From: Impatiens glandulifera
Taxonomy: Eukaryota > Streptophyta > Magnoliopsida > Ericales > Balsaminaceae
NCBI RefSeq assembly: GCF_907164915.1
Contig: NC_061862.1
Location: forward strand, 84,120,846-84,184,845
Direction: 5' to 3'
Length of the DNA: 64,000 bases
In this document: piece after piece, positions 1-64,000 of the stretch
Position numbering within the stretch: position 1 is the first letter of the stretch
Layout: each line of letters starts with the position of its first letter
Program-made: the position numbers and the translations under genes
Notes under the pieces: model-generated
Told to the model about the DNA's origin: nothing
The model's database searches: none
What the model saw: the letters and a program-made list of their open reading frames with translations, nothing else

Positions 1-443
1 CGACAATTACGATTTGGAGATCCTCAAAAATTTCCTCCACCTACTGTCATACTTTGATCTATGTTTTCTCCGACCATAAGCTCAGGGGCGGAACCAGGAA
101 TTGTAATCTACCCGGGCTAATCTTTTTTATACAAAATTTATCCGGGCTAACTTGATAATAATATCAAGTTTTAATGTGAATGTTATCCTTTGGAGACGGG
201 AAATCTGTCAATAACAACGGGAAAATACCATTGTTATTGTCAAATACATACAAAATATTTTAAGTTACCCGGGCTACAGCCCAGGTAGCTTTGTACATGG
301 ATCCGCCCCTGCATAAGCTGACGACGACGAGCACATTGTTTCGTCTCGAAGGTTTCATTTCTCCGGCGGTATGTTCCTTTTGTGATCTCAGCAATGATAA
401 TTTGATCACAACTCTCGACTCTAAGAAGCTTCCATTTATGTGA
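1..443 (+). pseudogene. Fragment of unidentified ORF, interrupted by hAT MITE
   Basis: Left-truncated copy of the 99-aa frame at 54807-55106. When the MITE at 83-311 and one copy of its target duplication are ignored, the frame stays open to the same stop (TGA at 441-443), ending in residues LPFM. Comparing the two copies codon by codon I count about ten amino-acid-changing and four silent differences, which does not suggest protein-level constraint. I do not recognise the protein. The downstream duplicated DNA has no further coding signal. Confidence 0.5.
83..311. mobile_element. hAT-type MITE with 8-bp target duplication
   Basis: A 229-bp insertion with 10-bp perfect terminal inverted repeats, CAGGGGCGGA at the left and its complement TCCGCCCCTG at the right. 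It is flanked by the 8-bp direct repeat CATAAGCT at 75-82 and 312-319. The paralogous copy at 54901 onward has the empty site (CATAAGTT, no insert), which proves insertion. Both the 8-bp duplication and the terminus are typical of hAT elements. No coding capacity. Subterminal GGGCTAA/CCCGGGCTA motifs occur near both ends. Confidence 0.95.
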
Positions 444-1523
444 CCTCGAATTGCTTCCCAGTCTAGTGTCACACACCGAATCGCAGTAATAATGCAATTA
501 AGCAAAGTGCAATTCCCTGTTCGGACGTTTTTGATGTTAACCTAGTAAACATCACTACTTCAAAATCACACATTATTCCGCCAGAATATATTTTGCCTTG
601 ACACTAACAGAGCTAAATTCAAGGCAAGAGTCCAATATAAAAACTCAAATAATAATGGTGGAAAATGATAACTCTCAATAGAGTATGTAATAATATTAAG
701 ATAACAAAAAAACAGAATTAGAACATATATAATAATAGTAGACCAATCATAACAATATTTAAATATTTATATCAATATCAAATAGTAAACAAACATTACT
801 AGAATGAATGATTAATAACTAAACTTAAAAATTAGATTTAAATAATAATAAATTGATAAATACTACCCAATAAAAAATTATACAGTTAGTTTTAAATTAA
901 TTTTAAAAATTTATAAAAATTTATAAATTAATATTTAAAACAAGTAAAAAAATTATATTGATTTGGTCCAGTTATATAAACAAATAAATTTTCAAAAACA
1001 AAAATTAAATCGATTATAAAATAAATATTCGACCCTAGAACAAACTGATCGGATATAGCAAGTCATTCATTTGGAAATTGATGTATTATTTATTCTTCCA
1101 AAATGGTTTATAGGCATTTATATTATATAATCGTCTTCTCCAGTGTCTACTAATTTGATAATTTGTTTTAAACGACAATTTTGTTTTTTTCTTCTTATTT
1201 TCATTATGTTTACATTTTTTCCCTATATTTTAACTAAACTATGCTGAAATTTACTAAACTAGACTTTCATATTTTTTTATTTATATTGTTAGCATTCACT
1301 TTTTCCTAATTAATTTTAACTTATTACGTTTACTTAACCTAACTTCTCGTCAACTATATAACTTTAAATATGTAAATTTGATATTTAAATCGGGTATTTT
1401 AATCACTTTTTAGATTTCATATATTTATTTTATTTTAGTAGGGATATTCGTGGATCATTTCGATTAGTATGTTTAATATACTCCATTGTTACCCGTAATA
1501 GTGTAATATCTATAATCTTTATA

Positions 1524-2554
1524 CAGGGACGGACCCAAGAATTTTAGTTAGGGTGGGTTTGAAAAAAAATTAACTGCGTTAAAAATTAATTTTGACGAGG
1601 TAGAATAAAATATTAAGAAAATTATAGATTTAACGAGGAATGAACGTGGATTTAACATTTTTTAGATTTATAAAAAAAATAATGAATAAAAATGGAAAAA
1701 AATTATTAAGGAGCCATGTCCCTATTCTACTATAAACTTTTTTTTAAAGCCCTCTATCCACTTAGTAAGAGAGTTATTCTTATATATAAGGGAATATTTA
1801 AAGATATAGGTTAGGAAACCAAATTAAATTTAATAAACCAAAATTTTAATTAAGTTCAATATAATTAAATATAATAAATATTTCAAATTAAATTTGTAAC
1901 GGGTCCAACCAAATAAGTGATCACCATCCCATACCAACATTGTAAATATAATTATAGTAAAATAATTGTTATTAAATATAAATGAATAAAATAATAATTG
2001 ATTATTACAAAAATAATTAATTTTTATTAAAGACTTTCTTATATATGTTTTCATTAAATTCGTCGTTAGGGCTGAGCTATTGAAAAATAAAAAATAATAT
2101 TATGGATTAACTAAAAAAAACTAGAAATAAATAAATTATAATATGTAACAAAAAAATTAGTAAGACGGAGTTTAAGAAAAAATGTCAAAGTAGCTATTAT
2201 GTAATTTTTAAAAGATTTGAATATACTATTTTGAATATAATTATTTATTATAAAATATGATTTTAATATAAAGAAAATAAATAAATTAAAAAATAAAAAA
2301 TATCCATAAATTATAAAAATACTAAAAACCATATAAAAAAAAATTTAAAACATAATTAAAATACAAATAATTATTCAAATAATTTTTTTTATTTAACCTC
2401 TATTTTTTTTCTTTCTTTCTCAAACAATGCTTAAGACCCCATTTACCTACAAACAGTCAACACTTCTCTAAATTGTGTATATATATAAAAAAAAAATATG
2501 AATGAGTTAAGGGTAGACTTAAGCCCACCTCAGCCCCAATCTATATACTCCCGG
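1524..2554. mobile_element. Non-autonomous hAT element (1.03 kb)
   Basis: Flanked by a perfect 8-bp direct repeat TCTTTATA at 1516-1523 and 2555-2562. The left end reads CAGGGACGGACCCAAGAA and the right end, reverse-complemented, reads CCGGGAGTATATAG, so the terminal repeats are short and imperfect. The same two ends occur in the element at 59735-59967, which supports a real family. The interior is very AT-rich with no believable reading frame; short translated frames there are low-complexity Phe/Ile/Asn strings. Confidence 0.8.
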
Positions 2555-2562
2555 TCTTTATA

Positions 2563-2920
2563 GTTTAGGGAAAAATCATGAATTCTCCATTGTTGATTGC
2601 ATCACTTCTGTGACTCAATAGTAACCCTAACGTTAAGATAGTAAGCTTATGATTTGTACTTATGTTGGTGGATAGAAAGAAACCGATGAACATTGACTAG
2701 AGATAATCATCTCTATTAAAGAAATACACTTCTACAGAGTTTTAGAAAAAAATATTGTGAAGATGAAAGAATAGAAATGTGATTAATAGTAATGTACACC
2801 CCCAACAAAATGACATTACAAAGCAATTTACACCGCCATCTGCCTATTCATTCGATGTCCAACAACATTCATACCGAACCAGACTCGTTTGAAACATGGA
2901 GTGATATAAAACCATCGGTA
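2563..2920. other. Unique AT-rich DNA between hAT and CACTA elements
   Basis: No gene, RNA or repeat recognised. It holds the host sequence between the hAT target duplication and the left CACTA terminus. A short open frame begins at 2792 but runs through the CACTA terminus at 2921, so it is not believable. Confidence 0.5.
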
Positions 2921-3459
2921 CACTACAACAAAATACACCGTCAGCCACTCTTATATGCCAACGCTTATCAAGCGTGGGTAAAAGTTATAAAAAGAAAAAC
3001 TTTTGCCACCTTTGTATATATATACCACCACCTTTATTTTTTTTATATATAAACTTTGTTAAAACTTTAAAATTTAATTATTCTAAATTTAATATTTTTA
3101 TGTTTTATTTTTTAAACTTTATAAATATTTTATTTCACTTTTTTAATTTTTTTAATTAAATTTAAATTTAAATTTTATTTACATTAAAATTGAATTCATA
3201 ATTTTTAATAATATTATTAATTTTTTTTATTAACATCTGTCTTTTTATGAAATTAGTATTTAAATTTAATTAAATAAAAAATAATATAACTAAAAATAAA
3301 TAAATTAAATATTATATTATATTTAATATTAAAAATTTAACTTATATATATTTTGAAATTAGAAATCAATTTTTAATGGAATCCTGCAAGAAAGCGTAAC
3401 ACATGTTCTTTCTTAACAGATCTTTATCTTTTGCCTGATAGATATTACAGCTAAAAAAC

Positions 3460-3800
3460 ATTAATCACACCCTCTCTGTCGCTTAAAAAACCATTAAAAA
3501 ACCATTAATCCTTCGTCTCTCTGCCGCTTCACATATCTCTCCTCTCTCTGCCGCTTACCCTGATCTTTCAACTCTCCTCTCTCTGCCGTTTCAACTCTCC
3601 TCTCTCTGCTGATTCACATATCATCATTTGCCTGATGGTTATCAAATCAGAAAAAAAACCCATTAATCACACTCTGATCCTTCGACTTTCCTCTCTCTGC
3701 GGCTTCACAGATCCTTTGCCTGATTGTTATCAAATCAGCTAAAAAAACCATTAATCACACTCTGATCCTTCGACTCTCCTCTCTCTACAGTCAGATTGTC
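3460..3800. repeat. Irregular tandem repeat, CTCTCTCTGC-rich
   Basis: Several imperfect copies of a block containing TTAATCACACTCTGATCC followed by TTCGACTCTCCTCTCTCTGC and a TTTGCCTGAT-type segment. It is pyrimidine-rich like a plant 5' leader and is followed at 3880-3900 by a further degenerate copy. It may be the former transcription start region of the element or of its cargo. Confidence 0.6.
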
Positions 3801-5739
3801 GCACGCACGAGGATAGTTACATCCTTCTCCAACCATTAGGGTTTGCCTTCATCTACACTATATCCTTCGACTCTCCGCAGCCAGATTGTCGCGCACATGA
3901 GGTTAGTTACATTCTTCTCCGACCTAGTGTTTTGCCCCTTGTTGTAGTGTTTTGGATTTCTCAGTTATTTTCAGTTGGATTTTGATGCTAGGTTGTATAT
4001 CGCTGCACTAAATGATTGAACCATATTTATGAGTGAAGAATGGTTATACTTCTTTGTTTTAAGGATGAATTAGGGTATATATTTGACTTATTTAGGTCAT
4101 TGTTTTTCTTTATTGTAGATACTTATTTATAGTTGATTGAATCATCTTTATGAGTGAGTTGTTGTACTCTCCATACAAATTACAATTTACAAGCACACTC
4201 ACATGTATATAGGCTTCTTTTGTTGTTCCTAATTAGATTCCCTTAATTTTCTATCACCTGTCAATGTACTTTCTTGTCTTTATTGAGTATTTTTTTTTGT
4301 TTGATATGTATAAACTTATAAAATCAGTTTTATACAGAGTACAGAAAATGAGTACTAGTCACCAAAGTGAATGGAATGTTTGGGAACTATTCTATCACTG
4401 GTCCTTATATTATATCAATGGAAAGGCCTATAACATAACTGGGGTTACATAGTATTGTTAAAAAAGTTAGTTTTTAACCCATGGATAAATATAACTTGTG
4501 TTTGTTGGGATCAGATGGAAAGTTGTTGTCGCACCATTAATAATTATCTTTTGCCATATAATGTTATCAGGGTTTATATCAAGGTAGATTGTTTAACAGA
4601 AGGATTATATTTTGAACAAGTAGTTTTAAAATGCCCACATTAGTTAACGATACAATCATTTATCCATGTGGGTGTATGTTTTCTCCAATAACTTCTCCTA
4701 ATCTTATTGTCAAGGTTTTGTTCAGTCACTGAGATGGTCTCTGATCAATCTTGACATTCGGAGAAATATTTTCATATTTTGGAAGATTTTCCAGCGTCTG
4801 AAGATGGAGTAGAAATGAAGATAAGTAAGGGAGAGACGAGAATCTTGGAGGGACATTGTAAGGTAATTCTCTTGACTCCTTGTTTTGCAGTGTTACTTAT
4901 TTGGGTAAATTATGACTAAATATATTGATGGAAAGTCATATAATTTTAAAGGGCGATTAAAATTTGAAGGATAAAATACAATTGCACCAACCCTATACCG
5001 TGGCAGTGTACTATTGTATCACTAGATCACTAGTGCTATATATCTATCTTTTTGAAACGGACTTTAAGATAACTAGTCCTATAATTTTTTTTGTTAATAT
5101 TGTTATAAATATATTCCCACATCGATATATATACATATTAAGCTTATGAATATATTAATTAGAACTGATATTGTATTTGTCGAGCTTGGTAATGCGGGCA
5201 TGTAACTCATATGGGGGCATGTAACTCATATGGGGGCATTAGGATTATTGGATAGCAACAATTATATTTTTAATTTTGCAATTGATTCATAAACTGACAC
5301 CAAATATTTTATTTATATAGATTTAGATTGAGGTAATAATAATGTTACATATTTTGAGATTAAGATTTCTCCTAGATTTGGACACTTTATATTAGGTATA
5401 TTGGTGACCATAATTCATAGCCAAAGCTAAGCACAACTTATATCTTGTTAAACTTCAAAGATTATCAGAAACTAAGTGTGTGCCTGTAACCCAAATGGGG
5501 GTATTAATATTATTGTATTGTATATCTGAAGGCTTTAGTGGAGTTGATGGATTATGCTTTGATAGGAATTCTGCTTATAAAATTTACAATAATGATTCTT
5601 CATAGAGAAAAGTATTTCTTTTCAAACTCCATGTCTTGTGTTTTTTAAAAATTAAGGGTAAACTATGACTTAATATATTGATCATTAATAATAAATTCTA
5701 TATCAATATATTTAATATTTTTAATACAATTGATTAGAA

Positions 5740-5861
5740 GAAATTTAAACGGCCGATTGAAGGCGATTGGTTTTTGACCAATCGTTATAGGCCTATAATG
5801 ATTGGTTTGGAAGTTAATAGCGATTCGTAAACCAATTGTTATAAAGTCTTTTTTACTAGTG
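5740..5861 (-). mobile_element. Relic end of another CACTA element
   Basis: Reads inward on the minus strand from CACTAGTAAAAAAG (ending at 5861) followed by alternating ATAACAATTGG/CCAATCGTTATA inverted motifs, the usual layout of a CACTA subterminal region. The terminus resembles that at 60022 (CACTAGTAAAAAA). I found no matching left end nearby, so this is a fragment or a captured end. Confidence 0.45.
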
Positions 5862-6846
5862 TAGGTTTTTCTTTCATACATTGTAACCTTCTGAACTCTC
5901 CAATCGGGTGTTTGCAGTCAATTTCAAGCCCACGTTCGAGGTCTTAATACTTATCATCGTCACAATTGAATGATTACGGTTAGTTGTTTCTCGTATTCTT
6001 CATATCTTGTCTCATGTTTGTTAAAAAATTAAATATATGCATAACAAGTTGTTTATACGCTTTAAGAAGTACGTATTTAAATGATATGATTCTTTTGCTT
6101 TATATCTTAAATTAGTAAATTGGACACAAATAAATTATGCAAATCATGAGCTCATATTTGTTGATTAACTCTGTCCTAAAACAAACAAATGATGAACAGT
6201 CACATTCACGGAACGGTGGCTATATTCTCCCTACTTTTAACTTAACCATGAAAAAATGTATATGGTGTTCTGGTATTTCAAGAAGGTACTATATGCAATC
6301 AGTACATGTGTATACTAATGTTCTTCAGCCTCTAAAACCCATATTTTGAAATTGACAAATCAAGCTTCAGTCTTACTATCCAAAACTACCGTATGTGTCT
6401 GAAATCTGAATGACTAACACAACTTATTTTTATTAAGAAAATGTGTGAATAGGTGCAGTTTCCTTCAAGTGAATTGTTTTTGCTATGCTTTCTACTGTTA
6501 TTATTATATGTGAATCCCACCATTGTTGATGATAATAGGAATCTCAGTTGACTCAAAGAGAAGGGACTGACTGGATTGCTTTCAAAAAGAGTTAAATGCT
6601 TCTCTAGGAATTTACATTGTATTGTGCTCTCTTTGCTCTTGCTGTCCAGGTTTTCTCACTTCTGTTTTTTCCATGGACGTGTCTTTTTTGTATGAATTTA
6701 TCGATCTACATGAATGCTATACTAATATTACGATTTAAGATCATTTACGTATCAATATTCGTAAAAAGAATATCATATAGAATGATCCAGTAGCTGTGTA
6801 TGATTTGTGCAGAATTCTTATTTGTTAGCTTCTGGATGCTTTTGCT

Positions 6847-8907
6847 ACTATGCCAGATAATGTTGTGGATGAAGATGGATCCAAAGATGGTCATGGTGAA
6901 GGCAATTCTAAGATAGAGTCAGACTAGAAGGTTAGTATCCGGTCATAATAATTGTTTTACAAAATGATGATTTCAAAACTAAGTGAATGCATTTGCAGGT
7001 ATCGCCTTTATCAACACTTGAATCGTCATTTGAGTCCCTCAATGTGAAGAAATTTGATAGTATTGATCTTTCTTTCGCCAAAGGTATGTTGGTTTTGATT
7101 TCATGGTGATTATGACTTTGTTTCAATGGGAAATATAAAAGGGAACTTTGTAGGGAGGAGAGTATAGATTTCCACACTATTTATTTCTTGCCTATAACCT
7201 AGGGATCTATTCTCATTTTATAGGACCTGAAATGAAATATAAAATAAATATAAGTTTTTTAGTATAAAGGACAAACATGACTGGATATTGGTATGCTAAT
7301 AATTACAGTGTGTTGTTATCCTTCACTTTTACATCTCTTTGTGAAAATTTTCTTGTTATGATCCATATAGATTGCATTGACAGGATGGTGAATTCCATAG
7401 GCATGTCGGAGGAGATTTCTCCCTCACTCAAGCACATAGTGAATCTATTTGATGAAAGTAGTCAAAGGTCACCCATTATGTTTACTTCAGTTGATAGTGT
7501 AAATGAAGAATTTCATGAAACTTACAACACTAATGATAATGCTGAGTTGGATGATACTGGAATTGAAGATTTTGCAACATGGGGTTTCGAGAATGAAGAT
7601 CCGAATGGGGAGGACCCTATTTCCGGAGGTGATTATGAGGTTGTCTTTCAAACCTTCTTAACTTATGTCATTTGGGTTAAATGTTTAAAATATTATAAAA
7701 TTAAAGTATTTGATTGATTATTTGAATGAATTGATTCATGGTGGGAAATATTTGGATTATTTTCAAATAACATTTCATGAAACAAGGCCCAGAATTATGT
7801 AATATCCTTTTGTCCTAGCATTGAAAAAGAATAAAGGATGATTCTTTACAACAGTTCTGGTTGAATCTTGCAGGAGAATGAACCATCTATTTTTCAACCC
7901 CTAATGTGGAAGATAGAATAGAGAATGTTGACTAATATTTGTTTATGAGTTTGGGGCTTAATTTAAAACACATAGTCCGGGTGGGTCCTGATCATTGGAA
8001 GTATCAGAAGGTAGGTAGGCCTTAGAAGTTTATGGAAGGAATATTACAATTACAGTTCTCAATTTCTTTCCTATTTCAAATAATTCATATGTTTATTATT
8101 AATTTTATTCTACTGGGTTTGTAGGTTTAACTGAAGCATCCAATGAAGATGTTCATAGTGATGCAGAGGACACTAACACACTTGTTCCTTAGCCTCGTCA
8201 GGTTGGTTAAAAAGTATCTGATTGTTTCATTGTTTTAAATAATACAAATCATATGATCTATAAAATGCTATTCCAGAGATTGTCATATAGTTGCTTACCA
8301 ATAAAAGGTCGAAAATAAACAAAACTGTAGATTTGGAGCTCCTATTTTTGTTATGTGACTATCCCTTTATATAGTAATTCCTTTGAACATAAAAAGAGAG
8401 TTAGTTATATTACTTGTATAATAGAATTCTATAGCTTTGGTTGTTCATAGAATCACTCACTTTCTGTTAGGAAACATCTTTTAATTTTTTTGATACAAAC
8501 ATGTTATGTGGACAATAATGTGAGGTGGGATTTAATTGATTGTATCTTGTATTTGTAAAGGGGGAGGGTTTATCTTATTGGTTGTATATTTATCTTCATT
8601 CTTTTCTTTTGGATTTGATTGACGAGTCTATTTAAAAATGGGTATTTTGTTACATAGACTCTCTCAGAAATGACTTTTTTCGGAATATGATCTAAATGAA
8701 GTGTATACCATTATAAATATTTCTTTTGATGATCATATGTTAAGTTGTAATAGTTTAAGGGTATTTACTAATTAACTATTATGAATTCTACATGTAAATA
8801 AGATTGAAGTCAACTATGACAAAAACATCTAAACATGTGGATGTTCAGGCATTAAAAGAAATTGTTTGGAACCTATTACAAGCATACAAGGAAATGGCCA
8901 TACAAGT
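6847..8907 (+). pseudogene. Condensin subunit CAP-H (condensin complex subunit 2) fragment, captured and decayed
   Basis: Exon pieces with intact GT-AG borders: about 6847-6931, 6999-7083, 7371-7639, 7874-8010, 8125-8201 and 8803-8907. Translations match, from memory, plant CAP-H in order: SPLSTLESSFESLNVKKFD, then SPSLKHIVNLFDESSQR, then NVD.YLFMSLG with VGPDHWKYQK, then DVHSDAEDTNTLVP, then the VDVQALKE-type C-terminal region. CAP-H is the kleisin of condensin, which compacts mitotic chromosomes. Lesions: stops in the first, fourth and fifth pieces, an extra A in the last piece at about 8823, and loss of the segment between VKKFD and the IDLSFAK-like motif. N- and C-terminal ends are missing. 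It lies wholly within the CACTA element at 2921-10066, so it is best read as transduplicated cargo that kept its introns. Confidence 0.8.
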
Positions 8908-9212
8908 AAGTGAAAATCATATGAAGAAAAAAATGTATGTTTTCTTCATATCTAAATCTGACTAGTTGTTTTTTTGTTTTGGATGATTTTATGAACAACA
9001 ATTATAAGATGAACAACAATTACCTCTTCTTCTGCCGTAGAATTACAGTATGCCGTAGAATTACAGTATTATTTGATCAATAATTACAGTATCATACAAT
9101 CATTTGAACAAACCATATAATGACTGGAAATGTTTTTTCAAACAATTGAAACACAATCTAATGAGATTGGTCAAGTAAATTATTTACCATTCATAATATT
9201 TAATGTTATTAT

Positions 9213-9566
9213 ATGGTTTTGCTTCTTTTAGGTTATCCCGTATGTTCTGCCACTGGTTATACCTCGAGCATGACTATTGATGTTGTTGGTAAGATTTCTT
9301 TTTATTATTTGGTGAAAAAAATGTCATTCGTCTATGTTTGTCAGCTCAATTGTTCACTCACAATATCTATGTTATGTGATCTCGATGGACTTCAGGTGAG
9401 CCTTTAGTCGTATTCATCTTTTTTTTAAACTTGATTAAGAACCATATGAAAACATTAAATTATTGTTATCTTTTATTGAGCCTATGTTGTTATCTTTTGT
9501 CGGGTTCAGAAGATAGCAAAGATGATAAAGACAACGATGATGGAAGTGAAGAAGATCCAGTGTAAT
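9213..9566 (+). pseudogene. Possible further exon pieces, unidentified
   Basis: Two short open pieces follow the CAP-H exons. 9232-9290 is preceded by a TTTTAG acceptor. 9510-9566 encodes an acidic tail (SEDSKDDKDNDDGSEEDPV) ending in TAA. I cannot match either to CAP-H. They could be the last exons of a second captured gene or of the element's own regulatory gene. Confidence 0.3.
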
Positions 9567-10066
9567 ATTGTCTACCAGTTCTATTGGATCTCGGCGTATA
9601 TATAGTATTTAATTGTTTTTTTGTCTTTTAAGTATACAAATTTATTTTTAGTTTAATTGTTTTCTTAAACCATTATAACATCATTAAAAACTTGTAATAT
9701 ATATATGATTTTATAAGATAAAATTGTTTAGAGGATTTATGATTTTTTATTATTATTTAAAATATTAATAATTGGTAGATAATGATTTTATAAATGTTCT
9801 TTTTAAAGATTATTTAATTTAAAAATAATAAAAAATAAAGATTCAAATAAATTTGTTAAAAGAAACTAAAAATAAATTTAAAAATAAAATTGACTTTTGG
9901 CGACGCTTAAAATAATTTTACCGACGTTTAAATAAGTGTTGCTAAAACTTACACCCACCCTGCTTTTGGCGACACAAGAATAAGGGTCGGTGATCTTTTT
10001 AGCGACGCTTTTAAGGGTTGGCAGAAGTCTTTATAAGCGTCGCCGAAAGTCCTTTTTGTTGTAGTG

Positions 10067-10185
10067 GGTGAAGTTAATATATATTTATTATTTCTATAAT
10101 ATTTATTATTTTGAAAATACTAAATATTATTAAATATGTATTTTTGTTGTTTTTGTTTTTAATTTTTAGATAGATAAAAATATGA

Positions 10186-10230
<45 letters not shown>

Positions 10231-10902
10231 TATATATTGTATAAGAAATGAAGACATTTAGCTTTGATTTTGATATTTTGTTCCATTTTGGTCTTTTTAT
10301 TTAATTAAATAACACTAATCTGTTTTTCTTAAAAAAATAAAATAAGTCATGAATTAAATTAATATATAAAATAAATTAAAATTAAAATTAAATTACAAGT
10401 AAATTTTGTTTAACCATATATTAACTTTTTTTTACAAAATCAGATTTTTAGATGGTAAATAATTATTAGAAATTATTCCAATATCATGTTTAATTTAATA
10501 TTCTTCCTTTTATATATATATATATATTATATATATTGAATAAGAAAAAAAATGATTAAATATTTACTAATATTCATATTATATATTGAATAAGAAAAAA
10601 AATATTAAATATTTACTAAATTATATATATTACAAAAATTAAAATTAAATTACATGAAATTTTTGTTTAACCATATATTAAATTAGAAAAAATTAACAAA
10701 ATAAGACAACAAATTTTTAGATAATAATTAAATATAAGAAATTATTCCAATTTAATGAATAAATTTAGTATCCTTCCTTATATATATTTATATTATTTAT
10801 TGAATAAGAAAAAAATTAATTAAATATTTACTAAATTATATAGATTACAAAAATTGAACCTAAATTACACTAAATTTTTTAACCATATATTAAATTTTAA
10901 AA

Positions 10903-10967
<65 letters not shown>
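10067..10967. repeat. AT-rich DNA with TA microsatellites and diverged tandem blocks
   Basis: (TA)n tracts at about 10192-10240, 10512-10530 and 10904-10970. Between 10380 and 10900 three diverged blocks repeat the order TTAAATTA..., TTGAATAAGAAAAAAA, TTAAATATTTACTAAATTATATA, TTACAAAAATTAAA, with a spacing of roughly 200-250 bp. No gene recognised. Confidence 0.65.
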
Positions 10968-10973
<6 letters not shown>

Positions 10974-11411
10974 AAGAATGTTTCTCTAACTTTAACTTTT
11001 TTGTTTATTATTATTATTAATATGTCAGGTTAGTCATTTAATTAAAAAAATTTAATTACTTAATAATTTTTAGTTATATATATATATATATATATTTTAG
11101 TTATATATATATATATTTTAATAATATTTAGTTATATATATATATATATTTTAATAATATTTTCAATAATTATAAATATTTATAATTTTTTTCTATGTAT
11201 ATATATAAATGTTAGGTACGATTACATTCATATTGGCATCTAATGATGTGCATCTAATAATGTGGCATATAATGAAGTGACATCTAATGATGGACCAAGA
11301 GCAATGAAGACAAGTCAGTTGGTGTGTAAATTAACTTGTCCTTGTCCTATAAAGTGCGGATTATTTAAATATACAAAGTGTATTAATGAAGAGTGCGTTT
11401 GTGGTTCATAG
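10968..11411 (+). pseudogene. Defensin-like (NCR/DEFL-type) secreted peptide gene with one frameshift
   Basis: Exon 1 (10968-11028) encodes a short hydrophobic signal peptide, MMKNVSLTLTFLFIIIINMS, and ends in phase 1 at CAG|GTTAGT. The intron runs to TTAG at 11215; exon 2 is 11216-11411. The mature part has six cysteines spaced C-x5-C-x3-C-x7-C-x4-C-x-C (11311-11403), exactly the spacing of the intact gene at 58310-58663. Exon 2 contains degenerate repeats of GTGGCATCTAAT; the reading frame breaks there (about 11250) in a way consistent with loss of one base, so the signal peptide and cysteine domain are in different frames. Such peptides are secreted and act in defence or signalling in plants. 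It could be a pseudogene or reflect a single sequencing error. Confidence 0.65.
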
Positions 11412-11938
11412 GTTGAATTGTCAAGTTTGATCCATAGAAAAAAATAATAATCATAATTTGTAATAAAAAGATATTATGATCTATAAAAATAATTGAGATT
11501 TTAGGGATGTTTGGTTATTTTATTAATAATAAAATAAAATATTTAACCATATATTTTATTTTTTAATCATTAATATGGATGAGTGAATATTAAATAATTA
11601 CAAATTTTAAATAAAAAATTTAAATATCAAATAAATAAAGACAAACCAAATAAATCCAGAAAAGGTCTAGAAGGTGTTTAATTATATAAAAAATATTTTA
11701 GAGGGGAAAGATTCGAAGGTTTTTAGAGAGACAATAGATTTTTTGTACTAAGAAAATTTTAAACTAAAGATTTCTCGGGTGTTTTTTTTAAAATAGCGTA
11801 CAAAATTCTTTTTACTGGTAATTTTAAATATATAAGTCTCATATATAATTCCCTTTGTAAATCAAGAATCTATAATATACTTTTTTTTTTTTGTCAATAT
11901 TCTTTAAACCAACAAATTATTAAATTAGTGAAACTAGG
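11412..11938. other. AT-rich intergenic DNA
   Basis: Low-complexity A/T-rich sequence with poly-T runs near 11880. No gene, RNA or element end recognised. Confidence 0.5.
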
Positions 11939-13055
11939 ATGGAAGATCACAAGTTTGATTACATCTGGAAACGTGTGATTCGCGCGCCATTGACGCTCTC
12001 CTCTTATTATTCATTGGACAGTTGGGATGGACTTCACCATTTTTTCCCAACTAAAATAGGAAAGGTTGTATTAAATAGAGATGTCGATTCGTTTCTGCCC
12101 TTAATGATATGGGGAATTTAGAACCCCATATTTAAACTTTTGGGCCCTTCATCTTTCTGAATCGAGGCCCGACTCGCGTTGTTCCAACAACCGACAGAGA
12201 GTACCTCAGTATACGAACGCGCGCAGTAACTGAGAGTCCTATTACACCTAAGGTCAACTTCAATTCACCAAACCAATGTTCATCTCGTGTAGTAAGTGTG
12301 GACTCGCACAAGGATATTGAGTAGACAGTTGATGTATCAGACTCGACTCTATCCTTCGTAGCATGCATTCCCATCTTTGTGGCAACGGATTCAGTAAGCT
12401 ATGTGTCCGGTGCACGGAAAACTATCGGTCGAGGAGCAAAACCTTATGCCACATTCATCTTGAATAGCATGATCCCTTTCTTAGTAATGGATTCACCTAG
12501 CGCGAGGCTGATAACAAAGACACCGACCATTAAAACCTTCTATTTTCGGGCTTAAATTTTTTTTTCCAACTAACTGTCAAGGAGTGTGAATCTTGTTCGA
12601 AGGCATTAAAACCGAACCCGAATCCTGAGCATGAGTCATTACGTCAAAAATAAATCATAAAACCTCCATATAACACATTTCCCAATAGTTAGATTCTTTT
12701 TCAGGTCCTTGTCCGAGACAGAAGCAAACCTTTTTTTTACATAAATGATTCTAGAGTTGAGGCATGAAATGGTGCTAGACGACTTGGCAATTCTACCTTA
12801 CTTCCAGGATTTGATTGTTGCTTGATGAGAAAAAACTGTATGTTTGGCTCTATATGAAGCTTCTTGGCTTAGTAAGCTCTTCTTTCATGAACTTTACCTC
12901 AACAAAGGATGCGATAAAGGAGTCACCATCTGTCACATGGGTGAGAAGGGTGGATATTCTTCCGGTGCAGTTAGATTGGACCTGAGGAAGAATAGAACGG
13001 GTGTAACGAAATAAGAACGAGTAGAATACTTCCTACGAGAGGCAAAACATCAAGT
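11939..13055. other. Higher-GC block of unknown origin
   Basis: Base composition changes sharply here compared with the AT-rich DNA on both sides, with many CG dinucleotides (for example near 11980 and 12170-12230). Short frames exist on both strands (11939-12121 plus; 12132-12374 minus, 80 aa) but none is recognisable. Since a mitochondrial nad2 fragment lies 1.5 kb downstream, this could be further organelle-derived DNA, but I could not identify any mitochondrial gene in it. Confidence 0.4.
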
Positions 13056-14550
13056 ATTAAATATAAAGCATTATGAATTAAACATTAAGCATCAAGTAAC
13101 AATCATCAAACAACAAGCATCAAGCATCAAGCATCAAGCATCACGCATCAAGCATCAAGCATCATGCATTAAGAATTAAGCATTAAGCATTTAACATTAA
13201 GCGTTAAGCGTTAAGCGTTAAACGTTAAGTGTTAAGCGTTAAACGTTAAACGTTAAGCGTTAAGCGTTAAGCGTTAAGCGTTAAGCGTTAAGCGTTAATC
13301 GTTTAGCGTTAAGCATTAAGCGTTAAGCGTTAAGCGTTAAACGTTAAGCGTTAAGCGTTAAGCGTTAAGCGTTAAGTGTTAAGCATTTAAACATTAAGAA
13401 TTAAACATTAAGCAATAAGCAATAAGCAATAAGAAATAAGCAATAAGCAATAAGCAATAAGCAATAAGCATAAGCAATAAGCAATAAGCAATAAGCAATA
13501 AGCAATAAGCAATAAGCAATAAGCAATAAGCAATAAGCAATAAGCAATAAGCAATAAGCAATAAGCAATAAGCAATAAGCAATAAGCATCAAGCATCAAG
13601 CATCAAGCATCAAACATCAAGAATCAAGCATCAAGCATCAAGCATCAAGCATCAATCATTAAACATCAAACATCAAACATCAAACATCAAACATCAAACA
13701 TCAAGCATCAAGCATCAAGCATAAGCATCAAACATCAAACATCAAACATCAAATATCAACAATCAAGCATCAAGCATCAAGAATTAAGCATCAAGCATCA
13801 AGCATCAAGCATCAAGCATCAAGCATCAAGCATCAAGCATCAAGCATCAAGCATCAAGCATCAAGCATCAAGCATCAAGCATCAACCATCAAACATCAAG
13901 CATTAAGCATCAAGCAACAAATAATAAACATCAACCATGAACCATCAACCATCAAGCATCGAGAAATAAACCTCAAGCAATTAAGCATTAATAATTAAGC
14001 ATTAAACATCAAGCATCAAATATCAAGTAACAAGTAACAAGTAACATGAAACATGCATCAAGTAACAAACATCAAACAACAAACATCAAGAAAAAAGAAT
14101 GAATCATCAACCATCAACTATCAACCATCAACAATCAAGCATCAAGTAACAAGCATCAAACAACAAACATCAACTATCAACCATCAACCATAAAGCAACA
14201 ATCATCAAGCATCAAGCATCTAACAGCAAACACAAGAACCAAGCATCAAACAACTAGCATCAAGCATTAAATATCAACCATTAAGTATCAAGCATCAAGT
14301 ATCAAGTATCAAGCAACAAGTAATAACCAATAAAAAAAATTATAAAGTATCAAGCATTAAGCATCAAACAATAAGCATCATGCATCAAGAAACAAACATC
14401 AAGCATTAAGCATTACAAATCAAGCATCAAGCAACAAGAAACAAGCATCAAATATCAAGTATCAAGAAACAACCAATAATAAACAATCATCAAACATCAA
14501 GTATCAAGTATCAAGCAAAAAACAACAACTAAAAAGAAACAATGAAGCAT
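13056..14550. repeat. Heptamer satellite (AAGCNNN family)
   Basis: About 1.5 kb of 7-bp repeats sharing AAGC plus three variable bases. Homogeneous sub-blocks are visible: AAGCATC (about 13110-13160 and 13770-13885), AAGCGTT (about 13200-13380), AAGCAAT (about 13410-13585) and AAACATC (about 13660-13760). The edges (13060-13110 and 13890-14550) are scrambled versions such as CATCAAC and AAGTAAC. Because 7 is not a multiple of 3, every frame reads as the same repeating heptapeptide on the minus strand; none of those frames is a gene. Confidence 0.93.
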
Positions 14551-14554
14551 TAAG

Positions 14555-14820
14555 CTTTTTGAAAAGACTTTTAGGTCATAGTTCTATTTGACATGTAGGC
14601 TATATTCGTACCGATTTCTCATGTGGAACCATAGAAGGAATTCAATCACTACTAATTGGACTCTTTATTTATGCACAAATGACGATAGATGCATTCGCCA
14701 TAGTTTCAGCATTACGACAAACTCGTGTCAAATATATAGCGGATTTGGGCGCTCTAGTAAAAACGAATCCTATTTTGGCTATTCCTTCTCCATTACATGT
14801 TCTCATACGCAGGAATACCC
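14555..14820 (+). pseudogene. nad2: Mitochondrial nad2 fragment in nuclear DNA (NUMT)
   Basis: Translation gives LKRLLGHSSI-stop-HVGY, then FSCGTIEGIQSLLIGLFIYA, then TIDAFAIVSALRQTRVKY and IADLGALVKTNPILAI, which I recognise as the middle-to-late part of plant mitochondrial NADH dehydrogenase subunit 2 (a complex I membrane subunit). A glycine codon has become TGA near 14590, and the frame slips after NPILAI (about 14785), where nad2 would read TFSITMFSYAGIP. The match fades at about 14820. These lesions and the surrounding satellite and transposon DNA show a non-functional nuclear insertion. The origin of 14821-14968 is unclear; it may be more organelle DNA. Confidence 0.85.
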
Positions 14821-15667
14821 ACGATAGCCGAATTTTAGAGAGGAGCGAAAGGTCAGAGATTGATCCCTCAGAAGGGGCCAACGATGACTTAGCTGAAGCA
14901 CGGTTTGGAATGAGCTTCCGTGTTATAAGCCTGTCTTGTTATTTGCCTTCATGAGAACTCTGAGATTACTTGATGCAGCGTGGGGGTGAAGTAGGAGAAG
15001 CGGGAGAAGACTATTGGAGTTTAAACTGTGTTATGAAGTCGGTTAAACAATACAGAGAGAAGTTAATCAATGAGGAACAAGATCGATTTAATGCTTCTTC
15101 AGCTGAGAAAGTGGTGGTAGAATTTCTTTGTCTAGCGGATAGAATGGCTGCTTGTGGATGTGTACAGAAAGTTGTGAGTAATTGGGGTTCGGCTACTCGT
15201 CTTGCTCCAATGGCTCTTTCTGTTCAACCTAGACTTCAAGGATCTCTTGTTAAGATATCTAGTAAGTTATATAATTTATTTATAAACTCTAAATTTTGAA
15301 CCATATATATATATATATATAGGGAAGATCTATGTACAAGCTTACTCGGTCTATAGCCCTTGGGTAGTTCAAAATATCTTCTATGTAAATGACAATAACA
15401 ATGAGAAATTCCGTCGTTATGGATAGTTTTCCATCGCTAAATGAGAATAACAACAGTAAATTAGGTGTATTTTGTTTGTTTTCTTAATATTATTATTATT
15501 TTGGTCCGAGTAAGTTTTGAATCCTTTCTTTGTCTATATATGTAGCTTTCTTGTTTAAGCAAGTGAAAGATATGAAAGGGATATATGAAGATAAGAAGGA
15601 GAAATTGAATGAAAGTAAGATGAAGATGTTGATGTCGTGATTTTCATTACTGTGTCGAGCAAGTAAT

Positions 15668-16110
15668 CACTAGTAGAAAAAGAGGTATCAGTAAGGGCGA
15701 AAACCGTTACTGAAATCATCAAATGTCGTTACTGAAACACATCTGTAACGGCAAATAAAACCGTTACCAATCGTTACAAAAACATTCGTTACAGAAACTT
15801 CACAGGTATCAGTAACGGCTTTCGAAATCTGTTACTGATAGTCAATGGACAACAGTAACGGTTCTAGCCGACTTAAAACCGTTACTGAAAGGCATAATTA
15901 TCAGTAACGACATTCAAGAACCGTTACTGAATATATTTGGGCAACAGTAACGGTTCTAGCCATGTTAAAACCGTTACTGAAAGGCATAAATTATCAGTAA
16001 CGACTTTCGAAAACCGTTACTGATACTTGTGAAGTTTCTGTGACGATTTTTTATTTGTTAAACCGTTACAAACAAATTTATAGTAACGGATTTTTAATTC
16101 ATAAAACTGT
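15668..16110. repeat. CACTA left terminal and subterminal repeats
   Basis: TIR followed by about a dozen ACCGTTACTG/CAGTAACGG motifs in alternating orientation, often paired as hairpins of about 40-60 bp. In En/Spm these regions bind TNPA and bring the ends together. The AC-rich stretch 16140-16330, with repeats of CCAAAAACCA and CACAAACTACAATCCAT, separates it from the TNPA-like gene. Confidence 0.85.
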
Positions 16111-16375
16111 TACTAAACTATAATCGCTTTTTTTTCTCCAAATTTTTACCTATATAAAACCACAATCATCAATAACCAAAAACCACAATCATCAATAACT
16201 AAAAACCAAAAACCAAAAACCAAAAACCACAATCATTAATTCAAAACAATAATCATACACAAACTACAATCCATCCACAAACTACAATCCATCCACAAAC
16301 TACAATCATATCACAAATCCACAAAAACCATTAATTAACGTACTTCAAATAACATACATTTTAACTAACCAGAAT

Positions 16376-18146
16376 TTAAGTGGGAGGGGCATCATCTCTA
16401 GTGGGAGGGGCAGGTGGACGTTGAGGGCGAGCACCGGGAATCATGGATAATAAGAAGTTCATCGTCTCCCTCATCTCAAGCATCTCATCTCGCATTCTAT
16501 CACGCTCTACAAATGATTGTTGTCTCTCCTTATGAGCTTCTTCACGTTCCATTTCACACTGCCTTTGTAATTCTTCGTGCTCCATTTGACGCTGCCTTTG
16601 TGCTTCCTCACGCTCCATCTGACGCTCGAGTAATTCTTCTCCGTGCTCTCTCCGTGCCTGAAATTTCTCCGCTTCACGCTCCTCTCGCATCCTCTGCATC
16701 TCCTCAAGTAAAACTCGGTTTTCTTCACGGAAATGTTGCGTGTCACTGCGCGGTGTGCTAGAACCCCCACGAGCATCTGCTCTAAAACATGTAGGTGTGA
16801 CACCTGAGCCCATACCCACGACTCGCCTATGTCCCTGAGACCCGAACGCATACTCAACCAACTACAGGTCATTCCTAGTCGGGTCTTCTTCTATAGCAGT
16901 TCGCAAGGAAGTCTACAAACACAAATTATATTTGATTACATACATAAAATAAATAAAACTAATAAGCACGACTTACCACTTTTTCTTGAATAATAGGGGA
17001 ACCTCCATATTTGGATTTTGCAGAGTTGGTTTCTTTGTATGAGTGTGGAGAAATAATTCCGCAAAATTAGGCGAGGTACCAGTAGTCTTCTCCTGTACAA
17101 ATTTAAGAATTGATAAAAATGTAATAACATTATAAACTTTGTTATTCAATGATAAAACGAACCATTTGCTTATCCACTTGCGAAAATGAGATGCTGCCCG
17201 CATGATTCTTGTACACAACACGCGACCTATTTTGCGCATTCACATTACTTGTTTTCTGCAAATAAGAAAACATTTGTGCTTAATGAATGATTAATGTAAG
17301 AGCTCTTTATAAAAACGTTAACTTACCTTGAACTCCAAAGTGAGAAAGCGACGATCAAGAAGATAATGCCAATCACTTAGTTCGATCTCGGGAGGGGAAT
17401 TTTCCCTAATCGCTTCCTCATTACCTTCACGAGCTTTAACGTACAAGGTGTTCCAATGACATCTCCATCTATCCCATAATTTGTTTGCTTGAAATAAACC
17501 TTGTCTGCGATAGTTGTTGATGTCCTCCCCCACAGCCACGAAAAGATCCTAAATTGTCAACATTAAAATACGATTATAGATTTTGATGAATACATAAAAA
17601 TTAATAATATAAAAAGTTACCGTGATAGCCATCCATACGTGATCTAGTTGTGTAGAGCTCAGGTCTGACCAACGCAAAGTCCTGTGAGGTAGTGCATTGG
17701 AGTCTCGAATGACACTCCCAATATGCCTCGACCAAGCTGTCCTATTCTCGCACATTAGTTTACCATCTACCGGGTTAAATTGAAGAGTAATCTTTTGCCC
17801 CACTTGCAATCTACCAACTGCTGTATTTTTGTTTTTGCCCCGTCTCCTCCTCCAAATAGATCCTAAAATTAAACACAAAATTATATAAGATCATAAAAAA
17901 AATACTTAAGCAAACACTAGTACCTCCATCTTGCTCCTTAGACGGGGGTTGTGTCTCATCATCATCATCATCATCGAGGTTAGTGTTTGGTACACTATCA
18001 ACATTCATGACATCATCAAGGTCCAAATAAATTTCCCCGATAGAGTTAAGTATTTGCAAAGGATCTTCTGAATGTTCCTCGGTCCTCTGTACAAGGTCGT
18101 TTAGCGCGCTGCTTAAACTCTTACCTTGCATTCTTTTAGGTGCCAT
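16376..18146 (-). CDS. TNPA-like protein (plant Ptta/En/Spm transposase family), multi-exon
   Basis: Minus-strand gene starting MAPKRMQGKS (18146) and ending at a TAA at 16376-16378. Exon text in order: an acidic N-terminus with a run of Asp; a basic RRRRGKNKN segment with VGQKITLQFNPVDGKL and HIGSVIRD; FQANKLWDRWRCHWNTL-type text with YLLDRRFLTLEFK; PNFAELFLHTHTKKPT; and a C-terminal coiled coil rich in EERE/ERQME/EEAQRQRQMEHEE. Splice sites fit (for example GGAG|GTACTA near 17924 and TTTAG|GATC near 17863, giving GGS-I-W). This is the layout of the second, DNA-binding protein of CACTA elements. It appears intact over the parts I checked, but exact exon borders in 16870-17330 are inferred. 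Confidence 0.8.
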
Positions 18147-18220
18147 GATAGCTGCAAATATTGAATGTAATGTTTATAAGAAAAATTTACAAGTAACCCT
18201 TCATAGAAAATAATTCAACC

Positions 18221-21200
18221 TTAATTAGAATTACGGGGATTTATTGGTGTCACAATTTTCCATTCAAACCTTGGTACAGTATCTGTAGAGTAAAAGACTT
18301 GTTGTGCTTGGCTTGCCATTATGAATGGTTCATTTAATTGAGTCTGTAGAATCTTGTTGATATTTATACTAACATAACCATACTTATCAACTTTAATTCC
18401 CCGATCTTTGTGATGAACATCAAACCATTTTCATTTGAAGAGAATCACTCGTCTTCCACAAAAGAATATCACTTCTATGATTTCATTGATCACTCCATAG
18501 TAGTTAATAGTCTCGACCCCATTATTACCAACAACCAAAATCCCGCTATTTTGGGTGGTCAAGCTCTCGTCATGTTTTTCAGTGTTAAACTTGTACCCAT
18601 TTATTTTGCACGAGTTATATTTCTTTGCATACAATGTAGGCCCACATCCTAAAATCTTAAGATTCGTTGTCCTATCGGATTGATCGGTTAATTGCTCCAC
18701 CTATTAATTAGAAATTATTGTTAAACTAATTGTCATATACTAAAAAAAGAAATTGTTGAGACGATTACTTACTCTTTCTTGAAAATATCTAACATATTGT
18801 TTATCCCGAACTTCATTGGAAATATTAGGAGGGCATGATTGAACGAAATCACTGCGCAAATGATAGATTAAATTATTACTTAAATCATACCTCATAATGA
18901 AATTAATGGACTTACTTATAATATTCTTCAGCTTCGCGACAATTTTTTAAGATGTACCAATGAGCACGCTCACCATCACCCGGTTGATATGTGTAGGCTG
19001 TGACATTAGATAAGTCTTCCATAGAGATGAATATGGAGAATGTTGTAATTGTATTTATCGATTCATCTTCTGACTCTTGATCGTCCAAATATCGGGCACA
19101 CATGCTCATACTCTCATTCAAAAGGTAACTATCGCCGATTGAACCTTCTGGAAAGTTCCTGTTCCTAAGGTATTTCTTGAGTGTGCTCATATATTGTTCA
19201 ACTGGATACATCCATCGATACTGAACCGACCCTCCAAGACAAGCTTCAAAAGCAAAATGAACTGGAAAGTGCACCATTATATAAAAAAAAGGTGGAAAGA
19301 TCTTCTCCAATTTGCAAAGTGTCAAGACAATGTCGTCATGTAATGTTTCCAATTGCCCGCGTTGTAAACTTTTTTGGCAAAGCAACCGAAAGAACCTTGC
19401 TAAATTCACCACAGCATCGTACACATCATTGGAAAGTAGGCCACGTGTAGCTAGTGGAAGGAGATATTGTAATAAAATGTGACAATCGTGACTCTTCAAT
19501 CCTGAAATTTTTTTCTCCTCCATGTTTACACACGCCCCAATATTTGAACAAAAACCGTCTGGCATTTTAATATCTTTCAAAAACTGGCATAAACGTTTCT
19601 TGTGTTCTGAGTACAATGCATAGGGGGTCAGCGGACACCGAAGAACACCATCAAATTCAACCAGATGTAAAGAATGTTTTATGTTCATTATGACCAAATC
19701 TTTCCTTGCTTTAATTCCATCCTTGGTCTTTTCTTTGAAATTCATTAAAGTTCCCAACAAACTATCACATATATTCTTCTCAATGTGCATTACATCCAAA
19801 TTATGTCTCAACATCAAAGATTTCTAGTAAGGCAATTGAAAGAATATACTGAATTTGTTCCAATTATCACATCGGGATTCATGTATAACTTTCGTTTTCG
19901 TAGGCAGGTACTTTGTCAAACAAATTTCCTTTAGATCTCGCGCTTGCAATTGAAATTCGGAACCGGATAATAGTACAGGAGGACCTCTATGCTTAGTATG
20001 CCCGTCAAACGTATCGGTCTCTTTGCGCCATCGATGATTAGACGGGAGGAATCGTCGATGATTCATGTAATACTCCTTCTGGCAATTTGTTAACCTCAAA
20101 GACGCAATGTTCTGATTACAAGACGGACATGCCAATTTCCCCTTTGTACTCCATCCAGACAAATTTGCATATGCCGGGAAATCATTAATATTCTACATAA
20201 GAGCTGCACGTAAATTAAAATATTGTTTTCTACTTGCATCGTATGTCTTCACACCGGTATTCCACAATTTCGTCAACTCTTCAATAAGTGGCTCAAGAAA
20301 TACGTCAATACAATCTCCGGGACTTTTTGGTCCTGGAATGAGCATTGAAAGAAGAAAATTGTTTTTGTCCATACATGTAGTAGGAGAGATGTTGTAAGGG
20401 ATGAGAATAACTGGCCAAATGTTGTATGATGTTTTTCTGCTAGCAAAAGGTTGAAAACCATCACTTGCCAAACCAAGTCGCACATTTCGAGGTTCTGTTG
20501 AGAAATTTGGGTACAAGTTATCAAAGATCTTCCATGTCATTGAATTAGCAGGATGCCTCAACACATCATCTTCGGGATTGTTATCTTTATGCCAAGTCAT
20601 GCGTGGAGAAGTTTTGGAACACATGTATAATCTTTGCAACATCGGTTTTAATGGAAAATAGCGCAGCGACTTATTGGGTATATACTTACCATTCACCTTC
20701 GTTCGAATTGCACCATTAGATTTATTGACATTCCACCTAAAAATCCCACAAACTTTACATTGCTGCAAATTCTTATCCTCTTTACGAAAAAGCATGCAAT
20801 CATTCTTACACGCGTCAATTGTTTCGTACGATAGACCCATGTCTTTAATGAATTTATTGCACTCATAATACGAATTCGGTAGTTGATTATGAATTGACAG
20901 TATTTTCCTCCTTCAATAAACTCAACAATAAATCAAATGACGTGTTTGTCCACTGACCTACATTCTTTATGTGAAGAAGTTTAAGAAGAGTTGAGGCTTT
21001 GAAAATGCGACAACCTTCATACAAAGGTAGTTTCGAATCATCCAACAATTTGTAAAACGTCTTAGAATCATCAACGAGATGCTCATTTTTACTTGGATGT
21101 TCATTATGATTGTTGACATTAGGATACAAATCAGCAATAATATCTTCCATTAGATGATCCTCAGCAATAATATCTTCCATTAGATGATCCTCACAAACTT

Positions 21201-21566
21201 CAACAGGTTCGTCTTCCATGATATTAGTCTCGTTATTTGGTGGTACATTGATCGGTTCGTCTTCAATTTCATCATCTGATTCATCTTCCTTCACATTCTC
21301 AGTAACAACATTTACATTCTGACGTCCAATTTTCCTTTCACCGTGAAAATACCAAAAACCATAATTTTGTCTTATTCCGAATACAATCAGATGGGATCTA
21401 ACCACACTCTTATTCTCATATACTCGATTTGCACACCTTACACAAGGACATGCAATCGATGATCTACCCGTAGACCTTTCAACAAATTCTATGAATTTGT
21501 CAACCCCCCACTATATTTAGGATCGGTACGAAATATAGTCATCCATGTTTTGTCTGGAATTTCCAT
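18221..21566 (-). pseudogene. CACTA TNPD/tnp2-type transposase, decayed
   Basis: Starts at ATG 21566 and reads a transposase-associated zinc-binding domain (CPCVRCANRV, about 21450), then the tnp2 transposase domain: KLLDDSKLPLYEGC, CKVCGIFRWN, YPNFSTEPRNVRLGLASDG, YNIWPVILIPYN, LACPSCNQNI, LRHNLDVMHIEKNICDS, HDCHILLQYLLP, MYPVEQYMSTLKKYLRNRN. After an intron come the C-terminal DUF4218/4216-type parts, ending near SQAQQVFYSTDTVPRFEWK and a TAA at 18221-18223. Lesions: a frameshift in a six-G run near 21505; a frame slip with stop near 20890; TAG where Trp is expected at 20193-20195 and again at 19824-19826; and TGA at 18431-18433. It encodes the catalytic protein that cuts and moves CACTA elements, now inactive in this copy. 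Confidence 0.93.
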
Positions 21567-23154
21567 CTAACCTAACATACAAATTAATAATCCAACAACC
21601 TAACATCAATAATCAAACATACAAATCATTTATTAATCTAATAATCTAAACATGCAATAATCTAATAAACAACAATCCATCAATAATCTAACATACAAAT
21701 AATCTAACTTAATCTACCAATCCAATAATCTAACATATAAATAATTATTATCTAACCTAACATCAATAATCTAACTTAGCATTCAATATTATCTAACTTA
21801 ATATATAAATTATCCACTAACCTAACATCAATAATCTACTAATCTAACAATGCTAGCATCCAATATCAATATATTAATCTAACAATCAAACATTGATTGT
21901 AAATAAGAACTAACCTGGATTTGAAAGGGCAAACTTCAATCAGCGACAAGAAATACAAGGGCAAATTCAAACGGTGAAAATTGAATTTTCTGCAAAATAG
22001 AATGAAAAAGATTAAGTGAGAAATAATCCACATAGTTCTATTTCAAATTAACTATTCTTAATAAAACAATTTGGCTGAAATAACTTGAAACATTAAGTGT
22101 TTATTTGAAATGTGTAAAGATCAAAAGGTGTCGAAACTGGGCACTACAACTATATCAGATTCTACTTCTATTATTTTCACTAGCTTTCAATAACCCAATA
22201 ACATTTGAATAGCTTTTATATAAAATAACAGACGTCAAAAGAGTTTGGCACATAAAATTCCTTTAAATAATATTCTTAAGAATAATGAAAAGAAGAATAA
22301 TATAGTATAAAATAATCTCAAATAACCCAAAACAAGTACTTAAAATAAGTGTTATGAATGGTATTTAAAGTGAGCATGATATATGTTCAATGTATATTTT
22401 GAACACAATTTCGGCACATTTCCGATCAAAGCAGTTTCCAAAATTTGGTTTTGCACTTTAGTTCATCTTCATTCAACTAATTATAATATATTCAAATGAA
22501 CTCAACCTAATCTTTCTCAATGCTTTCTAACACAATATATTGTAGATAAGAATCAAATTCAAGTTCATTTGTCAAAAAATCTCCAATTAGAACTCAAAAC
22601 ATCCAATGAACAATTTTCACATTTTCAAAATATCATTCATATGTATTCAACCAAATCCTATTTGATTCCATCTAAATTTTGTAAAACTTCCTAATATCAT
22701 GAACATTAAGGCATATGATTTTCTAGAACCATATGTGTCTTCAACAAAACGAACAAAACGATCATACAATCCAGGTTGTTCAATGTCAAACAAACAAAAC
22801 GATATATATACAAACTGTAAATCCATAAAGAACAAAAATTGACCTATAATAGTCTAACGAAAATGGAATGCAGTATGCTCACCTCGCGTGAATGATGAAT
22901 GCAGGATGATTGGAGTCTTCTACCGGCGGGGCAAACGACGGCGGTGGTGATCGATTGTAGAAGGCGGGCGGCCGGCGGATTGCGGGTAGAGAAGAGGGAA
23001 GAAGAATAGGGAAGAGAGAACTTACCTGATTGCACCTTGGATGATCGGAGTGTTCTACCGGCGACGGCGGATGATCGGCGGATGATCGGAAGAAAACGGG
23101 AGCGCGAAAAAAAACGAAAGAAGAAAAAAAAAGAAGGGAAAAGAAGGCGGCGCG
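21567..23154 (-). promoter_or_regulatory. CACTA internal upstream region (promoter/5' leader)
   Basis: Contains tandem CTAACAT/AATCTAAC repeats (21570-21890), AT-rich DNA, and a GC-rich block at 22880-23100 with duplicated TGATCGGAGTGTTCTACCGGCG-like text. The minus strand of this block has a good splice donor (CAATCAG|GTAAGT near 23025). It is likely the leader exon(s) and introns of the transposase transcript. No protein gene seen. Confidence 0.5.
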
Positions 23155-23819
23155 GGAGTTATTACAGGATATCTGTAACGGTTTTCTAAATAACCGTTAC
23201 AGATACTAGTAGAGAAGTTAAAAAGTCGGCTCAGTATCTGTAACTGTTATTTAGGAAACCGTTACAGATACTCTATTAGTAACGACTTTAAAAGAAAACT
23301 GTTACTGATATCCTTTATTGAACCGTTATAAAGGAATCCGTATCTGTAACGGTTTTACAAATAACCGTTACAGATACTAGTGGAGAAAATGAAAAGACGG
23401 TTCAGTATCTGTAACGGTTAATTAAAAATTGTTACAGATACTCTATTAGTAACGACTTTAATAGAAAACCGTTACTGATATCCTTACTGAAACGTTAAAG
23501 GGAAGCCGTATCTGTAACGGTTTTCTAAATAACCGTTACAGATAGTAGTAGAGATAATGAAAAGACGGTTCAGTATCTGTAACGGTTGATCAAGAATCGT
23601 TATAGATACTCTATTAGTAACGACTTTAATAGAAAACTGCTACTGATATCCTTACTGAAACGTTAAAGGGAGGTCGTATCTGTAACAGTTTATATAGCCG
23701 TTACAGATGTACTTATAATAGTAACGGTTTATTATACCCGTTACTGATAAAAAATATTAGTAAGGGCCTTCGAGCGCCGTTACTAATAGTCATTACAGAA
23801 GACTTCTTTTCTACTAGTG
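23155..23819. repeat. CACTA right terminal and subterminal repeats
   Basis: Dense array of TATCTGTAACGGTT and AACCGTTACAGATA motifs arranged as inverted pairs with a spacing of about 150-190 bp between pairs, ending in the terminal CTTTTCTACTAGTG. It is the partner of the left subterminal region but with TCTGTAACGG variants dominating over CAGTAACGG. Confidence 0.88.
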
Positions 23820-24054
23820 AATCGTATCGATGCTTCGATTCTCCGATTCTGAGTGTGAATGAAAGAATGGAGATGGAGAGATCATTGGAAGAGACGATTG
23901 AGAAATTGGAAGGTGAAGATGAACCAGAGAAGGTTCTTTCTCTTTGGCTTCATTACTTTACTATTGTCCTTCCTCTGATTGGCCGAATCTTTACTCTTGT
24001 TATATTCGTTGGTGCCCTGCATCCCGTAATTCACTCGTCGTTGTCGCCATCTGA

Positions 24055-24354
24055 TAAAAATCAAAAATTTATTATCAATGTACAATTTCTATCTTTATAT
24101 TATAATTGTCTTACTAAATGTAATTGTAATATTATATTATTTAAACAGTATTATCAATCCTTTGTTAATAATTAAAATGGGGTTTATATTATTTAGTAGG
24201 TTGGAATGGAGTTTATAATGAGGGTCATTCTAGTTTTTATATAAAAATAAAATTTTTTTTTGTTATTTTAATACAAAAGAAGATTCTTTAGCTTGTTTTA
24301 AAAAAATTTTGATGGATTAATTTAGTTAATGAATATTTGAAAATGGGTTAAATT
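24055..24354. other. AT-rich DNA downstream of broken host gene
   Basis: No gene or repeat recognised; probably the former 3' untranslated region and flank of the broken gene. Confidence 0.4.
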
Positions 24355-24870
24355 AGGGATGACAATTTGGGTCAGTTTTATGTTGGCGGGTTTGAGTTGA
24401 AAGTTTAACGGGTTGAACGATACTAACATTAACCTGACCTGTTGAATAATTTGGGTCAAAATCTCTGACTTGTTTAGTTGTGATTGAACTGAACATAACT
24501 CATTTGACATGATTACCTAACTCAACTTGATGTAATTAATTCATATATATCTCTGATTTCAAATTAAAATAATATCAGCAAAAAAATAAAAATGAAGTTA
24601 AATTACAAATCCGTTTATAAAAAATATTATTTAAAAAAATGAGTGAGTGAATAGGAAAAATAACACAAAACTCAAAAAAAATACTTGTAAACCGATTATT
24701 AAGTCTAATTTGGGTCATTTCAGGTCGACTCGATTTTGACATATTTATTAATCAGGTTAAACAAGTCGATATTATTGTAACCCAAACAGAAAAAATACAT
24801 GACTCTAACATGATTTTTCTTGTTCGGTCCGGGTCGTGTTTTCGTGTCAAGTCATAAATTGCCGTCCATA
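24355..24870. mobile_element. Small hAT-like MITE, TAGGGATGACAATTT ends
   Basis: Left end TAGGGATGACAATTTGGGTC; right end, reverse-complemented, TATGGACGGCAATTTATGAC, giving an imperfect inverted repeat of about 20 bp. Flanking 8-mers GGTTAAAT and ATTTAAAT agree at six of eight positions. The ends resemble the widespread plant TAGGG(A/G)TGGCAATTT family. The interior is rich in GGGTC/GACC-type motifs and has no coding potential. Confidence 0.55.
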
Positions 24871-25131
24871 ATTTAAATGAGTCATAAATATTTCAGTATT
24901 ATTTGTTTGACCTAGTTGTGTATCCCTTAATACATATTTATTTGTTAAAATATAAAATGATTTTTTTATTATTGAATTTAAGAAATTATTAAGATTATGA
25001 TACAAACTAGAGATAAGTTAAGATTAGAGAAGAAGACATAATAAGTCGCTCGAAAAAACTAAGTCGACTAGAGAGAATGGATAGAAACTGTAAAATAATT
25101 GTGAGAAAGATAAATGAATTAAGGCCCTTAC

Positions 25132-26083
25132 AATCACGATTTTAAAAAACGCGATTCGATCGGCGGTCTAACCGGTCCGACCGCGAAACGGCTGAATGAG
25201 CTGTCCGGATTTTGACTTCAATACGCTTACCTTTCGAACCGGTTAAAATTTGGTCCGACCGGACGGATCGAACGGAAAACCAAACCGAATATTTCTGGTT
25301 CGAAAGTTCTGATTCTTATCTGTTTAGTATTTCTCCTCTCTCCTCCAAGAATACTTCCCAGTCTCTCAGATTTTTTTATAGCCTTTAGATCTATTGCGGG
25401 GAAGAAAGAAGACGATCAATCGATGATAGTAAAGATGCAATATACTTAGATCTGAGAAGTTAAGTAACGGTAGATCTAACTTCTTGAGGAGTTAAGAAAT
25501 GTAAAGTCAGTTGGGTATATGATATGCAAGAATACATCTTCCTCAACTTCTTCAAATATCAAACAACCTGACCGCCACCTGTATTTCTTTTCCTCCGTTT
25601 ACTAGACCTGACCGCCAACTGCATTTCTTCCCCTCTGTTTATCGGATCTGTATTTCACCTCTTTTTCTTTCATACAGATGTTGCGAGTGAATGATAATAA
25701 AATATCAGCTGTATTTTTTTTAGTTTTTTTATATTAACCGTTGTTGAGAGATAATAAAATATCAGGGCAGGGCTGTAGTGGTATGGATAAATTTTGTAAG
25801 TAATTATTGTTGTGTAGAAATTAATTTAAAGTCATATTATAATTACATGGTATGTTATTAATTTGATCAATAAATTATTGAGTTTAATTATCATATATTT
25901 TTATTATTTTTTATATGTCTAAATAATTATATATATAATTTATGTATTAATATATTTAAATTTAGCTTTAAAAAATTAAATTAATCCCGTCTAACTAGTG
26001 GTTCCATCGGTCGGACCAAAGTTCGCCCAAAAATTTGAGTGGATGATCGAAACGATATTCAGAACCATGATTAGAATCAAAGT
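25132..26083. mobile_element. Candidate non-autonomous element with imperfect inverted ends
   Basis: The left edge ATCACGATTTTAAAAAACGCG continuing TTCGATC and the right edge, reverse-complemented, ATGGTTCTGAATATCG continuing TTTCGATC can be paired. Both edges also carry GGTCCGACCG-type motifs close by (25180-25265; 26014-26025). No clear target duplication. The middle (25310-25960) is unrecognised, AT-rich toward the right. Low confidence. Confidence 0.35.
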
Positions 26084-26174
26084 TTAAATTCATAGATGAA
26101 TCCATAGCAATTAGTTACAATTTCTTTTGATTAGTTATTACAATGCTAAAATAAAAAGAAGATATAGTTCAGGG

Positions 26175-27272
26175 CACTTCAGATCTTCTGCTACCGATTG
26201 CCGTGTTCCCCTGTGGCGGACCAATCAGATTGCAGCATTATTATTTTAATAATAAATCAATCTGGGCAGGAGACGGAGGGAGGGAGAATCCGGAATCCGG
26301 GTTTAGGCCCGGGTTCACACCAGACGCCGTTAACGGAAGCGCCTGTTAACGCCAGGAAATAATATAATATTCATATGATAAACAGATAAGATATCTTCGC
26401 TCCGGGACCGTGTCAGAGGGTAGGGTGAGATACGATGGGAGCGAAGATCTACACGCCCGTTGCACTGACCCTCATGTAAACCCCGCATACCCACCCATGA
26501 GAAGACCGCCTGCCGTTCATGAAAATACACTTACACGTCTATGTAAAGACCGAATTGACAGGGATATTATATTTACGTTTATTTAATATTAATTTAATTT
26601 ATTAAAAACACATGCAGCGATATAATATTCGCTTCAATTATTTCATTCATTTATTTTCTAGGAATTTTTATTTAATTTTTGTATTTAATTTTTTTTGCCT
26701 AGAGACTCTCTGGAGCGAAGATATATTTGCTTCAATTAATTTTAATTAAAACCTCATGTAAACCCCCCAACCCACCCATGAGAAGACCGCCTGCCTGCCA
26801 TGGAAAGACAATTACCCGTTTATGTGAAGACCAAAATGACATGGATTTCATATTTCCATTTATTAAATATTAATTCAATTAATTGAAGATGACATGCAGC
26901 AACCGAACAAATCTTCACCTCAATTACTTTTCTATTTTTTTCCTTTTTTTTTTATTTCATTTTTTTTTGGCTGGAGACCTTCATGAGCGAAGATATATTT
27001 GCTTCAATTAATTCTAATAAAAACCTCATGTAAAACCCCCCTACCCACCCATGAGAAGACCGCTTGCCTACCATGTAAAGACACTTACCCGTCTATGTAA
27101 AGACCAAAATGACATGGATTTTATATTTCCGTTTATTAAATATTAATTCAATTAATTGAAGATGACATGCAGCAACCGAACAATTCTTCGCCTCAATTAC
27201 CGGCTAGATTTTTTTTTATATATTTTTTTTCCGTTTATTAATAAATGTTAATTTAATTAATTTAAAATGACA
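26175..27272. repeat. MULE left terminal inverted repeat
   Basis: Inverted partner of 46937-48034, about 1098 bp each with few differences (for example GAAGCGCCTG against the expected GAAGCTCCTG near 26340). It is internally modular: a block of about 270 bp containing CATGTAAA, CCCACCCATGAGAAGACCGC, ACTTACCCGT and a GCGAAGATAT motif recurs at about 26450, 26755 and 27026, with a diverged copy near 27370 just outside the repeat. It probably carries the promoter for the first ULP1-like gene. Confidence 0.95.
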
Positions 27273-28379
27273 ATCAGTAAACGACCAAATATTCGCTTTA
27301 ATTTTGTTTTTCGAGTAGACGATTGAAAGCGAAGATTTCTTCTTTTCAAATATTTTTAGCCTGACATTCATGTAAAACCACCTCCCCTCCCATGAGAAGC
27401 CAACTTGCCTGTCATGTAAATTCACTTACCCGTGCATTTACATTCCGCGAATAAATCTTCGCTTCTATGAATAGTTTTTATTTTCCATTTATTTTTATTA
27501 TTTTTTTTATGAATTTACGATATCGAACGAATATTTATTCGCTTCCATGACTAGTTGATATAATTTCAATTTCCCGCTACAAGCCGACTCTCCCTCAATT
27601 TCATTTTCATAAGCAACTGTTCATATTCTTCTCTCTCTATCTCCCGACGATAATCGAAACACTGAACGTCGAAACCCTAGATTTTTCGTTTATACTACAA
27701 GGATTTCTTCTGAACATGTCGGGTAACCAAGGCAACAACATGGAAGTGGATCATCCCATCGACTCCCGAGAGGTCGTCTTGCAAGTTTGTAGGAGCATAA
27801 ACGAAAACGAAACTGCACCCACTCCGACATCCAACGTCAATCCCAGTAATAAACCAGAGAGGTATTTTAATCTTATTGTGTTTATACTAATTTTACACAT
27901 GTTTATTCAATTTATTTCGTATAATACTGATTTATGCTATCCCACCAAAATTAATGACTTCGAGGACATATGAAAGGAAGAGGAAGAGAAATCCGAAGAC
28001 GAATACTAAGTCGTCATCGACTGCTGAATCAGTTTCCACAGTTGCTGTCGAAGCTACTGATGTTGCTGCAGGTACTGATGAGATTTTACCACCACCTTTT
28101 CCCCCTAAAAAAAAACTAAATGTTATTCCTACCTCCACTCCAACAGTCGATGAAGAGTTACAAGAACCACCCCCAGAAACCACTAATATTTCTCCGTCTA
28201 CTACCCCATTCGATGAAGAGTTTCTCCCATCTCCCCAAAAAACCAAAACCATCAAGAAACGTAAACTGACATTTCTAACCAGATCATCACCTCATGGCCT
28301 CGCTCAACTCATTCCTAAATTGAGCGTAGAACAGAGGGAAGCCGTGAAGGAAATCGGGTTTGGTTCTCTTCTTACAATG

Positions 28380-30023
28380 TGTTAGGATCGGGGACGCCCT
28401 TGGAGGACCGGGGGTGTTTCCGGTTTCGGTAAGGGTGGCCGCTTACAACACACACTTTTTGGTGATAGTCCGGTTAGAGACTAAAACCGCTCTTAACACT
28501 ACACAACCTGTCACAGACTCTTGAACCGGGTTCAAGGGCGGAAGTGTCTGTTTCAGGTTGAAGTAACGAATGCGACTTTAGATGATGTTTAAGAAGGAGT
28601 CGGTTTAATGGAGGTGAGTGACCGGTTTTAGGAGTATGATTGTTTTTGAGGTTAAGGTTTAAGTAAACAAGAAATGAAAGCAAGAGAAGGAACACGAGAC
28701 ATGAGATTTGTTTATGGATGTTCGGAGCAAACCCTCCTACGTCACCCCTTCTTCTCAGGTTATGAGAAGGATCTCCACTAACTCTTTAGAGTTACAATCA
28801 CACTTCCGGTCGAGCCCAACTTCGCTACTCGCCGGTTACACCAAACTCACACTTTGATGTAATACAACAACTCAACACAACAACACACAAAAAAAAAAGC
28901 TTCCGGTTTTAGGCAAACCGGTTTTAGAATATAAAACTTTATCTCTCTAGAATTTAATGCTTTGATACTTTTTTTTCGTAATCCGTCACTTGCATTTAAT
29001 GAAGACGATCCGTCTTCCTTTTATAGCTGAAAGGACACAACGGTCATATTTTCTCTCTCCTGGTAATGATCAAGAGGCTTGCACGCCTTCCCTCTTGGAC
29101 AGATCAATTTGGACACATGGCAGACATGCGCTTTAGCCGGTTTGCATGTTGGACACATGGCAGACATGCATTTAGCCGGTTTGCATTTTGGACACATGGC
29201 AGCTCTTAGCCGGCCGCCTGACAGCTACCTGCTGCCTGGAGATTGCTTCTGGATTTGGACAAGCATGCCTGACAGCTACCTGCTGCCTGGAGATTGCTTC
29301 TGGATTTGGATTACTCATTTAATCAACCGGAACTTGACAGCATTTAATCAACCGGAACTTGACAGCATTTAATCAACCGGAACTTGACAGCATTTAATCA
29401 ACCGGAACTTGACAGCATTTAATCAACCGGAACTTGACAGCATTTAATCAACCGGAACTTTTATGAATGGGCGGTTGCACTTAATCAACCGGAACTTTTA
29501 TGAATGGGCGGTTGCACTTAATCAACCGGAGCATTTATGAATGGGCGGTTGCACTTAATCAACCGGAGCATTTATGACTGGGCGGTTGCACTTAATCAAC
29601 CGGAGCATTTATGACTGGGCGGTTGCACTTAATCAACCGGAGCATTTATGGCTGGGCGGTTGCATTAAGTGTCGGTTGACCAATCCGGTTTGACTGAACT
29701 TCTTGGACAAACCGGTTGCGGTTGCTTTTACTTCAAACCGAAGTCAAACAACCGGAACGGTATATATATTTCCAACCGAATGGATTTTGCTCAATTTCCC
29801 TGAAACAGCAAAACTTTAAATATTATTTGCAGCCAGTGGGATTTAATCCCTGGTCACCTGTGTGACAGGCAGAGGCATTTACCACTACGCTACAACAGAT
29901 TCTTGTTATATTTAAACCAGTTAATATATTTGATATAACTTAGCGATTTAACATATATTTTTCATAAGTTATAACAATTATTTTCTAACCGGTTTAAAAT
30001 TAATCTACTTAATTTTTCTATCA
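28380..30023 (-). repeat. LTR (3' LTR of minus-strand Copia)
   Basis: Starts TGTTAGGATCGG on the plus strand and ends TTTTTCTATCA. Contains tandem copies of AATCAACCGGAACTTGACAGC (five or six) and of a block of about 42 bp with GAATGGGCGGTTGCACTT (about 29340-29670). The matching LTR at 32004-33570 has only two copies of the first repeat, which explains the 77-bp length difference. Confidence 0.95.
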
Positions 30024-30172
30024 ATTTCTCCCTTTTTGATTATTTAGAATAAATATTCAAAACTTGTAATGTGTGGCCGATTTTGAGAAAATTAACTTAC
30101 TTAATTTTTCTATCAATTTCTCCCTTTTTGATTATTTAGAATAAATATTCAAAACTTGTAATGTGTGGCCGG
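30024..30172 (-). other. Polypurine tract and 91-bp tandem duplication beside LTR
   Basis: On the minus strand AATCAAAAAGGGAGAAAT directly precedes the LTR start TGATAG, an ideal polypurine tract. The block made of the LTR edge, this tract and about 60 bp of flank is repeated once, with a period of about 91 bp (around 30017 and 30108). Confidence 0.75.
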
Positions 30173-30510
30173 TTTTTAAAAATCTTATATTTGTTTGGCC
30201 GGTTTTAAAAAACTTACACTTGTTTGGCCGGTTTTTGAAGAACTTATATTTGTTTGGCCGGTTTTTGAAGAACTTACACTTGTTTGGCCGGTTTTTGAAG
30301 AACTTACACTTGTTTGGCCGGTTTTTGAAGAACTTACACTTGTTTGGCCGGTTTTTGAAAAACTTACACTTGTTTGGCCGGTTTTTGAAAAACTTATATT
30401 TGTTTGGCCGGTTTTTGAAAAACTTACACTTGTTTGGCCGGTTTTTAAAGAGCTTACACTTGTTTGGCCGGTTTTAAAGAACTTACATTTGTTTGGCCGG
30501 TTTTTGGAAA
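30170..30510. repeat. 30-bp minisatellite inside Copia element
   Basis: About eleven copies of a 30-bp unit, CTTACACTTGTTTGGCCGG followed by TTTTTGAAGAA, with small variants (TTATATTTG, GAAAAA). Since 30 is divisible by 3 it stays open in several frames on both strands, but those frames are only repeat translation. Confidence 0.93.
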
Positions 30511-30563
30511 AACGGTTTGGTTTAAGGAGATTTTTTTTTTTTTTTTTTTTTAACAAATTTTCT

Positions 30564-31955
30564 TCAAATTTTGTAATCTAACAATTCTAAAATATTTCTA
30601 AGGGAAGAAAACTTAGACTCGAGAAGTGGCTTTGTGAGGATGTTAGCCACTTCATGCTTGTTCCCTTCAAATGATGTGTTCGTCAGCAGCCGGCTGTCCG
30701 GATGCCATGATATCTCTTTCAAGCTTCTGTCTTGATTTACCTGCATTTATAGACAATAAAGAATCTGGTCCCCATTTTTCTTTGGGTCCGTGGCTTATTA
30801 ATCCCTTAGGAATCCAGACTTTAATAAGTCAGATAACTTTCCCGGTTATGGTTCTAACTACTTTTCCGGTGCTTGGTTTTACATCTTTCTGTCTTAAGAG
30901 TGCCTTATTTTGTGGTGACTTTTGATTAATTTTATGTGGGTGTGTATCGGTTTGTTTACCTACTAGCCGGTTGGCTTTCCTTCTCTCAGGATGAAGCCAT
31001 TTCTCCGAGTCAGTTGGACTTACATATTTTATTTCTTTTTCCGGTTTTAGATCACATTCTTCCTCATTTTCGGTTGATGAACTCTTGACAAATCTTATGA
31101 AAGGAAGATTGTCTTTTGTGAGTTTCATCCCGTTGGAATGCTTGTGAGTGGCGGATTTGTTATAACCAATACCAAATTTACATTTGGGATGTCTTTGGTA
31201 ATTAGACATCTGGCTTACCGCTTCACTAGATCTCTTCCAAGAAGCCGTGACATATTTAATTCTCTCATTTTCTTCGGTTAACGATTGGACTGTCTCCTTG
31301 AGCTTCTCATTCTCTAAGGATAGTCCAACCGGTTCGTAAGTCTCGGTTCCGCTTGGCTCACTAGCGGTACCACTTGACTTTCCGGTTTCATATTTTGTTT
31401 GAGTCGGTATTAAAACAGCCAATTTTTTGAACTCATCGACCATGTCATTGAGTGCAATAACTAAGTCTTCTTTAGTAAATTCTTCAGAAGAGAAATCAAA
31501 TACCCAGATTCTTTCTCAGCCGCGAAGCATGCATCAACTTTATCATCGCCGTCGCTGGATGATGAGTCGTCCGAATCGCTATCGGCCCATTTGCTATTGA
31601 TTTCATAAGCTATCAGAGCCTTATGATCTTTCCAGTTCTCCTTTATTTGGTCGCTACCCTCACACAGTTGGATCAACTTCTCCCAAATTTCTTTAGCAGA
31701 GGAGCAAAACTTGATTTTACTAAACATATTTTTGTCCAACGACTTGAACAAAATGTTTTTAGCAACATTATCCAGGTTATTCATCTTCTTATCTTCCGTC
31801 GTCCATTTGTATCTTGGCTTATCAATCTTTATCGGACCATCGGTAATAACATACCACATGTCGTCGTCTTGTGAGGCCAAATGCACTTCCATCCGTATCT
31901 TCCAATCAACATATTCTTCGATGCAGAACATGGGGGGCTCGTTGATGAAAGACAT
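30564..31955 (-). pseudogene. Copia gag-like ORF and remnant of pol
   Basis: Begins MSFINEPPMFCIEEYVDWK (31955), typical of plant Copia gag, continues through KEIWEKLIQLCEGSDQIKEN and an acidic SDSDDSSSSDGDD segment, then loses frame near 31495 (one base missing after KESG). The second part (31443-30829) contains SLTEENERIKYV and KCKFGIGYNKSA but no clear CCHC zinc knuckle. After a large deletion junction near 30690 the sequence resumes with NKHEVANILTKPLLESKF, the end of RNase H in Copia polyproteins. The gag would package element RNA; this copy cannot be autonomous. Confidence 0.85.
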
Positions 31956-32003
31956 GATGGTATTCGGTTGCTTGAGTGTTAAGATCCTCGCTCTGATACC
32001 ACT

Positions 32004-33570
32004 TGTTAGGATCGGGGACGCCCTTGGAGGACCGGGGGTGTTTCCGGTTTCGGTAAGGGTGGCCGCTTACAACACACACTTTTTGGTGATAGTCCGGTTA
32101 GAGACTAAAACCGCTCTTAACACTACACAACCTGTCACAGACTCTTGAACCGGGTTCAAGGGCGGAAGTGTCTGTTTCAGGTTGAAGCAACGAATGCGAC
32201 TTTAGATGATGTTTAAGAAGGAGTCGGTTTAATGGAGGTGAGTGACCGGTTTTAGGAGTATGATTGTTTTTGAGGTTAAGGTTTAAGTAAACAAGAAATG
32301 AAAGCAAGAGAAGGAACACGAGACACGAGATTTGTTTATGGATGTTCGGAGCAAACCCTCCTACGCCACCCCTTCTTCTCAGGTTATGAGAAGGATCTCC
32401 ACTAACTCTTTAGAGTTACAATCACACTTCCGGTCGAGCCCAACTTCGCTACTCGCCGGTTACACCAAACTCACACTTTGATGTAATACAACAACTCAAC
32501 ACAACAACACACACAAAAAAAGCTTCCGGTTTTAGGCAAACCGGTTTTAGAATATAAAACTTTATATCTCTAGAATTTAATGCTTTAATACTTTTTTTTC
32601 GTAATCCGTCACTTGCATTTAATGAAGACGATCCGTCTTCCTTTTATAGCTGAAAGGACACAACGGTCATATTTTCTCTCTCCTGGTAATGATCAAGAGG
32701 CTTGCACGCCTTCCCTCTTGGACAGATCAATTTGGACACATGGCAGACATGCGCTTTAGCCGGTTTGCATGTTGGACACATGCCAGACATGCATTTAGCC
32801 GGTTTTCATTTTGGACACATGGCAGCTCTTAGCCGGCCGCCTGACAGCTACCTGCTGCCTGGAGATTGCTTCTGGATTTGGACAAGCATGCCTGACAGCT
32901 ACCTGCTGCCTGGAGATTGCTTCTGGATTTGGATTACTCATTTAATCAACCGGAACTTGACAGCATTTAATCAACCGAAACTTGACAGCATTTAATCAAC
33001 CGGAACTTTTATGAATGGGCGGTTGCACTTAATCAACCAGAGCATTTATGAATGGGCGGTTGCACTTAATCAACCGGAACATTTATGACTGGGCGGTTGC
33101 ACTTAATCAACCGGAGCATTTATGACTGGGCGGTTGCACTTAATCAACCGGAGCATTTATGACTGGGCGGTTGCACTTAATCAACCGGAGCATTTATGGC
33201 TGGGCGGTTGCATTAAGTGTCGGTTGACCAATCCGGTTTGACTGAACTTCTTGGACAAACCGGTTGCGGTTGCTTTTACTTCAAACCGAAGTCAAACAAC
33301 CGGAACGGTATATATATTTCCAACCGAATGGATTTTGCTCAATTTCCCTGAAACAGCAAAACTTTAAATATTATTTGCAGCCAGTGGGATTTGATCCCTG
33401 GTCACCTGTGTGACAGGCAGAGGCATTTACCACTACGCTACAACAGATTCTTGTTATATTTAAACCAGTTAATATATTTGATATAACTTAGCGATTTAAC
33501 ATATATTTTTCATAAGTTATAACAATTATTTCTAACCGGTTTAAAATTAATCTACTTAATTTTTCTATCA
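32004..33570 (-). repeat. LTR (5' LTR of minus-strand Copia)
   Basis: Same sequence as 28380-30023 apart from fewer tandem copies and scattered substitutions. It ends TTTTTCTATCA just before the CAATG target duplication. Both LTRs also contain a tRNA-like segment on their minus strand (29830-29895; 33375-33440), which I did not accept as a tRNA gene. Confidence 0.95.
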
Positions 33571-36500
33571 CAATGGGCGTCTCCAAGTGCCTGGCTCATT
33601 TTTCCAGACACGTAATCCAATGTTTTGACCCGGATAAGAGTTCTCTGGTATTGTCCAACGGTGATGAGATCCGTATCGATGAAGATCTCGTACAGCTCGT
33701 GATGAACCTCCCTAGAGGGGCAATGAACGTAGTCGAGTCCGTTGGGTTGGACAAGACTAAGGACCCTGATTATTTTAATTTCTTGAGGGATTGGAAGACC
33801 AGATGGACCGGGGAAGACTCAAAAGCTCCCGAAACACTTTCTATGATCCCCAAGATATTAAGTAACACACGTGCAGACAACGATTTCAAAATAGACTTCG
33901 TTGTCTTTGTTGTCTCTAGTTTTTTATGTCCTGTTCAAAATTCACGAGCCAGGTAAACATGTATTCAAACCTATTATATATCTAATTGTATTTGTGAATA
34001 CTGACAAATGTATTTTTTTCATTTCAGGTTCAAAATTCTCAAATCCTTAATGGAGGTTGATAACATAAAGGAACTGAACTGGTGCCACTTTACACTACAA
34101 CGATTGGTTGACAGTGTAAGAAGTTGGAAAGAAAAAGCAAGTAAAGATAAAAATCCATATTTCGATGGACCTATAACCCTTTTATCGGTAAGTATTGTTG
34201 CCTCTCTTATATATGATTTATAGATATGTAATATTTTCTAACATGTTTCCCACTCCTTTACTCCAGATTTGCTACCTAGATGGTGTTTTTGTGGAAGGTG
34301 AACGTATCCCCTACGAAAGAAAATTTCCAAGTATCTCCTGTTGGGATGACGTCACCGTGTTAGAGTTTACCAACTTAGAAGTTCGTGCCGGTGGTTTTGG
34401 GCTGGGCAGGGCAAGGGCGCGCCTAGCAGTTAAACAACCCGAGAATCCAGTTGACTCGGTTGAACTAAAAGAAGACGATAATGAGGGATGTGGAAACTAT
34501 AAATTGACTCCCATTGTTCTTTATTATCCTGTTTTCAAGATTAATGAACTCTGTTTTTCATAATGTACAGATGTTGACATCCAAAATCCTGCAAACTTTT
34601 AAAGATACAGCCCAACAGCTGAATTACCTATCAGGGGAGTTGGAGAAACGCAACATCGATCCGAAGCCCTTTTTTGAGGCCGGTTTCCTGAACCTCAGAG
34701 AGTCTGAAGGCTTCATGAAACACTTGAAGGTGGTGATCGATGGTCCGGTTCATGTAGGTGTGGAAGATCCTACAAGGGATGCACTTGGGGACACTTTACA
34801 GTGTGCGGGCTTGAAAGTCAATAGTCCCCGGGTTGATTACACATGTCAGACTGCAGTGGAGGACCATGCAGACAATCCACCAGCACTGGCTGAACTGAAT
34901 GATTTTGAGGATGCAGTGATGTCAAATCAAGAAAATCCATCAGATCACGTTGAACAGAATGATCTCGATGTTGCCGTTCTGCCCAATGAAGCTCCGTCAC
35001 CCCCTGTTCAACCGAAATCTATTGAGGATGTAGGTGAGGACATTGAAGATGAATCGCTCCTTGTTGAACAGGAAAATGTAGAGGCTGTATTTCAGCATAG
35101 TCAAGCCAAGTCACCCCCTCCTCAGCAGGACGAACATGAGGATTCATTTCTGCCCAACAAAGATGACTCACCCAGTGTTGAACCAACTGATCATGAGGGT
35201 GAATGGAAGGAACCGGATGGGGCACACAAAGTGCAGACAACCACTGTTGAAGACGATGATCAGGTTGAAGGGAAGGAACAGGTTGATGAACCAAAATCTC
35301 CGCATGAAAATCCAAATGATCAGGGGGCAGGGAAGGAAAATGTTGAGGAACCCCAAGCTCAGTCTGTTGCACCAAGTGATCAGGGTGAAGGCAAGCAACA
35401 GGTTGAGGAACCCAAATCTCAGCATTTTGAACCAAATGATCATGGTGCAGGGAAGGAAAATGTTGAGGAACCCCAAGCTCAGTCTGTTGCACCAACTGAT
35501 CAGGGTGAAGGCAAGCAACAGGTTGAGGCTTCTAAGGCCGTTGAATCTTCTGAAGATGAAGATGAAGGTGATGGGGGGGGACGCATCAACATTAAAGAAT
35601 ATCCTAAGAGGAAGATCTCAAAAATTCCTGTGCACCTTCGATCCCCTTACATGCAACAGGTTGCGGATATGTTGGACCACAAAATAACCAACAAGGAACA
35701 GAGATTAGCCGATTTTGTGTTTGATGAAGACCTGCCTGGATTGTAAGTTAGTTCGCATTGTTTTAGAAATTTTAAAAATGAAATTAGTTAGTTATGGTCT
35801 TCTAAATGAATGTATTTTGCAGTGACGTTCTGTACGAAGGTGCACCTGGTAATATCACCCGTGAATTACTTCGTTCAATGAAAATGGGGAAATTTCGAGC
35901 GAAGTGATTGACGCTTGGTCCATAATTGTGCACTTCAAATGCCGTAGGTTTCCAAGGCATGAACCAAGAATAATTTGTTTCTCATCATGTTCACATGTAA
36001 GTGCATCTCTTTTTTTTTGCTATGTATCCTTCAATGTTCATGACTTTGATGCTCTGCCCTTATTTTGCAGGTTAATATGGAGCATGATGCCACCTTATTT
36101 TCCCAATCCATTGAAGAAGACATGAGAAACTACCAAGTCACAAAAGAAGACCTCATCTTCGCTGACGTGGTCTGTACATATCCCTCAATTCCAAGTAAAG
36201 AATATGCAATAAAGTAATAAATGTTTGTGTTCTTTTTGCAGATATTCCTACCCGTTGTCTTTTCCCGACATTTCTTCCTTGTTTGTGTGAATATTAAGGA
36301 CTCCAAAATCGTTGTACTAGACAACTCCGGCCGTCCTCATGGAATGAAAATTATGGACAAGTATGTCACTTTGAGTAAACAACTCGATTGTTTTGTGAAA
36401 TTCTTGTTAAGTCAAGGCATGGAAAGAATGGCTGCCAAGGTTAAAAAATACAGGATAACGGCCCCAAAGCTGGACTGGCAAGACAAAACAAACAAGACAG

Positions 36501-36772
36501 ACTGTGGTGTATACTTAATGAGACATATGGAAACATATAGAGGAACGGCGAAGAATTGGTCTATTGACATCACCGAAAATAATGTAAGTGTTATACCATA
36601 TTTTAGTAGATGACATTGAACAATTTTAGATGTTCTTATACTTTCTCTTGTTCTTTTGAAGGCCGAAGAAGCTTTGAGTACGTTGAGGATAAAATATTTA
36701 TACATAATTCTTATGTCTGAGCACAATGTCAATAGGTTCAAGTTAAAGACTGCAATTAGATCAAGATATTAG

Positions 36773-37415
36773 GTATTTGTATGTCTTATACGGAATTATA
36801 CTTGTACAGTAATTCTTATGTTTACACATGTCAATTCACATTTTTTTAATGTATGGATGTTTGATAGTGAATTATAAATTATAATGCAATTCAGATCTTA
36901 ATGTATGGACTGCAATTCAGATGTTAATGTATGGAGTTATAATGTATTGATGTTTGATGTGTCTTCTTGTACCGATTTTTTTTAAATCATAAACGAGGAT
37001 ATTTTCTTAACTGTGTGTTTTAATATTCTTAAACGAAGATATATTGTCAACATCATGAAACATCCTCGACTATTCTTAAACGAAGATGTCTTGCACGAAT
37101 ACATCCTCGACTATTGTAGTATGTTACTTTTCATAATGCATAATTACCTTTCACACTACAAGAGCGAATATCGCTTCGACTCGTACGAAGTTCATGAGAA
37201 ACTCCTTATTCATGTTTGTGAAAACCGATACGGCCTCATGAAAATACATTCACACTAACAGTGCACTTTGCAAAGTAAAACTGTAAAACATCTGAAGCCC
37301 GAATCCGGCCGTAATACACCCAGGTTATTCTACCATCTGACCTAGCGCTGTCGTCTCCGGCATTTCGACTACGAATCAATTTCTCTTCCGGTTAGTATCT
37401 TCTGCTCCAGCGAAA
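36773..37415. other. Spacer between the two ULP1-like genes with TIR-like remnants
   Basis: 36980-37260 has repeated AAACGAAGAT, CATCCTCGACTATT and CATGAGAA/CATGAAA motifs that look like a diverged copy of the MULE inverted-repeat module. 37290-37415 is the likely leader of the downstream gene. Confidence 0.5.
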
Positions 37416-40400
37416 ATGGTAAGAAGTGTTTACGGTTGCATGCTTGTGTCTATTTCGTTTTCTTAGTTTAGGTCGTTCGAATCTAAATGTGACTTTAACA
37501 TCTCAGAATCAGGATTCCGATATGCAAATAGTTCCATATACTGAATCCACGACTGAAGTGAACACACTAAGGTAATTACGCGAATGTTACAATTGTACAA
37601 ATTTGACTATATTTGGATTAGGGAAGTAATCCAATTTGCTAATGATAATGTAGTGTTCAACAAAGGAAAAGAAAACCCGATGCATCAGGCACGCCCACGA
37701 CACCACTGGATATTCTGGCCAACGCGGCGAATGAAGCACTTAATGAGAACCAGGTTCAGAAGAAAAGAAGAAGGACTCGTGACCCTGATGTCGATTTCAA
37801 GAGCAGAACCTCTCCATCGGGCCTTCATCACCTGATTAACAGGTTATCTGAAGAACAGAAGCAGGCTGTGAGGGACATAGGATTTGGTTCCCTTCTGTCA
37901 CTTGGCATATCAAAATGCCCACTTCAATTCTCACGGTGCATTGTGAGTCTATTCAATCCCAGAAGGAGGAGCATCGTCCTACACAGTGGAGAGGAGATGC
38001 AGATTGATGAAGAGGATGTTCAATGTGTATTGAACATACCCAGAGGTGAATTAGTAGTGGCAGCAGAGTGTTTAGGAATTCACACGGACGACAAGGTGTA
38101 CAAGGACCATCTCACGGCGTGGAGAAGGAGATGGGGATTCGAGAACAGTGGAGGTCCTTCAACCTACCAAATGCCTGACAAAATTCTACAAAACACAGAA
38201 GGAGACAGTAACTTCAAGATGGACTTCGTGGTGTTTGTTGTATCCAGTTTTTTGTGGACATCCCAAAATCCACAGTGCAGGTAAACCCAAAGAACCTAGC
38301 ATTAATTCTGTGATCTCATTTAGAACTTCAATATCATTTTAAATGGCTTGAGTCACTACTTTTTTATCTTTAGATTCAAAGTACTGAAATCCCTCCAGGA
38401 TGTATCTAAAATCAAAGACTACAATTGGTGCAAGTTCACGTTAGACGGGCTAGTCGACAGTGTTTATAAGTGGAAAGCAAAGAAGACATCCTATTTCCAT
38501 GGACCATTAACCTTTCTTTTGGTGAGTGTAGAAATCTATTTGCTGGAGGTTGTACATTCATAATTTTTTGATGACTTTGAACGTAACATTTATTTTTTCA
38601 TGCTAATGTATCAGTTGTGCTACTTGGACCGTGTGGTTGAGTTCAAGGTAAACAGTCAGATCTCAAGGAGTTTTCCTATTTTAGGATGCTGGGACGAGAA
38701 GAAGATGTACGAAAGGGTTGAGTATGAGGCTGCACAGGGGGGGTTTGGACATGGTAGGGTGGTTGCTCGCATAGCCATTCCGAATGAGCAACCACCGATG
38801 CAACAAAATGTGCAGCCAACACCACCACAATCTGGAGATGACCATCCAACTGAGCATGCTCCAATTACACAAAACCTGGCGTCATGTTTGAGGAAGGTTG
38901 CGGCCGCTGCCGAAGAATTGGCACAAGGGGCTAAATATCTGAATGAGATGCACCAGATAAACGCCATGGAACTTGTACAGTCTGCATTTGAGCCATTGGC
39001 CACGGTGCTAAACTCCAATGCAATCCTGAGGGAAGGCTTACAGCGGAGTCTGGACCAAAAAAAAAAGCAGCCGCCCAGAGGAAGTGGCATTAACCCCAAT
39101 ACAGAAGCCACCACCCAAGCGAAAGGCAACACCCTTCCTACCAACAACCCTGCCAACACCAATCCAACGGCCCCATCGAACAAGAACACATTCACCCCCA
39201 CCACCGAAACGAAGACAAAAGCCAACCACCCACCAACGGCCCCATCCAACAAGAGCACCCTTTCTCCCAACATCCAAAAAAATATCAACGCCGACAACCA
39301 AGCCAACACCAATACCCATCCTCTAAACACCCTAGACCACACACAAACCACCCTCACACCAACACCCCAATCCCACAAGAACCCCATTCCACTCAAAACA
39401 GATACCAAAACCCCAGCCCCACCCCCTCCAATGGCACAAGCCAAAGCCAACCCCCTTCCTCCAATCAAAACCACACCCCCTCCAATGGCACAAGCCAAAG
39501 CCAACCCCCTTCCTCCAATCAAAACCACACCCCCTCCAATGGCACAATCCAAAGCCAACCCCCTTCCTCCAATCAAAACCACACTCCCTCCAATGGCACA
39601 AGCCAAAGCCAACCCCCTTCCTCCAATCAAAACCACACCCCCTTCAATGGCACAAGACAAAGCAAACCCCATTCCTCCACTCAAAACCACACCCCCTCCA
39701 ATGGCACAAGCCAAACCCAAAGCCAACCCAATTACTCCCAAAACAGAAACCAACACGAACACCAGCACTCCAACCACCCCAGCCTTGCCTCCTACCCAAA
39801 TTATCCCAAAAAAAGAGGAAGCAAGACCTTCAAAGGCCTTAAATGTCCAAAGAAAAGCCCCACGAAATTTGAAAACTGATTGGTTAACCGATGTCATCAA
39901 AACCGAAACCAACAAAAACTCCCCTTCTTTGGCGATAGTTAAAAAGGAACCTGAAGAATGCATCTCCAGTCTACCACCGCCACTTCAAATGGCCTCTTCT
40001 TTGGAGATAGTAAAGAATGAACCTGAAGAAGGCATCTCCAGTCTACTACCGCCACTTCAAACTGGCTCTTCTCGTCCAAACATGCAAACGAAAGAATGGC
40101 TTAAAGCATTGGACTTGCCTCCAGCTTTGAAAACCCCACATTTCAATAAAATGTTTAGGGATGAAAAGAAACTAACAAACTTTCAGAAGATTTTTATGGG
40201 TTTCGTATTTGCTGGAGGACTTGATCCAAGGTAATGTTTCCTGCAAATGCTTAATTATTCATAAAAAATAGGAATTGTACACCATTTTGAAACATGTTTT
40301 GCTGTTTTCATGCAGTGAAATGTTATTTATTGCGGAAAACCTATGTCTACACGTGACGCGCGGGGACATGCTTACAATGGCTGATCAAACCTGGGTAGAC

Positions 40401-41312
40401 AGTATGATTATTGACGTTTGGTCATACATTTTGCACGACCTTTCTAGGAAAAATGTAAAACGTCGTTACAAGAAGATTTTCTACACAACCGTGCTCACCG
40501 TAAGTTGTACTAGCACTGTTATTTATCAATTATGTTATTCTTGTGAGACTAAAGACTGCTGTAAACAGATTTTTCGTGAAGGTGGGATAACTACCCGAGA
40601 CAAATTCAATGACAGGTTCTGTCTAGAAGCTCGGGCTTTCCAAATTTCGAAAATGGACCTCTTGGAAGTGGACCTCGTAAGTACATCTCTGGGTGTGATA
40701 CCTTATAATATCATTTACCACTCAGTTCAAATCTAATCTTTTTTAATTCTATCCACAGTTGTTTTTCCCAATCATTGATGACAGACATTTCTACCTGGTT
40801 TGTTATAACTTCATACAAAGGCAATTTCAAGTAATTGATAACCGGCAGTCACCTATGCAATCGCCCTTCGAAAGAAGATATAAGAATGCACAAATCTTGG
40901 TATGACACTACAATTAAAATTTAAAATAGTTCAATTTTGGAATTCTAGTAGCAATAAAATACATTACATAATGTTGTTCGTAATGATGTATCAGGATGAC
41001 TACATTCAACAATATATGAACGACGTAGACCCCGTTCTTGCTAAAAAGTATGGCGGTTTGGAAAAGATTTGTTTGAAATTGCCATGGCAAGATTCAAAGA
41101 ATTACACTGACTGCGGCATTTTTTGCATGAGACACATGGAGACGTATGAAGGTGAGGTGAAGGGGTGGAAAACTGGCTTTGGCGTTAAAAGAAATGTAAG
41201 GAACCAAATAAAGACATTGAGGATGGAATATTGTTGGCGTGTCATTGGATCGGAGCTCAACAAGGCTAGGAGCAAGGTCTACAATTCCTGCCGTAAATGG
41301 ATAAGTCAATGA
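37416..41312 (+). CDS. ULP1-like (C48) cysteine protease gene 2, intact, about 1069 aa
   Basis: Nine exons with consistent phases: 37416-37418 (ATG only), 37507-37571, 37654-38280, 38374-38521, 38615-40230, 40316-40499, 40569-40676, 40759-40899, 40995-41312. The N-terminal third matches gene 1 (for example DIGFGSLLSLGISK, FKMDFVVFVVSSFLW). The centre is Pro/Thr/Lys-rich with six copies of an 18-residue repeat PPMAQAKANPLPPIKTTP (39420-39720). The C-terminal protease domain has DDRHFYLVCYNF (His about 927), FQVIDNRQ (Asp about 944) and WQDSKNYTDCGIFCMRHM (Gln about 996, Cys about 1004), the full C48 catalytic set. Family members cleave SUMO or related conjugates; in MULEs their role is unknown. 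No stops or frame breaks found. Carried within the MULE, just upstream of its transposase on the other strand. Confidence 0.88.
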
Positions 41313-42139
41313 ATTAGGAACTGTATACATATTGTGTAATTAAATTTTACAAAGAATTTTAGTTCACATGAGTACAATAATGTACTCATAGACAGATGGG
41401 GTAATTAAACTATTCCTATAATTGTAATGATTTATTGTTACAATAAAGAATATGTTGTGTAATTTCAATTCTCAAAAATTTTTACTTCACATCTTCACAC
41501 TAATGAACATGTGTACATGCAGATTGTTTTTTATGAAATTTGATTTTCAAACACTTGTTCAATTATGTGTTAAATGAATAAATTAAGTGAAAGAAACATG
41601 AGCCGCATAAATATTCGCTTCAAAGACCTTTTCTTCATAAAATATATATGTGAAGCCTCGAATTTCATGAAAGAAATATGAAGAGAATAAATATTCGCCT
41701 CATTTAGGCTGAAGCGAATACATATTCGCCTCAAATTATTGTTCATGTAAAGCCACCATCTCATCCATGAGAAGCGGGATGACTTGTCATGTCACTGCAC
41801 TTACCCCGACATGTAAATACCAGTTTCAACATAAATATCAATTTCATCAAACAAATATAAGGAGAATAAATATTCGCCCGAGACACGTGGTGAGGTTCAA
41901 GCGAACACATATTCGCCTCAGTTTTATGTTTCATTTTCTCCATGTGTAACTAAAAGGATACTTATTATTAGTTGACTGGGGGCGAATAAATATTCGATTG
42001 ATTTGGGTGTTTTTAATTTTTTAGAAATGAATTAGTGTGGTCATTCATTTGGTATTTCATAAAACTTCGCATGCATACATTCGACCTTATTCTTGGTTTC
42101 AAATACAACATACATACAATACTATATACATATCAGATT
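41313..42139. repeat. Spacer with internal copy of MULE inverted-repeat module
   Basis: 41575-41945 repeats the terminal module in left-TIR orientation: CATGTAAAGCCACC, CATGAGAAGCGGGATGAC, CACTTACCCCGACATGTAAA, and several GCGAATANATATTCGCC palindromes. It suggests an earlier element boundary or a shared regulatory unit between the plus-strand ULP1-like gene and the minus-strand transposase. Confidence 0.6.
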
Positions 42140-44893
42140 TCACATGAAACTGGAGTTCGATAGTTGAGATGACAAAAGAACAGTGAACGGAGTATTGGCG
42201 TCCATGCTGAAACTTTCGTCCCATTGTTGAGGAGTTGAGAACTGAGGAGTTGTCGTTGGCATTGCACTTGATGGCTGGAAAGGAATATCAAATTTATTTA
42301 AAAGTATGTTATTATATGAATATTAATAACACAAGTATTAGTAAAGAAGGTAAGTCAGCAATTTCATACCGGAATATGTGATTCACTAGTTATTCTTGTT
42401 GATTTTCGTTTTCTTGAGTTCTTCTCCAGTCCACCTTTCCTTCTCTTACCAGACTTTGTTGACTTCTTAGTTTTCATTCCTTTTGCTTGAACAGGGGCAC
42501 CCTCGGCAGAACGTGATAAACCGGTTGGTGGAGTTTGCATATTTATACTCTCCTGCAATTTTTTATCCACAAACGTGCACTGGCTCAGCATGATTTCTTT
42601 GACATGATTGTAAGTGTCATCTCTTTCGGCTGCCTTGGTAAATAAATGCATGGACAACCCACACAAATCTCTGTATCTTATGTTATGAAGCTCACTCGGA
42701 TCAACATTAGTACTGTCCACGATTGGATCAGTTCCAAATATTCCATCTTTGGCTGTTCTTGTCCACCTCTTCAATATCAACGCCGGAGGAATCTTCAACA
42801 CGTCAATCGTTGTGAAAATCTTTAGGATGTGAGCACATAAAATCCCTCCAAATTCAAATTTACAGCAGCTACACTCGATATTCTTATCGTCATTCTTATG
42901 AACTGTAACTGTATGAGAGCATCTCCTAGTGTGGGGTGTTACCTTGTATATTCTGTGTGTGTCGACATCCTCTAACATTTCTACACCACAATCATGCGAC
43001 ATAAACCATTGTTGTTCAAAGCACTTAAAGACCTCTGGGGTGTAAACTTTGCAGGCATCCTTTAAGATCAAAACTGGATAGTTAAGACTTGGTTGGCTGG
43101 TAATTGATTTGAAATCAGCCTTCAACACATCATATATTCTTTCATCGAGTAGTCTTTCAAAGTGTTTGAAAAATTCTAAATACTTGTGTTTGTAGGAGCA
43201 GTACCTTTTCAACATACTGTTCATACTCTCACTTCTCTGTGTTGTCGTCATATCAGCACAAAACATTTGTCGTCCATACACTAATGCCCACTTTCGCCTG
43301 ATGCTAAACATGCGTTTCAACCAATCGTTGTTTTCAAGCCCGTAGTTTGTCAACATTTGATTCCAAGCTTCAACAAACTCTATCTCTTCTTCAAAATCAT
43401 ATATACACGAAGAAAAATCCTTAGAAAAATCTCTGAAATTATGGAACACCGAGCTAAGATGTATGGCTGCATTTTGAAATATGTGCCAAATACAGAGACG
43501 ATGATTTGTTTCGGGCCATGTAGACGCCAAGGCCTTAGCCATGGCCGCGTCTTGATCTGTAAGAATGGTTTTTGGTTTTTTCCCATGCATAACTTTGGTG
43601 AAAGTCTCAAACAACCAATCAAAAGTCATCGCAGTTTCATCGTATAATAGAGCTGCTCCAAAAATAATTGATTGTTTGTGATGATTGACACCTACAAAAA
43701 GCGCAACTGGACGACCTTCATTATTCTTCTTGTATGTGGTGTCAAAACTGACCACGTCTCCGAAGTATGAATAATCGGACCGAATGTTGGAATCACACCA
43801 AAAAATATTCGTTATCAAATCGTCCGCATCAAGTTGAAAAGCATTATAAAAACCAGGATCATTGGATTGTTTTTTCTGCAAATACTCTAATACACCCCCT
43901 GTTTCCCCAAAATTACACTCTCTGGTTCTTTTCGTGCGCAGGTAATTTTTGTAATCCTCAGGAAGAAAACCTAGATTCTCCCTTCCACCGATTTGTTTAG
44001 ACATTAGAGCATGTGATGACTTAGGAGGAATTCCCACGTTAGTGGCCATCTCGATATGTAATCCTGCAACTGCAGAAATATTCCTATGGCATCTATACAG
44101 GTGAGTTTTCTTTGGACTTGCAAGAGGATGACTATGATCACTAATAAAATTTACCACTTGGAACTTTCCATTGTCTGCCCTCTTTATCCTCAATTTCGCT
44201 TCACAACAGAACCGAGTCACAGAACGTCTACGTTTCACATAGACATCACGTTTGTCCTTTCCCCGTTCACCCTGTGCACTACAACAAAAAACTCTATCCA
44301 GTATTTTACCCTCCTTGTCTACATGTTTTGAACTGCGCCTTATACCAAATCCTATTAGTTTAGCGTATGCTAAGTAGAATACGTAGCCTTCTTCTTCACT
44401 CTCAAATTCTCTACCTAAAAGTGGAATTAAGTTGGCTTCGATGTCCTCCAAAGGTTGGCCGTTTCCATCGAAATTCAATTGACGACGACAAGTAGCAGAT
44501 TCGCTGTTCAGTTTGAACACGTGGAAAATAAAGGTTCAACTAACCAGAACTTGTAGATTATTGGAAAATGAAAACAATATAAGCGAAGAAAGCTTCACTT
44601 CAACAGTATGAAGATTGTAATATTAGGCGAATATAGTTTCGCTTTATAAGATATTATCTAAAAATATATTAGTGAAGAGATCTTCGCTTACATGTGCACT
44701 AAAAATATTGGAGAAGTTAAACAATGTTACCTTAAATCATTAATATCATTCTCGTCCATATCATTCTCGCTTATATGTGTTCCTTCCTGATAATCAAACA
44801 GAACAGAACATTTCATGTCGAGTATTCAAAAAACATAGAAAAGGTTGGGACGAAAAGTAAAGAAGGTATAGATGACATTCAAAAACATACCAT
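42140..44893 (-). CDS. MULE transposase, FAR1/FHY3-type, 775 aa, intact
   Basis: Exons 44893-44891 (ATG only), 44786-44731, 44503-42370, 42274-42140, with consistent phases and stop TGA. N-terminal FAR1 DNA-binding domain (about residues 50-150): GREFESEEEGYVFYLAYAK, then Cys in VFCCSAQG and CCEAKLR and the paired His of DHSHPL. MULE DDE transposase domain: VVSFDTTYKKNNEGRPVALF (first Asp), KTILTDQDAAMAKAL (second Asp), CIWHIFQNA, TTQRSESMNSMLKRY. SWIM zinc finger near the C-terminus: CSCCKFEFGGILCAHILKI. A basic tail (KKSTKSGKRRKGG) looks like a nuclear signal. It cuts and reinserts the element. This is the family from which the plant transcription factors FAR1/FHY3 arose. No lesions seen, so the element may be autonomous. 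Confidence 0.93.
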
Positions 44894-45455
44894 TTTATAA
44901 TTTAGGAAGATGGATTGATATTATAATGAAGTCTCCGGCGAAGGAGAGGTCGATGGTAGACAATGTAGTATAACTCCGGCGAAGAAATGGTCGTACAGGT
45001 GAGAGAGAGAAGAGTACAAACTTTGTCTAGCAGCATGGCTTACTGCATGCAGCATTTAATGAAAAGGTGGCAGGTGTTAGGTGGCGGTGAGGTGACTTGT
45101 TAAAAAAATTATTTCATTTTAATAATTAAATGACAAAAATTATTATTAAATAAAATTAATAAATCAATCAATCAATCAGTAAGCGAAGATTTCTTCACAT
45201 TATTATTTTGACAATTGTTTTACAAATATTATTTTGACAGTAGTTTTAAAAAATATTAATTATTTATCAAATTTATACTTCAAGTTATACAGTATTTCTT
45301 AATGTTTCAAGATTTAGTTAAATATAAGGCTGATGTTTAAAAAAAAAACAATTCGAAGAACAAAAAAGATAATTCTGAAATCAAATATGACATTGAATTT
45401 TCAAGAATGCAAAATATTCAAATATTAAGTAACAAATTAAACCAACACATGTCTA
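44894..45455. other. Spacer between transposase and BRCT gene
   Basis: Contains GCGAAGA motifs (near 45180) and a pyrimidine/purine leader (44930-45020) probably belonging to the transposase transcript; the rest is AT-rich. No gene. Confidence 0.5.
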
Positions 45456-46630
45456 TTACAAAAACAAAGGCTGCAAATCACAAGCAGCAATGGATTCTAG
45501 CAAGCTTGTGTGAGGAACACCAAACACATCCAAATATGTCTTCAGAGGATTCTCTGCCTCAAATACCCAAACAAGTTCATTAACATCGTGCCGAGACTTG
45601 TCGTATACAACTATAGTTTTGTCGTCCTCGGGCTCGACAAATGGATTCTCCATTTCTTTAGTTGTACCTCCTCCAGCAATTACAAAACCCATAAGATCAA
45701 GTTTGTAAGCCGGGATGAATTCCCCTGCAAATATGAAGGTGTAACTGTCGAAGAGTTTCAGCAGCTGAAAGAAAATACAAAACATTATTAGTAATCATGG
45801 ACAATTGAATATCATATGGAGGAGTAGGAATAAGACAAAACTTACATTGTTCAAATACCGCATTCTGCCAGCTCTTGGACCGCCCACAGTCCCATGATTA
45901 TCTCGCTGCACCTCGTATGGTTCCTCGTCCACGTAATAGTTAAATCTGATTGATGATTTTATCCCTGTATAAAAGCAATAGGTGTTTTTAGTTTCATATA
46001 TGTTAAAATGAATATTGAGTTAACAGTAAAGGGTTAAGAATAACAGAGTCTCACAATCAATGGTAAGGACCCAACTCCCGTTCAATATGCCCTTCAATAC
46101 TTTGATAGTGCGACCGCATCCACCATTAGAATCGGTGGATGCTATGACGTGGGTCACATCGTCTCGCCAACTCATTGTCACCGTGGCACCACATGTGTTA
46201 GCATATTGTTGCATCAAGTGCTGTTTAAGAACAATCATAAATATTTCAGTTAAACAGGATGAAAACTTAAACAATATGGAAAAAAAAGGGAGAAATGTCA
46301 CGAAGAGTACTATCTCTTCACTTGTTAATTGATTTGGGCATAAAATCCAGTCTTTGCCAAAGTTTTGGACGGATGCTGAGGCGGTTGCCTGCACGTGCAC
46401 GAAAAAAAAAAACGGTCTTTGTTAGTATGTACTAGGGTTTCATGGAAATAATATCCCAAAACATAACACTAGGTAATTTTTCCTAAATAACATTGATTTA
46501 CAGTGAAGGTGACATTTTGAGAGTAGGGTTTCCTAAAGATTAAAGAGACAACAACATCACATAACAGAATCTAGTGTAGTAGTTTCATAATCCTAAATAT
46601 GAAAAGTTACTATTCAGGAATACGTACCAT
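45456..46630 (-). CDS. Tandem BRCT gene, captured C-terminus of BRCA1, 224 aa, intact
   Basis: Exons 46630-46628 (ATG only), 46388-46311, 46220-46055, 45964-45846, 45764-45456; phases fit exactly and no stop interrupts. Text of the first BRCT: YANTCGATVTMSWRDDVTHV, IASTDSNGGCGRTIKVLKGI, LNGSWVLTID with Trp completed across the splice. The linker is VDEEPYEVQRDNHGTVGGPR. Second BRCT: LFDSYTFIFAGEFIPAYKLD and LLESIAACDLQPLFL. From memory this is the end of plant BRCA1. BRCT pairs bind phosphopeptides of DNA-repair partners. The RING and PHD parts of BRCA1 are absent, so this is a partial copy driven from the MULE right end. If made, the protein could compete with host BRCA1 or serve the element; that is inference. 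Alternative: BARD1-type BRCT, less likely from the motifs. Confidence 0.85.
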
Positions 46631-46936
46631 TGTGGAGTCGTGAAGATGTGGATTCAGGTTCGGTCGACGGGGAGCCGGTTACGAATCGCCGTGAAAAGGA
46701 GGCAGGAAGAGAGAGAGATGAATCGGGCGGAAATGATTATAAAATAATCATATTATGGGGTATATATATTCATGTAACCGGTGCGAACATGTCTTCTTTC
46801 GAAAAGCGACTATTCATTCCATGTAACATGACACAGGGACCAGGGGCGAATAAGTGTTCTCTCGAGAAGCGACTATTCAATCCATTTTACATGGAACATG
46901 GTCTAGGCGAAAATTAATGAATATTATATCGCTGCA

Positions 46937-48034
46937 TGTCATTTTAAATTAATTAAATTAACATTTATTAATAAACGGAAAAAAAAAATATAAAAAAAAA
47001 TCTAGCCGGTAATTGAGGCGAAGAATTGTTCGGTTGCTGCATGTCATCTTCAATTAATTGAATTAATATTTAATAAACGGAAATATAAAATCCATGTCAT
47101 TTTGGTCTTTACATAGACGGGTAAGTGTCTTTACATGGTAGGCAAGCGGTCTTCTCATGGGTGGGTAGGGGGGTTTTACATGAGGTTTTATTAGAATTAA
47201 TTGAAGCAAATATATCTTCGCTCATGAAGGTCTCCAGCCAAAAAAAATGAAATAAAAAAAAAGGAAAAAAATAGAAAAGTAATTGAGGCGAAGATTTGTT
47301 CGGTTGCTGCATGTCATCTTCAATTAATTGAATTAATATTTAATAAATGGAAATATGAAATCCATGTCATTTTGGTCTTCACATAAACGGGTAATTGTCT
47401 TTCCATGGCAGGCAGGCGGTCTTCTCATGGGTGGGTTGGGGGGTTTACATGAGGTTTTAATTAAAATTAATTGAAGCAAATATATATCTTCGCTCTAGAG
47501 AGTCTCTAGGCAAAAAAAATTAAATACAAAAATTAAATAAAAATTCCTAGAAAATAAATGAATGAAATAATTGAAGCGAATATTATATCGCTGCATGTGT
47601 TTTTTAATAAATTAAATTAATATTAAATAAACGTAAATATAATATCCCTGTCAATTCGGTCTTTACATAGACGTGTAAGTGTATTTTCATGAACGGCAGG
47701 CGGTCTTCTCATGGGTGGGTATGCGGGGTTTACATGAGGGTCAGTGCAACGGGCGTGTAGATCTTCGCTCCCATCGTATCTCACCCTACCCTCTGACACG
47801 GTCCCGGAGCGAAGATATCTTATCTGTTTATCATATGAATATTATATTATTTCCTGGCGTTAACAGGAGCTTCCGTTAACGGCGTCTGGTGTGAACCCGG
47901 GCCTAAACCCGGATTCCGGATTCTCCCTCCCTCCGTCTCCTGCCCAGATTGATTTATTATTAAAATAATAATGCTGCAATCTAATTGGTCCGCCACAGGG
48001 GAACACGGCAATCGGTAGCAGAAGATCTGAACTG
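46937..48034. repeat. MULE right terminal inverted repeat
   Basis: Inverted partner of 26175-27272 with the same module order and the same CGGTCCCGGAGCGAAGATAT segment near 47800. It ends with the 8-bp target duplication at 48035-48042. Its inner edge lies about 300 bp upstream of the BRCT gene start, so it probably supplies that gene's promoter. Confidence 0.95.
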
Positions 48035-48130
48035 GTTCAGGGGATACCACAAAAAAAAACATAATTAAAATAAATTAAAACTGAAACAAATAAATGAAAT
48101 TTCATCCAATTGACATGGTTCTATCGTTTC

Positions 48131-49672
48131 CAGATCAGATCTTCTACTACCGAATGGGGTGTTCCCCTGTTGCAGACCAATCAAAACTCAGCATTATTAT
48201 TATATTAATAAATTAAAACTGGGTTGAAAGGAAGAAAGAGAACCCGGAACCCGTATTTTATTCCGGGTTCAGCAGAAACGGAAATGAGTGAAGCTTCCTT
48301 CGCTTCACTCTGTTTTACATGACCATTGAAGAGACAGTCTATACTGTTTTACATAAGGTTGTCCATGTAAAACTGATTGATATATATTCATTCAGGTGAA
48401 TATAAAATACGTTCATGTAAAAGCAGTTTATATGATAGAAGTGAAGCAAACTTCACTTGATAGAAGCAAACTTCACTTGATATTAAATTTGTAAGATATT
48501 TAAATGAATTTACTTTAATTATTTTATATGATTATATATTAAATATATATATATAAAACAACATGATCAAATTTTTTTGTAATATATTTAAATAAGCGCT
48601 ACCAGGTGAAGTTAGCTTCACCTCGGTATTTACAGCGCTCAAATGAGTGAAACAAGCACTACCAGGTGAAGCTTGCTTCACTCAATATTTACAGCGCTGA
48701 TAGAAGTGAAGCAAACTTCACTTCATAATTACATTTGTAAGATATTTTGAATTAATTAATTTTAATTAATTTATATAATTATATATTAAATATATATATA
48801 ACAATATGTTCAAAATTTTTTGGTAATAAATTTAAATAAATTTGTAAAACAAAATATTTTTAAATTTATTTTTAAGATATTTAAAAAAAATTATTTAAAT
48901 TATTTTATATTTTATATGATTATATATTAAATATATATAAATGTTCATGTAAAACCATTAACACATTTATGTAAAAACATTTATATGTTCATGTAAAAAC
49001 ATTTATGCCTTCATGTAAGTCTGCAATAGAATAAAAAAACAAGCGCTACCAGGTGAAGCTTGCTTCACCTGGGTATTTACAGCGCTCAAATGAGTGAAAC
49101 AAGCACCACCAGGTGAAACTTGCTTCACTCAATATTTACAGGACTGATAGAAGTGAAGTAAACTTCACTAGGTATTAAATTTGTAAGATATTTTAATGAA
49201 TTTGCTGTAATTATTTTATATGATTATATATTAAATATATATATATATAAAAAAATGTTCAATTTTTTTTGTAATATATTTAAATAAATTTGTAAAACAA
49301 AATATTTTAAAATTTATTTGTAAGATATTTTTTAAAAAAATATTTAAATTATTTTATATTTTATATAATTATATATTAAATATATATAAATGTTCATGTA
49401 AAACCATTAACACATTTATGTAAAAACATTTATACGTTCATGTAAAAACATTTATACATTTATGTAAATCTGCAAAAGAATAAAAAAACAAGCGCTATCA
49501 GGTGAAACTTGTTTCACCTGAGTATTTACAACACTCAAATGAGTGAAACAAGCACTACCAATTGAAGCAAGCTTGACTCAATATTTAGAGCGCTGAAAGA
49601 AGTGAAGCAAACTTCATTTGATATTTATATTTGTAAGATATTTAAATTAATTTATTTTATATGATTATATAT

Positions 49673-49705
<33 letters not shown>

Positions 49706-50119
49706 CATGTTCAAAAAATTTTGTAATATATTTAAATAAATTTGTAAAATAAAATATTTTTAAATTTATTTGTAAGATATTTAAAAAAAATTATTTAAAT
49801 TATTTTATATTTTATATAATTATATATTAAATATACATAAATGTTCATGTAAAATCATTAACACATTTATGTAAAAACATTTATATGTTCATGTAAAAAC
49901 ATTTACACCTTCATGTAAGTCTGCAAAAAAAAAAACAAGCACTACCAAGTGAAGCTTGCTTCACTTGGGGATTTACAGCGCTCGAAACAAGCACTACCAG
50001 GTGAAGATTGCTTCACTCAATATTTACAGCGCTGATAGAAGTGAAGCAAACTTCACTTGATATTAAATTTGTAAGATATTTAAATAAATTTATTTTAATT
50101 ATGTTATATAAATATATAT

Positions 50120-50216
<97 letters not shown>

Positions 50217-51897
50217 ACATGTTCAAATTTTTTTTTAATATATTTAAATAAATTTGTAAAATAAAATATTTTAAAATTTATTTTTAAGATATTTTTAAAA
50301 AAATATTTAAAATATTTTATACTTTATATAATTATATATTAAATATATGTAAATGTAATGTAAAACCACTAACACATTTATGTAAAAACATTTATACGTT
50401 AATGTTAAAGCATTTATGCCTTCATGTAAGTCTGCAAAAAATATAAAAAAAGCGCTACCAGGTGAATCTAGCTTCACCTGGGTATTTACAGCGCTCAAAT
50501 GAGTGAAACAAGCACTACCGGGTGAAGCTTGCTTCACTCAATATTTACCGCGCTATAGAAGTGAAGCAAACTTCACTTTATATTTACATTTGTAAGATAT
50601 TTAAATTAATTTATTTTAATTATTTTATATGATTATATATTAAATATATATATAACAATATGTTCAAAATTTTTTGTAATATATTTAAATAAATTTGTAA
50701 AACAAAATATTTTTAAATTTATTTGTAAGATATTTAAAAAAAAATATTTAAATTATTTTATATTTTATATAATTATATATTAAATATATATAAATGTTCA
50801 TGTAAAACCACTAACATATTTATGTAAAAACATTTATACGTTAATGTAAAAGCATTTATGTCTTCATGTACATCTGCAAAATATTAAATAAAACAAGCGC
50901 TAGCAGGTGAAGCAAGCTTCACCTGATAGCGCTTTTTTTTTATTCTATTGCAGGCTTACATGAAGGCATAAATACTTTTACATGAACATATAAATGTTTT
51001 TACATAAATGTGTTAATGGTTTTACATGAACATTTATATATATTTAATATATAATTATATACAATATAAAATAATTTAAATAATTTTTTAAAAAATATCT
51101 TAAAAATAAATTTTAAAATATTTTGTTTTACAAATTTATTTAAATATATTAAAAAAATTGAATATTTTGTTTTACAAATTCATTTAAATATATTTATAAA
51201 ATAATTTAAATATCTTACAAAAATAATAAAAAATATGTTTTTTTATATGTATATATTTAATATATAATTATATAAATTTTTAAATAATTTGTCAAAATAT
51301 ATTTCAATACATTATAAAAAATTTGTGCATATTAAATATATAAATATATACATTATAAAATAATTTGTACAAATTCACTTGAATATATCACAATTATAAC
51401 ATATAATTATAATCATTCATACAAATTAATTTAAATATCTTAAATCACATAATTTATTATTATTATTTTAAACTAATCTTAAAATAAAATTATATTAATT
51501 CATAATTATTAATTTATATATATATCAGAAATAAAATTATATGAATTATTATTTAATCATTTAAATACATCACAAATAAATTTATAAGCATAATTTATAA
51601 ATCAGAGTCAATTTAAGTTTGCTTCACTCAACAGTGAATATATATCAATCAGTTTTTTACATGGACAACCTCATGTAAAACAGTGTAGACTGTTTCTTCA
51701 ATGGTCATGTAAAACGGAGTGAAACAAAGAAAGCTTCACTCATTTCCGTTTCTGCTGAACCCGGAATAAAATACGGGTTCCGGGTTTTCTCTCTTCCTTT
51801 CAACCCAGTTTTAATTTATTAATATAATAATAATGCTGAGTTTTGAATTGTCCGCAACAGGGGAACACCCCCATTCGGTAGCAGAAGATCTGATCTG
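48131..51897. mobile_element. Second MULE, non-coding, 3.77 kb, same family
   Basis: Ends CAGATCAGATCTTCTACTAC at the left and, reverse-complemented, CAGATCAGATCTTCTGCTAC at the right, then ACCGAATGG and GTGTTCCCCTGTTGC on both sides. The flanking 9-mers TATCGTTTC (48122-48130) and CATCGTTTC (51898-51906) differ at one base. The first 100 bp closely resemble the termini of the 21.9-kb MULE, so that transposase could act on it. The interior has no gene, only tandem repeats of about 450 bp and AT-rich DNA. Confidence 0.9.
48590..50935. repeat. About 450-bp tandem repeats with palindromes inside second MULE
   Basis: Starts of the unit (AGCGCTACCAGGTGAAG) lie at about 48594, 49043, 49493, 49939, 50451 and 50897. 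Each unit has the perfect palindrome GGTGAAGCTTGCTTCACC bracketed by AGCGCT boxes, a second hairpin GAAGTGAAG...CTTCACTT, an AT-rich middle, and GTTCATGTAAAACC motifs. From about 50935 to 51100 the same text continues in reverse, so the right terminal repeat extends into the array. A (TA)n expansion at 50125-50210 lengthens one unit. Confidence 0.88.
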
Positions 51898-51906
51898 CAT
51901 CGTTTC

Positions 51907-54345
51907 TGTCCAATCATCTCTTATTTACAGTTAATAATAATATCTTCTCCATTTAAAATTCAACGTCATGACGAATTCATTTCAAATTTCTACTTGAGCT
52001 TCCAACTGTGTTGATTTCAAACATGCCTTCTAATAAAATATCATTTCAAACAGACAGGCCTTTTAATAAAAAGAAAATCACTAGCAATTGAAAAATTACA
52101 AAAAAAATCTTCTACCTCTAAATTGATAGATGAATCGTCTTTAATGGTTCGTGCGATTTGAAATTAGTCAAATCTCGTGTATTACATAGTTACATTCTTC
52201 ACGTACTCTCGCGGTAGGAGACAAGAGATTTTTGTGATAGGTTCAATCCGTGCACTATTTTAAGCAAAAAACCGTTTTAGATGTTGTTTATGTTAGCTAT
52301 ATTAGAGAACCTCTTGACTTATTTTCCTCTGAATCCCGTAAAAAATAAAAAGGGATGAAGAACCAAAAATAGAATTCTCTAGCATATGATTTTAATTATT
52401 GGTCCGTACAGATTTTAGATCGATCCGTTTACGGACGAACCGATACAATTGAGTTTAGAGTCGCTAGTTTAGTTTACTTCTCAATTAAACTAAAAATATA
52501 GAGTATTCATTTTAAGGATTCAGTGCTTGGTTATGTATGAAAAATGGTCATCAACGCTATGTCTCACACGCATATTATAAACGGACAGTCCTTACTTCTA
52601 AATAATAAGATATTTGATGTTTGAATAATTGTTAATACTTGCGTTTTGAGTTCAAAACTCTTTTACTCTTTGAAAAGATTGAAACTTGTGTTTAAAAGGG
52701 TTAACCCTATTCATTTTTTATAATCAATCTAAGAGTCCATTAATTGTAGACAAGATTAAAATAGAAGAGCTCATAATATTTTTTTCAATCAAGAAATGAG
52801 AGTACAATCGAGAAATGAAAAATTCATTATGTTCTTGATTATAGATTTGATTGCGCATCTTGGTAAAAAATATTTCAAAAAAACACCCTAGAGCTTTTCT
52901 GCATAACTCTGTTTACAACACTACTAGAACAAGTGTTTTTTTAAAAGTGTTTCAAAGTTTATGAAAATTCCCAAGAGAATGTTTTTGGGAGCATAAGGCA
53001 ATCGAGTTAAAATTTTCAAAATTACACAACTTTGTTTATAACAATGCAAAAATATGTTTTCTAACATGCTTAAAAAATTATGATCCTTTTGTGAAAGTTA
53101 GAAATATTTTCAAGATCTCCCATAATTCATTTCGTAATTTGTTAAGTTGTAAAACTCATATCGATATAAGATAAAAAAAAATTAAAAAACAATTCAAACG
53201 GTCCAACACAATTGTTGAAAATAATATTCTTGACCACCATATCATTTTTTTAAATTTTTCTAAGATGAGAAATTTTTAAATTATAATTTGAAGGCATTAA
53301 TTGGACTTAATTGAAGTTCAGGGTCAAATTGAAGAATTCTGGTAATTGAGGACCAAAATGTTTCAGAATTATTGAAAATAATTCAAAACTGAACTTAAAG
53401 GTTGAATTTAGATTGAGATGAAATCGAGGGCCCATACTAAACGAGAAGAAAGACTAGGGGTTAAATTATTTGAACTTATTAAAAATAAGTTGAAATTAGA
53501 AAGATTGCATCAAAGATGTTGATCAGGGAAGTTAGAAGCATTTCTTGGTCTACCATATTTTAAACAATTTTTCTTAAATTATCCCATCTTTTCATTCTCC
53601 CAAACTATCCGTTTTCTCTCTAAAATATTAATTAATTTTTTAATTAACTATTTCTCACTTAATCCATTAATTAATCTCCTCTCTTTCTTAACGGTTAATT
53701 AACCTTCTATTTTTTTTTTCTCTAAACTACTAAATAATTTATTAATTAATCTATTCTCTCGATTAACTAATTAAATATATTATATAAGTATTAAAATAAT
53801 AACACATATATTTAAATTTTATTTAAATTTATAAATATAATATATATATATATATACTCTCTTTTCTTTACATTATAAATTTTATTTTTTATAAATCTTT
53901 ATTATACATTTATACCATCTTTTCTTTACCTTATTTAAATTATTTTAACATAACATTTAGTTTTCACATGTTTATATGTTTATTATCGTTGAAATTCTAC
54001 ATTTCAAAATTAGACAGTTGTTTTAAGCTGTAGTTAAACTTGGTTTTCTAATTAAGGAGAACTAGTATAACACCCAACAATCATTGCCCCGCTTCAACTT
54101 AAAGTGCTCCAGATGGAAATTAAATATGTGATTTTTTTGTCTTTTAAGCCGACTCTTAACACTGAACTAATTTGATGATTAGTTAATTTTGGTTGATAAA
54201 CTCTCTAACACGACATTTTTTTAATCAAGCTAGACCATATAAAGAAAATAATGTAAAGAAAAGAAAGTGAATGCATAATAAAGATTTCTTTCTTGCTTCC
54301 TTCTCAAAACCGTTTTGGATGTCAAAACTGTAATTAATAAGAATT
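51907..54345. other. AT-rich intergenic DNA, no gene seen
   Basis: 2.4 kb without a convincing reading frame, RNA gene or element end. A (TA)n tract lies near 53840. Some text near 52700-53200 is moderately complex and may be an old intron or relic. Confidence 0.5.
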
Positions 54346-54765
54346 TGACTAATTTTACTCATTCTATAAAATGACTAATTTTTTCCACCCGGTATACGGT
54401 GGAACACAAAGTTTGGAACGTTCAGATTTTGTGTTCCACTATACTACTTTCACAAAAATAAGTTGATTTTTATTCTCTCTTTTTAATATTTTTTACTCAT
54501 TCTACAAAATAACCAATTTTTGTGAAGGTGGTACATAATGGAACACAAAATTTAAAACATCAGATTTGAACCTATTTTGACGGGATCAAATCTGCTAATT
54601 CAGATTTTGTGTTCCACTATGTATCACCTTCACAAAATAAGTTGATTTTTCATTTTCTTTCTTCATTATTTTTTACTCGTTCTATAAAATAATCAATTTT
54701 TGTAAAGGTTGTACACAGTGAAACACAAAATTTAAAACCGAAGATTTAACCCCATTTTGACCAAC
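54345..54765. repeat. Tandem repeat, GTGTTCCACTAT unit
   Basis: Three diverged units of about 160-175 bp, each with TTTTACTC(A/G)TTCTA(C/T)AAAAT, AATTTTTGT(A/G)AAGGT, and inverted GTGGAACACAAA/TTTGTGTTCCAC motifs that could fold into hairpins. Confidence 0.7.
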
Positions 54766-54806
54766 TGAAAGCAAAGCCTGAACCAATCAACTTCTTCTTC
54801 CATGGC

Positions 54807-55106
54807 ATGCAGACCATTGACAACGATTATATATCCTCCATTCTTCGCCAGCGATTTCGTCTACAAGGAGATAAAGATGGATCTCAAAAATTATTCTCAT
54901 CGACAATTACGATTTGGAGATCCTCGAAAATTTCCTACACCTGCTGTCATACTTTGATCTATGATTTCTCCGACCATAAGTTGACGGCGACGAGCACAAT
55001 GTTTCCTCACGAAGGTTTCATTTCTCCGGCGGTATGTTCATTTTGTGATCTTGGCAATGAGAATTTGATCACAACTCTCGACTCTATGAAGCTTCCATTT
55101 ATGTGA
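54807..55106 (+). CDS. Unidentified 99-aa ORF, copy B
   Basis: Starts ATG at 54807 and ends TGA at 55106 (KLPFM-stop). Recognisable text such as EGFISPAVCSFCDLGNENLI is shared with copy A (1-443), where a MITE splits it. I do not recognise the family. The N-terminal part before 54901 has no counterpart in this window. Divergence between copies is mostly amino-acid-changing, so it may be a gene fragment and not a working gene. Confidence 0.4.
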   Translation: MQTIDNDYISSILRQRFRLQGDKDGSQKLFSSTITIWRSSKISYTCCHTLIYDFSDHKLTATSTMFPHEGFISPAVCSFCDLGNENLITTLDSMKLPFM

Positions 55107-56178
55107 CCTCGAATTGCTTCTCGGTCTAGTGTTACACACCGATTCGCAGTAATAATGCAATTACGCAGAGTGCAATTCTCCGTTCGAACTTTTTTATGTT
55201 AACCTAGTAAACCTCACTACTTCAAAATCATACATTATTCCGCCAGAATATATTTTGCCTTGTTGACACTGACAGAGCTACATTCAAGGCAAGAGTACAA
55301 TATAAAAATTTAAATAATAATGGTGAAAATGATAACTCTCAATACAGTATGTGATAATATTAAGATAACTAAAAACATAATTAGAACATATATAATAATA
55401 GTAGACCAATCATAACAATATTTAAATAGTTATATCAATATCAAATAGTAAACAAATATTATTAGAATGATTAATAACTAAACTTAAAAATTAGATTTAA
55501 TTAATAATAAATTGAGAAATACCACCCAATAAAAAATTGTACAGTTAGTTTTAAATTAATTTTAAAAATTTATAAAAAAATATAAATTAATATTCTAAAC
55601 AAGTAAAAACAATTATATTGATTTGGTCCGGTTATATAAACAAATAAATTTTCAAAAACAAAAATTAAATCGATTATAAAATAAATATTCGACCCTAGAA
55701 CAAACTGGTCGGATATAGCAAGTCGTTCATTTGGAAATTGATGTATTATTTATTCTTCCAAAACGGTTTATAGAAAATTATATTATATAATCGTCTTCTC
55801 GAGTGTCTACTCGTTTGATAATTTGTTTTAAGCGACAATTTTGTTTTTTTCTTTTCTTATTTTCATGTTTTGTGCATTTTTTCCCTATATTTTCCATAAA
55901 CTATGCTGAAATCTACTAAACTAGACTTTCATATTTTTTATTTATTTATATTGTTAGCATTCACTTATTTTCCTAATTAATTTAATTTATCACGTTTCCT
56001 TAACCCAACTTCTCGTCAACTATATAACTTTAAATATGTAAATTTGATATTTAAATCGGGTATTTTAATCACTTTTTAGATTTTGTATATTTATTTTATT
56101 TTAGTATGGATATTCATGGATCGATTAGTATGTTTAATATCCTCAATTGTTACTCGTAATAGTGTAATATCTATAATC
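54901..56178 (+). repeat. Duplicated segment, copy B
   Basis: Direct repeat of 1-1515. Lacks the MITE insertion (intact site CATAAGTT at 54975-54982) and ends at 56178 where copy A continues into the hAT target site. Apart from the ORF at its start it is AT-rich and non-coding. Confidence 0.92.
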
Positions 56179-56650
56179 TTACAATATTACGCAGGTAGTG
56201 TACCAATATTTTTAGAGCTTAATTATTTAAAATTTTATTAGTTATTATTTATTTATATATCAATATTATATATATTTTTGTAGTTTGGTAATGGTACCGA
56301 TAAGTGTACCAATATTTTTGTTATATAAAAAAAATAATATTTTTAATATTTTTGATATTTTGCAATACAATACAATATTTTAATGAATTTTTTAATATTT
56401 TATACGTTCTAAAAATTATATTGATAATACAAATAGGTAGGCTAAATGAACTTTTTTATATATATTATATACCAATTTTAATATTATTATATTTTTGTAA
56501 ATTATTATTTAATATATATATTTTAATTAATATATATTTTTTAAGACATTTATATAAATATTAAATATATATATATATATAAATATAATTAAATAAATAA
56601 TAATAATTCATCTTTATCAAATTAAAATTTATTTAATTTGGAAAATCATT
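56179..56650. other. Very AT-rich DNA
   Basis: No recognisable feature; open frames here are Ile/Phe/Tyr-rich low-complexity strings. Confidence 0.4.
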
Positions 56651-56654
56651 ATAT

Positions 56655-57120
56655 ATGAACCCAATAATTGAAAGAAGAGAGCACTTGTCTTGTGTTAGAA
56701 TTAGTATTGAAGTGCATCATAAGGGTGTTCTGCCAATGAAAATGTCAGTTGTTGATAGAAAAGGAAAGTACAATGTCATTGAGATCTTTTATGAATGTAA
56801 ACCAAAGAGAAGTGTTTTCTGTAACACTTTTCTACACAATAAATATAATAAAGCTAAACAAAAAAACAGAAAAACCAGAAAAGCTAGGAAGCGGAAAAGA
56901 AAAAGAAAGAAACAGATGAGGCTAAACTCAAAGATTAAGCAGTTGTAGAAGAAAATAAGAAGGATTCTAGGAAAAGGAAAACAATGAAGGAAAGAAAGTA
57001 ATGAGAATCAAGAAAAAAGAAGAATTATTTTTTACTAAAATGTGAAGGATCGTGATGAAAATGGAAGATGAACCTCAAGTTGTTGTTGAGGAAATTCAAG
57101 AGGAAGACACCTAGAATTTC
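56655..57120 (+). pseudogene. DUF4283/zinc-knuckle-like retroelement protein fragment
   Basis: Frame 56655-56948 reads EHLSCVRISIEVHHKGVLPM, then KYNVIEIFYECKPKRSVFCN and a lysine/arginine-rich tail. The order LS-x-R-(V/I)-x-(V/I)-E-V, then (V/I)-E-(I/V)-x-YEWKP-x-x-C-x-x-C resembles the DUF4283-plus-zinc-knuckle proteins linked to plant LINEs and retroelements; here W is C and the knuckle is incomplete. The following A-rich, Lys/Glu-coding stretch to about 57230 has several stops. A degenerate fragment. Confidence 0.55.
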
Positions 57121-57229
57121 AAAAAAAAACAGAGAATTCTAAAGCCGATAAAGAAGATTCCAAAACAGATGTGGAGTCTGAAGCTGAAGTCAAAGATAAG
57201 GAAACAAGAACACAAAAATTTAAGTTGAA

Positions 57230-58250
57230 GATAACAAAGGTAAAAACCCTCACATTCTCAAAAACAATTCTTTTGATTAAATAAGAAGGGACTCGTACAA
57301 AGAGAGAATTCAAAATAAGAAATAACAATATTCACCATCATCTTCAATACAATCTCCTTTCATTGTCAGATGAGGGGAAGATTAAGAGGATGGGGAAGAA
57401 GATCTCTCAATGAAAATGAATGGCATACGAAAATGTCAAATTAAAATGGTTAGATTTGAATGTAGTCTTTTCTGTTTATAATCTCTGTTTTTTTAGAATG
57501 TATAAATGATAATAATCAATTTTTTTTATTGTCATCCTTAATCATAACTGGGGTTTGTCTAACTTTAATTTTTGACACTCCCACTTTGTAATTTTAATGA
57601 AATGGTTCTAACCATTTTTTTAAAAAAAATTATTTAATTTTTATTTTTGTAACTTTTAAATGATTCTTAATTACTCATTTTCAATCCTAACAATTTCATT
57701 TTTCACATAATAGCTTAAATAAATTATTTACATAAAATATTAGAAATTTATGTTCAAATATATAATAGTTGTTTTCTTAAATTAGTATATATATATATAT
57801 ATATGTGGATAGTAGATAAACATTTATAAAAATATTATAAAGGGTAACAACAGGGCATTTTTTTTCTTTAGCTTAGAAAAATTTAAGTTATTATTGTAAT
57901 AATTTGGTGTCGATTACAACAATTTGTTTGAAGATTACTTTGGATTGTATCTTTGAAATTATTATAATATTAAAATAATTTAAAGTCAATTTGATTAATT
58001 ATAAGTTAGGTAAAAAGAGAAAAAAAAGGATAATGTCAATCCATCCTCACATTTAATTGGTGTCGATTACAACAATTTGTTTGAAGATTACTTTGGATTA
58101 GTATAATATTAAAATAATAAAAATATATTATTAAAATACTTTGATTAATTATAAGATATGTATAAAAGGATTATGTCAATCCACTAAAATACTATAAAGT
58201 TACTTTTATTAATGAAAGTATAAAAATTACTTACTACAAGTTAAAAAAAA
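57230..58250. other. AT-rich DNA with a short duplicated block
   Basis: The string TTGGTGTCGATTACAACAAT followed by TTGTTTGAAGATTACTTTGG occurs at about 57903 and 58059, giving a duplication of about 156 bp. A (TA)n tract lies near 57787. No gene. Confidence 0.6.
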
Positions 58251-58251
58251 A

Positions 58252-58260
58252 CTATAAATA
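58252..58260 (+). promoter_or_regulatory. TATA box of defensin-like gene
   Basis: CTATAAATA lies 50 bp upstream of the ATG at 58310, a normal plant TATA position for a short leader. Confidence 0.6.
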
Positions 58261-58309
58261 TTGCAGTATAATTAGAGCAAAATATAGAAAAAAAAAATTT
58301 ATTTGTTTA

Positions 58310-58663
58310 ATGGCAAACCACCAAGAGTACAACATGAAGAGCCTACTAATAATATTCTTCATAGTTAATATTATTTTGATAGGTATGTTTATTTTTGTTA
58401 TTTATTTTATATTATAATTGTTGATATATATCTATTTTCTTCTTTGATATACACATAATTATTTTATATTTTTAGGTATGATCACACAATCATATGCATT
58501 AAAAGAATCAAAAGTACCTTTTTGGAACCCTAAGGATGAGTGTGAAAATGATGCGGATTGTATATCCAAATGTTTTCTTCTTCATATAGGGAGATGTATT
58601 CGCAAAACCTGTCGTTGTTTATTCAAAAATAGTTTATCTAAATTTCATAATATCGCCGAATGA
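58310..58663 (+). CDS. Defensin-like / NCR-like secreted cysteine-rich peptide, 86 aa
   Basis: Exon 1 58310-58382 encodes the start MANHQEYNMKSLLIIFFIVN and ends in phase 1 at ATAG|GTATG; exon 2 58476-58663 begins after TTTTTAG. A single intron right after the signal-peptide exon is the standard layout of plant DEFL, LCR and NCR genes. The mature part has six cysteines spaced C-x5-C-x3-C-x7-C-x4-C-x-C (ECENDADCISKCF, GRCIRKTCRC). Such peptides are secreted and serve in defence, pollen-stigma signalling or, in some legumes, symbiosis; the exact role is not deducible. A TATA box lies 50 bp upstream. The frame-broken relative is at 10968-11411 with the same spacing and intron phase. No lesions. 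Confidence 0.88.
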
Positions 58664-59734
58664 TCGGAACTTTAGTGAAAATCGTCATGTCTAAGTCTGT
58701 ATGCTTTATTTTAATATGATTTTTTGATAATAAGAAAATTCTTGATTTGAGTGTTTGAAAATAAATTTTTAATCAGTAATATTGTTTTATGTTCATTCAC
58801 CTATAAAGAAACAAACATCAATAAATTGTTATTTTTTTACTAACAAAAAGCCCAAAAACCAAATAAATAATTATAATGAGACTAAATATGTAAATGAAAT
58901 AAGAACTAATATATCAAATAAAAACTTAACACTCATTATTAGGGATGTACATCCTAACTACAAAATTAAATCATCAACAAAAGATCAATTAATTAATGTA
59001 TATTGGATTTGTAGATTTCTATAATCAATTTTATTTGTTTTAAAAAAAAACTCATTTTAGCCTTCCCTATTAAAATTGTTATCAATCCTGATTGATATAA
59101 TCGGATTATCAATCCTGATTGATATAATCGGATTAAAATGACGAAACATTTAAGAAAAAAGTAATTTGTATTTAAAACACTTCATTATTTTAAAAATATA
59201 TAAACTTGTAACCTAACCAATCTTGATATTGTAAAAAATTGTTGAAACTCAAATACGAAGGATGACAAAAAAAAAAATAAGGCAGATCAAGGAGGAAATG
59301 CATTTACTATCCCAACTGTTTTATTTTTGAGAATTTTTTTACTATCATTCTCGTTCGGTTCGATTTAAGATAAACTTTATGATGCACCGTTTATATAATG
59401 ATTTATAAAATAATACGATATTTTATAACCTTATAGAAGACTTTGGGCATCCAAATAAGTGATGATATTTATGTATGAAAAACAAAATGTATGAATTTTA
59501 CTAAAGTTAAGTTGATAGCAAAATATAAAATGCACTCATTTTGTGTATTGACTACTGAGAATTTCTAAAGAACATACACATGTGTCGAGAGTTAAGAAAG
59601 TATTATGGCTTGCTGCATATACTTGAAGTTTAATCAATTAGACAATCATCAATGACTAATGTAAACATTGATAGAGGCAACATAAAAAAATTGTTACGGT
59701 TTAAAATGAGTAGTTAATTTGGTTTGGTTTTAGA
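58664..59734. other. AT-rich DNA with a 26-bp tandem duplication
   Basis: TATCAATCCTGATTGATATAATCGGAT is present twice in a row at about 59080-59135 and contains the inverted repeat ATCAATC-ct-GATTGAT. Otherwise featureless; an open frame at 58782-59024 has no recognisable content. Confidence 0.5.
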
Positions 59735-59967
59735 CAGGGAGTCCCTATTCAGCCCACCCTGATTTTTTTTTACAGTTAAAATTTGACATTACCCTTATTT
59801 TTTTATAAAAATTTCAATTGAATTCACTATTTTTTATTTAATTATTAAAAAATGGTAAAACTTAGCTTTATTTACACGTTTTATCCAAAATTTTATCGTT
59901 ATTTATTTATTCCCACACTAAAAAAAATTTAATCCCACCCCACCACCGATTCTTGGGTTTGTCCCTA
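59735..59967. mobile_element. Short hAT element, relative of 1524-2554
   Basis: 233 bp. Left end CAGGGAGTCCCTATTCAGCC; right end, reverse-complemented, TAGGGACAAACCCAAGAATC. These match the right and left ends of the 1.03-kb element respectively, so it is inserted in the opposite orientation. Flanking 8-mers GTTTTAGA and GTTTTGGA differ at one base. No coding capacity. Confidence 0.7.
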
Positions 59968-60499
59968 GTTTTGGAGGAGTTTGTAAAGCTTGGTTTGACT
60001 GGTCTTGGTTTCGTTGCTTTGCACTAGTAAAAAATCGACCTTTACCGACGGTTTTTTTCAAAGGTTTTATAAAACTCTCCTAAATACTCCCGAGAGGAAC
60101 GAATCTTTCGGTATTAAAAATAGATTCTGAGAGGGGTGTAAAACCTTTGGTTTTACTAATTATTACCGAAAGTTCTTTGTAGAACTTTCGGTTTTTACCT
60201 TCCCAAAAAACCAAAAATAATTCTAAGTGTTGGATGTGGGTGAATTGCGAAGGTTTTTACAAAAACCTTCGGTTTTGAAATCCCGGAGATTTTTAATTGC
60301 GAAGGTTATTCAAAGAACCTTCGGTTTTACCTTTTTTGAAATTCTCTTTTCCGAAGGTTTTCCAAAAAACCTTCGGTTTTAGCTCAATTAAAAATAATTC
60401 TAAGTTTGGTAATGGTTATTTCCGAAGGGTTTTTAATAAACCTTCGGTTTTGACTAATATCAAAACCGAAAGTTATATGAAAACCTTCGGCATCTACCA

Positions 60500-60883
60500 C
60501 TATAAATACAAACCCTAACCCTTCTCTTTTTCATTCCACTCTCTCCTTTCTCTCTCTCCCGCGCCGCAGCCGCCTCCTCCACGCCGCTTCTTCTCTTCTC
60601 GCGTTCAGGTTTGTTTCATTTGATTTTTTTTTTGTTTATTATTAGATTTAGATTTCTTAAGTTTATATATATTATCTAGATTTAGGCTAATTTAAATTAT
60701 TTGTTTGTTTCATTGGTTTAGATTTGTCTATACGTTATTGTTTAGATTAGATTTAGGTTAGTTTGTTAAATATATATGATTTTGTTAGATTTGTTATTTT
60801 GTTTGATTGAAGTTATATTAGATTTAGGTTACGGTTATTTTGTTTGATTAATATATATATACATATATCTGAAATGCATCTAG
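60500..60883 (+). promoter_or_regulatory. TATA box, leader and 5' intron of CACTA ORF
   Basis: CTATAAATAC at 60500-60509, a CT-rich leader (60525-60608), splice donor CGTTCAG|GTTTGT at 60608/60609, an AT-rich intron with (TA)n near 60850, and acceptor GCATCTAG directly before GATGAG at 60884. A textbook plant promoter and leader intron. Confidence 0.7.
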
Positions 60884-60884
60884 G

Positions 60885-61178
60885 ATGAGTGATTCATGGA
60901 ATAGTCTTCGACGTACACCGGAGAAACTGCCTTCGTGTTACCAGAATTTGCTAGCACAAACAGAAATTGCGGCACGTGAGGAAGAGGTGAGACAGATGAC
61001 GCTGGAAATGGAGCAAATTCGATTGAGGGATGTGGAAAGAGGCCGATTGCTGAGTGAAATTAAAGCGGACAGGGCTGAAATGGCCCAAATATTAGAGAAT
61101 CTAGAACAGGAACTTGTATTGTTGAGGAGTAGACTGAATCAACCACCCCCTCCTCCCACCCCATCTAATTATTTCTAG
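60885..61178 (+). CDS. 97-aa coiled-coil protein encoded by CACTA element
   Basis: MSDSWNSLRRTPEKLPSCYQ followed by a long charged helix (EEEVRQMTLEMEQIRLRDVE, ILENLEQELVLLRSRLNQ) and a Pro-rich end PPPPPTPSNYF. Heptad spacing of Leu/Met/Ile fits a coiled coil from about residue 30 to 85. The C-terminus of TNPA-like proteins (see 16376-18146) has a similar coiled coil and Pro-rich tail, so this may be a TNPA remnant that kept only the dimerisation part. Start chosen as the first ATG right after the leader intron. Confidence 0.65.
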   Translation: MSDSWNSLRRTPEKLPSCYQNLLAQTEIAAREEEVRQMTLEMEQIRLRDVERGRLLSEIKADRAEMAQILENLEQELVLLRSRLNQPPPPPTPSNYF

Positions 61179-61339
61179 ATTAATTATGGGTTTAGTTTTC
61201 TGTAAGAACGATGACATTTTTATGTGTTTTGTTTTAATAATTATGAATTATTATTATTATCTTTGGTTTGGTTTTAATATTGTTCATAAATTATTTTATT
61301 TTTGTTTTGCTTTACACTTTTTAAAAAAAAAAACAGCAT

Positions 61340-64000
61340 GGCCAAAACCGAATGTTTATTTGAAAACCTTCGGTTTTAACCCTTGGTTAAAAAAATCTGA
61401 AAAAGGTAAAAACCGAAGGTTTTCAAATAAACCTTTGGTTTTGACCCATGGTTAAAAAAATCTGAAAATTTTCTAAGTATGGGGAAGGTAAAAATCGAAA
61501 GTTTTCAAATAAACCTTCGGTTTTGACCCTTGGTTAAAAAAATCTGAAAATTTTCAAATAAGTATGGGGAAGGGTAAAAACCGAAGGTTTTCAAATAAAC
61601 CTTTGGTTAAAAAAATCTGAAAATTTTCTAAGTATGGGGAAGGGTAAAAACCGAAGGTTTATTTGAAAACCTTCGGTTTTGACCCTTGGTTAAAAAAATC
61701 TGAAAATTTTCTAAGTATGGGGAAGGGTAAAACCGAAGGTTTATTTGAAAACCTTCGGTTTTGACCCTTTTGGTTAAAAAAATCTGAAAATTTTCTAAGT
61801 ATGGGGAAGTTGAAAAACCGAAGGTTTTCAAATAAACCTTCGGTTTTGACCCTTGGTTAAAAAAATCTGAAAATTTTCTAAGTATGGGGAAGGGTAAAAA
61901 CCGAAGGTTTATTTGAAAACCTTCGATTTTGACCCTTGGTTGAAAAAATCTGAAAATTTTCTAAAGTATGGGGAAGGGTAAAAACCGAAGGTTTTCAAAT
62001 AAACCTTCGGTTTTGACCATTGGTTAAAAAAATCTGAAAATTTTCTAAGTATGGGAAAGTGTAAAAACCGAAGGTTTTCAAATAAACCTTCGGTTTTGAC
62101 ACTTGGTTAAAAAAATCTGAAAATTTTCTAAGTATGGGGAAGGGTAAAAACCGAAGGTTTATTTGAAAACCTTCGGTTTTGACCCTTGCTTAAAAAAATC
62201 TGAAAATTTTCTAAGTATGGGGAAGGGTAAAAATCGAAAGTTTTCAAATAAACCTTCGGTTTTGACCCTTGGTTAAAAAAATCTGAAAATTTTCTAAGTA
62301 TGGGGAAGTTTAAAAACCGAAGGTTTTCAAATAAACCTTTGGTTTTGACCCTTGGTTAAAAAAATCTGAAAATTTTCTAAGTATGGGGAAGGGTAAAAAC
62401 CGAAGGTTTATTTGAAAACCTTCGGTTTTGACCCTTGGTTAAAAAAATCTGAAAATTTTCTAAGTATGGGGAAGGGTAAAACCGAAGGTTTATTTGAAAA
62501 CCTTCGGTTTTGACCCTTGCTTAAAAAAATCTGAAAATTTTCTAAGTATGGGGAAGGGTAAAAATCGAAAGTTTTCAAATAAACCTTCGGTTTTGACCCT
62601 TGGTTAAAAAAATCTGAAAATTTTCTAAGTATGGGGAAGTGTAAAAACCGAAGGTTTTCAAATAAACCTTTGGTTTTGAACCTTGGTTAAAAAAATCTGA
62701 AAATTTTCTAAGTATGGGGAAGGGTAAAAACCGAAGGTTTATTTGAAAACCTTCGGTTTTGATCCTTGGTTAAAAAAATCTGAAAATTTTCTAAGTATGG
62801 GGAAGGGTAAAACCGAAGGTTTATTTGAAAACCTTCGGTTTTGACCCTTGGTTAAAAAAATCTGAAAATTTTCTAAGTATTGTGAAGTGTAAAAACCGAA
62901 GGTTTTCAAATAAACCTTCGGTTTTGACCCTTGGTTAAAAAAATCTGAAAATTTTCTAAGTATGGGGAAGGGTAAAAACTGAAGGTTTATTTGAAAACCT
63001 TCGGTTTTGACCCTTGCTTAAAAAAATCTGAAAATTTTCTAAGTATGGGGAAGTTGAAAAACCGAAGGTTTTCAAATAAACCTTCGGTTTTGACCCTTGG
63101 TTAAAAAAATCTGAAAATTTTCTAAGTATGGGGAAGGGTAAAAACCGAAGGTTTATTTGAAAACCTTCGATTTTGACCCTTGGTTGAAAAAATTTGAAAA
63201 TTTTCTAAAGTATGGGGAAGGGTAAAAACCGAAGGTTTTCAAATAAACCTTCGGTTTTGACCCTTGGTTAAAAAAATCTGAAAATTTTCTAAGTATGGGG
63301 AAGGGTAAAAACCGAAGGTTTATTTGAAAACCTTCGGTTTTGACCCTTGCTTAAAAAAATCTGAAAATTTTCTAAGTATGGGGAAGGGTAAAAATCGAAA
63401 GTTTTCAAATAAACCTTCGGTTTTGACCCTTGGTTAAAAAAATCTGAAAATTTTCTAAGTATGGGGAAGTGTAAAAACCGAAGGTTTTCAAATAAACCTT
63501 TGGTTTTGAACCTTGGTTAAAAAAATCTGAAAATTTTCTAAGTATGGGGAAGGGTAAAAACCGAAGGTTTATTTGAAAACCTTCGGTTTTGACCCTTGGT
63601 TAAAAAAATCTGAAAATTTTCTAAGTATGGGGAAGGGTAAAACCGAAGGTTTATTTGAAAACCTTCGGTTTTGACCCTTGGTTAAAAAAATCTGAAAATT
63701 TTCTAAGTATGGGGAAGTGTAAAAACCGAAGGTTTTCAAATAAACCTTCGGTTTTGACCCTTGGTTAAAAAAATCTGAAAATTTTCTAAGTATGGGGAAG
63801 GGTAAAAACCGAAGGTTTATTTGAAAACCTTCGGTTTTGACCCTTGCTTAAAAAAATCTGAAAATTTTCTAAGTATGGGGAAGGGTAAAAATCGAAAGTT
63901 TTCAAATAAACCTTCGGTTTTGACCCTTGGTTAAAAAAATCTGAAAATTTTCTAAGTATGGGGAAGTGTAAAAACCGAAGGTTTTCAAATAAACCTTTGG
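61340..64000. repeat. Array of about 83-bp hairpin units with two core orientations
   Basis: At least 33 units to the window edge. Each has a spacer (GACCCTTGGTTAAAAAAATC, TGAAAATTTTCTAAGTATGG, GGAAGGGTAAAAA) in constant orientation and a core hairpin: 10-bp stem CCGAAGGTTT/AAACCTTCGG around a six-base loop. The core is either CCGAAGGTTTTCAAATAAAC with CTTCGG or its exact reverse complement. Variant cores (TCGAAAG stem start; CCTTTGG stem end) recur in fixed neighbour order, and a longer segment near 61810 recurs near 63054, about 15 units away. Confidence 0.95.

Follow-up and report, generated by a model that had tools for sequence, protein, structure and literature searches.

A BARD1-derived BRCT gene inside a Ulp1-carrying MULE of Impatiens glandulifera

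Host gene fragments found in transposons are commonly viewed as debris, and the locus analyzed here raises the question of whether one of them has become a lasting gene of its element. Within a window of 64,000 nucleotides from the genome of Impatiens glandulifera (the whole stretch of DNA that was analyzed), part of a gene for a protein of repair and chromatin lies alongside a transposase frame inside a MULE and, which is notable, it is still open after long divergence. The features of the locus are collected in Table 1.

Table 1. Coordinates of the MULE, its flanks and its genes within the window.
Feature	Coordinates	Strand	Remarks
MULE	26175..48034	.	21,860 bp including nested LTR element; inverted repeats and flanking duplication
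Left flanking duplication	26167..26174	.	GTTCAGGG
Right flanking duplication	48035..48042	.	GTTCAGGG
Left terminal inverted repeat	26175..27271	+	273-bp tandem repeat, 2.6 copies, 26470-27200
Right terminal inverted repeat	46945..48034	-	270-bp tandem repeat, 2.6 copies, 47009-47739
Nested LTR element	28380..33570	-	copia-type gag; CAATG on each side; breaks first Ulp1-type gene
First Ulp1-type gene	27716..36770	+	split by LTR element; outer limits approximate, by eye
Second Ulp1-type gene	37416..41312	+	nine exons, hand-made model, 1065 aa, no stop
Transposase open frame	42364..44535	-	723 aa; FAR1, MULE and SWIM domains
BARD1-derived BRCT gene	45456..46630	-	224 aa; model, alignment, tree, Pfam
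BRCT gene exon 1	46628..46630	-	start ATG alone
BRCT gene exon 2	46311..46388	-
BRCT gene exon 3	46055..46220	-
BRCT gene exon 4	45846..45964	-	exon 3/4 junction splits Trp codon
BRCT gene exon 5	45456..45764	-	includes stop; second BRCT; hallmark Trp changed to Ser
BRCT gene likely promoter and leader	46631..46780	-	TATATA at 46768, pyrimidine-rich stretch (inferred)

The MULE and the structure of its BRCT gene

The element has the long inverted repeats of a MULE, and its flanking duplication, for which 9 bp are expected in this class, is exact over 8 bp and agrees at 8/9 positions if read as 9 bp. Self-comparison paired positions 26175-27305 with 46910-48034 in inverted orientation (1110/1134 columns identical), and the cores of the ~1.1 kb repeats mismatch at 10/1087 aligned bases. 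The nested LTR element accounts for 5,191 bp of the 21,860 bp, and its LTRs differ at 15/1567 aligned bases; an LTR identity of 94% obtained in a first self-comparison was an effect of the counting of gaps and was discarded. Since the inverted repeats and the LTRs each differ by ~1%, the MULE insertion is probably young. The motif GCGAA/TTCGC occurs 37 times in 4866 bases of the noncoding parts of the element (26175-27700, 41320-42360, 44540-45440 and 46640-48034, both inverted repeats counted), 17 times in 42101 flank bases and not once in 1185 bases of the BRCT gene.

Just beyond the MULE, at 48130-48216, there is an inverted copy (83% alike) of the outermost portion of the right repeat (47949-48035). 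The two arms are 94 bp apart, and the copy may be the terminus of a related MULE. Elsewhere in the window we observed a CACTA-type transposon at 18912-20912 on the minus strand (Transposase_21 (tnp2), E 6e-55; DUF4218, E 2.4e-36), satellite-like arrays at 48590-50137 (449-bp unit, 3.5 copies) and 61599-63997 (83-bp unit with a 331-bp higher order, about 29 copies), and a 1.2-kb direct repeat (312-1519 and 54975-56180, 92% identical) whose copies are ~54.7 kb apart.

Both Ulp1-type genes are read rightwards, and the transposase and the BRCT gene leftwards. The BRCT gene is the gene of the MULE closest to the right inverted repeat, and its predicted position between that repeat and the transposase frame was confirmed, as was the proposal that a host-derived tandem-BRCT piece sits within a MULE that still has an open transposase frame. 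The 723 residues of that frame match PF10551 (E 2.5e-29), FAR1 (E 3.5e-20) and SWIM (E 7.9e-08), and a start exon may lie near 44759. Among the best 120 of 1071 matches to the transposase, the best is a Zingiber protein (61%, whole length), another protein reaches 69% over 82%, and values of 55-56% were obtained for two I. glandulifera proteins.

In the first Ulp1-type gene, Peptidase_C48 (PF02902) is found at 36221-36610 with E 4.1e-08, and in the second the same domain has E 0.007, under the cut-off. The second Ulp1 protein matches positions 28254-28379, 33567-34452 and 36119-36760, and the second gene is thus related to the first. A short stretch of the second Ulp1-type gene (40194-40219, plus strand) shares 24/26 bases with the BRCT gene (45669-45694, minus strand) in an equal reading frame (MGFVFAGG and MGFVIAGG); the match scores 39.7 bits, a value reached by 0/200 codon shuffles (top 30.5), and gene conversion between the two genes within the element is possible.

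The spliced exons of the BRCT gene make up 675 nt, that is 224 codons and a TAA stop, with GT-AG at every intron border and no in-frame stop ahead of the TAA. Our re-derivation returned the five minus-strand exons in exact phase that had been predicted, including the tryptophan of the first BRCT repeat whose codon is rebuilt over a splice. The spliced start context is CACAATG|GCA (exon 1 | exon 2), and the start is the first ATG past the TATATA at 46768 and a pyrimidine-rich stretch, which are the likely promoter and leader of the gene. Use of a possible alternative donor, 9 nt farther along, would give a protein of 227 aa. This model was set aside because its 3 extra residues have no host counterpart; the 224-aa form aligns at the alternative-donor site with the host proteins without a gap.

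Origin of the gene in the BARD1 lineage

The original prediction had read the translation as the C-terminal end of plant BRCA1. A length-limited protein search passed 1/113 candidates (from Acacia, 41%), and a search with a padded query (13/385 candidates passed) found the best relative of the gene in I. glandulifera BARD1 (E 7.1e-54). The best match is of the anticipated BRCA1/BARD1 type, and specifically BARD1. We reconstructed a maximum-likelihood phylogeny of the window's BRCT protein together with the full set of 14 proteins that both searches had returned, with rice BRCA1, the sole protein named BRCA1 in the tree, as the outgroup. In the phylogeny obtained the window protein and a second I. 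glandulifera protein, P0005, are grouped with support of 100/100, and this pair is sister to Impatiens BARD1 with support of 98.6/100; BRCA1 was accordingly rejected as the source, with the rice protein as the only BRCA1-named sequence in the comparison. The window protein matches the nearest host BARD1 found at 116/217 aligned residues. In Impatiens BARD1 (P0002), similarity to the window at E 1e-3 is confined to residues 438-654, the BRCT part, and the RING and PHD-like fingers of a whole BARD1 are absent from the match. Against PDB sequences the 227-aa form of the protein gave 27 matches; the top six belong to BARD1 (best E 5.5e-12), and BRCA1 comes next.

P0005 is annotated as a 'RICESLEEPER 2-like' protein of 747 aa with hAT transposase domains, and 81 residues within its first 115 match the BRCT gene. 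The final part of exon 3 and exon 4 are missing from its model, and it may for this reason be a broken copy; it may represent a fused gene model, a hAT element inserted beside a BRCT copy, or a real fusion. P0005 and an I. glandulifera transposase, P0020, are each encoded on a sequence of 162,159,313 bp, presumably one chromosome. The stem leading to the window protein and P0005 has a length of 1.01 substitutions per site, about four times the 0.25 of the BARD1 branch, as is expected of much relaxed constraint, and the two tips measure 0.15 and 0.26. The two copies agree against BARD1 at 32/114 sites, and since these changes are common to both, the derived gene is older than the MULE insertion. 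A Linum protein carries 21 extra residues exactly at the border of exons 4 and 5 of the BRCT gene, which would fit an intron of the host gene at this position and capture of the fragment as genomic DNA.

In terms of domain composition, residues 20-88 of the BRCT protein match Pfam BRCT (E 8.1e-11), with BRCT_2 narrowly missing its cut-off over those residues. No Pfam family was found above cut-off in the second repeat, and exon 5 alone gave a weak match to NIBRIN_BRCT_II (E 0.094, sub-cut-off); the second BRCT of Impatiens BARD1, by contrast, passes the cut-off for BRCT_2. The AlphaFold model of exon 5 has a mean pLDDT of 75.3, and a fold search against PDB returned no match at E 0.001 or better among its best 50, although each of the top 12 is a chain that contains BRCT (best E 0.028). 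The claim that the translation follows both BRCT repeats thus stands for the first and is weakened for the second, which falls below cut-off and has lost its hallmark tryptophan.

A conserved phosphate-site serine together with the hallmark tryptophan in both repeats is not what the alignment with host proteins revealed for the BRCT protein: the serine has become Asn, and the tryptophan is retained in the first repeat and replaced by Ser in the second, both replacements being among 5 changed invariant sites. Threonine and lysine of the motif RTIK are retained, and we take these two residues to belong to the phosphate pocket and the phosphate-site serine and hallmark tryptophan to have the same roles as in BRCA1 and BARD1. 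Because the phosphate-site serine and the second-repeat tryptophan are lost, the product is unlikely to be a canonical phosphopeptide reader.

Constraint on the gene and its possible histories

The best explanation overall, and one that we consider narrowly probable, is that the gene, derived from the C-terminal BRCT part of BARD1, is a long-term resident of the element. A FAR1-type, Ulp1-carrying MULE would have captured this part of BARD1 from genomic DNA together with the introns. The piece would have come to lie next to the right inverted repeat of the MULE, and its leader and start codon would be provided by other sequence there. Thereafter it would have been inherited as a resident gene in this lineage of elements, with much change after it left BARD1 and under partial constraint. 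The structure of the gene, the element around it, its descent from the BARD1 lineage and the second derived copy are observed directly; we infer that change accumulated within the element, that the gene is transcribed and that selection has kept it up.

The last of these points was examined at 134 sites, those where the residue of Impatiens BARD1 is also the commonest one among the host proteins. The window protein is changed at 5/41 fully conserved sites vs 35/93 other sites (two-sided p 0.0037), and a one-sided entropy rank test of its changes gave p 0.0034. At looser cut-offs for conservation the difference fades, with 15/63 vs 25/71 sites changed at 0.9 (p 0.19) and 21/80 vs 19/54 at 0.8 (p 0.34). 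The one-sided p at full conservation is 0.0039 if rice is omitted and 0.0016 if rice, Linum and Acacia are omitted. For the subset of 59 sites covered by P0005 (full conservation, one-sided), p is 0.08 for the window and 0.026 for P0005, and the differences between the window and P0005 are not biased away from invariant sites within this subset (3/20 vs 8/39, p 0.45). Three host controls are more constrained than the BRCT gene of the window, with 0/41 fully conserved sites changed in Sesamum, 3/44 in Lonicera and 1/42 in Acer. In a neutral simulation that started from the window's own sequence and ran to 30% changed residues (40/134), 1.8, 3.2 and 3.9% of 1000 runs remained stop-free under three transition weights; when indels were assumed at 5% of substitutions, 0/1000 runs were free of both stops and frameshifts, and at 15% change 15.6-19.5% of runs were stop-free. 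The open frame, the intact splice sites and the smaller share of changes at invariant sites together suggest a modest constraint. The earlier suggestion that selection may have kept the captured piece draws some support from the invariant sites, but none from the looser cut-offs or from the differences between the two copies.

That the gene is an ordinary transduplicated fragment without function, open here through youth and luck, seems rather unlikely, given that its frame and splice sites have stayed intact despite a divergence from BARD1 that far predates the insertion of the MULE, and that invariant sites are less often changed; such a passenger would nonetheless agree with the commonness of capture by MULEs (PMC2528002), the lost hallmark residues and the long stem, the youth of the insertion, and the lack of bias in the changes between copies.

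The weight of the neutral simulation depends on the share of change that fell inside the element, and if the change arose in a host paralogue, the argument from constraint fails. We consider it quite unlikely that a host duplicate of BARD1 lost its RING and PHD, diverged under host selection and was only lately taken up by the MULE. Such a history would explain the old divergence and the intact frame with no need for selection inside the element, and P0005 is indeed a relative outside the MULE locus. However, P0005 belongs to a hAT gene model with the exon losses described above and looks like a transposon rather than a free host gene, and the length-limited protein search, in which the Acacia protein alone passed, turned up no short paralogue standing by itself.

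Finally, a BRCA1-type phosphopeptide-binding module that aids the element at DNA breaks, as originally proposed, is very improbable, since its tandem-BRCT origin and the retained Thr and Lys of RTIK are set against a source that is BARD1 in the tree, the replacement of the phosphate-site Ser and the second-repeat Trp, and an exon 5 below every Pfam cut-off.

As for the function of a resident gene, a truncated BARD1 without RING and PHD-like fingers would compete for, or borrow, the chromatin and repair partners of BARD1 to the benefit of the element. The likeliest action, though itself on the unlikely side, is that of a decoy or adaptor for these partners rather than of a phosphopeptide reader at breaks. 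The fuller proposal, in which the gene is a lasting gene of the MULE lineage's own whose product blocks or hijacks BARD1 partners and, beside the Ulp1-type genes, keeps the element unsilenced or favors its own repair, we regard as unlikely. According to a review (PMC9659954), plant ROW1/BARD1 is reported to bind H3K4me3 and to co-immunoprecipitate with the remodeller SYD, so that a BARD1 decoy would have named partners.

Comparison with known elements

No report of a MULE with BRCT or BARD1 cargo was found in the literature searched; two papers in which BRCT or BARD1 appears together with Mutator-like elements proved to be unrelated, and no fitting title appeared among the best 20 of 109 literature matches for Impatiens and MULE/Mutator. 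Ulp1-carrying MULEs are known as Kaonashi/KIU in Arabidopsis and as ULP MULEs in grapevine, melon and rice, as stated in two papers (PMC13317346, PMC2528002). According to the grapevine paper, ULP occurs in families of both the MuDR-like and the Jittery-like kind, whether or not these have inverted repeats. The Impatiens MULE resembles them in combining a MULE transposase and Ulp1-type genes in one element, with the Peptidase_C48 gene between its ends being the broken first gene, and differs by the added BARD1-derived BRCT gene and by having two related Ulp1-type genes. Arabidopsis Kaonashi is reported to lack inverted repeats, whereas the Impatiens MULE has repeats of 1.1 kb.

With VANDAL elements and their VANC anti-silencing proteins, as characterized in PMC5735166 and PMC10398659, the MULE shares the presence of multiple additional genes, of tandem repeats and of a short motif that is dense in noncoding parts, and it differs from them by its FAR1-type transposase. 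The second Ulp1 protein and the stretch 33573-33953 were searched for the VANC-type domains DUF1985 and DUF287, and neither gave a hit at E 0.1. The BRCT gene itself resembles plant BARD1/ROW1 in its homologous tandem BRCT C-terminus and is placed in its sister group in the tree, but it has neither a RING nor a PHD-like finger, and two of its hallmark residues are changed.

Extra genes in MULEs are known generally (PMC6446971). Like Pack-MULEs and other cases of transduplication, the Impatiens MULE holds an intron-bearing fragment of a host gene between its inverted repeats. A strict Pack-MULE is non-autonomous, whereas here an open transposase frame is present and the fragment is far diverged with its frame open; the capture nonetheless works like transduplication. 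The BRCT gene is a novel cargo carried by an element of familiar type, and it looks resident. If it is resident, a plant transposon would have put the interaction module of a host guardian to its own use, in the way that Ulp1 was earlier recruited by MULEs.
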